DNA of 37,269 bases from Gammaproteobacteria bacterium (GTDB lineage Bacteria; Pseudomonadota; Gammaproteobacteria; HK1). Both the position numbers and the translations under genes were made by a program. A model generated the notes under the pieces. That model saw nothing but the letters and a program-made list of their open reading frames with translations. It searched no databases and had not been told where the DNA came from. This document shows positions 1 through 37,269 of this stretch, one piece after another; position 1 is the first letter of the stretch; the number at the start of each line of letters is the position of its first letter. The stretch lies in NCBI GenBank assembly GCA_022823045.1, contig JAJDXW010000367.1, positions 1 to 37,269 of the forward strand, given 5' to 3'.

Positions 1-285
1 AAGGGCGAAGCCGGTGCAGGCGACGACCACGGTCAGGGTCCCCGCCGCCATCGTCACCTTGTCCCCGAGCCGGGTGACCGCGACCCCGGCCGGAACGTCG
101 GCGAGCATGGTGCCGATGCCGCGCATCCCGAGCACCGCGGCAGCGGCCGCCGCCCCGCCCCCGACCTCGAGGGCGTAGAGCGGAAGCAGGATGAGGGTCG
201 CCTGGTGTCCGACCGCGATGCAGACGGCCGGAATGAAGACGGAGGGGGTCAGGCGCCGGAAGGCGGCCCGCCCGGCGGTTGACAT
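1..285 (-). CDS. MFS transporter, N-terminal part (cut by window edge)
   Basis: This is the first 95 codons of a minus-strand gene that runs off the left edge of the window. It reads MSTAGRAAFRRLTPSV and then a hydrophobic stretch (about residues 14-38), a GMRGIGTMLADVPAG segment, and VTRLGDK followed by another hydrophobic stretch. This is the N-terminal layout of a major facilitator permease: TM1, TM2, then the cytoplasmic loop with the G-x-L-x-D-R/K-type motif before TM3. The ATG at 285 is the only usual start codon before the in-frame stop near 390. No strong ribosome binding site is visible. The substrate cannot be told from this part. The class call is fairly safe, the start moderately so. 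Confidence 0.72.
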   Translation of the reverse strand, partial: MSTAGRAAFRRLTPSVFIPAVCIAVGHQATLILLPLYALEVGGGAAAAAAVLGMRGIGTMLADVPAGVAVTRLGDKVTMAAGTLTVVVACTGFAL

Positions 286-381
286 CGGGCGGGCCAGCTC
301 ATCGACTCCGGGTGCCGCGCGCGCGAGCGCGTGGCCGGGCGCCCGGACCGGCGTGGACCGGCTCCGGGCGGACCAGGGAAT

Positions 382-587
382 TCCTGATTACGTACGAACC
401 TCATCTTGGTCCCACAGCTACCCGGGGTCGCGGACTTCCCTCCAGGGAGCGCGGGCTTCCAGCCCGCGGCAAGCTCGGATGAGCGGCGCTACGAGCACCA
501 TCCGCGGGCAAGGATGCCCGCGAGCCCAGGAAGACTGCGACCCTGGCAAGCCCACCAGACCGGGATGAGCCTTGTACGTAATCAGGA
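382..587. repeat. Long palindromic repeat with terminal inverted repeats and an inner REP doublet
   Basis: The ends are a perfect 14-bp inverted repeat: TCCTGATTACGTAC at 382-395 and GTACGTAATCAGGA at 574-587. Beyond it the pairing continues imperfectly (CTCATC/GATGAG, then GGTC/GACC). Inside lies a pair of short GC-rich palindromes facing each other: GGGAGCGCGGGC at 445-456 followed by TTCCAGCCCGC, and GCGGGCAAGGATGCCCGC at 504-521 followed by GAGCCC. The whole 206 bp is one imperfect inverted repeat. GGGAA occurs just outside both ends and could be a target-site duplication. The structure resembles a MITE or a REP doublet (REPIN). No coding capacity is seen. Confidence 0.7.
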
Positions 588-600
588 GGGAAATTTGGGT

Positions 601-670
601 CAGAGTGGGTTCTCGGGACCGAAAGTCCACTCTGGTCCCATTTTCGGGACGCCCGCCACTGGCGGCGGGC
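601..670. repeat. Nested inverted repeats downstream of the LLM gene
   Basis: CAGAGTGG (601-608) is a perfect inverted repeat of CCACTCTG (627-634). GGGACC (615-620) can pair alternatively with GGTCCC (634-639). GCCCGCC (651-657) pairs with GGCGGGC (664-670). These lie just beyond the 3' end of the minus-strand LLM gene and could act as its transcription end or 3' mRNA stabiliser. No T-run follows, so an intrinsic terminator of the classic kind is not shown. Confidence 0.4.
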
Positions 671-691
671 CGGACGGGCGCTATCGAGGAA

Positions 692-1957
692 TCAATCGGC
701 AGCGCTCTTCCGGGCCGCCGCGAGCGCGTCGAAGGTCGCCGCCTTCACCGCCGCCGGCACCACCGGCACGTCCTCGCGGGCGATGGGCGGCATGAAGCGC
801 TTGCGGGCGACGGCGGCCTCGAGGTGGGGACGCAGCGACTGCGCCTTGCGCGCCTCGCGCCCGGCTGCCTCGGCCTGGAACTTCGGCATCACGGTGCGGG
901 CGAAGAGCTCGAGCGACTCGCAGATGTTCCGGTGGGTATTGCGCCCCGCCTGCTGCATGAAGATGACCTGGTCGACCCCCGCCTCCTGGAAGGCCCGGAG
1001 GTGGCGCTCCATGTCGGCGGGCGTCCCGATCCCGGCCCCGTCGAACTCCGCCCGGGCGAGCGCGGCCTGGATGAGCCGATCGGAAGCGTCCCCCCGCTTC
1101 TCCTTGAACTCGGTCCACATGTCGCTGTAGCCCGGCACGAAGTCCTCCGCCACGAGCTTCTGCTGGGCGTATCGGAAGAACTCGAAGTGGTCCTGGCCGC
1201 GGCGGATCGCCTCTGCCCGGTCCTCGTGCATCGAGAAGGCGGAGACCATGGCGAGGTTCGGGTTAACGGCGTGGCCGAGGGGCACGCACTCGTCGCTTCG
1301 GATGATGTCGTAGTAGATGCCCGACCAGTTGCGGGCCTCGTCCGGGTCGAGGAAGGAGAACGCGAGCGCCCCGACCCCGTTGCGGGCCGCGACCTTGATC
1401 GTCTCGCGGTTCGTGCAGGCCATCCAGAGCGGCGGATGGGGCTGCTGGACCGGCTTCGGGAGGACGTTGCGGCAGGGCATGGAGAAGCCCTCCCCCTCGA
1501 AGCCGGGGTAGGGGGTGAGCACCATCATGTTGCAGATCTGCTCGGCCGCCTCGAGCGACCGCGCCCGCTTGGTCTTCGCCCGGATGCCGAAGGCGCCGAG
1601 CTCGAGGCGGGTCGCCCCTTCGCCGATCCCGAGGTCGACGCGGCCGTCGGACAGGAGGTCCAGGGTCGCGACGCACTCGGCGGTGCGCGCGGGGTGGTTG
1701 TAGTTCGGGATCACCTGGCGGATGCCGTGCCCGAGCCGGATCCCGGAGGTGCGGGCGGCGGCGGCGGCGAGGAACACCTCCGGCGCCGACGAATGGGAGT
1801 ACTCGTCAAGGAAGTGGTGCTCGACCTGCCACGCGTAGTCGAAGCCGAGCCGGTCGGCGAGAACCACCTGCTCGAGCGCCTCCTTGAAGAGGCGGTGCTC
1901 GTCGCCGTCGCCCCACGGCTTGGGCAATTGCAGCTCGTAGAAGACCCCGAAGCGCAT
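692..1957 (-). CDS. LLM class flavin-dependent oxidoreductase (luciferase-like)
   Basis: This is a 421-residue protein of the bacterial-luciferase-like monooxygenase family, TIM-barrel enzymes that use FMNH2 or F420. It opens with MRFGVFYELQLPKPWG (strand 1). The family's EHHF motif is at about 46-49, followed by a RLGHGI strand, and by DLLSDGRVDLGIGEG, the phosphate-binding segment typical of the group. The reading frame stays open further upstream, to 2125. The start was put at the ATG at 1957 because homology begins there and the upstream part translates the repeat element at 2064-2185. The C-terminal 50 residues or so are a basic, Ala-rich extension beyond the usual barrel. It points away from coaE and is flanked by two palindromic repeats. 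The substrate is not predictable. Confidence 0.9.
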   Translation of the reverse strand: MRFGVFYELQLPKPWGDGDEHRLFKEALEQVVLADRLGFDYAWQVEHHFLDEYSHSSAPEVFLAAAAARTSGIRLGHGIRQVIPNYNHPARTAECVATLDLLSDGRVDLGIGEGATRLELGAFGIRAKTKRARSLEAAEQICNMMVLTPYPGFEGEGFSMPCRNVLPKPVQQPHPPLWMACTNRETIKVAARNGVGALAFSFLDPDEARNWSGIYYDIIRSDECVPLGHAVNPNLAMVSAFSMHEDRAEAIRRGQDHFEFFRYAQQKLVAEDFVPGYSDMWTEFKEKRGDASDRLIQAALARAEFDGAGIGTPADMERHLRAFQEAGVDQVIFMQQAGRNTHRNICESLELFARTVMPKFQAEAAGREARKAQSLRPHLEAAVARKRFMPPIAREDVPVVPAAVKAATFDALAAARKSAAD

Positions 1958-2063
1958 ACTGATCGTCCCGATTGCGTCGTGCCGAACCCGAGAGGATGGC
2001 ATTGTCGCGCGGCTTCGGCAACGATGGGAGCCGGACGCCGCGCCGCGGGACCTCCGGTCTCCC

Positions 2064-2185
2064 GGGAGCGCGGGCATCCTTGCCCGCGTGCGGTTGCGGT
2101 TGGCGAGATGCCCTCGCCCTCGCACGGCCGCCCGACTCGGGGCCGTGCACCGCGCAGACCACGCGGGCTGGAAGTCCGCGCTCCC
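2064..2185. repeat. Second REP-doublet element, same family as at 382-587
   Basis: The outer arms are a perfect 10-bp inverted repeat: GGGAGCGCGG at 2064-2073 and CCGCGCTCCC at 2176-2185. The left palindrome reads GCGGGCATCCTTGCCCGC and the right one carries GGCTGGAAGTCCGC. These are the same two palindrome types as in the 382-587 element, but in inverted order. Between them a separate hairpin, GCACGGCC (2122-2129) with GGCCGTGC (2141-2148), can form. The 14-bp terminal repeat of the first element is absent. It lies between the divergent LLM gene and coaE; the intergenic stretch 1958-2253 holds nothing else recognisable. Confidence 0.65.
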
Positions 2186-2253
2186 AGGGGGTGCCGACCC
2201 TGAACTCGGGGGCGGACTGGTGGAAGGGCGGAAGATGGGAAGGACGGCGGTGG

Positions 2254-2883
2254 ATGGACAAGGGTGAATCGGCGCCCCCGGTGATCGGGCTCACGGGGGG
2301 GATCGCGGCCGGCAAGTCGACGGTCTCGGAGCGCCTCGACGCCCTCGGCGCGCACGTCATCGACGCGGACCGGGTCGGCCACCGGGTCCTCATGCGCGAG
2401 GGCGGCGAGGCCTACGAAGGGGTGGTCGCCGCGTTCGGAGCGGAGATCCTCGACGAGGCGGGGGAAATCGCGCGTCCCCGTCTCGGGCGGCTGGTCTTCG
2501 CCGATCCGGCGCGGCTTGCCGAGCTCAACCGCCTGACCCACCCCCCGATGCACGAACGGATGCGCCGTGAGATCGAGGACGTTCGGGGGCAGCCGTCCCC
2601 CCCGCCCTTCATCGTCCTCGACGCGGCGGTGCTGTTCGAGGCGGGGTGGGACGCGCTCTGCGACGAGGTCTGGGCGGTCAGCACGGCTCCCGAGCGGGCG
2701 CTCGAGCGCCTCGTCGCCCGCAACCGGCTCTCGCCCGAGGCGGCGCGCGCGCGCATCGACGCGCAGCTCGGCAACGCGGAGCGCGAGGCCCGCGCCGACC
2801 GCGTCATCCGCAACGACGGGACCCTCGACGCACTCGCCACCGCCGTCGAGGCCCTCGCCGCGGCGGCAGCGCGGGGTGCTTGA
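2254..2883 (+). CDS. coaE: Dephospho-CoA kinase CoaE
   Basis: This is a 209-residue P-loop kinase that phosphorylates the 3'-OH of dephospho-CoA, the last step of coenzyme A synthesis, in the cytoplasm. The P-loop GGIAAGKS is at residues 15-22, the VIDADRVGH segment follows at about 35-43, and FIVLDAAVLFEAGW and the RLVARNRLS lid region come later. The length is normal for CoaE. The ATG at 2254 was chosen because the kinase fold begins about ten residues after it. The open frame continues upstream only through the repeat element. In many gammaproteobacteria coaE sits with pilin peptidase genes; here it stands between two LLM oxidoreductases, about 21 kb from the pilus operon. The ribosome binding site is weak. 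Confidence 0.93.
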   Translation: MDKGESAPPVIGLTGGIAAGKSTVSERLDALGAHVIDADRVGHRVLMREGGEAYEGVVAAFGAEILDEAGEIARPRLGRLVFADPARLAELNRLTHPPMHERMRREIEDVRGQPSPPPFIVLDAAVLFEAGWDALCDEVWAVSTAPERALERLVARNRLSPEAARARIDAQLGNAEREARADRVIRNDGTLDALATAVEALAAAAARGA

Positions 2884-2962
2884 GCGAAACCCTCTCCCCC
2901 GCTACGCTCGCCCCGTTCGGAATCCCATTTCGCGAGAGCTACGGAACAGGAGCGCTGAAATA

Positions 2963-4042
2963 ATGGAACTTGGTCTTTTCACCATGCCCCTGCATCCCCC
3001 CGGGTCCAACCTCACCGAGACCCTGAAGGCGGATCTGGACCAGATCGTCAAGCTCGACGAGCTCGGCTATTCCGAAGCCTGGATCGGCGAGCACTTCACG
3101 TCCCTGTGGGAGAACATTCCCTCCCCCGAGCTGCTCATCGCGCAGGCGATTCCGCTCACGAAGCAGATCCGGCTCGGGACCGGGGTGAGCTGCATGCCCA
3201 ACCACGATCCCTTCGTCCTCGCCCACCGGATCGCCCAGCTCGACCACATGGCGGAGGGCCGGTTCAACTGGGGGATCGGCACCGGGGCGTTCCCCGGAGA
3301 CATGCAGGTGTTCGGCTACTGGGGCGACAACCCGCGCATCAACGCCGCCGCGTACACGCGCGCAGCGGTGGACGCGATTCTGAAGCTCTGGAACGATCCG
3401 AAGCCCGGGCAGTACGAGAGCGAAGGGTTCAGCTTCGCGATCCCCGAGCCCGACAACGATTACGGGCTGCGCGCCCACGTCCGGCCGTACCAGCAGCCGC
3501 ATCCGCCGATCGGGGTCGCAGGGGTGTCCGTGCGCTCCACAACCCTCAGGATGGCCGGGGTTCGGGGCTGGATCCCGATGTCGATCAACCTGATTCCGCC
3601 GGTGCTCCTCAAGACCCACCGGGAAGCCATCGAGGAGGGGGCGAACGAGGCGGGGCGCGAGCCGAACTGGGGAGAGTGGCGCGTGGCACGGGAAATCCTC
3701 GTCGCCGAAACCGGGTCCGAGGCAAGGAAGCTCGCGCGCGAGGGAGTCCTCGCCCGGGACTTCGAGGACTACTTCTTCAAGCTCCTCCCCAAGGTCGGGA
3801 TGCTGGGGCTCATGAAGAACGACCCGGACATGGCCGACTCCGACGTGACCGTCGACTACCTCATCGACAACGTGTTCATCGTCGGCAGCGTCGACGAGGT
3901 CGCCCAGAAGCTCAGCGACCTCCAAGGCGAGATCGGAGAGTTCGGAACCCTCCTCGCCATGGGCCACGAATGGGACCCCTACGACGCGTGGCACGGGTCG
4001 ATGTCCCTCCTCAAGAACGAGGTTCTCCCCAAGGTCTCGTAA
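2963..4042 (+). CDS. LLM class flavin-dependent oxidoreductase
   Basis: This is a 359-residue luciferase-like monooxygenase. The N-terminal strand MELGLFTMPLHPPG is followed by GEHF at about 42-45, the RLGTGVSCMPNHDP strand, then HMAEGRFNWGIGTGAFPGD, the cofactor-binding region. A later segment, QQPHPPIGVAGVS, matches the layout of limonene-1,2-monooxygenase/alkanal-type members rather than the shorter F420-dependent ones; this subfamily placement is inference. An AGGAG sequence lies 11 nt before the ATG. The C-terminus ends in helix-rich sequence, as is usual for the family. It is 79 nt after coaE and 115 nt before an ABC importer, so its substrate may be something that importer brings in. 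It is only distantly like the LLM protein at 692-1957. Confidence 0.9.
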   Translation: MELGLFTMPLHPPGSNLTETLKADLDQIVKLDELGYSEAWIGEHFTSLWENIPSPELLIAQAIPLTKQIRLGTGVSCMPNHDPFVLAHRIAQLDHMAEGRFNWGIGTGAFPGDMQVFGYWGDNPRINAAAYTRAAVDAILKLWNDPKPGQYESEGFSFAIPEPDNDYGLRAHVRPYQQPHPPIGVAGVSVRSTTLRMAGVRGWIPMSINLIPPVLLKTHREAIEEGANEAGREPNWGEWRVAREILVAETGSEARKLAREGVLARDFEDYFFKLLPKVGMLGLMKNDPDMADSDVTVDYLIDNVFIVGSVDEVAQKLSDLQGEIGEFGTLLAMGHEWDPYDAWHGSMSLLKNEVLPKVS

Positions 4043-4088
4043 GCCCCGGTGCTCGCACCGCGAGCCCGCGCCCCACTTCGGATATCCT

Positions 4089-4134
4089 CCACGGTTCCGT
4101 GGCGGCCGGTCAGCATGTATTCTGGCCGGCCGCC
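4089..4134 (+). promoter_or_regulatory. Operator-like palindrome plus strong hairpin before the ABC importer
   Basis: CCACGG-TT-CCGTGG (4089-4102) is a perfect palindrome. It runs directly into GGCGGCCGG (4101-4109), which pairs with CCGGCCGCC (4126-4134). The stem extends inward to CAG/CTG through one T-G pair, closing an 8-nt loop at 4114-4121. The pair lies 24-69 nt before the start codon of the binding-protein gene, where a repressor site or a 5'-leader hairpin would be expected. No T-run follows, so it is not a simple terminator for the preceding gene. Confidence 0.45.
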
Positions 4135-4157
4135 TATCCAAAGACCGGAGGAACGAA

Positions 4158-5651
4158 ATGTTCGCAACCCATCGAACCCTGACCACGGCCGCAATCGGCG
4201 CCGCGGCTCTTGGCGCGGCCGCATTCGCGCCCCTCGCCGGCGCCGAGATGAAGCACGAGGGCGTCACCGTCAACATCCTCACCCGGCCGGGGCCGGTCAT
4301 CGCTGGCCGCCTCGAGGAGCGGGGCGAAGAGTTCAAGGCGATGACCGGCGCGACGATCAACGTGTCGTCGGTGCCGTTCGCCGACCTCTTCCAGAAGCTG
4401 CTCACCGACTGGTCGACCGGCACCAACTCGATCGACGTCGGGGTGTTCGCCTCCGGGTGGGCGGTCGAGCTGGCGGACAGCGGCCTCCTCGCCGACCTGA
4501 GCGACTTCGTCGCGAACGACCCGGACATCCAGTTCGACGACATCGCGCCCTACTTCCGGGAGTTCAACCAGAAGATCGACGGCAAGACCTACCTCATCAC
4601 CGTGGACGGCGACTTCCACATGCTGTACTACCGCACCGACGTGCTCGAGAAGAACGGCCTCGAGCCGCCGGACACCTGGGACGAGTATCTCGAGGTCGCG
4701 GCCGCGGTCCACGGCCAGGACATGAACGGCGACGGCGAGGGCGACTACGGCTCGTGCCTGTTCAAGAAGCGCAACGCGCAGAGCTTCTGGCTGATCCTCT
4801 CGTTCGCGGGCGCCTTCCTCCAGAGCCAGGGGACGGGCCAGGGCATCTTCTTCGACACCGAGACGATGGAGCCCCTGGTGCGCAACGAAGGCTTCGCGGA
4901 GGCGCTCCGGCTTCTCAAGGCGACCGGCCAGTACGGCCCGCCCGACGAGCTCAACCTCGACGTGACGGACACCCGGCCCATCGTGCTCTCCGGGCGGTGC
5001 GCCCTCCTCCTCGAGTGGGGCGACATCGGGCCGCTCTCGATCGACCTCGAGCAGTCGAAGATCAAGGGCCTCGTGGCCTCGAAGATCCTGCCGGGCTCGA
5101 CCCGGGTGGTGGACCGGGCGACCGGCAAGCTCGTCGACTGCACCCCCGAGCTCTGCCCGCACGCGATCGATGGCGTCAACCACACCCCGTTCGCCGCGTT
5201 CGGCGGCTGGTCGGGAGCGGTCAACGCCAAGGCCGATCCGAAGGTGATCGCGGCCGCGTACGACTTCCTGTCCTACATGAACGCGCCGGCGCAGTCCAAC
5301 TACGACGTGACGCTCGGCTGGACAGGCTACGACCCGTACCGGATCTCGCAGTTCGAGAATGTCCAGCTTTGGGTCGACCAGGGCTTCTCGAAGGAAGGGG
5401 CGGAGAACTACCTCGGGGCCATCGCGCAGAGCCTCAACAGCCCGAACATGGCTTCCGACCTTCGCATCCCCGGCACCCAGCAGTACGAGGGCATCTGCCT
5501 CGACCGCGAGATCGCCCGGTTCCTCGCCGACGAGATCACGGCCGAGGAGACGATGGACAACATCTACGAGTGCTGGGAGGAGGTCACCGAGGACTTCGGG
5601 CGCGAGCGGCAGGCCGAGCTGTACCGCGCGTCCCTCGGCATCACCAACTAG
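4158..5651 (+). CDS. ABC transporter substrate-binding protein, family 1
   Basis: This is a 497-residue periplasmic binding protein that delivers its ligand to the permeases encoded next. A Sec signal peptide covers residues 1-29, with a hydrophobic core after THRTLTT and likely cleavage after LAGA. The mature part has the family-1 (maltose-binding-like) layout: an initial VNILTRPGP strand, HMLYYRTDVLEKNGLEPPDTW near 154-174, and an FGGWSGAVN hinge segment. DMNGDGEGD at 188-196 has Asp/Asn spacing like a calcium-binding EF-hand loop. GGAGG lies seven nt before the ATG. Neighbours suggest a CUT1-type importer for a sugar, polyol or glycoside; the ligand is unknown. At about 500 residues it is longer than classic MalE. 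Confidence 0.92.
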   Translation: MFATHRTLTTAAIGAAALGAAAFAPLAGAEMKHEGVTVNILTRPGPVIAGRLEERGEEFKAMTGATINVSSVPFADLFQKLLTDWSTGTNSIDVGVFASGWAVELADSGLLADLSDFVANDPDIQFDDIAPYFREFNQKIDGKTYLITVDGDFHMLYYRTDVLEKNGLEPPDTWDEYLEVAAAVHGQDMNGDGEGDYGSCLFKKRNAQSFWLILSFAGAFLQSQGTGQGIFFDTETMEPLVRNEGFAEALRLLKATGQYGPPDELNLDVTDTRPIVLSGRCALLLEWGDIGPLSIDLEQSKIKGLVASKILPGSTRVVDRATGKLVDCTPELCPHAIDGVNHTPFAAFGGWSGAVNAKADPKVIAAAYDFLSYMNAPAQSNYDVTLGWTGYDPYRISQFENVQLWVDQGFSKEGAENYLGAIAQSLNSPNMASDLRIPGTQQYEGICLDREIARFLADEITAEETMDNIYECWEEVTEDFGRERQAELYRASLGITN

Positions 5652-5668
5652 CGGGAAGTCCGTCCCGC
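5651..5668 (+). terminator. Hairpin between binding-protein and permease genes
   Basis: GCGGGA (5651-5656) and TCCCGC (5663-5668) form a perfect 6-bp stem with a 6-nt loop, starting at the last base of the binding-protein stop codon. No T-run follows. In known importers such as malE-malF, a stem-loop here protects the binding-protein part of the message and lowers permease yield; the same role is inferred. Confidence 0.4.
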
Positions 5669-5695
5669 CACGACTGAGACCGGGTTCCGGAAATC

Positions 5696-6907
5696 GTGGC
5701 CACACGGGACGGCGCAACGGCCAGGCGGCGGCCGGGAGGGAACCCGGCCGCCGCCGCAATCGCGACCGCGGATGCGGTCGCGGCCGCGACGGCACGACGC
5801 GGCGGGCGGTGGTCGGAGTGGTTCGACCGCCAGTCCCGCACCCTCTTCGTCATGCCCGCCGTGGTCATGATCCTCATCTTCTCGATCTTCCCCCTCATCG
5901 CGACCTTCATCCTCTCCCTTTCCAGGGTGAGGCTTCGCGGCGGCGGTTATCAGATGCGATACGTCGGCGCCCGCAACTACGAGAAGCAGATATTCGGGTC
6001 GGAGCAGTGGCACTTCCTCGGCACCTTCGAAGGGGTGAGCGTGCTCGGGTGGATCGTGACCACCGCGGTGGCGGGCCTTCTCGCCTGGTGGCTCGTGCGC
6101 TACTTCCAGGGCCGGACCGGGCGGGTCAGCGTGGTGGGGTCCATCGGGCGGCTCATCACCGCGAGCGTCCTCTTCGGCCTCACCTTCATGTTCGCCGCGA
6201 CCCTGTTCAGCGGAACGCAGCTCGGCACCCTCGGGGTGACCCTCTTCTACGTCGTCGTCGGCTGCGGCATCCAGTTCCTCATCGGCCTCGGGCTCGCGTT
6301 CCTCTGCTCACAGCCCATCCGCGGGCGAACGTTCTTCCGCGTCGTCTTCTTCCTGCCCCTCATGGTGACCCCCATCGGCATCGGCTTCACCTTCCGCATG
6401 ATGGCAGACACCGGCAAGGGCCCGTTCGCCCCGGTCTGGCAGTGGTTCGGCCTCGGGGACTTCGCGTGGGCGGTGAACCCCTGGACGGCGCGGGCGTTCA
6501 TCATCGTCGGCGACTCCTGGCAGTGGATCCCTTTCATCTTCGTGGTCATGCTCGCCGCGCTCGAGAACGTCCCGCGCGACCTCGTCGAGGCCGGCCACGT
6601 GGACGGGGCGGGGGGCTGGCAGATCTTCCGCGAGATCACCTGGCCGCACATCGTGCCGGTAGCCGCCACCGTGATGCTCATCCGGGTCATCGAGGCGTTC
6701 AAGCTGGTGGACCTCCCGAACATGATGACGGGCGGCGGCCCCGGCATCGCGACGGAGTCGATGACCCTGCACTCGTTCTTCGCCTGGCGGGCGCTCGACC
6801 CGGGGCAGTCGGCGGCGATCTCGTACCTGCTGCTCTTCGTGACGGTGGTCCTTTGCGTCTCCTACTTCATGCTCGTGGTCCGAAGGCGGGCCGCGGTGCA
6901 CGGATGA
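5696..6907 (+). CDS. ABC transporter permease, MalF type, with extra membrane segments
   Basis: This is a 403-residue inner-membrane permease. The Ala/Arg-rich cytoplasmic N-terminus (1-45) precedes TM1 (about 50-75, LFVMPAVVMILIFSIFPL). Two further hydrophobic segments (about 114-135 and 150-171) lie between TM1 and the usual core, which restarts near 180. The EAA loop that docks on the ATPase is at about 298-318 (EAGHVDGAGGWQIFREITWP), with the conserved EA, DGA and I--I--P positions. The start is the GTG at 5696; no better one is near. The family norm is nearer 300 residues, so the extra segments are unusual. It probably pairs with the next permease to form the channel. Confidence 0.9.
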   Translation: MATRDGATARRRPGGNPAAAAIATADAVAAATARRGGRWSEWFDRQSRTLFVMPAVVMILIFSIFPLIATFILSLSRVRLRGGGYQMRYVGARNYEKQIFGSEQWHFLGTFEGVSVLGWIVTTAVAGLLAWWLVRYFQGRTGRVSVVGSIGRLITASVLFGLTFMFAATLFSGTQLGTLGVTLFYVVVGCGIQFLIGLGLAFLCSQPIRGRTFFRVVFFLPLMVTPIGIGFTFRMMADTGKGPFAPVWQWFGLGDFAWAVNPWTARAFIIVGDSWQWIPFIFVVMLAALENVPRDLVEAGHVDGAGGWQIFREITWPHIVPVAATVMLIRVIEAFKLVDLPNMMTGGGPGIATESMTLHSFFAWRALDPGQSAAISYLLLFVTVVLCVSYFMLVVRRRAAVHG

Positions 6908-6947
6908 GAACGATGGCGATGTCCGGAACGTCGAAAGGTTGACGAGC

Positions 6948-8042
6948 ATGGCGGAAATCCCGGCTCCCTTGCCCTTCGAGAAACGCACGAGCGGCCTCGG
7001 GCGCTGGTTCGAGCCGAAACGCATCGGCCAGATGTCCCCCGGAAGCACGGTCATCGTCTACGGGCTCCTCGCCCTGTGGTCGGCGTTCGTCCTGTTCCCG
7101 TTCTACTGGCTCGCCATCACGTCGTTCAAGCTCCCGGTCGACGTGTTCGACGGGCCGGCGTATCTCCCCTGGGTCGATTTCACTCCCAACCTCCACGCCT
7201 GGGCGGACCTCGCCGACTTCAGCGCCAAGTCGGCCCTCTCGGAGACGCTCACTCCCTACCGGAACTCCGTCATCATCGCGTTCTGCTCGACCGCGCTCTG
7301 CGTGCTCGTCGGCGCCATGGCGGCCTACGCCCTCGCCCGGATCGAGTACAAGCCCCGGTTCGGCAACATCCTCGTCTTCGTCCTGCTCATGATCGCGGCG
7401 GCGGTCGCGGTCGGCATCTACGGCGTCGACCTCTGGATTGCGGGGGCGGTGGCGGTGGCCCTCTTCGTCCTGCTCGCGCGTTCGCTGGGACGGCGCTACT
7501 TCAGGCGAAGCGTCGGCAACGCCGACATCCTGTTCTGGATGATCTCGCAGCGGATCCTGCCCCCGGTCGTCGCGGTGGTGCCGATCTACATGATGTTCCA
7601 GAAGGTCGGGATGCTCGACACCCACCTCGCGATCATCCTCACCTACACCGTCGTGAACCTCCCGATCGTGGTCTGGCTGATGCACGACTTCTTCGCGTCG
7701 ATCCCCATCGACCTCGAGGAGAGCGCGCAGCTCGACGGCGCCTCGCGGCTCATGACGTTCTTCGAGATCGTGGTGCCACTCGCGCGGGCGGGGCTCGCCG
7801 CGACCACCCTGCTCGTGCTCATCCTCTCCTGGAACGAGTATCTGGTCGCCCTCTTTCTCTCGACCACCAAGGCCCAGACCCTGCCGATCCTCGTCGCGGG
7901 CATGAACGGCGGCGAGAAGGGCATCCTGTGGTGGACGATGGCGGTGGTCATCATCATCATGATCGTCCCCGTCATCGCGATGGCGCTCCTCCTGCAGCGC
8001 TTCATCTCGAAGGGGATCCTGCTCGGAGCGGTAAAGGGATGA
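6948..8042 (+). CDS. ABC transporter permease, MalG type, with extra membrane segments
   Basis: This is a 364-residue inner-membrane permease. TM1 is at about 34-58. A periplasmic stretch of roughly 45 residues follows, then TM2 near 107-130. Two additional hydrophobic segments (about 140-160 and 163-178) come before the regular MalG core (from about 192). The EAA docking loop is at about 258-280, with ESAQLDGASRLMTFFEIVVP. Typical MalG proteins are about 280 residues, so the insertion is marked. The ATG at 6948 was preferred to the in-frame TTG at 6939 because AAAGG lies about nine nt before it. It follows the first permease after 40 nt and is followed by the ATPase after 73 nt. Confidence 0.9.
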   Translation: MAEIPAPLPFEKRTSGLGRWFEPKRIGQMSPGSTVIVYGLLALWSAFVLFPFYWLAITSFKLPVDVFDGPAYLPWVDFTPNLHAWADLADFSAKSALSETLTPYRNSVIIAFCSTALCVLVGAMAAYALARIEYKPRFGNILVFVLLMIAAAVAVGIYGVDLWIAGAVAVALFVLLARSLGRRYFRRSVGNADILFWMISQRILPPVVAVVPIYMMFQKVGMLDTHLAIILTYTVVNLPIVVWLMHDFFASIPIDLEESAQLDGASRLMTFFEIVVPLARAGLAATTLLVLILSWNEYLVALFLSTTKAQTLPILVAGMNGGEKGILWWTMAVVIIIMIVPVIAMALLLQRFISKGILLGAVKG

Positions 8043-8115
8043 GCGGGCGGCGGGCGGCGGCAAGGAGCTGCGCGGACGATGAAGGGGCGAGCCACGGCGC
8101 GGGGATGAACGAAGG

Positions 8116-9294
8116 ATGAGCGACATCGGCACGATGGCCGGCAACGGGGCGGCGGAATCCGGCACGCACGCGCACTCCCGCGCCCGGCGGCTGTCGATCC
8201 GGGGGCTGAACAAGTGGTTCGGCTCGAACCACGTGGTGAAGGACCTGAGCATCGCCGTCGAGCCGAGCGAGTTCCTGGTGCTGCTCGGCCCGTCCGGGTG
8301 CGGCAAGACGACGGCGCTCCGGATCATCGCGGGGCTCGAGGAGGCGGACTCGGGAGAGGTGGTCCTCGGCGACACCGACGTCACCAACGAGCTCCCGAAG
8401 TACCGCGACATCGCGATGGTGTTCCAGTCCTACGCGCTCTACCCCCACAAGACGGTGGCGGAGAACATCGGCTTTCCGCTCAAGGTGAGGGGGCTCAAGC
8501 CCGACGAACGGGCGGCGGCGGTGCGCGACGCGGCCGCCCAGGTCCACATGGAGGACCTCCTCGAGCGCTATCCACGCCAGCTCTCCGGGGGGCAGCGCCA
8601 GCGGGTGGCCCTCGCGCGGGCAATCGTGCGCCGGCCCTCGGCGTTCCTGATGGACGAGCCCCTCTCCAACCTCGACGCGAAGCTCCGCGGCTACATGCGC
8701 GCGGAACTCAAGCACATGCAGCACGAGCTCGGGGTGACCACGGTCTACGTGACCCACGACCAGGTCGAGGCGATGACCCTCGCGCACCGGGTCGCGATCC
8801 TCGACGAAGGGGCGCTGCAGCAGATTGGCACCCCGAGAGAGGTGTACGACAACCCCGCGAACCTCTTCGTCGCCGGCTTCATGGGGTCGCCGCCGATGAA
8901 CTTCATCCGCGGCAGCATCGAGAACGGCCGGTTCGAGAGCGGGGGCGGGGTCAGCGTCCCGGTGGAAGGCGCGGGCGACGCGGGGGCGGCGGGATTGCAC
9001 GACGGCGCGGCGGCGGTCATGGGCTTCCGCCCGGAGGACGCGGAGGTGTCCGACCCCGGGACCGGACTCTTCGACGCCACGGTCTACGCGGCGGAGCTGA
9101 CGGGCGACGTCACCCTCGTCACCGTCGCCCTCGGCGACGACGCGAGCATCGCGATCAAGATGCCGAAGGAGTACGACGTCGACTTCGACCGCAAGGTGGC
9201 GGTGGGCTTCCCCCTGGAGCGGGGCTTCCTCTTCGACGCGGCCTCCGGCGACCGTCTGCCCACCCGCTTCGTCGCCCCGCCGCCCGGTACCTGA
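8116..9294 (+). CDS. ABC transporter ATP-binding protein, UgpC/MsmK type
   Basis: This 392-residue ATPase powers the importer. Walker [10 protein letters not shown] is at about 58-66, the Q-loop in [12 protein letters not shown] at 102-113, signature LSGGQRQR at 156-163, Walker B with [11 protein letters not shown] at 177-187, and the switch histidine in VTHDQVEAM near 214. From about residue 240 there is a TOBE/OB-type regulatory domain as in MalK, UgpC and MsmK, with GFRPEDAEV inside it. The first 23 residues are extra and poorly conserved. The ATG at 8116 has GAAGG directly against it, so the ATG seven codons in could also serve as the start. It completes a four-gene importer. Confidence 0.93.
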
Positions 9295-9353
9295 GGTGCC
9301 GATCCCGGACGGCAGGAGAATGACGGCGACCGGTCCAGCCTGGAGGTAGCGGC

Positions 9354-10907
9354 ATGCTGCAAACACTGGGAGAGGTGCTGCCCGAATCGGCCCGCCGGTT
9401 CGGCGACAAGACCGCGCTCGTGATGGGCGGCCGACGGTTCAGCTTCAACGAGCTGAACGAGCTCTCGAACCGACTCGCCAACAGCTTTCGGGGAATCGGC
9501 GTCGAGGCGGGCGACCGCGTCACCCTGTACGCCCTCAACTCCTGGGAGTGGATCGTGAGCTACTACGCGATCCACAAGCTGGGCGCGGTCGCGAACCCGA
9601 TCAACGTGATGCTGACCCCGGAGGAGGTGGGCTTCGTCGTCGGCGACTGCGGGGCGAAGGTGCTCATCGCGTCGCGCGACAAGGGCGAGCCGCTGCTCGG
9701 GCTCACCGGCGGTGGGGCGGCCGGCGGGAGCGAAGGCGCGCGCGGAAGCCTTCGCGAGATCGTCCTCTTCGGCGACGGCGCGCCGCCCGCGGGAGCGAAG
9801 GCCTTCGACGACCTCGTCGCCGCGGGGAGCCCGGACATGCAGGTCGCCCCGGTACCGACCGACTCGCTCTCGACCATCTGCTACACCTCGGGCACGACCG
9901 GGCATCCCAAGGGAGCGATGCACAGTCACCGCAACGTCATCGTCAACACCGCGATGACCGCGGTCCTGCACATGCGGACGAGGGAGGACACGGTGGTGAC
10001 CGCCCTCCCCTGCCCGCATGTCTACGGCAATGTGGTGATGAACGCGAGCGTGCTCTACGGCATGACCCTCGTGCTCCTTCCCTCCTTCGACCCGGCGGAG
10101 GTGATGGCGGCGATCGAGGAGCACCGGGCCACCCTGTTCGAGGGCGTTCCGACCATGTTCATGTACATGCTCGCCCACCCGGAGTTCGACCGCTTCGACC
10201 TCTCCTCCCTCACCCGCTGCACGGTGGGCGGCCAGACCATGCCGGCGGCCAAGATGGAGGAGTTCGAGCGGCGCGCCGGCTGCCCGCTCATCGAGCTCTG
10301 GGGCATGACGGAGATCGCGGGGCCGGGCACCACCACCCCGCTCTACGGCGAGAACCGGCACGGCTCGATCGGAATCGAGCTTCCTCACGTCGAGTGCCGC
10401 ATCGCCGACATCGAGGACGCCGCGAAGACCCTGCCGGCGGGCGAGGTCGGGGAGCTGATGGTGCGGGGCCCCATCGTCATGCAGGGCTACTACGGCAACG
10501 AGACGGCGACCCGGGAGACCATCGAGCCCGACGGCTGGCTGCATTCGGGAGACCTGGCCCGCGAGGACGAGGACGGGTACTTCTGGATCGTGGACCGCCG
10601 CAAGGACATGATCCTGACCGCCGGCTTCAACGTGTACCCGGCCGAGCTCGAGCGGGTCATCGCCATGCACCCGGCCGTCGCACTCGTCGCGGTCGGCCCG
10701 CAGCCGGACGAGATGAAGGGCGAGATCGCGAAAGCCTACGTGGTGCGAAAGCCGGGGGAGGCGGCGGACGAGGAGAGCATCGTCGCCCACTGCCGCGAGC
10801 ACCTCGCCGCCTACAAGGTGCCGCGCGAGATACAGTTCGTCGACGACGTGCCGAAGACCAGCACCGGCAAGATCATGCGCCGCGAGCTGAAGACCCTCGA
10901 CGCCTGA
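9354..10907 (+). CDS. Acyl-CoA ligase (AMP-dependent synthetase)
   Basis: This 517-residue enzyme of the ANL superfamily activates a carboxylic acid with ATP to the acyl-AMP and then to the CoA thioester. The P-loop-like motif TSGTTGHPKG is at 178-187, and LWGMTE (motif A5), GWLHSGDLA (A7) and DRRKDMILTAGFNVYP (A8 hinge) follow in order. The catalytic lysine is in KTSTGKIMRR near residue 506. The length is usual. The N-terminal part is like long- and medium-chain fatty-acid or aromatic-acid ligases; the acid cannot be named. GGAGG lies about eight nt before the ATG. It follows the importer by 59 nt on the same strand, suggesting the imported compound or its oxidation product is an acid. Confidence 0.92.
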   Translation: MLQTLGEVLPESARRFGDKTALVMGGRRFSFNELNELSNRLANSFRGIGVEAGDRVTLYALNSWEWIVSYYAIHKLGAVANPINVMLTPEEVGFVVGDCGAKVLIASRDKGEPLLGLTGGGAAGGSEGARGSLREIVLFGDGAPPAGAKAFDDLVAAGSPDMQVAPVPTDSLSTICYTSGTTGHPKGAMHSHRNVIVNTAMTAVLHMRTREDTVVTALPCPHVYGNVVMNASVLYGMTLVLLPSFDPAEVMAAIEEHRATLFEGVPTMFMYMLAHPEFDRFDLSSLTRCTVGGQTMPAAKMEEFERRAGCPLIELWGMTEIAGPGTTTPLYGENRHGSIGIELPHVECRIADIEDAAKTLPAGEVGELMVRGPIVMQGYYGNETATRETIEPDGWLHSGDLAREDEDGYFWIVDRRKDMILTAGFNVYPAELERVIAMHPAVALVAVGPQPDEMKGEIAKAYVVRKPGEAADEESIVAHCREHLAAYKVPREIQFVDDVPKTSTGKIMRRELKTLDA

Positions 10908-10991
10908 GCCCGCCGCCCCCACGCTCGGGCCGACCGAACCCCGTCGCGCGCGAGCTTCGGAGGCTCGGAGCGGCGGGGTATTCGCCCGGCA

Positions 10992-11759
10992 CTACGCCCC
11001 GAACGCTTGGCGGTAGGTCGCTTCGGTGAGGACGGACGCGCCCGTGAGCAGCAGGGCGGCGCGAGCTTGCGCGAGGCGCGGATCGGCGAGCGCCGCGAAC
11101 AATCCCTCCCGAATTCGCGTGAGCTCGCCCTCGGCGGTCTCCGCGCCGGTGATGAAGGGGAGGGCCGGCTGAAGCGGCGAGCGGCCAAGGATGAGGGTGC
11201 CGGCCAGCTCGTCCGGTGACCGGGCGCCGAGCAGTGCGTGGCTCACGCAGTCGACGGCGCAGACGTCCGCGCCGCCCTCCCGCACCTGGCGGACGCTCTC
11301 CCGGTGCGAGCCCGTGATCACGACGTCGCCGAACATCTCCTCGACGTCGACACCCCGGGAAAGGATGCGGCGCCACACGCGATAGCCGGACCAGGAGTCC
11401 CGGCCGTTGACGGCGAGCCGCTTCCCGCGGAGCTCGCCGATGCTCCGCTCCTCCGTGTCCTCGCGTACCAGGACGAAGCTCCGGTACTTCGGCCCCTCGC
11501 ATCCGGGCGCTTCGTAGTGGGGCGTGGCGACGACCTGCACAGAGCTTCCGACCGTATGGACGAGCGGATGGCCGCAGGTCTGGCTGAAGAGGAGGTCCGG
11601 AGACCGCCACGGCCGGTACCGGTCCTCCGACCAAGTGAGCGCATCGGGCACGTCCGCGACCCCGTGATCGCGAAGATGGCCCGCGACGCCGGTCCACCAC
11701 CGCTCGATGGCCGGCCGCAGCTCCGGCTCCGCGTACATCGGCAAGGTCGCGCACCGCAT
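10992..11759 (-). CDS. PhnD-like periplasmic-binding-fold protein, apparently without a signal peptide
   Basis: This is a 255-residue protein with features of the phosphonate/phosphate binding-protein family (PhnD, type II fold): MRCATLPMYAEPELRP at the start, SPDLLFSQTCGHPL, a KYRSFVLVR strand, IGELRGKRLAVNGRDSWSG, and GGADVCAVDCVSHALL. The start was put at the ATG at 11759, preceded by GGGAGA at a good distance; the longer upstream frame (to 12056) has no homology. Neither start gives a signal peptide, so the protein may be cytoplasmic or a sensor rather than a transport protein. No permease or ATPase of this class lies beside it. It converges with the acyl-CoA ligase; the 84 bases between hold no clear terminator. 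Confidence 0.82.
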   Translation of the reverse strand: MRCATLPMYAEPELRPAIERWWTGVAGHLRDHGVADVPDALTWSEDRYRPWRSPDLLFSQTCGHPLVHTVGSSVQVVATPHYEAPGCEGPKYRSFVLVREDTEERSIGELRGKRLAVNGRDSWSGYRVWRRILSRGVDVEEMFGDVVITGSHRESVRQVREGGADVCAVDCVSHALLGARSPDELAGTLILGRSPLQPALPFITGAETAEGELTRIREGLFAALADPRLAQARAALLLTGASVLTEATYRQAFGA

Positions 11760-11971
11760 CCGCCCGTCTCCCGATACCCTGTCCCTCGACGTCCCGGTCC
11801 GTCTCGTCCGGTACGCGAGCATACCCGCAAGCCGGACGCTTCCGTACGAGCGGGCACTATGCTCTCCTGGGGCGGAGCGGTATTCCGGTTCTCCGGCGCT
11901 CCCAGCCGGCCGGCCGCCGGGAGGGGACTCCGAGAAGCGGGAACGCGATGGAAGATCGGAATGCACTGTCC

Positions 11972-11998
11972 TATATTGCCAATCGATCATATGGAGGG
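11972..11998 (+). promoter_or_regulatory. Possible promoter -10 and ribosome binding site for the ParD gene
   Basis: TATATT at 11972-11977 is a good -10 element in otherwise GC-rich sequence. GGAGGG at 11993-11998 is placed eight nt before the GTG start at 12007 and decides that start. No good -35 element is visible. The leader would be short. Confidence 0.35.
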
Positions 11999-12006
11999 TC
12001 CGACGA

Positions 12007-12264
12007 GTGGCCACGAGGAACGTCGTATTGACCGTTGCGCAGTCCGATCTCGTCAACCGATTGGGCTCTTTCGGCCGTTATCAGAACCCGAGCGAAACCT
12101 TGCGGGCCGGCTTGCGGCTCCTCGAACGAGAAGAGGCCGAGCTGAGCGAGCTGCGCGCACGCCTTTCCGCCGGACTCGAACCGGCAAGGTCAGTTGATCT
12201 CGCCGACGGTGACGGCGAACGCGTCGTTCGCCGCGCGTTTGCGGCGGATCGAGCACGAGGCTGA
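12007..12264 (+). CDS. parD: ParD-family antitoxin
   Basis: This is an 85-residue ribbon-helix-helix antitoxin of the ParDE/RelBE type. It reads ATRNVVLTVAQSDLVNRLG, then SFGRYQNPSETLRAGLRLLE, the signature ParD helix-turn with GRYQN and SE-LR-GLRLLE. A charged helix, REEAELSELRARL, follows and would bind the toxin. ParD normally neutralises ParE, a gyrase-poisoning toxin encoded directly downstream, and represses the operon. Here no ParE follows. The open frame extends 300 nt upstream, but GTG at 12007 is chosen by the GGAGGG site and by homology. The C-terminal 30 residues differ from common ParD and may be drifted. Confidence 0.85.
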   Translation: MATRNVVLTVAQSDLVNRLGSFGRYQNPSETLRAGLRLLEREEAELSELRARLSAGLEPARSVDLADGDGERVVRRAFAADRARG

Positions 12265-12422
12265 TGCGGACAGAGCCTTTCTCCTCGCCCGCGGAGATGG
12301 AGGAGTTCTTTCGGGCGTGTGACGCCCTGGACGGTCCGGCGAGCGAACCGGACTGGAACCAGCACCTGAAGACCATCGACGCATCTCGCCGCGCCGGCGC
12401 CGGGGAGTCGGCGAGATCATGA
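12264..12422 (+). CDS. 52-residue protein coupled to parD, possible antitoxin of a lost PIN toxin
   Basis: The ATG at 12264 overlaps the parD stop codon by one base (TGATG), so the two are probably translated together. The product is acidic: MRTEPFSSPAEMEEFFRACD, then a segment with EPDWNQHLKTIDASRR. I do not recognise a named family. Short proteins with an EPDW-x-x-H-L motif next to PIN-domain toxins come to mind, but that is memory-based inference. Directly after it, overlapping by four bases, is a 19-codon stretch like the end of a PIN domain. It is too short for a ParE toxin and lacks its fold. Confidence 0.45.
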   Translation: MRTEPFSSPAEMEEFFRACDALDGPASEPDWNQHLKTIDASRRAGAGESARS

Positions 12423-12478
12423 CTTTCGACCGAGCCCTCGGCGCGGTCGGACTGACGCCAGCCTCGCGGGTCGAATAG
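12419..12478 (+). pseudogene. Possible remnant of a PIN-domain toxin C-terminus
   Basis: The frame starting at the ATG at 12419 reads MTFDRALGAVGLTPASRVE and stops. PIN-domain (VapC) toxins commonly end with a strand of the form L-V-T-F-D-R/K followed by a short tail, so this looks like the last piece of such a gene whose first 100 or so codons are gone. The resemblance is only about seven residues and could be chance. Confidence 0.3.
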
Positions 12479-12526
12479 GCGATGACCGTACGCCACGGCC
12501 GATTCTCGCGCCGGGGAACTTGAGCG

Positions 12527-13558
12527 ATGCGCGCGCGCCACGTCATCCACGTCGTGAGCTGCCACGCCGAGGGCGAGGTGGGGGATGTCATCGTCGGCGG
12601 GGTGGCGCCGCCGCCCGGCGCGACCCTCTGGGAGCAGAGCCGCTTCATCGCGGAGGACGGGTGGCTCCGCGACGTGGTCCTCAACGAGCCGCGGGGCGGA
12701 GTCTTCCGGCACGTGAACCTGCTCGTGCCGCCGGTGAACCCGGCCGCGAACATGGGCTTCGTCATCATGGAGCCCGCCGACACCCCGCCCATGTCGGGCT
12801 CCAACAGCCTCTGCGTCGCGACGGTGCTCCTCGAGACCGGGATCCTCCCGATGGAGGAGCCGGAAACCCGCATCGTGCTCGAAGCCCCGGGTGGGCTCAT
12901 CGAGGCCACGGCGACCTGCCGCAGCGGCAAGGTCGAGAGGGTGCGGGTCCGGAACGTCCCGTCCTTCGCGGACCGCCTCGATGCCCCGCTCGAGGTGGAA
13001 GGGTTCGGCACCCTCGCGGCCGACACCGCGTACGGCGGCGACAGCTTCGTCATCGTGGACGCGCACGCGCTCGGCTTCGCGCTCGTTCCCGACGAGGCGC
13101 GGGACCTCGCCGAGACCGGGGTGCGGATCACCCGCGCGGCGAACGAGCAGCTCGGGTTCCGGCACCCCGAGCAACCGGAGTGGGCGCACCTCTCCTTCTG
13201 CCAGTTCGCCAACCCCGTAGCACACCAGGACGGGGTCGCCCACGGCCGGAACGCGGTCGCCATCCGGCCGGGGAAGATCGACCGTTCCCCCTGCGGAACC
13301 GGATGCTCGGCACGGCTCGCGGTGCTGCACGCGAGGGGCGTGCTCGCCGCCGGAGACCCGTTCGTCGGGATCTCGCCGATCGACTCGCGTTTCGAGTGCC
13401 GGATCGAGAGCGAAGCGACGGTCGGGGACCGCCCCGCGATCGTCCCTTCGCTCGCGGGACGGGCGTGGATCACGGGGACCCACCAGCACACCGTCGACCC
13501 GGATGATCCCTGGCCCCGAGGCTACCGCCTGAGCGACACCTGGCCGCAATACTCCTGA
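12527..13558 (+). CDS. Proline racemase family protein (hydroxyproline epimerase/dehydratase-like)
   Basis: This is a 343-residue enzyme of the proline racemase/hydroxyproline epimerase family. These enzymes use two facing residues to move the alpha proton of proline or hydroxyproline. The first active-site position is Ser90 in [19 protein letters not shown] and the second is Cys256 in [12 protein letters not shown]. Classic proline racemase has Cys at both sites and trans-3-hydroxyproline dehydratases have Thr at the second, so the Ser/Cys pair suggests a hydroxyproline epimerase or a mixed 3-hydroxyproline enzyme rather than proline racemase itself; that step is inference. GGGGAA lies about nine nt before the ATG. 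It converges with the M20 peptidase gene. Confidence 0.9.
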
Positions 13559-13598
13559 GCGCTGGGGCGGGCGCGGCGAGGCCGAGCGCGACGGTCGG

Positions 13599-15017
13599 CT
13601 ACCCGGCGTGGTTCCGGGCGTGGTGGGCCGCGATCACCTCCGCGACGCAGCAGGTGAGCCGCTTGCCCGTGGGGATGTGCAGGAACTCGTTCGGGCCGTG
13701 GGCGTTGGACTCGGGGCCGAGCACGCCGGTGATGAGGAACTGCGCCCGCGGAAACTCTTCGCCGAGCATCCCCATGAACGGGATCGTGCCCCCTTCGCCC
13801 ATGTATACCGCCTCGGGGCCGAAGTAGGTCGCGGACGCGCGCCGCACCGCGCGGTCGAGCCAGGGAGCGACCGCCGGCGCCTCCCAGCCGGGGGCGGCGT
13901 GGTCGGCCGAGAACCGTACCCGCGCCCCGTGCGGAGGGTCGCGCTCCAGAACGCCGCGCATCGTCGCCGCCGCCGCCTCCGGTTCGCAGGTCGGCGGGAG
14001 GCGAAGGGAGAGCTTCGCGTCGGTGCGGGGGCGGGCGACGTTCCCCGCGTTGCCGATCTCCGGAAGCCCGCCCGCGCCGGTCACCTCGAGGGCCGGGCGC
14101 CAGGTGCGGCTCAGCACGAGCTCGACGGGGTCGGCGGTCGCCGGCCCGGCCCCGTCCACGAAGGGGAACCGCGTGTGGAGACGCTCGCCGAGCACGGCCG
14201 CCGCCTCCTCGGCCTGGGCGCGCCGCTCGGGCGGGATCTGCGCATGCAGGGAGTCGACGAGGATCCGCCCGTCGCGCTCGTCCTCGATGCGCGAGAGGAG
14301 ACCGCGGAGGATCCGGAACGTCGAGGGCACGATCCCGCCCGCGTCCCCGGAGTGGACGCCCTCGGCCAGCACTTCCACGCTGAGAGTGCCGCCCGCGAGG
14401 CCGCGGAGCGACGTGGTGCACCAGAGCCGGTCGTAGTCCCCGCACCCCGAATCGAGGCAGACGACGAGGCTCGGCGTCCCGATGCGGGCGCGGAGCGCCT
14501 CGATGTAATGGGGCAGATCGTAGCTCCCGCTCTCCTCGCAGGCCTCGATGATCACCACGCAGCGCGCGTGCGGCACCCCCTGCTCCGCGAGCGCCCCGAG
14601 GGCCGCGAGGGAGCCGTAGATCGCGTAGCCGTCGTCCGCCCCGCCCCGCCCGTAGAGCCGGTCCCCCTCGATCTTCGGCGTCCAGGGCCCGAGGCCGTCC
14701 CGCCAGCCGGTCATCTCGGGCTGCTTGTCGAGGTGGCCGTAGAGGAGGAGGCAGTCGTCTCCCTCTCCCGGCACCTCGATGAAGATGAGGGGAGTCCTCC
14801 CGGGGAGCCGGACCACCTCGAGCTCCATCCCGCGCGGCGCGTTCGCCTCGCACCAGCGCACCATTTGGTCGACCGCGGCCTCCATGTAGCCGTGCTCCTC
14901 CCAGTCCGGGTCGAAGTGCGGCGACTTGTTGGGGATGCGGATGTACTCGACGAGCTCGGGCACGATGGAATCGTCCCAGAGCGCTTCGACGTGTCGGCGG
15001 ACTCGGTCGGGGTTCAT
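13599..15017 (-). CDS. M20 family metallopeptidase (dipeptidase-like)
   Basis: This is a 472-residue zinc peptidase of clan MH, close in layout to carnosinase/CNDP-type dipeptidases. Expected metal ligands and catalytic residues are present: YGHLDKQPE (His95, Asp97), GRGGADDG (Asp128), EACEESGS (Glu161/162), CLDSGCGD (Asp189) and a C-terminal FLHIPTGKR histidine. The dimerisation domain lies between about 210 and 320. It removes a residue from dipeptides or similar amides in the cytoplasm. The ATG at 15017 was preferred to an in-frame TTG at 15038 because the family begins here; the ribosome site is weak in both cases. It lies 94 nt after the cupin gene on the same strand and is probably cotranscribed. 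Confidence 0.92.
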   Translation of the reverse strand: MNPDRVRRHVEALWDDSIVPELVEYIRIPNKSPHFDPDWEEHGYMEAAVDQMVRWCEANAPRGMELEVVRLPGRTPLIFIEVPGEGDDCLLLYGHLDKQPEMTGWRDGLGPWTPKIEGDRLYGRGGADDGYAIYGSLAALGALAEQGVPHARCVVIIEACEESGSYDLPHYIEALRARIGTPSLVVCLDSGCGDYDRLWCTTSLRGLAGGTLSVEVLAEGVHSGDAGGIVPSTFRILRGLLSRIEDERDGRILVDSLHAQIPPERRAQAEEAAAVLGERLHTRFPFVDGAGPATADPVELVLSRTWRPALEVTGAGGLPEIGNAGNVARPRTDAKLSLRLPPTCEPEAAAATMRGVLERDPPHGARVRFSADHAAPGWEAPAVAPWLDRAVRRASATYFGPEAVYMGEGGTIPFMGMLGEEFPRAQFLITGVLGPESNAHGPNEFLHIPTGKRLTCCVAEVIAAHHARNHAG

Positions 15018-15111
15018 GCGTTTCTCATGCCAATGCAAAGGACGTCCGGCGCGGCGGCCACCGAATCGATGCCCGCCGGCCGGAGCGGAGGGTCAGGCGG
15101 CTCCGGCGGCG

Positions 15112-15621
15112 TCAACGGCCGGCGGCGTTGGTGTCGTTCATGCCGACCGCACGCTCGATGGCGACCACGTCCGTCGGGCGCTCGAACGGGGGCGGGGCGG
15201 GCTCGCCGCGGGTGCGCTCACGGCCGATCGCGGCGAAGAACTCCTCGAGGCCGGCCGGCGAGATGAGCCACATCATGACGAGGTCCTCGTCCGCGCTCTC
15301 GTTCACGATCTCGTGCTTGACGTCCGGGCCGAGGAAGCACACGGTCCCCGGGACGAGCGGATGACGCTCCCCGTCCGCGACCGCGTGACCGCGGCCCCGG
15401 AAGCAGATCTGGAGCTCGACCTGCTCGCCGTGCGAGTGGGGCCGGATCCGGCTGCCGGGGGCGATCGTCTGAAAGCCCATCGACAGGGTGCCGAAACCGG
15501 TCTCGGACGGGACGAGCTTCGGTTCGGCGTGGCCGTTCGCCGGCGCCGGCTGCCACCAGGAGCGTCCCTCCTCGGGCTGCACGACGACGGCGCGTCCGCG
15601 GGCGGATTCCATCGGGTTCAT
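15112..15621 (-). CDS. Cupin domain protein
   Basis: This is a 169-residue protein with a single cupin beta-barrel. Motif 1, PGSRIRPHSHGEQVE with His62, His64 and Glu69, and motif 2, PGTVCFLGPDVKHEIVN with His103, supply a usual metal site. About 40 residues precede and 45 follow the barrel. It could be a sugar- or amino-acid-metabolism enzyme or a small-ligand sensor; the family does not fix a function. The ATG at 15621 has GAGGAG about eight nt before it. It is first in a minus-strand pair with the M20 peptidase, divergent from hyuA. Confidence 0.87.
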   Translation of the reverse strand: MNPMESARGRAVVVQPEEGRSWWQPAPANGHAEPKLVPSETGFGTLSMGFQTIAPGSRIRPHSHGEQVELQICFRGRGHAVADGERHPLVPGTVCFLGPDVKHEIVNESADEDLVMMWLISPAGLEEFFAAIGRERTRGEPAPPPFERPTDVVAIERAVGMNDTNAAGR

Positions 15622-15657
15622 GGCGTGCTCCTCGCTTCTCGTGGGGCCGCAGACCGC

Positions 15658-15686
15658 ATTATGCGCGGCCGGGCGGGCGTTGGCGA
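15658..15686 (-). promoter_or_regulatory. Candidate sigma70-type promoter for the cupin/M20 genes
   Basis: Read on the minus strand, TCGCCA (15686-15681) and CATAAT (15663-15658) are spaced by 17 nt and lie about 40 nt before the cupin start. The -10 matches the consensus at five of six positions and the -35 at four of six. Confidence 0.42.
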
Positions 15687-15717
15687 CCGGCCGCCCGTGG
15701 CGGCGCGGTCCCCAGCT

Positions 15718-15746
15718 TTGGCAACCGCGGAGCGTTCCCCTATCCT
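15718..15746 (+). promoter_or_regulatory. Candidate sigma70-type promoter for hyuAB
   Basis: TTGGCA (15718-15723) and TATCCT (15741-15746) are spaced by exactly 17 nt, about 60 nt before hyuA. They match the consensus at five and four of six positions. With the opposing candidate at 15658-15686 they make a compact divergent promoter region. Confidence 0.5.
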
Positions 15747-15807
15747 TGGCGGCGGCGTCAGCGGCGGCGCCGGGAGCCGGAAGCCGGGATGTGGAGGAAG
15801 CGAAGGC

Positions 15808-17889
15808 ATGAAATTCATCGGGGTCGACATCGGCGGGACGTTCACCGACGTCGTCTTCGCCGACACCGAGTCGAGCGACATCCGGATCCACAAGGTGCCG
15901 ACGACCCCGGACGACCCGTCCCTCGGGATGCTGCACTCGGTGCGCGAGCTCTGCGAGCGCGAGGGCCTCGCCCCCGGCGAGGTCGATCACCTCTTCCACG
16001 GCACCACCATCGCGACCAACGCGGTGCTCACCCACGATGGCGCCCGCACCGGCATGATCACGAACGAGGGCTACCGCGACATCGTCCACATCGGGCGGCA
16101 CCAGCGGCCCCAGCACTACTCGATCCGGCAGGAGATCCCGTGGCAGGACCGGCCGTTCGTCCGCCGCCGCCACCGTCTCACCGTGCCCGAGCGCATCACC
16201 CCACCGGCGGGCGAGGTCCTCGTTCCGCTCGACGAGGAGGCGGTTCGGCGGGCCGCGCGGCGGCTCCGCGACGACGGCGTGGAGGCAGTCGCGGTCTGCT
16301 TCCTCTTCTCCTGGGTCGACCCCGGCCACGAGGAGCGGGCGGCGGCGATCGTCCGGGAGGAATTTCCGGAGTGCTTCGTCACCACCTCGGCCGCCGTCTC
16401 GCCCCAGTTCCGCGAGTTCGAGCGATTCACCACCACCGCGATGAACGCGTTCATCGGCCCCCGGATGCGCGACTACATGAACCGCATCGGCGACCGCATG
16501 GAGGAAGCGGGAGTCTCCGCGGAGTTCCACGTCATGAGCTCGAACGGCGGCGTCGCGACGGTGCGGACGGTCTCCGAGCGCCCCGTCGTCACCCTGCTCT
16601 CGGGGCCGGCGGCGGGGGTCCTCGGCGGGCGGTGGACCGGCGAGCTCTCCGGGCGCCGCAAGCTCATCACTTTCGACATGGGCGGCACTTCGGCCGACAT
16701 CGGCATCGTCGACGAGGGCCGCTTCGCCGAGGCGACCGCGCGCGACACCTGGATCGCCGGCTATCCGGTGCTGGTCTCGATGATCGACATCCACACCATC
16801 GGGGCGGGGGGCGGCTCGATCGCCCGCGTCGACCAGGGCGGCGGCTTCCGGGTCGGCCCGGAGAGCGCGGGCGCGGTGCCGGGGCCCGCCGCGTACGGAC
16901 GGGGCGGCCGCGAGCCCACCGTCACCGACGCGAACGTGGTGCTCGGGCGGCTCGACCGCGACTACTTCCTCGGCGGGGCGATGGCCCTCGACGAGGGGGC
17001 GGCAGGGGCGGCCATCGGCCGGCTCGCGGCCCGGATCGGCCTCGACGACCGCGAGGCGGCGGAGGGGGTGCTCGCGATCGTGAACGCGAACATGGCGAAC
17101 GCGATCAGCTCGCGCACGGTGCAAAAGGGGGTCGACCCGCGCGACTTCTCCCTCGTCGCGTTCGGCGGGGCGGGGCCGCTGCACGCCGTCGAGGTCGCGG
17201 CCCGGATCGGGATCCCGGAGGTCATCGTCCCGCCCTATCCCGGCATCACCTCGGCGGTCGGGCTCCTCACGACGGAGCTTCGCTACGACGCGGTCAAGAC
17301 CGAGTTCCAGGTGAGCGACGGCCTCGACCTCGACCGCCTGAACCGCGATCTTGCGACCGTCGAGGCAGGGATCGCGAGCCAGTTCCGCGACGACGGGGTG
17401 GAGCGGTCGGAGGTCGGGTTCGAGCGCTCGGGCGATCTGCGCTACGTCGGACAGGGCTACGAGCTCCGGGTGCCGTTCCCGGCCGGCGAGATCGGGCCGG
17501 CCGAGGCGAAGGAGCTCTTCGCCCGGTTCCACGAGCAGCACCGGGCGGAGTACGGGCACGTCTTCGAGGAGAGCCCCATCGAGATCGTGAACGTCCGGGT
17601 CGTGGGGGTGGGCCACACCCCCACCATCGGCGCCCCCCCGGCCGCCCGCGGCGAATCGCTCGACGCGGCGCGCGTGCGGACCGGCCGCGGCGCGTTCCGC
17701 ACTGCGGGCGGCGAGCTCGCCGAGGTCGAGACGCAGTTCTATCTCCGTGACCGTCTTCCGGTCGGCGAATCGTTCCCCGGCCCGGCCGTGGTGCTCCAGC
17801 GCGACTCGACGACCGTCATCCCGCCCCGAAGCGCCGCCCGCGCCGACGAGGCGGGCAATCTCATCATCACCATCGAGGTATCGCCATGA
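15808..17889 (+). CDS. hyuA: Hydantoinase/oxoprolinase family protein, A subunit
   Basis: This is a 693-residue ATP-dependent amide-ring hydrolase subunit of the HyuA/acetone carboxylase beta/5-oxoprolinase A family. It has the ASKHA fold phosphate motif VDIGGTFTDV at 6-15, HGTTIATNAVL at 64-74, LSGPAAGVLGG, FDMGGTSADIG (second phosphate loop), GAGGGSIA and FGGAGPLHA. The partner B subunit follows, with the stop and start codons overlapping in ATGA. Such pairs open hydantoins, 5-oxoproline or methylhydantoin at the cost of ATP; the exact substrate is not fixed by sequence. The start was chosen from the GGAGGAAG sequence about seven nt before the ATG at 15808. The open frame upstream is a GC-rich artefact. 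Confidence 0.93.
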   Translation: MKFIGVDIGGTFTDVVFADTESSDIRIHKVPTTPDDPSLGMLHSVRELCEREGLAPGEVDHLFHGTTIATNAVLTHDGARTGMITNEGYRDIVHIGRHQRPQHYSIRQEIPWQDRPFVRRRHRLTVPERITPPAGEVLVPLDEEAVRRAARRLRDDGVEAVAVCFLFSWVDPGHEERAAAIVREEFPECFVTTSAAVSPQFREFERFTTTAMNAFIGPRMRDYMNRIGDRMEEAGVSAEFHVMSSNGGVATVRTVSERPVVTLLSGPAAGVLGGRWTGELSGRRKLITFDMGGTSADIGIVDEGRFAEATARDTWIAGYPVLVSMIDIHTIGAGGGSIARVDQGGGFRVGPESAGAVPGPAAYGRGGREPTVTDANVVLGRLDRDYFLGGAMALDEGAAGAAIGRLAARIGLDDREAAEGVLAIVNANMANAISSRTVQKGVDPRDFSLVAFGGAGPLHAVEVAARIGIPEVIVPPYPGITSAVGLLTTELRYDAVKTEFQVSDGLDLDRLNRDLATVEAGIASQFRDDGVERSEVGFERSGDLRYVGQGYELRVPFPAGEIGPAEAKELFARFHEQHRAEYGHVFEESPIEIVNVRVVGVGHTPTIGAPPAARGESLDAARVRTGRGAFRTAGGELAEVETQFYLRDRLPVGESFPGPAVVLQRDSTTVIPPRSAARADEAGNLIITIEVSP

Positions 17890-19763
17890 GCGAGCGTCCG
17901 ACGACGACCCGCCGCCCGGACGGCGACAGCCGCGCCGGCGCCGGAAACGGTGCGGGCGGAAACGGAAACGGCGGCGGAAACGGCCGCGCCGGCAGCTCCA
18001 ACCGCCGGGTGGACCCGGTCACCGTCAGCGTCATCCAGGGTGCGCTCGAGAACATCGCGACCGAGATGGGCTACAAGCTCATGCGCATGTCGTACTCGTC
18101 GATCATCCGCGAATCGGAGGACTTCGGAGCCGGGCTCGTGGACGCCGACGGGCAGGGGCTCGCGGAATCCGCGCAGTCCACACCCCTCCAGTCGGGCCCC
18201 ATTCCGGGCTACGTGCAGGGGATGCTCCGCCAGCTCGCCGAGCGCGGCGACCCGATCCGGCCGGGCGACGTCATCATGCACAACGACGCCTACGCCGGAG
18301 CGAGCCACGGGCCGGACGTCGCCTTCATCGTGCCCGCCTTCCACCGCGAGCGCCTCGTCGGCTTCGCGGCCACCACCGCCCACCACCTCGACATCGGCGC
18401 CCTCACGCCCGGGAGCTGCGGCATCGTGGACGCCATCGACGCGTACGCGGAGGGGCTCCAGTTCAAGTCGATCAAGGTGTACGAGGCGGGGCGGAAGATC
18501 GAGCCCGTCTGGCAGCTCCTTCGCGACAACATCCGGGCCTCGGACCTCGTGGTCGGCGACATGGAGGCCCAGATCGCGGCCTCGCGGATCGGGGCGGAAC
18601 GCTTCGTCGCCCTGCACGAGCGCTACGGGCTCGAGACGGTGGAGGCGGCGGGCGAAGCGGCCAAGGACCACGCCGAGCGGCTGATGCGCTCCGCCATCGG
18701 GGGCCTCCCGGACGGCACCTGGACGGCGACGACCTTCATCGACGGCTTCCTCGACAGCGAGGACCCGACGAAACGCAACCTTCCCCTCGTCGCCACCATC
18801 ACCGTGGAGGGCGACGAGATGACCGTTGACCTCACCGGCACCGCCGACCAGGTACCCGACCGCCCCATCAACATGCCGCTGGTCGGAACCGTGGACATCG
18901 CGGTATGGCTCACCGTGCGCTCGGTGCTCCTCGACACCGCGGTGCACGGGCACATCCCGGTCAACTCGGGGCTCGTACGCCCGATCCGGATCGTCGCCCC
19001 GCGCGGCTGCCTCGCGAACCCCGTCTTCCCCGCCCCCACCATCGCCCGCTTCTGCCCCGGCAACCAGCTCGCGGACACGGTGATGAAGGCGCTCGCGGAA
19101 GCGGTGCCGGAGCAGGTGTCGGCCGGGATCGGCAACCTCAACGTCATCGCCTTCTCGGGGCTTCGCGGCGGGACCCACTGGGTCCACATGGAGATCTTCG
19201 AGGGCTCCTACGGGGGACGCCACGGGATGGACGGCATGGATGCGGTCGACACCCTGTACGCCAACACCCGCAACAACCCCATCGAGGACATCGAGTCGCA
19301 CCTGCCGCTCCGGGTGCGCCGCTACGAGCTGCGCGAGGACGTGTGCGGCGCCGGACGCTGGCGGGGCGGTCTCGGGTCGGTGCGCGAGTTCGAGTACCTC
19401 GACGACGGCGGCGGCTCGGTCGAGGGCGAGGGACACGGCTACCGGCCGTGGGGCTTCCGGGGCGGGGGCGACGGACGGCCCGCTTCGCTCGTGCTCGCGC
19501 GGGCGGACGGATCGAGCGCCGGCCTCCCCTCCAAGGTGCCCCACACGGTGGTCGCAGCGGGAGACGCCTTCGTCTGCGAGGGGCCGGCAGGCGGCGGCTA
19601 CGGGGACCCGCTCGAGCGCGATGCGGCCCAGGTCCTGGACGACGTGCTGGACGGCCTCATCTCGGCGGAGACGGCCGAGCGCGACTACGGGGTCGTGATC
19701 GCGGGGGGCGACACCCTCGACAAGGCGGCGACGGAGGCGGCCCGCGCCGCCCGCCGGGCCTGA
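17886..19763 (+). CDS. hyuB: Hydantoinase/oxoprolinase family protein, B subunit
   Basis: This is a 625-residue B subunit of the hydantoinase/oxoprolinase/acetone carboxylase alpha family. The family start DPVTVSVIQGALENIATEMG is at about 43-62. ESEDFGAGL, GDVIMHNDAYAGASHGPD, the THWVHMEIFEGSYGGR region, RYELREDVCGAGRWRGG and EGPAGGGYGDPLERD follow. The first 42 residues are extra and low in complexity, rich in Gly, Asn and Arg. Coupling to hyuA (four-base overlap) shows they form one complex. The last 29 codons occur a second time, diverged, at 21510-21587. The C-terminus ERDYGVVIAGG continues to the TGA at 19761-19763. Confidence 0.93.
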   Translation: MSERPTTTRRPDGDSRAGAGNGAGGNGNGGGNGRAGSSNRRVDPVTVSVIQGALENIATEMGYKLMRMSYSSIIRESEDFGAGLVDADGQGLAESAQSTPLQSGPIPGYVQGMLRQLAERGDPIRPGDVIMHNDAYAGASHGPDVAFIVPAFHRERLVGFAATTAHHLDIGALTPGSCGIVDAIDAYAEGLQFKSIKVYEAGRKIEPVWQLLRDNIRASDLVVGDMEAQIAASRIGAERFVALHERYGLETVEAAGEAAKDHAERLMRSAIGGLPDGTWTATTFIDGFLDSEDPTKRNLPLVATITVEGDEMTVDLTGTADQVPDRPINMPLVGTVDIAVWLTVRSVLLDTAVHGHIPVNSGLVRPIRIVAPRGCLANPVFPAPTIARFCPGNQLADTVMKALAEAVPEQVSAGIGNLNVIAFSGLRGGTHWVHMEIFEGSYGGRHGMDGMDAVDTLYANTRNNPIEDIESHLPLRVRRYELREDVCGAGRWRGGLGSVREFEYLDDGGGSVEGEGHGYRPWGFRGGGDGRPASLVLARADGSSAGLPSKVPHTVVAAGDAFVCEGPAGGGYGDPLERDAAQVLDDVLDGLISAETAERDYGVVIAGGDTLDKAATEAARAARRA

Positions 19764-19809
19764 CCCGCCGAGTCGCGCAACCAGCCCCAGGCTGTCCGGA
19801 TGCGCACTC

Positions 19810-20124
19810 GGGGCTCGTCCGCGTCAAGGCCACGACGAACTCGTTGCTTTCGAGCCGGAGGTCGGGCTCGAGGCCGGTCTTCTCGCGGAGCAGCCGGATC
19901 ATGCGCGGGATGCCGCTGCCCGCGTCGGTGACCATACCGCGCTTGAGGAGGAGGTTGTACACCGTGGGATTGCGCAGGACGTGGATGCCAACCGGCAACT
20001 GGTCCAGCCGGATGGAGATCGGCAGCCCGCCCGGCGTCCGCACCTCCACCCGGTCGTCGAAGACCAGCAGGCGAATCGGGCCGGCGATCGTGTAGTCCCG
20101 GTGCGCGACCGCTTGGCTGTTCGG
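19810..20124 (-). pseudogene. Fragment of an AlbA/HATPase_c_4-type ATP-binding regulator (RecG-like)
   Basis: On the minus strand, a frame reads QAVAHRDYTIAGPIRLLVFD, DRVEVRTPGGLPISI, GIHVLRNPTVYNLLLKRGMV and DAGSGIPRMIRLLREKTGLEP, ending near NEFVVAL. This is the C-terminal ATP-binding domain (HATPase_c_4) of proteins annotated as AlbA-domain or RecG-like transcription regulators, whose full length is about 450 residues. The N-terminal AlbA domain is missing. The frame then runs without a homologous stop into the 3' end of hyuB. It is therefore a truncated remnant, lying between hyuB and the Uma2 gene. The 286 bases from 20125 to 20410 hold no gene I can support. Confidence 0.7.
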
Positions 20125-20410
20125 CGATGGGGAATGAGCCTGCCGAATAGCGGCGCCGGGGTCCGAACAGTCCACGCATTCTGTTTACCCAACGAGGCAC
20201 GCTGGCCGTGGGTCTTCCCATTGGTTCATGCCTCATCGGCAGGCCAGGGTGAAGGGGTGACGCCAAGCAAGCTCATCGCCAGGTGGCGTTGTTGCCTCCG
20301 AGTCTCGCGCGTGAGATGGTGTTGAACGTCCGGAGGAGGGGCGAGAGAATCCGGACCGAATCGGCGTTCGCGGCGCGCCGTCAGGGATTCGGACGAAGGA
20401 GGCGCAAGCG

Positions 20411-21442
20411 ATGGAAGTCGGACCCGAGAGGTCAAGCGACGCTGCGGAGCCCATCCACGAACGTACGTCGCGCCCGCCGGCCGTAGAAGGCCGGCCCTGC
20501 CCGCTCCCCGAGTTTCCCGGCTGCCGATCGTTCAGGCTGCGGCGGGACGAAGTCGAGGCGTACGAGCGGCACATCGAGTTCTGGGACGCAGCGACGGAGA
20601 CGGCATGGGAGCTCCGCAACGTGACCGGCGCCCACGAGGTGCCGGGCCAGCGCCTCGTGGGGCTTTGCGCGGTCATCGCCGGGGTGCGCGGCGCAGGGAT
20701 CACGTGCTTCGGCCATACGAGCTTCATCGAGTGCAACGAACGCGGCGAGCGCCTGCGTCTTCTCGAAGCGGACGAGGCGGTGTACCTGTACCCAGGGCGG
20801 GCGAGGATGCCGCTCGACACCGTATTGACGGTGGGCAAGCACGACCTTCCCGACGTGATTCTCGAGGTCGACAACACGACGGACGTCCGCCGGGGAAAGC
20901 TCCAGCTCTACGAATCGTTCGGTCTCCCGGAAGTCTGGGTGGAGGTCCCGGACGTGCAGACACGGGGTCGCCCGCGGGGTCTCGTCCGCGGCCTCACGAT
21001 CTACCGGCTCGAGAGCGGCCGGTATCGGGTGGTGGCGGAGAGCGGAGTGTTTCCGGGTTGGAGGGCGTCGGAGATCCACACGGCGCTGAACGAGCTCGAG
21101 GTGTCGGCCCGCACGAGTAGCGCGCTCACGCGAGTGGGGCGGGCGCTTGGGTGTAGGGACGGCACCCGGCCCGACGACATGCCGTGGCTTCGCATCCAGC
21201 GCGAGGAGAGTCGCGAGGAGGGGCGGGCCGAAGGCCGTGCCCAAGGTCGTGCCGAGGGACACGAACAAGGCATCGAGAGGGCGATCGACGCCATCCTCGC
21301 CGGCCGCGGCTTCACCTGGACGCAGACGGTGCGCGAAGCCCGCAGGCGGTCCCGCGCGACGGATGCGGACGTGATCGCGGCCCTCCTGCATTGCGAGAAT
21401 GAGACGGACTTTCGGGCCCGACTCCGCCTGCCCCCGCCCTGA
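20411..21442 (+). CDS. Uma2 family (PD-(D/E)XK nuclease-like) protein
   Basis: This is a 343-residue protein. The Uma2/DUF820 core carries LPDVILEVDNTTD (Asp148, Glu152), then RRGKLQLYESFGLPEVWVEV with Lys163, the expected PD-D/E-x-K-like positions, and the LY--FG-PE-W signature of the family. Uma2 proteins are of unknown biological role and often occur in many copies; some are near mobile elements. From about residue 270 there is a charged repeat tail, REEGRAEGRAQGRAEG, as in many PD-(D/E)XK proteins of the Rpn/transposase-associated type, followed by a helical end. GGAGG about eight nt before the ATG supports the start. It stands in the segment between the two hyuB 3' ends. Confidence 0.8.
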   Translation: MEVGPERSSDAAEPIHERTSRPPAVEGRPCPLPEFPGCRSFRLRRDEVEAYERHIEFWDAATETAWELRNVTGAHEVPGQRLVGLCAVIAGVRGAGITCFGHTSFIECNERGERLRLLEADEAVYLYPGRARMPLDTVLTVGKHDLPDVILEVDNTTDVRRGKLQLYESFGLPEVWVEVPDVQTRGRPRGLVRGLTIYRLESGRYRVVAESGVFPGWRASEIHTALNELEVSARTSSALTRVGRALGCRDGTRPDDMPWLRIQREESREEGRAEGRAQGRAEGHEQGIERAIDAILAGRGFTWTQTVREARRRSRATDADVIAALLHCENETDFRARLRLPPP

Positions 21443-21487
21443 GCCCCGCTCCGCCCGCGCTGCGGGCCGAAAGCCAAGGGTGAGGTC

Positions 21488-21587
21488 AGCGGCCTCGGAA
21501 ACGGCGCCGGAGCGCGACTACGGGGTCTTGATCGCCGGGGGCAACACCCTCGACGAGGCGGCGACGGAGGCCGCCCGCCGGGCCTGA
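21488..21587 (+). pseudogene. Second, partial copy of the hyuB 3' end
   Basis: The frame reads ASETAPERDYGVLIAGGN, then TLDEAATEAARRA and stop. It matches the last codons of hyuB (19677-19763). Over the 78 bases from 21510 there are five substitutions and one 9-base in-frame deletion. No upstream part of a hyuB gene is present, so this is a relic of a paralogous or duplicated hyuB. Confidence 0.85.
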
Positions 21588-21606
21588 CCTCCCGGCCCGC
21601 GGCCGC

Positions 21607-22230
21607 CTACGAAGGGGGGCGAGTCCGCGGGCGCGGGCGGCGGAGGGCGATCGGGCGGTCGATCACCTCGCGGAGGAGGAAGAGTTCGCGGAGCGAGTCC
21701 GGATCGTGGATCCGCCCGCGAAACCGCTGCAAGCGGGTCGACCCGCGGGTTCCGGCGCGACCGAGCTCGCGGGGAGATGAGGAGCGGGCCGCGGCCGGGC
21801 GGTCGGCGGCCCGGCCCGGCATCGGCGCTTCCCGGGTCGGCGCTGAAGGGGCGTCCCGCCGAATCCCACCGCCGGACTGCCTCTCTCGGACTCCGAACGG
21901 GTCGAATGTCTCCGCGCGTGCCGCGGCACGGCGATGCTTGGGTGCCGGCCTCTGCAGTACCGCCTCGGTCACGGGCGCTCCAAGGGCTTGGTCGACGGCA
22001 CGCGCGGCGGCCATGCTTTCCGGCGCGGGCGCCGCTCGTGCCTCACCGCTCCCGGGCCGTCGCCACGGCGACTCCTCCTCCTCGTCGAGAGCGATTTCCT
22101 CGAACGTCGCGTCCTCTTCTTCGTCCTCGTAACCGTACGCGCGGCGGTCGAAGCCTGCGGCCTCGGGCTGCAGCTCCGTCTGGAGCTGCTCCATCCTCTC
22201 CCGCAGCCGCGCCATGAACGAACCGGCCAT
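21607..22230 (-). CDS. Unrecognised protein linked to floA
   Basis: This is a 207-residue protein that I do not recognise. It starts with a short amphipathic helix, MAGSFMARLRERMEQLQTEL, then has an acidic patch (about 35-54, DEEEDATFEEIALDEEEE), a long disordered Pro/Ala/Arg-rich middle, and an ordered-looking tail, HDPDSLRELFLLREVIDRPI, near 175-194, ending in a basic patch. AGGAG lies about five nt before the ATG at 22230. It follows floA by 62 nt on the same strand and is the third gene of the nfeD-floA operon, so a role with the flotillin scaffold is inferred. I recall short proteins with a similar tail next to floA in other bacteria, but cannot verify this. Confidence 0.7.
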   Translation of the reverse strand: MAGSFMARLRERMEQLQTELQPEAAGFDRRAYGYEDEEEDATFEEIALDEEEESPWRRPGSGEARAAPAPESMAAARAVDQALGAPVTEAVLQRPAPKHRRAAARAETFDPFGVRERQSGGGIRRDAPSAPTREAPMPGRAADRPAAARSSSPRELGRAGTRGSTRLQRFRGRIHDPDSLRELFLLREVIDRPIALRRPRPRTRPPS

Positions 22231-22292
22231 CTCGACTCCTCAGCTCGCCGCGCCCTTGCGGGCCGCGGCGCTCATCCGTTCCCGTCCCGGCC

Positions 22293-23321
22293 TCAGCGCG
22301 GATCGGCGACCGGGGCCGTCGTGCCCCCTTCGTCCTCGCCCCGTTCGCCGGCGGCGAGACTTCCCCGCATCCGCGTGTCGGCCTGGATGTTCTGCATCCC
22401 GTAGTAGTCCATGATCCCGAGGTTGCCGCTCCGGAACGCGTCCGCGATCGCCTTCGGCACTTCCGCCTCGGCGAGCACTACCTTGGCCTGGTTCTCCTGG
22501 ACGAGGGCGACCATCTCCTGCTCCCGGGCCACCGCCAGCGCGCGCTGGCGCTCGGCCTGCGCCTGGGCGACCTGCTTCTCGGCCTCGGCCTGGTCGATCT
22601 TGAGCCGCGCCCCGACGTTGTCGCCGACGTCGATGTCCGCGATGTCGATCGAGAGGATCTCGAACGCGGTCCCCGAATCGAGGCCGCGCTCGAGCACCAC
22701 CTTCGAGATCTGGTCCGGGTTCTCGAGCACCCGCATGTGGTTCTCGGCCGACCCGATGGTGGTCACGATGCCCTCGCCGACCCGGGCCACGATCGTCTCT
22801 TCGGTCGCGCCGCCGACCAGCCGTTCGAGGTTCGTCCGCACCGTGACCCGGGCCTTCACCTTGAGCTGGATCCCGTCCCCCGCGATCGCGTCGATGGTGC
22901 TGCGCGCCATCGTGCCCGACGGCACGTCGATCACCTTCGGGTTGACGGAGGTGTCGACGGCCTCCTTGGCGTCCCGCCCGGCGAGGTCGATCGCGCAGCA
23001 CCGATCGTAGGTCAGCTCGATGTTCGCCTTGTTGGCGGAGATGATCGCCTGCACCACCCGCACGACGTTGCCGCCCGCGAGGTAGTGCGCCTCGAGCTCG
23101 TCTCCGGTCACCTCGATTCCCGCCTTCCGGGCGGTGATGCGGGCGGTGACGATGGTGCCGGGATTCACCTTGCGGAACCGCATGAAGATGATCTGGACGA
23201 GGCTCACCGGGGCGTTGGAGAGGATGGATTGCCACCAGAGCCAGAACGAGTTCCAGATGAGGGCGAAGATCACGAGAACGACGATTGCGCCGATCGCGAG
23301 GCCGATGAGTTCGATGATCAT
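22293..23321 (-). CDS. floA: Flotillin-like protein FloA
   Basis: This is a 342-residue membrane-scaffold protein of the FloA (YqfA) type, which organises membrane microdomains. An N-terminal hydrophobic hairpin (1-50) anchors it in the cytoplasmic membrane: [20 protein letters not shown] and a second hydrophobic stretch before [12 protein letters not shown]. The flotillin/SPFH-like body has [20 protein letters not shown], the [20 protein letters not shown] segment and [20 protein letters not shown]. The coiled-coil region (from about 245) is [20 protein letters not shown], with a C-terminal tail. GAGGAGG upstream decides the ATG at 23321. Length and domain order are as in the family. nfeD is 67 nt upstream on the same strand, the standard arrangement. 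Confidence 0.95.
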
Positions 23322-23388
23322 GTCAGGCTGACCTCCTCGGTTCCTGTGGTGAGTCCCTGGGGCGGGCGGTGCATGGGGTGGCCCGCGA

Positions 23389-23880
23389 TCAGGACGGCGG
23401 CTGCGTCACGAAGATGATGGGGCCGTCGATGCGTTCGACGACCACCGTGGCCCCCGCCTCCAGCACCGGGCCGTGCACCTGCACGTCGCACTCGCCCCCC
23501 GCGAAGCGTGCCCGGCCGATCGGCCGCGCCGGGGTGACGAGCTCCCCCTCGGAGCCGGGGCCGATCGCGAGCCGGTCGGCGACGTGCCGGTAGCCGGCGT
23601 CGGCGACGACCTCGGACTTCGGCACCGCGGACCGCGACGCGCGGATCCGGACGAGCCCCCATCGGGCGGCGAAGAGCGCCCCGACCGGGATCAGGGTCAC
23701 GCTCGTCCAGCCCGCCACGTCGTGGGCGTCGAACGCGTAGACGATCGAGCCGACCGCGCACGCGATGGCCGCGATGAGGAGCAGCCCGAAGGAGACCACG
23801 AAGACCTCGAGGACGACGAGCACCGCGGCCGCGCCGAGCAGCCCGAGCGATACGAGGAGCGCCGTCCAGTCGAGTTCCAC
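23389..23880 (-). CDS. nfeD: NfeD-like protein, short form
   Basis: This is a 163-residue membrane protein of the short NfeD class that accompanies flotillins. Three hydrophobic segments (about 6-25, 28-49, 58-70) are followed by a soluble OB-fold domain from about 90: [20 protein letters not shown], then [19 protein letters not shown]. The start is the GTG at 23880, with GGAGG six nt before it. No protease domain is present, as is usual for the short form. It is the first gene of the nfeD-floA-unknown operon. Confidence 0.9.
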
Positions 23881-23938
23881 GCGATCCTCCCCACCCTCCT
23901 GGCGCCGAGAGCGGCCGGCCTTGCCAATCGGCCCCGCG

Positions 23939-23969
23939 ATTCTACCCCTCCGAACGCCGTCGTGGTGAA
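23939..23969 (-). promoter_or_regulatory. Weak promoter candidate for the nfeD-floA operon
   Basis: On the minus strand TAGAAT (23944-23939) is a five-of-six -10 element, and TTCACC (23969-23964) a four-of-six -35, but the spacing of 19 nt is long. The 229-base intergenic region to the divergent pilus operon shows no better candidate, and none for the plus strand. Confidence 0.28.
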
Positions 23970-24109
23970 GCGGGACGATTGCCTACGGCCGAGGGCGCCG
24001 ATTCCTACGAACGTCGGCCCGATATCTCGCGAAAGTCGCGCCAGTCCACCCTGTTCCGGCCCGCCGGTCCCCTCGCAGAATCCCGGCACGGTGAAGACGG
24101 ACCCGTGGC

Positions 24110-26356
24110 ATGGGCGACACGAATCGAACGCGACGCGAGCGGAGCGGAGCAAGACCGGGGCTCGGGATGGGCGCCGCCGTCGTGCTCTCCCTCGCGACCG
24201 GCTGCGCGGCCCCGCCTCCCGCGGACCCCGCTCGCGATCTCGCCGCGCCCGAACCCGCGCGCATCCCGGCCCCGGTCCTGACGCCGCCCCCCGTGCCGAA
24301 GCCCGTCCCGGGCGAGCCGGTCGAGACCTGGTCCGTCTCGGTCGAGGGCGTCCCCGTCCGCGAGCTCCTCTTCGCCCTCGCCCGGGATGCGGCCGTGGAC
24401 GCGGACATCGACCCGGGCATCGAGGAGCGGGTAACCATGAACGCGATCGACGAGCCGCTCCCCCGCCTGCTCGACCGCATATCCCGGCACGCGGATCTGC
24501 GCGTCGAGATCGAGGATGGCGTCCTCGTCGTCCGGAGGGACGAGCCGGTGCTTCGCACCTATCCGATCGACTACGTCCCCCTCGCCCGGGAAACGGAGAC
24601 GGTGAACGAGGTGGGAACCGGTGTCGGGGGCGGGATCGAGGCGCCGGCCGGCGAGGAGAACGGCTCTGCCGCGAACGTGCGGGCGCGGGCCGAACACCGG
24701 TTCTGGGACGCGCTCGTCGAGTCGGTGCGCGGGGTGCTCGGTGAGGCGCCGGACGAGGCGGCGAGCGTGTTCGCCCATCGCGAAACCAGCCTCATCGCGG
24801 TGCGGGCGAACGCCGCCGGGCATCGCGAGGTGGCGCTCCTCCTCGATCGCATTCTCGCGAGCGCCCGGCGCCAGGTCCTGATCGAAGCGACCATCGTCGA
24901 GGTCGAGCTCGACGACCGCTTCCGGGCCGGGGTCGACCTGTCGCGGGTCTTCGGCGACGCCGCGATCGAGTGGAGCCTCCTCGCCGGCAACCTCCGCGCC
25001 CCGCCCTTCGCCGGACTCTCCATCCCCGACCTCTCGCTCACGGTCCGGCTCCTCAGCGAGTTCGGGGACGTGCGGGTGCTCTCCACCCCGCTCGTCATGG
25101 CCCTCAACAACCAGACCGCGATCGTCAAGATCGCCGAGAACCGGGTGTTCTTCACCTCCGAGGTCCGGACCGAGACGAACGAGACCACGGTCGAGCGCAA
25201 CGTCCAGACCAAGCTGCACACGGTCCCGGTCGGACTCATCCTCCTCGTGACTCCGTCGGTCGCGGCGGACGGCGAGATCATCCTCAAGGTACGCCCCACC
25301 GTCACCCGGGAGAGCGGGTTCGTGGTCGACCCGAACCCGGAGCTCGCGGCGGCCGGGGTGGTGAGCCGGATCCCGGAGATCGCGGTCCGCGAGATCGAGT
25401 CCGTGCTGCGCCTTCGAAGCGGCGAAGTTGCGGTGCTGGGGGGACTCATGCGGGAGGAGGCGCACGAGGACACGACGGGGGTCCCGCTCCTCTCCCGCCT
25501 CCCGGGGATCGGGGCCGCGTTCCGGTACCGGGACCGGGTCCGCGACAAGACCGAGCTCATCGTGTTCCTGCGCCCGACGGTGGTCCGGGAGCCGGGCCTC
25601 GCGGGGGACCTCGCGAAGTACCGCCGGTGGTGGCCGGCGGTGGGCAGGGCGGTCGTGCCGGAGCGGGGCGCGCAGATGCGGGGCGCACCGGAGCCAGGCG
25701 TTCGAGATCACGGCCCTACGCGGTCCGGCGCGGGCGGCGAGGCTCGGCTCCTCATCGAGCGGGCGCGAGCCGGGAACCCCGCGGACGGGCTGCTCTTGCG
25801 GGCCTGGACCGCGCTTCGGCGAGGAGACTACCCGACCGCGCGGGCCGCCTACCTCGAAGCGTTGGACGCTCGCCCGGACGAGGCCCTGGCCGGCCTTGCC
25901 GCCGCCGCCCTCCGCGAGGGACGGATCGCGGCGGCGCGGGGGTGGTACCTCCACCTTGCCGCCCGCGATCCGGAGCAGGAGATCGGCGGAACGATGTCCT
26001 TCGTGCTCGACCCTGACCGGGACCCGACGGTGCGCGAACGCGAGCTCGCGCGGCGGGTGTCGCGGGCATCGGAGGCCGCGTGGCTCAACGTGGCGCGCGG
26101 GAACGCGCTTGCCGAACAGGGCCGGTGGGAGGCGGCGGCGAGCGCCTACCGGGACGCCCGCCGGGACGCCCCGTCGAACCCCGATCCGGCATACAACCTC
26201 GCGGTGAGCTCAGAGCGACGCGGCCGGCCCCGTCGGGCCCTGTCGCACTACCGCGACGCGCTCGACCTCGCCCGGCTCGCGCCCCCCGCTTTCGACGTGC
26301 GCGCCGTCCGCGATCGGATTGCGGCCCTCGAAGGGCGGGCCGCGGGACGCCCATGA
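24110..26356 (+). CDS. Secretin (MshL/PilQ/GspD family) fused to a C-terminal TPR domain
   Basis: This is a 748-residue outer-membrane secretin lipoprotein. A lipoprotein signal with VVLSLATGC puts the lipidated Cys at residue 32. A Pro-rich linker (33-68) precedes an N0/STN-like domain (about 72-145), an N1-like domain (about 198-250), and the secretin core (about 253-495), including VRVLSTPLVMALNNQTAIVK, VGLILLVTPSV, the GEVAVLGGLMREE lip segment and KTELIVFLRPTVV at its end. After about 540 come TPR-like helices (LLRAWTALRRGDYPTARAAY; NALAEQGRWEAAASAYRDAR). In MSHA systems the secretin MshL and the TPR protein MshN are separate; here they look fused. It is first in the operon and overlaps the next gene by four bases. 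Confidence 0.88.
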   Translation: MGDTNRTRRERSGARPGLGMGAAVVLSLATGCAAPPPADPARDLAAPEPARIPAPVLTPPPVPKPVPGEPVETWSVSVEGVPVRELLFALARDAAVDADIDPGIEERVTMNAIDEPLPRLLDRISRHADLRVEIEDGVLVVRRDEPVLRTYPIDYVPLARETETVNEVGTGVGGGIEAPAGEENGSAANVRARAEHRFWDALVESVRGVLGEAPDEAASVFAHRETSLIAVRANAAGHREVALLLDRILASARRQVLIEATIVEVELDDRFRAGVDLSRVFGDAAIEWSLLAGNLRAPPFAGLSIPDLSLTVRLLSEFGDVRVLSTPLVMALNNQTAIVKIAENRVFFTSEVRTETNETTVERNVQTKLHTVPVGLILLVTPSVAADGEIILKVRPTVTRESGFVVDPNPELAAAGVVSRIPEIAVREIESVLRLRSGEVAVLGGLMREEAHEDTTGVPLLSRLPGIGAAFRYRDRVRDKTELIVFLRPTVVREPGLAGDLAKYRRWWPAVGRAVVPERGAQMRGAPEPGVRDHGPTRSGAGGEARLLIERARAGNPADGLLLRAWTALRRGDYPTARAAYLEALDARPDEALAGLAAAALREGRIAAARGWYLHLAARDPEQEIGGTMSFVLDPDRDPTVRERELARRVSRASEAAWLNVARGNALAEQGRWEAAASAYRDARRDAPSNPDPAYNLAVSSERRGRPRRALSHYRDALDLARLAPPAFDVRAVRDRIAALEGRAAGRP

Positions 26357-28281
26357 CGGCGCGCCCGGCCACCGCAGGGAGGGCCGCCCCCTCGCCCTTC
26401 CCCGAAGGCGCGGACCTCGACCCGCTCGGAACCCTGCTCCTCGAGGCCGGTGCGATCAGCGAGGACCAGGCCCGGATCGCACTCACCGAGCATTCGAGAA
26501 CCGGCGCGAGGTTCGCCGACATCCTCGCCAGGTTCGGGTTCGTCACCGAGGCGATCGTTCGCGACGCGGTCGGCGGGGCCCTCGGAGTGGAGAGCGTGGA
26601 CCTGGGCCGCACGGTGGCCGAGGCCGAGGCGACGAAGGCAGTTCCGGAGGCCGTCGCGCGGCGCTTCCTGGCCGTCGGCCTCACCCTGGAGCACGCGGCG
26701 GACGGCGCCCCCCGGCGGCTCACCGTCGCGATGGCGGATCCCTTCGACGTGATCGCGCTCGATCACCTCCGATCGCTCTTCGGCGACCGGGTGGAGATCG
26801 TTCCCTTCCTCGCGGGGCGCTCGGACATCGAGCGGTTTCTGGAACGCGCCTACCGCCACGAACTCTCGGTGGCCGGGATCCTTCGCGAGATCGAGACCGG
26901 GGAGGTCGATCCGGGGACGGTACCGGGGTCCGCCGACGAGTACAGTCAGCCGATCGTTCGTCTCGTCGACGTGCTCCTCACCGACGCGGTGAAGCGAGGA
27001 GCCTCGGACATCCACTTCGAGCCGGAGGCGGGGTTCCTGCGGGTTCGCTACCGGATCGACGGCGTCCTGCGCCAGGTGCGGAGCCTGCACCGCAGCTACT
27101 GGTCTGCCATCGCGGTGCGCCTCAAGGTGATGTGCGGCATGAACATCGCGGAGACGCGCGCCCCCCAGGACGGGCGCATGACCCTCTCCGTCTCCGGCCA
27201 CGACATCGACTACCGGGTGTCCTCCCTCCCGACCGCGCACGGCGAGAACATCGTGCTGCGGGTGCTCGACCGGAGCCGAGGGATCGTGGCCCTGGGCGAG
27301 CTCGGCATGTCCGCCCACGCGCTCGCTGCGCTCCGCCGGATGATGGAACGCCCCGAGGGCGTGATCCTCGTGACCGGGCCGACGGGCAGCGGCAAGACCA
27401 CCACCCTGTACTCGATCCTCGCCCACCTCGACCACGAGGGGATCAACATCATGACCCTCGAGGACCCGGTCGAGTACCCGATGGCCCGGATCCGCCAGAC
27501 CTCGGTGAACGAAGCGGTCAAGCTCGACTTCGCGAACGGGGTGCGGAGCCTCATGCGGCAGGATCCGGACGTCATCCTGGTCGGTGAGATCCGCGACGCG
27601 GACACCGCCGCGATGACCTTCCGGGCCGCGATGACCGGGCACCAGGTCTACTCCACCCTGCACACGAACTCCGCGATCGGCGCGATACCGCGGCTCCTCG
27701 ACATCGGGGTCGCCCCCGGGGTGCTGGCGGGGAACATCATCGGAATCGTCGCCCAGCGACTGGTGCGCCGGCTCTGCCCGGAATGCCGGGAACCGGTGCC
27801 TTCGCCGACCGGCCCGCTCGCGGCGGCGGGAGGACGAACGCGAGCCGCGAACGGAGACCCGTCCGCCGGAAGCGGGGGCATGCCCGGCGGCGGAGACGGC
27901 AGCCGGACCGGAGAGGAGCTCGACACGGAGCGACCGCCCTTTCGGCCGGTCGGCTGCCCCCGGTGCGACCACCAGGGCTACCGGGGACGGATCGCGCTCA
28001 CCGAGGTCCTTCGCTTCGACTCGGTGCTGGACGCCCTCGTCGCCCGGCGCGCACCCGCCCACGAGCTGCTCGAAGCTGCGCAAGCCCAAGGGTTCGTCAC
28101 CCTCGCCCGCGACGCGATGCGCCGAGTCGCGGACGGATCATCGACGATCGAAGAGGTCTCGCGAGTCGTGGACCTGACGCGGGACGCCTCCCGAGCACCG
28201 GCGTCCACCGCAAGCGCACGGTCCGGCACCCTCGATCCCGCGGCCCCGGTGGAGCCAGGCCTGGCGCGAGGGCGCTCGTAG
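26353..28281 (+). CDS. mshE: Pilus assembly ATPase, MshE/PilB/GspE type
   Basis: This is a 642-residue cytoplasmic extension ATPase. An N-terminal MshEN-like domain (about 23-165) precedes the core. The core has an Asp box, DIHFEPEAGFLRVRYRIDG (219-237), Walker A GPTGSGKTTT (342-351), TLEDPVEYPM, the Walker B region DPDVILVGEIRD (404-415) and the His box TLHTNS (435-440). Two CxxC pairs of the zinc site are at Cys475/478 and Cys535/538, separated by a Gly/Pro-rich insert longer than usual. The MshEN motifs, which bind cyclic di-GMP in MshE, begin with PLG and RFA instead of RLG, so binding is doubtful. ATG at 26353 overlaps the secretin stop codon. Confidence 0.92.
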   Translation: MTARPATAGRAAPSPFPEGADLDPLGTLLLEAGAISEDQARIALTEHSRTGARFADILARFGFVTEAIVRDAVGGALGVESVDLGRTVAEAEATKAVPEAVARRFLAVGLTLEHAADGAPRRLTVAMADPFDVIALDHLRSLFGDRVEIVPFLAGRSDIERFLERAYRHELSVAGILREIETGEVDPGTVPGSADEYSQPIVRLVDVLLTDAVKRGASDIHFEPEAGFLRVRYRIDGVLRQVRSLHRSYWSAIAVRLKVMCGMNIAETRAPQDGRMTLSVSGHDIDYRVSSLPTAHGENIVLRVLDRSRGIVALGELGMSAHALAALRRMMERPEGVILVTGPTGSGKTTTLYSILAHLDHEGINIMTLEDPVEYPMARIRQTSVNEAVKLDFANGVRSLMRQDPDVILVGEIRDADTAAMTFRAAMTGHQVYSTLHTNSAIGAIPRLLDIGVAPGVLAGNIIGIVAQRLVRRLCPECREPVPSPTGPLAAAGGRTRAANGDPSAGSGGMPGGGDGSRTGEELDTERPPFRPVGCPRCDHQGYRGRIALTEVLRFDSVLDALVARRAPAHELLEAAQAQGFVTLARDAMRRVADGSSTIEEVSRVVDLTRDASRAPASTASARSGTLDPAAPVEPGLARGRS

Positions 28282-29489
28282 TGGCCCTCGTCCCGATGCG
28301 CTATCGGGCGATGGACGCGCGCGGACGCATCCGGCGCGGCCGCATGGAGGCCGCGAACGAGCTCGACCTCGAGGCCCGCCTTCGCCGGCTCGACCTCGAC
28401 CTCGTCTCGTGCACGCGCGCCCCCGCGGCGAGGACGTGGTCGCTCCGCCCCCCGGTCCGCCGCGGCCAGCTCATCAACTTCTGCTTCCATCTCGAGCAGC
28501 TCCTCGCCGCGAGCGTGCCCATTCCCGAAGCGCTCGCGGACCTCCGCGACTCCGTCAAGGGGTTCCGCCTCCGCGAGGTGATCACGTCCATGGTCGAGGC
28601 AATTCACGCCGGGGCGAGGCTCTCCGAAGCGATGGCCCGACATCCCGAGGCGTTCGACTCGATGATGGTCAACCTGGTTCGCGCCGGCGAGTCGAGCGGG
28701 CAGCTTCCCGCGGTTCTCCAACGGCTCACCGAGACCCTGCGCTGGCACGACGAGCAGGCGATGCAGTTCCGCAAGGCGCTCATGGCCCCGGCCCTCGTCG
28801 CATTGGTCATCGGCGCGGTCGTCGTGTTCCTCATGCTCTATCTCGTCCCCCGGCTCGCCGGGTTCATCGAGACCATGGGGGAGGAGCTGCCCGCGCACGC
28901 CCGTGCCCTCATCGCGCTGTCGCGGTTCTTCCAGGACTGGTGGTTCCTCCTGCCCGCGGCCGGGGTCCCCTGGGCGCTCCTCGCGGCGGGAGCGCGCCTG
29001 AGTCCGCGCCTTCGCCGAGCCAAGGACGCGCTGCGCCTGCGCATCTGGGTCGTCGGACCTCTCCGCAAGAAGCTCATCCTGGCCCGGTTCGTCAACTACT
29101 TCGCGCTCATGTACGCCTCAGGGATGTCCGTGCTCCAGAGCATCCGGATCGGCGAGGGGCTGCTCGGCAACCGAGTGGTGGAAGAGGCGGCGCGCACTGC
29201 CGCGAAGCGGATCGCGGAAGGGGCCAGCATCAGCGAAGGCTTCGAACAGGCCGGCCTGTTCCCGCCGCTCGTTCTGAGGATGCTGCGGGTGGGGGAGAGC
29301 ACCGGCGCCCTCGACACCGCTCTTTCCAACATCAGTTACTTCTACGAGCGCGACGTGCGGGACGCGGCGGAGCGGGTGCAGGGGCTCGTCGGACCGGCGT
29401 GCACCCTGTTGCTGGGCGCACTGCTGCTGTGGGTGGTGGTGTCGGTGATGGGTCCGATCTATGAGATGGTCGCCGGCATTTCCCTCTAG
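28281..29489 (+). CDS. mshG: Inner-membrane platform protein, MshG/PilC/GspF type
   Basis: This is a 402-residue membrane protein with two T2SS-F domains, the rotor/platform on which the ATPase acts. Domain 1 (about 65-188) has LINFCFHLEQLLAASVPIPE and VRAGESSGQLPAVL. TM1 is around 173-195, TM2 around 218-237. Domain 2 (about 255-375) repeats the pattern with FVNYFALMYASGMSVLQSIR and LRVGESTGALDTAL. TM3 (about 375-395) is near the end. The start is a GTG at 28281 overlapping the ATPase stop (TAGTG), with GAGGG about nine nt upstream; the ATG five codons later is possible. Length is normal. Confidence 0.92.
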   Translation: MALVPMRYRAMDARGRIRRGRMEAANELDLEARLRRLDLDLVSCTRAPAARTWSLRPPVRRGQLINFCFHLEQLLAASVPIPEALADLRDSVKGFRLREVITSMVEAIHAGARLSEAMARHPEAFDSMMVNLVRAGESSGQLPAVLQRLTETLRWHDEQAMQFRKALMAPALVALVIGAVVVFLMLYLVPRLAGFIETMGEELPAHARALIALSRFFQDWWFLLPAAGVPWALLAAGARLSPRLRRAKDALRLRIWVVGPLRKKLILARFVNYFALMYASGMSVLQSIRIGEGLLGNRVVEEAARTAAKRIAEGASISEGFEQAGLFPPLVLRMLRVGESTGALDTALSNISYFYERDVRDAAERVQGLVGPACTLLLGALLLWVVVSVMGPIYEMVAGISL

Positions 29490-31008
29490 GCGCTCCGAAC
29501 GCTGGGTGCTGGTGGTCCGGGCGGGCGGGGCCGGCCTGTTCCGGGGAACCCGCAGGGCCGTCCGCGCGGTCGCGGACTTAACCGCGGACGAGGCCGGATA
29601 CACCGAGCTCCGGCGGAATGTCGAACGCGCCGCCCGACGGCCGATTCACATTCTCGTCGATCTCGTCGAGGAGGACTTCCGGCGCGAGACGGCCCCCCAC
29701 GTGCACGGCCCCACGCGGCGGTCGATCCTCAAGACTCGGAGCGCCCGACTGTTTCCCGGTACGCCCTTCGTCTCGGCCCGGCGGGAGGGACGGATGCCCG
29801 ATGGGCGGCGCGACGACCGGATCCTGTTCTCCGCCATCGTCCGGCCCGAGCGGATCGAGCCCTGGCTCGACGCGCTTCGCGGGCACGAGGTTGCCGGAGT
29901 CCACTCGCTTCCCATGGTCAGCGCAGGGCTGCTTCCGTTCCTCGGGGCGGGTTCCGGACCGGTGCTCCTCGTCACCGAGAGCGGCGATCGGGATCTGCGC
30001 CAGACGTGCTTCGAGAACGGACGCGTGACACTCAGCCGGCTCGCGACCCTCCCGCCCGGGGAGCCGGTGGAAAGGGCGCGGCGCATTGTGGAGGAAGTGG
30101 AGCGGATCATGCATCACCTCGAGCGCTCCTCCGGACGCTCCACGGAGGGGCTGGGTTTCCGCCTCGTGGGAGGCGCTCCGCTCCTCGCCGCGCTGCGGGA
30201 TTCCAAGCTTCCCGGCGAACTGGCCGAAGGGCTCGTCGACACGGCGGCGCTCGAGGGCCGGCTCGGCGGTCGCTCCCGTCCGTACACCGCCGACCGCAAC
30301 GTCGGCTCGAAGGGCGGGAGCGACCGCATGTTCGCGTACCTGGCCCTCAACCGCCCGCTCCCAAATCACTACGCGTCGGCGCCGGTCCTCGCGATGTACC
30401 GGACAAAGCAGGCCGGCCGCGCGTTCAAGACGGCGGGAGTCGCGATGCTCCTCGCGGGTACGGCCCTTGGCGGGGCAGCGTGGCATCGCGGCGGTGAGCT
30501 CGCCGCCGCGGCGGAGGCCCTCGAGCGGCAAGCGGCCGACGTCGAGTCCCTCTACCGGACGGAACGGCTGCCGGAGTCGGAAGTCGGGCCGGACGACCTC
30601 CGGGTCGTGGTCGAGGCCGCGGAGCGGCTCGACGCCAACCGGATCGGAGCGCTCCCGATCCTCCGAACGGTGAGTGACGCGCTTGCGGTATTCCCCGATC
30701 TCGAGCTCGGGAGCCTCGAGTGGTTCGAGATCTCCGAGCGCGATGGGTGGCCGTCGCCTCCCGCCGAGGACGCCCCCCGAACGGGATTCCGGGTGGTGCA
30801 TCTGCGCGGCCGGGTGGAGCCATTCACCGGGCACTATCGGGCCGCCGCCGACGAAGTGTTCCGGTTCGTGGACAGGCTCGAAGCCATGCCCGGACTGAGC
30901 GGAGTCGACGTGACCGACCTGCCGCAAGACGGGGATGACGGGAACCGCCGTCGCCGCCCGGATGCCGGCTTCGAGTTGAGGATGGTGGTGGATGCCCGGG
31001 CCGGTTGA
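29461..31008 (+). CDS. Inner-membrane pilus assembly protein, PilM/GspL/PilN-like fusion
   Basis: This is a 515-residue bitopic protein. The cytoplasmic part (1-320) has VLVVRAGGAGLFRG and ILVDLVEEDFRRE, then LRQTCFENGRVTLSRL (179-194) and a helix before RLVGGAPLLAALR, the pattern of the actin-like cytoplasmic domain of GspL/PilM proteins. One membrane segment lies at about 323-341. The remainder (342-515) is periplasmic, with a helical stretch then mixed strands, as in PilN/GspL. In other systems these are two proteins, PilM and PilN (or MshI). The ATG at 29461 overlaps mshG by 29 nt; a GTG at 29506 could be the start instead. Assignment rests on layout and a few motifs. Confidence 0.65.
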   Translation: MRWSPAFPSRRSERWVLVVRAGGAGLFRGTRRAVRAVADLTADEAGYTELRRNVERAARRPIHILVDLVEEDFRRETAPHVHGPTRRSILKTRSARLFPGTPFVSARREGRMPDGRRDDRILFSAIVRPERIEPWLDALRGHEVAGVHSLPMVSAGLLPFLGAGSGPVLLVTESGDRDLRQTCFENGRVTLSRLATLPPGEPVERARRIVEEVERIMHHLERSSGRSTEGLGFRLVGGAPLLAALRDSKLPGELAEGLVDTAALEGRLGGRSRPYTADRNVGSKGGSDRMFAYLALNRPLPNHYASAPVLAMYRTKQAGRAFKTAGVAMLLAGTALGGAAWHRGGELAAAAEALERQAADVESLYRTERLPESEVGPDDLRVVVEAAERLDANRIGALPILRTVSDALAVFPDLELGSLEWFEISERDGWPSPPAEDAPRTGFRVVHLRGRVEPFTGHYRAAADEVFRFVDRLEAMPGLSGVDVTDLPQDGDDGNRRRRPDAGFELRMVVDARAG

Positions 31009-32131
31009 GATCCGGTGGCGCCGCCTGCGGTTCTCCCTGGCCGCGTTCACCGCCGCGGCCCTGGTCGGGGGGGCCGCCGCGGCCGCCGCATGGTGGCAGG
31101 AGCACCGCGCCGCCGAACGGATGGAAGCGGCCGAGACCCGTCTCACGGCGGCGCGCGGACGCTACTCCGCGCTCGCCGGAGAGCGGGAGAAGTGGCGCCG
31201 GTTCGGCCCCCTTTACCGCCGGCTGGCGGCACAGGGACGGCTCGGCGGGGAGCAGCCGGCGCGCTGGACGGAAGCGGTGAGGCACGCGATGGCCGGATTG
31301 CCCGCCGCCCGCTACCGGTTCGGCTCGACCCACGTCGTCGAGAACGACGGTCCGATCGAGGTTCGGGCGACCGACATGTCGCTCGAGCTCGAGATGCGAC
31401 ATGAAGCCGAGCTGACGCGGTTCCTCGCCGCCCTGGAACGCGAGGCGCCCGGCACGTTCACCGTTTCGGGCTGCCGCCTCCTGCGAACGGACGGACCTGG
31501 TGCGAGGGAGCCGCCGCTCGTCGCCGCGGGCGGCGACTCGGACGCCGTCGTCGATGCGGCGTGCCGCATTCGATGGCAGTCCGTCGTCCTCTCCGGAACC
31601 GCCCCCGGCTGGACCCCCGCCGCCGGCCTGGACGGCGGGAAGGCCGCCGGGGCGGCATTGACCGGATGGGAGGCAGCCCCCTTCGACCCGCCGCGGGACA
31701 CCTTTGGCCGGCTGTTCACGACCGCGGCGGAACGCGCTCGAATCGATGCGGCCCTCGTGGCCCCGGAAGCGGACGAGGCCCCGGTCCGTTCCGGACCGCC
31801 GGCGCAGCCAAGGCCGGCCCGCTGGGTGCACGTCGGCGGAATCGTCGCCCGTTCCGGCGGTTCGGTGTTTGCCTGGATTGACGGCCGGCGAGTCGCGTAC
31901 GGCGACCCGCCTTCGAAGCGGCCCGCTCCGGCCGAATCCCGAGCGACGGTAATTCGCGTCGACGCGGGAGGCCATTCGATCCTGGTTCGACCCGGACAGC
32001 GATTCGACCCCCGCACGGGTGCGGTGAGCGACCCGATCCGTAGGCCGGAGGACCGGTCACGTCGCGCCCGATCCCTACGAGAGTCGTCCACCGCACCTCT
32101 CACGGATCCCCCGGCCCCCGGCCAGAATTGA
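30992..32131 (+). CDS. Inner-membrane pilus assembly protein, PilO/MshJ- and MshK-like
   Basis: This is a 379-residue bitopic protein. A basic N-terminus precedes one membrane segment (about 13-34), then a coiled coil (about 38-70) and a ferredoxin-like stretch (about 95-200) as in PilO/GspM-type proteins. From about 275 the sequence WVHVGGIVARSGGSVFAWID and a later VRPGQRFDPRTG look like the small periplasmic domain of MshK/PilP/GspC proteins that links the inner-membrane complex to the secretin. The two parts would be a fusion. The ATG at 30992 overlaps the previous gene by 17 nt, so coupling is likely. The tail (from about 345) is Arg/Ser/Pro-rich and disordered. Functional call by layout and position only. 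Confidence 0.6.
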   Translation: MPGPVEIRWRRLRFSLAAFTAAALVGGAAAAAAWWQEHRAAERMEAAETRLTAARGRYSALAGEREKWRRFGPLYRRLAAQGRLGGEQPARWTEAVRHAMAGLPAARYRFGSTHVVENDGPIEVRATDMSLELEMRHEAELTRFLAALEREAPGTFTVSGCRLLRTDGPGAREPPLVAAGGDSDAVVDAACRIRWQSVVLSGTAPGWTPAAGLDGGKAAGAALTGWEAAPFDPPRDTFGRLFTTAAERARIDAALVAPEADEAPVRSGPPAQPRPARWVHVGGIVARSGGSVFAWIDGRRVAYGDPPSKRPAPAESRATVIRVDAGGHSILVRPGQRFDPRTGAVSDPIRRPEDRSRRARSLRESSTAPLTDPPAPGQN

Positions 32132-33978
32132 ACGCCCGGCCGCGCCGCGAACGGGGTCCGGGCCCGGGAGCGGGGAGCCCTCCCCCGCAGCCGGTCTCGC
32201 CGCAGATCGGTCGGCCCGCGGCTCGCGGCGCCGACGCGCGCGCGGCCGGGTCAGAAGGGAGAGAAGCGGTTGCAAGTGATCACGGGATTGCCCGACGCAA
32301 GGCGGCGGCGGCGACGCGACGCGCTCCCCGCGCACCCGGAACGCACGGGGCCGGGGGAGCTCCCGGACCGGGCGGCCCGCTCGACTCGCAACGCGGCGCC
32401 GCCCTCCTCGCGCTCGTCCTTGCCCTCGCCCTGGGGTCCGGGCTGGTGACCATGGAGTGGCTCGAGGCGGCGGCCCGCTCCGCCCACACCATGCGCCGCA
32501 CCGAGTCCGCGCTTGCGGCGGCCCGTGATGCGCTCATCGGATACGCCGCGTCCTATCCGGACCAGCACGCCGGCCGCCATGGCCCGGGCTACCTCCCCTG
32601 CCCCGATACGAGCGGCAACGGCTCGCCGAATACGCCTTGTCGCGCCACCGCGCTCGGGCGGTTGCCCTGGCGCCGGCTGGGCCTGCACGACCCGCGTGAC
32701 GGGGCCGGGGAACGGCTCTGGTACGCACTCGATCGTCGGTTCCGGGCGAACGGCTACAAGCATCGTCCACTCAACGGCGATACCGCCACGAACCTCGTGG
32801 TGAGCGGACGAGGCGGCATCGCCGCCGTGATCCTCGCGCCGGGCCCTGCCCTGCCCTTCCAGGATCGGAGTCGGGACCGCTTCGATCCCGTGCAATACCT
32901 GGAGGGGGGCAACGAGTCACCCGGGGACGGCGCATACGTCTCACAGGAGGCGTCGCCCTCCCGGACCAACGACCGGTTCAACGACCGGGTGGCCGCGATT
33001 CCCCGGGACGAGCTGATGGCGGCCGCCGCGCGCCGCGCGCTCGCCGCCGCCCGCGAATCCCTCGAGGAGTATCGCGCTGCACCCTGGAACACCGGGGTCC
33101 TGCCGTGGCTCGCGCCCTGGACTGCGCCGGCCGAAGGGGGGCTCCCGGTTCCCGGCGTCACCGCCGGCCGTCTTCCCCTTCTTCGAAGCGGGAGCACGTT
33201 CGAGACCTCTTTCCGGGTGACCGGCGCAGTCGCGGGTGGCGTCGCCTCCGCGTCGGGAACGGTGCCCCCCGCCGTCCTGAGCCTGACTGGCCAAGTGCTG
33301 CACGTGGCCGCCGGGGAATGCTCCTGGGCGGGAGCATGGCGGATCGAATGCACGGGCGAGAGCCGCACCGTCCCCGCGCCCGGTCAAGAGCGGGTGTTCC
33401 GGTTCGACCTGCACTTCAGCGGAGAGGAACAGATCACGCTCCCGACTCGCACGGACATCCGCCGACGAAAGGTCCGTGGAGTCGAATGGGTGGCGAACTC
33501 GCATATCGAGGTCCTCGACTTCGCGGGAGGCACGCAGACCGGGCGCGGTGTGCTCCGGTTCTCCCCGGGGCCAATCCAGGGGACCCTGGCCGTCGATGGG
33601 GTCGCCCATCCGTTCGGAGCCGGCGACGAAGTGCCGGAATGGCTGCTCGCAAACGAATGGCACCGATTCCTGGCAACGGCGGTCGCCCCGGCGTTCACGG
33701 CCGGCGGCGCAGGCACCTGCGGGATACCGGGCCGTTGCCTCGAGCTCGCTCGTACCGGATTCGACAGACTGACGGATGAACGCGACGCGATCGCGGTCGT
33801 GGTCCACGCCGGGAAGGAGCTCGCCCACCAGCATCGCGGCCGACCCGGTCCCGCCGAATGGTTCGAGGGCGAGAACGCCAATCCCCTCAATCTACGGTAC
33901 GAAGCGAAGCACGCGAGCGATTCGTTCAACGACCAGGTGGCGGCGATCGGGCCGCCTCCGGGGCTTCCCACCCCATGA
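32128..33978 (+). CDS. Pseudopilin-like protein with long N-terminal extension
   Basis: This is a protein of up to 616 residues. A single hydrophobic segment, RGAALLALVLALALGSGLV, follows QRG at about 88-107, like pseudopilins of the PilX/MshP type that lack the Glu at position 5. It continues into the helix ESALAAARDALIGYAASYPD and GYLPCPDTSGNGSP. The 90 residues before the membrane segment are Pro/Arg/Ala-rich and look unstructured. The only usual in-frame start is the TTG at 32128, which overlaps the previous stop; no clear ribosome site, so the true start is uncertain. Two similar phrases, DRFNDRVAAI and DSFNDQVAAI, occur about 330 residues apart, which suggests an internal repeat. Its neighbours suggest a minor pilin or tip protein. 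Confidence 0.65.
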   Translation: MNARPRRERGPGPGAGSPPPQPVSPQIGRPAARGADARAAGSEGREAVASDHGIARRKAAAATRRAPRAPGTHGAGGAPGPGGPLDSQRGAALLALVLALALGSGLVTMEWLEAAARSAHTMRRTESALAAARDALIGYAASYPDQHAGRHGPGYLPCPDTSGNGSPNTPCRATALGRLPWRRLGLHDPRDGAGERLWYALDRRFRANGYKHRPLNGDTATNLVVSGRGGIAAVILAPGPALPFQDRSRDRFDPVQYLEGGNESPGDGAYVSQEASPSRTNDRFNDRVAAIPRDELMAAAARRALAAARESLEEYRAAPWNTGVLPWLAPWTAPAEGGLPVPGVTAGRLPLLRSGSTFETSFRVTGAVAGGVASASGTVPPAVLSLTGQVLHVAAGECSWAGAWRIECTGESRTVPAPGQERVFRFDLHFSGEEQITLPTRTDIRRRKVRGVEWVANSHIEVLDFAGGTQTGRGVLRFSPGPIQGTLAVDGVAHPFGAGDEVPEWLLANEWHRFLATAVAPAFTAGGAGTCGIPGRCLELARTGFDRLTDERDAIAVVVHAGKELAHQHRGRPGPAEWFEGENANPLNLRYEAKHASDSFNDQVAAIGPPPGLPTP

Positions 33979-34700
33979 TCCCGGCTCTCCGGACGAAGAA
34001 GGGGACGCGGCCGCCGGGGGCGGCAAGGGACATGGAGGGGCTGTCGCTCATCGAAGTGGCGATCGCCCTCGCGGTGAGCGCCCTTCTGATCGGAGGGCTG
34101 ATGGTCCCGCTCGCCGCCCAGATCGACCGATACCGGCTGCGGGAGACAGAGGCCGCCCTCGGCCATGCGCTGGAAGCGCTGCTCGGTTACGCGGCGGCGC
34201 ACGACAACCGGCTGCCCTGCCCGGACATCGACGGTGACGGGAGGGAAGACCGGCCCGGACCGGTCTCCGCGCCCTGCCGCGGCATCGAAGGCGAGCTCCC
34301 TCGCGCGACGCTGGGGGTCCCGGGAAGGGACGGATGGGGACGGCCGCTCCGCTACCGGGGCAACGACGCCCTCACTGGACCGGGGGGGATCCCCCGGCCG
34401 CCGAACACCCGGGGCGGCCGTCGAATCGACAATCCGCGCACCGGCGAACGCCTGACCGTCGGCGATCCGGAAGCGCCGGCCGCAATCCTCTTCTCGTGCG
34501 GCGCGAACGGCCATCCGGACGACGAGAACGACGGGACCGGAGGGAGCCCCGCCGGGTGCTCCAACCCCCTCCGCCCCGACCCCCGCTACGCGCACGCGGT
34601 GCCGGGCCGTCCCGGCTCCGGCGGATTCGACGACGTCCTCATCTGGATGTCGAAGAACGTGCTCCTCGGCCGGCTGGTGCGGGCGGGTACCTGGCCGTGA
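33975..34700 (+). CDS. Prepilin-type minor pilin
   Basis: This is a 241-residue protein with a class III prepilin signal. The leader ends in AARDMEG, cleavage would come before LSLIEVAIALAVSALLIGGL, and Glu at position 5 of the mature protein is present. The helix continues into ETEAALGHALEALLGYAAAH and then RLPCPDIDGDGRED, the same motif as in the preceding protein. Later it has ILFSCGANGHPDDENDGTGG, an Asp-rich loop, and GGFDDVLIWMSKNVLLGRLV near the end. The ATG at 33975 overlaps the previous stop (ATGA). It is likely a minor pilin or pseudopilin exported by this system. Confidence 0.82.
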   Translation: MIPALRTKKGTRPPGAARDMEGLSLIEVAIALAVSALLIGGLMVPLAAQIDRYRLRETEAALGHALEALLGYAAAHDNRLPCPDIDGDGREDRPGPVSAPCRGIEGELPRATLGVPGRDGWGRPLRYRGNDALTGPGGIPRPPNTRGGRRIDNPRTGERLTVGDPEAPAAILFSCGANGHPDDENDGTGGSPAGCSNPLRPDPRYAHAVPGRPGSGGFDDVLIWMSKNVLLGRLVRAGTWP

Positions 34701-34723
34701 GGGGAGCTCGAAGCATGTGGTCT

Positions 34724-34756
34724 CCGGACCAGTCGGCGGCAACGCCGGCGGTCCGG
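34724..34756 (+). terminator. Strong hairpin before the pilin gene
   Basis: CCGGACC (34724-34730) pairs with GGTCCGG (34750-34756); inside it CGGCG (34734-34738) pairs with CGCCG (34743-34747) around a GCAA loop. No T-run follows. It lies in the 119-base gap before the pilin gene and may end or process the upstream message, leaving the pilin message separate. No promoter was recognised for the pilin gene. Confidence 0.4.
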
Positions 34757-34819
34757 GTCCCCCGGTCGTCGCCCCCAGCATGAAGCGCCGGATACGTCCC
34801 CGGCGCGGGAGAAAGTCAC

Positions 34820-35533
34820 ATGGACGCAAGGAAAGCCGCCGGCTTTACCCTCATCGAAATCGCCATCGTGCTCGTCGTCATCGGATTGCTCGTCGGCGCG
34901 GTCCTCACCGGCCAGGAGCTCATCGCGAGCGCGAGGGTCCGCAACCTCGCGGATTCGAATGCCGGGATCCGGTCCGCGTACTTCGCCTTCGTCGATCGCT
35001 ATCGCCGGGTCCCCGGCGACTGGAACGCGACCGAAGCCGGCGAAGCGCTCGGCGCTGCCGTGAACGGGGGCGGAAACGACAATGGCCTCATCGACAACGA
35101 TTCCGGCACCGAATGGGTCGAGCCGAACGCCCTCTGGGAGCAGCTCGCCAAGGCCGGGTTCCTGCAGGGCGAGTTCGCGGGCGACGCGGTCGCGCCCACC
35201 CCGACCAATCAGAGGGCTCCCCTCAACCCCTTCAACCGGGTCATGGTGCTCGGACGGACGGACGACTACCTCCACGCGGGCGGCACGCCCCCGGTGCGCC
35301 TCAACCTCGTCCTCGGCCGCGGGGTTCCGGTCGACCTCGCCCGCGAGCTCGACGTCAAGATCGACGACGGCGCCCCGGACACCGGGGCATTGCGCCTTAC
35401 CGTGAGCAGCGGGGCGACCTTCGGCGAGGCGGCGGAAGGCGAGGCGGGCTGTTCGCGATCCGGTGGAGCCGGAGCCCTCATCTACGACATCGGCGCCGAC
35501 AGCCAGGACTGCAACGTCACCTATCTTTACTGA
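34820..35533 (+). CDS. Type IV pilin-like protein with prepilin signal
   Basis: This is a 237-residue protein with a short leader, MDARKAAG, cleaved before FTLIEIAIVLVVIGLLVGAV, a textbook type III signal with Phe1 and Glu5. The helix runs on to about residue 60 (RSAYFAFVDRYRRVPGDWNA). The globular part has GNDNGLIDNDSGTEW, a loop rich in Asn/Asp, and a C-terminal region with two cysteines 16 residues apart (GCSRS and DCNVTYLY), which could form the usual pilin disulfide. GGGAGAAAG lies just before the ATG. Probably the main pilin-like subunit of this operon, but it is larger than most major pilins. Confidence 0.88.
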   Translation: MDARKAAGFTLIEIAIVLVVIGLLVGAVLTGQELIASARVRNLADSNAGIRSAYFAFVDRYRRVPGDWNATEAGEALGAAVNGGGNDNGLIDNDSGTEWVEPNALWEQLAKAGFLQGEFAGDAVAPTPTNQRAPLNPFNRVMVLGRTDDYLHAGGTPPVRLNLVLGRGVPVDLARELDVKIDDGAPDTGALRLTVSSGATFGEAAEGEAGCSRSGGAGALIYDIGADSQDCNVTYLY

Positions 35534-35580
35534 TCCGGAAGTCCTCTCGCCATACAATCCGGAGCCGAGCCACGGGCCAA

Positions 35581-35601
35581 CGTACAGGATGAAACTGTAC
35601 G
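35581..35601 (+). promoter_or_regulatory. Perfect operator-like inverted repeat before the 61-residue gene
   Basis: CGTACAG (35581-35587) and CTGTACG (35595-35601) are a perfect 7-bp inverted repeat with a 7-nt spacer, 25 nt before the ATG at 35627. TACAAT (35553-35558) upstream matches a -10 at five of six positions, without a convincing -35. The geometry suits a dimeric repressor that binds in the leader. Confidence 0.5.
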
Positions 35602-35626
35602 GAGAGTTGGAAATGGAGGAACGGAC

Positions 35627-35812
35627 ATGGAACGATCCCGTCCGATTGAACGTCTGGCCGATGCCTTGCAGGAATGCCTGAACGAGGCTGCCGAGCGCGG
35701 TGCGGAACGCGCTGCGCAAAGGCTGGTCCCGCGCCTCGATCGCCAGGATGAGACCCTTCGCCTTATCTGGAAGCAGGTGAAGGGCAGCGGTCGCCTGCCG
35801 ATTGACGACTGA
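35627..35812 (+). CDS. Unrecognised 61-residue protein
   Basis: I do not recognise this protein. It is charged and wholly helical in appearance: MERSRPIERLADALQECLNE, a middle AAERGAERAAQRL, then RLDRQDETLRLIWKQVKG and a short tail. A strong ribosome site (GGAGGAA) lies about six nt before the ATG, which supports real expression. It stands alone between the pilin gene and the convergent ubiD, behind a perfect inverted repeat. It could be a small regulator or a product of an older mobile element; nothing in the sequence decides this. Confidence 0.6.
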   Translation: MERSRPIERLADALQECLNEAAERGAERAAQRLVPRLDRQDETLRLIWKQVKGSGRLPIDD

Positions 35813-35833
35813 AGGGAGGTTCGCGGCGGAGCG

Positions 35834-37269
35834 TCAGGTGCCGGGTACTTCCCCTGGCCCCATTTCGCCCGGAAGGGGGATCCCGAGGCTCTCCCACATC
35901 GTGTCGACCCGTTCGAGGACCTCCCGCCCCATGACGATGGGCCGGCCCCAGGCGCGCTCCGTCTCTCCGGGCCACTTTCCGGTCGCGTCGATGCCCATCT
36001 TGGAGCCGAGCCCGGCAACCGGGGAGGCGAAGTCGAGGTAGTCGATCGGGGTGTTCTCGACGAGGGTGATGTCGCGGACCGGGTCCACCCGGGTCGAGAG
36101 CGCCCACGCTACGTCCTTCCAGCTCCGGACGTCGATGTCCTCGTCCACCACAATGATGATCTTGGTGTACATGAACTGGCGGAGCACCGTCCACAGGCCG
36201 AACATTACCCGCTTCGCGTGCCCCGCGAACTCCTTCCTCATCGAGACGATGCCGATCCGGTACGAGCACCCCTCGGGGGGCAGGTAGAAGTCGCGGATCT
36301 CGGGAAGCTGGCGGCGAAGGAGGGGGATGAAGAGCTCGTTCATTGCCGCGCCGAGGACGGCCGGCTCGTCGGGCGGGCGGCCGGTATAGGTGCTGTGGTA
36401 GATGGGATCGCGGCGGTGGGTGATGCGGTCGATGGTGAAGACCGGGAACGTCTCGACGTCGTTGTAGTACCCGGTGTGATCCCCGAACGGGCCCTCCGGG
36501 GCCTCGTCCCCGGGATGGATGGCGCCCTCGAGCACGACCTCCGCGCTCGCCGGCACCTGGAGGTCGGAGCCGAGCGCGCGCGCGACCTCGGTGCGCCCGC
36601 CCCGGAGGAGCCCCGCGAAGGCGTACTCGGAGAGTGAGTCCGGGATCGGGGTGACCGCGGCAAGGGTCGTCGCGGGGTCCGCCCCGAGAGCGACGGCGAC
36701 CGGGAACGGCTCCCCCGGGCGCGCCTCGCGCCACGCCCGGTAGTCGAGAGCGCCGCCCCGGTGCGCGAGCCAGCGCATGATGACCCGGTTGCGCGCGATG
36801 ACCTGCTGGCGGTAGATGCCGAGGTTCTGCCGGCCCCCGTGCGGCCCCCGGGTGATGACGAGGGCCCAGGTGATGAGCGGCCCCGCATCGTCCGGCCAGC
36901 ACGTCTGTACCGGCCACGCGCCGAGGTCCACCGCATCGCCCTCCAGCACCACCTCCCGGCAGGGCGGGGAGCGGGCCTCGCGCGGGGACATCGAGAGGAT
37001 CTGCCGGAAGATGGGAAGCGACTTCCACGCCTCGCGGAGGTCCCGGGGCGGGTCCGGCTGGCGGAGGAAGGCGAGGAGCTCGCCGATCTCGCGAAGGGCC
37101 TCGACGTTCTCCACCCCCATCGCCCGCGCGACCCGGCTCCGGGTCCCGAAGAGGTTGGCGAGCACCGGGATCCGATGCCCCGCCGGTCGCTCGAAGAGAA
37201 TCGCGGGGCCGCCGCCGCGCAGGGTCCGGTCGCACACCGCGGTCATCTCGAGGCGAGGGTCGACTTCGG
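35834..37269 (-). CDS. ubiD: 4-hydroxy-3-polyprenylbenzoate decarboxylase UbiD, 5' end cut
   Basis: This is the minus-strand gene for the prenylated-FMN decarboxylase of ubiquinone synthesis. The frame is open to the right edge: before the ATG at 37246 it reads VDPRLE, matching the family's VDP-LE-TE segment, so about 25 residues are outside the window. Inside are [105 protein letters not shown] with the catalytic acidic and metal region, [17 protein letters not shown] and [20 protein letters not shown]. The C-terminus is short after [15 protein letters not shown]. The prenylated flavin is made by UbiX, not seen here. It converges with the small gene upstream. Confidence 0.95.

Follow-up and report, generated by a model that had tools for sequence, protein, structure and literature searches.

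We analysed a window of 37,269 bp in which hyuB, which encodes a Hydantoinase_B protein, is followed by a second copy of its own 3' end. Between the two copies lie a fragment of an ATP-binding regulator and a Uma2-family gene, and beyond the second copy the sequence continues into the native region leading to floA (Table 1).

Table 1. Features at the hyuB locus. Positions are those of the window; G001 and G002 are genomes of other species of the same genus.
Feature	Positions	Strand	Details
hyuA, hydantoinase/oxoprolinase A-type partner, 693 aa	15808..17889	+	Upstream; named from its position and an earlier note
hyuB, intact, 625 aa, Hydantoinase_B	17886..19763	+	PF02538, E 1e-149
Copy 1, hyuB 3' end	19652..19765	+	Closes the working hyuB; homology to G001 ends at 19765
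Inserted segment	19766..21489		1724 bp, or 1739 bp if copy 2 starts at 21505; no counterpart at the orthologous position in G001 or G002
HATPase_c_4 C-terminal fragment, AlbA/RecG-C-terminal type, 97 aa	19819..20109	-	PF13749, E 8e-16; N-terminal part missing
Uma2-family gene, 343 aa, intact ORF	20411..21442	+	PF05685, E 3e-4
Copy 2, displaced decaying hyuB 3' end	21490..21589	+	9-nt deletion, V-to-L change and D/N difference; runs into the native 3' flank
Native hyuB 3' flank	21590..21748		Homologous to the sequence right after hyuB in G001 and G002
floA	22293..23321	-	PF12127, E 2e-147; first well-conserved gene of the native downstream side, then nfeD and a gspD-like gene

The last ~95-110 bp of hyuB (19652/19667-19765) were present again at 21490/21505-21589. 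A search of the entire window for direct repeats (14-base seed, at least 60 bp) returned this repeat only, with 86% identity over 85 nt (19661-19745 against 21494-21578). Gapped alignment of 19652-19765 with 21490-21589 gave 91 identical bases among the 97 aligned and three indels, one of which is a 9-nt in-frame deletion in copy 2 relative to copy 1. The alignment score of 129 was far beyond chance, the maximum in 200 dinucleotide shuffles being 38.5. From GAGCGCGAC to the hyuB stop codon at 19761-19763 (19677-19763 against 21510-21587), 74 of 78 bases were identical; moving the gap by one codon to a later position lowers this to 73. The count of 73 matches plus a 9-base in-frame deletion given in the earlier note on this DNA therefore holds to within the placement of the gap. 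Upstream of this main match the copies remained alignable slightly further with two small indels, so that the left edge of copy 2 is uncertain to within about 15 bp; homology is confident from 21505.

Relatives were aligned across the site, a check proposed in the earlier note, using G001 and G002 and two further genomes of the same family, G016 and G004. Orthologs in G001, G002, G016 and G004 were 93, 92, 89 and 77% identical for hyuB and 92, 90, 89 and 70% identical for hyuA (tblastn). The gene order hyuA, hyuB, floA, nfeD, gspD was common to the genome of the window, G001 and G002, and floA, in the same place in both congeners, was 93 and 95% identical. Window positions 17800-19765 corresponded to 4323-6303 of G001 and positions 21505-24174 to 6210-8861, so that the two blocks overlap in G001 by 94 bp, which is the repeat, and 19766-21504 has no counterpart there. 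The site in G002 had the same structure, with a single hyuB tail leading directly into the native flank. Since each of these congeners has one hyuB 3' end running into the floA/nfeD/gspD region, the ~1.73 kb between the copies is, on comparison of the sequences, an insertion, present among the compared genomes only in that of the window. In G016 and G004, which also have one hyuB each, other genes lie downstream, convergent with hyuB, and because these differ, the two genomes have no bearing on the insertion. G001 and G002 could instead have lost the segment through recombination between the two repeats. Given roughly equal distances among the three species, this would need two losses, or one in an ancestor of G001 and G002, and a single gain is simpler. 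Adjoining floA, a 207-aa ORF on the minus strand (21607-22230) had no Pfam match; it was 51% identical in G001, only a short piece could be recognised in G002, and it may be fast-evolving or partly non-coding.

Two histories had been offered in the earlier note, an insertion that duplicated the gene end and a tandem hyuB, and the empty site in G001 and G002 supports the former. Relative to the native flank, copy 2 does have the order and orientation expected if the body of a second, tandem hyuB had been deleted or replaced by the Uma2 segment. However, each of the four relatives has a single hyuB at the site, hyuB sequence in the segment reaches no further back than about codon 593, from which tblastn found only about the last 20 alignable residues, and further events would be needed, making a tandem origin very improbable. 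What looks like half of a gene is the displaced end of hyuB rather than a remnant of a second copy of the gene. The earlier note had also named assembly error as a possible refutation. The genome is a draft of 432 contigs with 7% estimated contamination, and unrelated contigs could have been joined through the hyuB tail during metagenome assembly, but the longest exact match between the copies was only 20 bp, each copy carries independent differences, and conserved synteny with G001 and G002 anchors both flanks. We therefore give an artefact hardly any credence.

The match to PF13749 and the weaker one to PF05685 agree with the earlier description of a regulator fragment and a Uma2 gene between the copies. 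The enclosed length is ~1.72-1.74 kb. The best relatives of the HATPase_c_4 fragment in the family were 39-41% identical, and inspection by eye of the six-frame translation of 20106-20420 revealed no recognisable N-terminal continuation. No gene could be recognised in 20110-20410, and this stretch had no match in eight family genomes. The Uma2 ORF scored 20.8 bits against PF05685, below the gathering threshold of 27; seven of the eight aligned family members matched PF05685 at E <= 0.001 (best E 3e-7), and the protein was 48-57% identical to seven relatives over nearly its full length. The intact ORF makes Uma2 the one putatively functional gene of the segment. A close relative of the insert was not found in the eight family genomes, the best Uma2 identity being 56-57%. 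The region of the regulator fragment (19657-20175, minus strand) matched PADLOC models of SIR2-associated Argonautes weakly (E 5e-6), and the Uma2 gene matched PDC-S17 (E 1e-4); both matches probably reflect shared domains only. Codon use of the segment, which the earlier note had suggested comparing, gave a mixed answer. In a comparison that leaves out hyuA, the Uma2 gene had a GC3 of 0.84 and a codon adaptation of 0.60, the reference genes spanning 0.84-0.96 and 0.62-0.86, but a native gene at 29461-31008 had similar values. The codon adaptation of Uma2, lower than that of most neighbours, may be considered only supportive of a foreign origin.

The two copies differed from one another at 4 of 78 sites, apart from the 9-nt deletion. 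Copy 1 differed from G001 at 11 of 87 sites and copy 2 at 11 of 78, comparisons with G002 gave 19-22 differences, and G001 and G002 differed from each other at 22 of 87 sites. Divergence between the copies is therefore about a third to a half of that between species at the hyuB tail. As the copies resemble each other more than either resembles G001, the duplication occurred after the species split or came from a donor closer than G001. At 19695 (G to T) all four relatives agreed with copy 1, placing the change on copy 2, and the 9 nt missing from copy 2 were present in G001, placing the deletion on copy 2 as well. This substitution is the one that is clearly polarised, and the polarity of the other three substituted sites cannot be safely assigned. 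Of the four substitutions, three are non-synonymous in the reading frame of hyuB. The pattern is as expected if copy 1 serves as the end of the working gene and copy 2 is a relic free of constraint.

The empty sites in two congeners, the single hyuB tail found there, and the continuation of copy 2 into the native flank are the observed basis of the explanation that we favour, with confidence only a little better than even: a foreign segment of ~1.73 kb may have been inserted at the hyuB 3' end in the lineage leading to the window's species, after its split from G001 and G002, through anchoring by hyuB-tail homology. The incoming DNA would have included a 3' end from a closely related hyuB, with which the resident hyuB would have paired to provide the anchor on one side, while the other side would have been joined ~95-110 bp inside the resident hyuB end. 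As a result, hyuB would stay complete with copy 1, and the resident tail would be pushed downstream as copy 2, to decay later as substitutions accumulated and 9 nt were deleted between short repeats. Homology-facilitated illegitimate recombination could have produced this structure in one step, and so could a Campbell-type single crossover in which the incoming DNA was a circle with the hyuB tail, the outcome being the same. We infer the joining step through hyuB-tail homology, and it is the weakest link of the explanation. Rival joining mechanisms leave the same scar as homology-anchored integration, and it is the scar that is observed. A donor molecule carrying both the anchor gene and the insert was not found in the genomes searched, nor was an intermediate. 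Sliding identity along hyuB revealed no jump in divergence beside copy 1 that would mark a donor tract, as would also be the case had the donor been conspecific. In all pairs, hyuB was most variable at its two ends.

Homology-facilitated illegitimate recombination is known from Streptococcus pneumoniae, Acinetobacter and Pseudomonas stutzeri. As at the hyuB site, foreign DNA comes to lie beside a homologous anchor and resident sequence is shifted downstream as an orphan. The process has been reported in E. coli conjugation (PMC3240628) and put forward to explain how genes were displaced in Vibrio T6SS arrays (PMC5361080), and a mechanism of the same kind has been proposed for variable segments of E. 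coli genomes (PMC2884548). The hyuB site differs from these cases in that the displaced sequence is the near-identical tail of an ordinary enzyme gene, rather than an immunity gene or a variable gene end, and in that no donor was identified here.

A comparable geometry is produced by integrative elements that target the 3' ends of genes, such as phage 21 in icd, where the gene stays complete and a displaced 3' end marks the far border. The insert could accordingly be the remnant of a site-specific element that used the hyuB 3' end as its attachment site and restored hyuB with a gene end of its own, the rest having been deleted save for the regulator fragment and the Uma2 cargo. The arrangement of a restored gene and a displaced end is that of islands and phages with such targets, and the duplication is long, lies in a gene end and keeps the gene complete at one border. 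However, the insert is only 1.7 kb, and apart from the HATPase fragment and Uma2 no integrase, recombinase, phage or other element gene was found in it; neither the insert nor the tail had a phage match, and Uma2 had no plasmid match. A search of the genome with the repeat returned copy 2 and hyuB paralogs, and four tail-only matches, when examined, proved to be full paralogs and not orphan tails. We regard an element remnant as unlikely. Still far less probable is that an undescribed mobile unit, lacking a recognisable integrase, uses the hyuB 3' end for attachment, spreads Uma2 genes among these bacteria and brings its own copy of the host-gene tail.

The closeness of the copies to each other, greater than to any relative, and the lack of a visible donor tract in hyuB would also be expected if foreign DNA had been captured within a local tandem duplication of ~100 bp, arising for example through fill-in of widely staggered breaks or through template switching in the course of repair. 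Such an origin is conceivable and we give it some weight, while considering it improbable: duplication and capture would both be needed at the same break, and 95-110 bp greatly exceeds the usual transposon target duplication, with no inverted ends. Moreover, flanking repeats were absent at 20 other Uma2 loci from the same genome and five relatives, where the best local matches were at chance level (E 0.005 or worse). The tail duplication thus belongs to the hyuB event and not to Uma2 mobility in general, and is not a habit of Uma2 cargo. A transposon with target-site duplication would likewise leave direct repeats at both borders and relatives with an empty site, but the hyuB repeat is ~100 bp and not a short target duplication, no transposase was found in the insert, and terminal inverted repeats were not found, the inverted match between the insert ends falling below the shuffled mean. 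Insertion of a DDE transposon is therefore disfavoured.

The site is an ordinary small genome insertion, a single old event of a known kind that is explained by known processes, and it leaves general understanding unchanged. Its value lies in its clarity: with the site empty in two sister species, it illustrates how a small cargo can settle behind an operon without harm to the operon and leave a readable scar. The suggestion in the earlier note that the site is unstable is weakly supported: the differing downstream genes of the more distant relatives show only that change is tolerated here, and the site displays a single insertion, between whose flanking copies divergence has already built up.

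Elsewhere, no AlbA-type fragment was matched beside Uma2 genes at E 1e-4 in 100 Uma2 loci, and a search of the literature on Uma2 in sponge symbionts found nothing useful, nor did one on 3'-end integration. At two other Uma2 loci of the genus, the gene and its flanks matched different places in synteny comparisons, which is consistent with a patchy family. The Uma2 subfamily was multi-copy, with up to 12 matches per genome, and patchy in occurrence (G000, G001, G002, G013 and G015, loci L076-L155). Relatives ~40-55% identical occurred in MAGs labelled Acidobacteria, Gammaproteobacteria, Spirochaetaceae, Deltaproteobacteria and Gemmatimonadetes, a distribution that suggests wide horizontal spread. 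The HyuB (Hydantoinase_B) family was itself strongly expanded, with at least 23 loci per genome in G000, G001, G002 and G016 (the genus and one relative); genomes of other families of the class had 0-2 loci each.

Follow-up and report, generated by a model that had tools for sequence, protein, structure and literature searches.

On the 37,269-nucleotide stretch of gammaproteobacterial DNA analysed here (the window), we identify an operon that we read, with moderate confidence, as the core of an MSHA-like type IV filament machine: a streamlined, c-di-GMP-blind and non-retracting branch of a wider lineage, here termed lineage X, distinguished by a covalent secretin-TPR unit. The machine is known here from its genes, which a surface pilus and a periplasmic pseudopilus fit alike. 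The operon (positions 24110-35533) comprises eight genes on one strand, encoding a secretin, an assembly ATPase, a platform, a PilM+PilN-like protein, a PilO+PilP-like protein and three pilin-class proteins (Table 1). All eight genes of the original prediction were found, and neither a PilT nor a prepilin peptidase gene lies among them, as it had stated. The eight reading frames are all open and tightly packed: adjacent genes overlap by 4 to 29 bases save at two junctions, that between ATPase and platform (a 14-base gap or a 1-base overlap, according to the platform start chosen) and that before the final pilin gene (a 119-base gap). Since the window's genome (G000) is a metagenome-assembled genome (MAG), 96% complete with 7.3% contamination, gene absences reported below rest mainly on G001, a one-contig sister genome of estimated 97% completeness.

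Table 1. Genes of the operon, with their positions in the window and the evidence for each assignment
Feature	Position	Strand	Evidence
Secretin, MshL-like, probable lipoprotein, with fused C-terminal MshN-type TPR	24110..26356	+	Pfam Secretin E 3e-38 plus TPR families
Assembly ATPase, PilB/GspE/MshE superfamily, N-terminal MshEN with degraded c-di-GMP motif	26353..28281	+	Pfam T2SSE E 1e-124, MshEN E 2e-14
Inner-membrane platform, PilC/GspF/MshG type	28281 or 28296..29489	+	Pfam T2SSF, two copies, E 9e-48
PilM-like actin fold fused to PilN-like coiled-coil/ferredoxin domain, 515 aa	29461..31008	+	AlphaFold2, Foldseek
PilO-like domain fused to small C-terminal PilP/MshK-like domain, 379 aa	30992..32131	+	AlphaFold2, VIA-align
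PX, large minor pilin-class protein, long leader, G/AALLALVL..., no E5	32128..33978	+	Translation; no Pfam or NCBIfam match
P2, minor pilin, G/LSLIEVAIALAV...	33975..34700	+	Pfam N_methyl E 0.002, below cut-off
P3, putative major pilin, G/FTLIEIAIVLVV..., about 230 aa mature	34820..35533	+	Pfam N_methyl over cut-off

Three fused assembly proteins had been singled out originally; two of these, the secretin-TPR and PilO-PilP fusions, are the unusual part of the operon. Beyond its secretin domain the first protein extends for about 258 residues, against a median of 41 in relatives, and this tail, in which no transmembrane-like segment was found, matches the separate TPR genes of those relatives; the TPR genes of lineage X match MshN in turn (hhalign 99.1%, E 4e-19). 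The best curated (NCBIfam) model of the window secretin is MshL, at 214 bits under a cut-off of 250.2, and of seven secretins tested from relatives three score over this cut-off and four under it. The secretin-TPR fusion occurs in 4 of 65 loci, those of the window, two congeners and Thioalkalivibrio sp. HK1, and the PilO-PilP fusion (4 of 82) in the identical four; platform identity to the window in the other three genomes is 88, 84 and 62%. The third fusion, PilM-PilN, proved ordinary, being common to the whole of lineage X and of an already known kind, carried also, by published account, by PulL of the T2SS. Neither the 515-residue nor the 379-residue protein has a Pfam or NCBIfam match. The AlphaFold2 model of the former (pLDDT 87.6) retrieved PilM (5eox, E 3e-10) and GspL (4pht, E 7e-7) with Foldseek; the PilO part of the latter aligns with Pseudomonas aeruginosa PilO (VIA-align Z 10.8, rmsd 2.1 over 90 residues), and its C-terminal part with separate PilP-like genes of relatives. 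Comparison by hhalign of the MN, PilO and PilP parts with MshI/J/K, PilM-P and GspL/M/C gave weak scores, and assignments to PilN, PilO and PilP drawn from sequence profiles alone are correspondingly weak.

The c-di-GMP receptor of MshEN domains comprises two RLG...L...L..Q motifs (PMC5013675). The window ATPase retains three of six key positions in motif 1 (PLGALH) and one of six in motif 2 (RFAVVA), while still matching the NCBIfam MshE-related domain model above its cut-off (42.2 vs 38). The conserved glycine of motif 2 is present in 79 of 84 ATPase rows and lost in all four fused-gene loci. Searches for GGDEF proteins returned none in G000, G001 (one contig) or G002. Two further genomes, G013 and G015, are also without them, yet the G015 ATPase retains its motif glycines, so that the two losses are not strictly coupled. 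G000 and each of G001-G003 hold two PF00437 matches, none within the 136-169-bit range of PilT-like matches in other genomes; it is by this score range, rather than by a PilT model, that absence of a PilT-like ATPase was judged. The prepilin peptidase, which it had been proposed to seek elsewhere in the genome, is present as a PilD-type gene on another contig (C264), with an orphan PilA-like pilin nearby.

A genome search with canonical MshM gave no match in G000-G003. Of 58 testable relatives, 50 proved in a profile scan to have an MshM-like gene upstream of their secretin, counting hits of at least 250 bits after hits of 35-50 bits on the ATPase itself had been dropped by hand (the raw scan gave 58/58). 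The gene is missing from loci L029, L030, L037, L038, L041, L043, L046 and L110; in L095 the match lies 2.3 kb upstream, and between the secretin and TPR genes of relatives no MshM was found. A lineage-wide lack of MshM, considered as a candidate, is rejected by the genome search and the profile scan. By its sequences, then, the window lineage appears streamlined: it has two fusions and apparent losses of MshM, the motif-2 glycine, GGDEF proteins and any ATPase in the PilT range.

The three proteins closing the operon bear pilin-type N-termini. Among PDB sequences, that of P3 matches the pilins PilA5 and PilE; PX gave no useful match there. Homologues are found in lineage X at 41 of 68 testable loci for PX, 58 of 65 for P2 and 42 of 60 for P3.

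In lineage X the genes run in the order MshM-like, secretin, MshN-type TPR, ATPase, platform, PilM/N, PilO, PilP and pilins. Carriers include Gammaproteobacteria (among them Duganella, Massilia and Rhodocyclaceae), Desulfobulbaceae and an Acidobacteriota MAG. The individual genes occur in this order in nearly all testable loci (ATPase 80/82, TPR 64/66, secretin 62/63, MN 82/83, PilO 75/76, PilP 70/71), counted after exclusion of seven loci duplicating genome-handle loci (L079-L083, L086, L088), of loci with platform scores of 550 bits or less, and of loci whose flanking sequence was too short to assess the gene concerned. A chance arrangement is excluded, as about 90 further loci show this order. 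A tblastn search of plasmids with the ATPase and platform retrieved only general T2SS/T4SS relatives, and with the MN protein gave no match.

All trees were quick trees with SH-aLRT support only. Rather than falling inside the MSHA clade with the same fusions, the outcome that was to refute the original prediction, the ATPase, platform and secretin of the operon lie outside it. Lineage X forms one clade, with MSHA, T2SS and T4aP each apart, in the ATPase tree (support 100, 27 rows); in the platform tree (100), where a grouping of X with MSHA has support of 53; and in the concatenated ATPase and platform tree (100), where X plus MSHA stands against T2SS plus T4aP with support of 66. In the ATPase tree alone MSHA groups with T2SS/T4aP, although X plus MSHA was not rejected by an AU test (p 0.28). 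In the secretin tree, X and MSHA lie with related MshL-like rows on one side of a branch that has PilQ and GspD on the other (98), X being outside the MSHA clade; an AU test on this tree (p 1e-44) was set aside, the constrained group having omitted the nested rows L197, L200 and L207. One related genome, G008, contains both an X locus and an MSHA-type ATPase (872 bits to the MSHA profile vs 510 to the X profile), and an MshM-like gene on each of the two contigs concerned. By these phylogenies lineage X is separate from the MSHA clade and probably, though with weak support, its sister.

The MSHA pilus (MSH class) is reportedly the T4eP of Pelicic's proposal, and it is one of the known systems closest to the operon. 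The two have in common an MshL-like secretin, an MshN-type TPR, an MshE-like ATPase with MshEN, a platform, and PilM/N-, PilO- and PilP/MshK-like parts, and neither has its peptidase gene within the locus; most relatives of the window also share the MshM-like gene. The suggestion of an MSHA-class variant thus stands as regards kind and fails as regards membership of the MSHA clade. That the operon is simply a divergent member of the known class, one already called MSHA by automatic annotation, we consider rather unlikely: the M-L-N-E-G-I-J-K gene content is shared, lineage secretins straddle the NCBIfam MshL cut-off, and X plus MSHA is favoured weakly by the concatenate and unrejected by the AU test, but the clades separate at full support in the concatenate, the pilin set differs, the gene order differs from that of MSHA (in which the I-J-K modules come after the platform), and G008 carries an MSHA-type ATPase alongside its X locus. 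The window itself departs further in its two unusual fusions, its degraded c-di-GMP motif and the lack of any MshM or PilT found. The MSH model in print makes MshM mandatory, and MSH loci all lack a peptidase gene (PMC6668835); Vibrio cholerae MSHA requires PilT (PMC9815625).

A dedicated secretion system, in which a short periplasmic pseudopilus pushes substrates through the secretin in the manner of a T2SS, had also been envisaged and appears to us unlikely. GspK is a pilin-class protein without E5, as is PX; the PilM-PilN fusion is of GspL type, as in PulL; no PilT was found; one minor pilin is large; secretin, ATPase and platform share one operon; and the ATPase and platform score higher with GspE and GspF than with PilB and PilC models. 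Nevertheless the GspD, GspE and GspF models all fall far under their cut-offs (152.8, 496.5 and 287.4 bits, against 351.35, 630.25 and 424), the T2SS forms a separate clade in every tree, and the secretin groups with MshL-like rows and its TPR, of a type that sets it apart from the T2SS, with MshN. T4aP offers a PilMNOP-type alignment complex and pilins with a GFTLIE-type N-terminus, but is again a separate clade, from which the window also differs in having its genes in a single locus, no PilT found, and PilB and PilQ scores (470.6 and 96.2 bits) under the cut-offs of 675.65 and 284.35. Canonical MSHA, T2SS and T4aP membership were accordingly rejected, each failing at least one defining feature (clades, cut-offs, MshM, PilT). 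In the RcpA-TadD pair of Tad systems a TPR protein likewise works on the secretin C-terminus, but the window secretin carries its TPR covalently, within its own chain, and the ATPase and platform are not of Tad type. The several lost parts (MshM, c-di-GMP motif, PilT) could be taken to mark a decaying, non-functional operon on its way out; with every frame open and closely packed, and the fused genes kept in three other genomes of diverging platform sequence, we judge this highly improbable. An origin of the fusions in assembly or frameshift artefacts, which derivation of the window from a MAG might suggest, has virtually no likelihood and is refuted by the presence of both in four separate assemblies, one a single-contig genome.

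For an MSHA-like filament machine of lineage X, the following mode of action may be envisaged. PilD from C264 would cleave the three prepilins, and the ATPase and platform would polymerise P3, perhaps together with the orphan PilA-like pilin, on a tip primed by PX and P2. The PilMN and PilO-P fusion proteins would bring the inner-membrane motor into line with the secretin, which the covalent TPR block, replacing an inner-membrane-anchored MshN, would stabilise or assemble from the periplasmic side. Extension would be freed from c-di-GMP and no active retraction would occur; a static adhesive surface filament would therefore be the likeliest product.

More tentatively, and short of an even chance in our estimation, lineage X may be a class of bacterial type IV filament in its own right, as yet without a name, alongside T4aP, T4bP, Tad, Com and MSHA and with carriers in Gammaproteobacteria, Desulfobulbaceae and Acidobacteriota; within it the window lineage would be self-contained, c-di-GMP-blind and PilT-free, its secretin supplied with its own covalent assembly TPR. 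Among open-licence papers in PMC, screened by title and start of abstract, we recognised none describing lineage X or a secretin-TPR fusion. Denise et al. (PMC6668835) expect few new type IV filament families and leave open the link of MshN/TadD to the secretin; TadD is a TPR pilotin that binds the secretin C-terminus and has MshN as its sole type IV filament homologue (PMC10499894; PMC6668835). A natural fusion of a TPR block to the secretin C-terminus, without the inner-membrane anchor of MshN, therefore predicts that MshN acts directly on the C-terminus of MshL, a prediction open to direct test. A lineage without diguanylate cyclases, c-di-GMP motif, MshM or PilT likewise provides a natural control for what extension of MSHA-type pili needs. 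In automatic annotation the system tends to be hidden, since the MshL cut-off splits the members of lineage X.

The operon forms one block of eight plus-strand genes (Table). An ATGA at 26353 contains both the stop of the secretin gene and the start of the ATPase gene, the starts of PilMN, PilOP, PX and P2 each overlap the stop of the preceding gene, and the platform begins either 14 bases past the ATPase stop or 1 base inside the ATPase gene; P3 alone is set apart, by a gap of 119 bases. Pfam matches comprise Secretin with TPR, MshEN with T2SSE, two T2SSF and N_methyl, while PilMN, PilOP and PX have no Pfam or NCBIfam match. The nearest NCBIfam models of secretin, ATPase and platform are MshL (214 bits vs a cut-off of 250.2), GspE (496.5 vs 630.25) and GspF (287.4 vs 424), and none of the three proteins reaches a curated equivalog. 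Neither flank of the operon seems related to the machine.

Table. Coordinates of operon genes, flanks and related features
Feature	Locus	Positions	Strand	Remark
Operon	window	24110-35533	+	
PilMN	window	29461-31008	+	
PilOP	window	30992-32131	+	
PX	window	32128-33978	+	leader 32128-32380
P2	window	33975-34700	+	
P3	window	34820-35533	+	putative major pilin
Flank	window	22293-23880	-	presumably SPFH/NfeD-type gene pair
Flank	window	35834-37246	-	presumably UbiD-type decarboxylase
Orphan T4a-type pilin (GLTVIELMIVIAILGILAAVA...)	L026	994-1917	-	contig C264, window's genome, few kb from PilD gene
Permease-like gene	L034	2341-3144		
Permease-like gene	L037	16512-17363		
Permease-like gene	L089	16093-16863		others exist
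Lone secretin, 842 aa	L197	8662-11187		adjoining frame 2457 aa

The PilMN protein was matched in 21 of 55 genomes searched, comprising 16 of the 17 genomes of the window's own family (G000, the window's MAG, to G016) and five others. The platform alignment, run against GTDB species genomes, matched at least 595 stretches, 576 of them encoding a relative, and 80 loci were kept. Among the matches listed, the platforms closest to that of the window belong to an uncultured Gammaproteobacterium chromosome (OY282433.1, 88% identity), an Immundisolibacterales MAG (84%) and Thioalkalivibrio sp. HK1 (62%), with further members at 46-56% in Duganella, Massilia, Janthinobacterium, Rugamonas, Rhodocyclaceae, Sulfuricella, Beggiatoa, Thiomargarita, Desulfobulbaceae and one Acidobacteriota MAG. 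Removal of 7 duplicates left 90 loci, in which genes neighbouring the platform on its own strand were counted. Among testable lineage loci these were the ATPase (80/82), TPR (64/66), secretin (62/63), PilMN (82/83), PilO (75/76), PilP (70/71) and the pilins P2 (58/65), P3 (42/60) and PX (41/68). Of 58 loci testable for it, 50 have an MshM-like AAA protein upstream of the secretin, counted by its own threshold (hits of at least 250 bits). One lineage locus, L043 in G004, has no TPR gene next to its secretin, separate or fused. These counts and the MshM-like position give the general lineage order M-L-N-E-G-[I]-[J]-[K]-pilins, which differs from the canonical MSHA order read in locus L189, I-J-K-L-M-N-E-G-pilins, where the gene names follow the known MSHA order. 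A gene that reads as an ABC-type permease occurs in 34 of the 70 lineage loci in which 8 kb or more of downstream sequence follows the platform, and is absent from the window.

Phylogenies show the lineage to be distinct from MSHA, T2SS and T4aP. MSHA references were loci with MshL above its cut-off; T2SS and T4aP references came from a T2SSE-family search of genomes, with NCBIfam labels on ten ATPases, and PilQ from a separate search. In the ATPase tree the 27 lineage rows split off at one branch (support 100, repeated without long rows), with T2SS at 100, T4aP at 100 and MSHA at 93; the platform tree gave the lineage 100, and the concatenated tree gave all four groups 100 each. The split of lineage plus MSHA from T2SS plus T4aP received only 66 in the concatenated tree, and an AU test on the ATPase alone left this grouping standing (p 0.28). 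In the secretin tree MshL-like rows (lineage, MSHA and others) separate from PilQ plus GspD at 98, and the lineage with three large secretins (99) stands apart from MSHA with L201 (99). The original prediction of a possible MSHA variant is borne out as to general kind, but the lineage is a separate clade outside MSHA; these data favour, without proving, a sister relationship. One genome of the window's family, G008, holds both kinds: its C25 locus is of the lineage, and its C10 ATPase is MSHA-type (872 with the MSHA profile vs 510 with the lineage profile), with an MshM-like gene on both contigs. The large secretins grouping with the lineage (L197, L200, L207) lack its other genes nearby, and L196, L198 and L199 (genomes G059, G255 and G063), which have an ATPase and a platform, make up another MshL-like group outside both MSHA and the lineage.

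AlphaFold2 models built on lineage alignments bear on two of the proteins that have no family match. In PilMN (pLDDT 87.6) a long helix follows an actin-like N-half and leads into a ferredoxin-like end; among solved structures Foldseek matches it best to P. aeruginosa PilM (5eox_B, E 3e-10), with further matches to GspL cytoplasmic domains (4pht_Y, E 7e-7). The PilOP model (pLDDT 75.3) gave weak Foldseek matches, none at E <= 0.001, and its core (residues 88-199) superposes on PilO 2rjz (Z 10.8, rmsd 2.1, 90 residues aligned). Its C-terminal part aligns with relatives' separate PilP-like genes, whose profile is closest, weakly, to MshK (E 9e-4), in keeping with the predicted PilO/MshK-like fusion. 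The predicted secretin-TPR fusion is likewise confirmed by a tail, containing a TPR block, of 258 aa past the secretin domain (relatives' median 41). This long tail (4/65) and the PilO-PilP fusion (4/82) are limited to the same four loci, the window, L029, L030 and L046, which form a single clade in the ATPase tree (100), so one origin of the fusions suffices. Relatives' separate TPR genes have a short opening segment (typically MSLLMDALKKAE...) and generally a hydrophobic segment ahead of the TPRs; the fused secretin keeps only the TPR block (maximum mean hydropathy of the tail 0.81), and we infer that a cytoplasmic segment and membrane anchor were lost. The window's secretin has a lipoprotein-like start, and a simple pattern finds such a start in 59 of the 66 secretins of the lineage and in 11 of 12 from MSHA. 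The TPR protein TadD is described as a pilotin that binds the secretin RcpA at its C-terminus, with MshN named as TadD's sole homologue in the superfamily (PMC10499894, PMC6668835). Fusion of the TPR block to the secretin, as in the window, would be expected if MshN acts on MshL as TadD does on RcpA.

MshEN is described as binding c-di-GMP via two RLGxx...LxxxLxxQ motifs, binding being abolished on changing Gly11 of motif 1 (PMC5013675). At six key positions per motif the window ATPase reads PLGALH (motif 1) and RFAVVA (motif 2). Of 84 lineage ATPases, 79 retain the motif-2 glycine; those of the four fused loci, and no others, have it replaced (A, A, A, E), the remaining row being a gap; the motif-2 Gln is already missing from most of the lineage. 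GGDEF proteins number none in G000, its one-contig sister genome G001, G002, G013 and G015, one each in G003 and G004, and 8 to 32 in G007-G009. A strict link of GGDEF loss to motif loss is countered by G015, whose row (L037) has both glycines. MshM was absent from the G000-G003 genomes and, upstream of the secretin, from L043, L041 (G010), L037 and L038 (G016).

The lack of PilT noted in the operon probably extends to whole genomes: judged by score, no PF00437 match of G000-G003 falls within 136-169 bits, the range of the PilT-like matches in the other genomes searched along with G001-G003. G000 has two PF00437 ATPases, that of the operon and one in the CpaF range on a contig read as Tad; G001, G002 and G003 have two each. 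A full-length PilD-type peptidase, missing from the operon, is encoded elsewhere in G000, on C264, with relatives in 5 of 5 other genomes searched. Because no further PilB-type ATPase was found in the window's MAG, the orphan C264 pilin could be a substrate of the operon's machine. In the sister genome G001 a further locus, L237 (G001:949207), combines a second PilB/GspE-type ATPase with a pilin; this locus was not found in that MAG and is best, though weakly, matched by the MSHA profile.

Secretin and TPR of MSHA-like kind, together with the MshE-like ATPase and a pilin of about 230 aa with the GFTLIE start, speak for a surface filament. The lack of E5 in PX and the GspL-type fusion would also fit a pseudopilus. 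Ahead of its hydrophobic segment PX carries an extended Pro/Arg/Ala-rich leader of some 85 aa, with 46 of 80 aligned positions identical in L029 (364 of 530 in the rest of the protein), and the true start of PX may lie elsewhere. If a surface filament is made, the lineage must work differently from V. cholerae MSHA pili, for which PilT is reported as required for extension and retraction alike (PMC9815625).

Searches of open-licence PMC literature listed no recognisable description of the lineage or of the secretin-TPR fusion. Of 7 relatives tested, 3 exceed the cut-off of MshL, so automatic annotation very likely gives some members an 'MSHA type' label.
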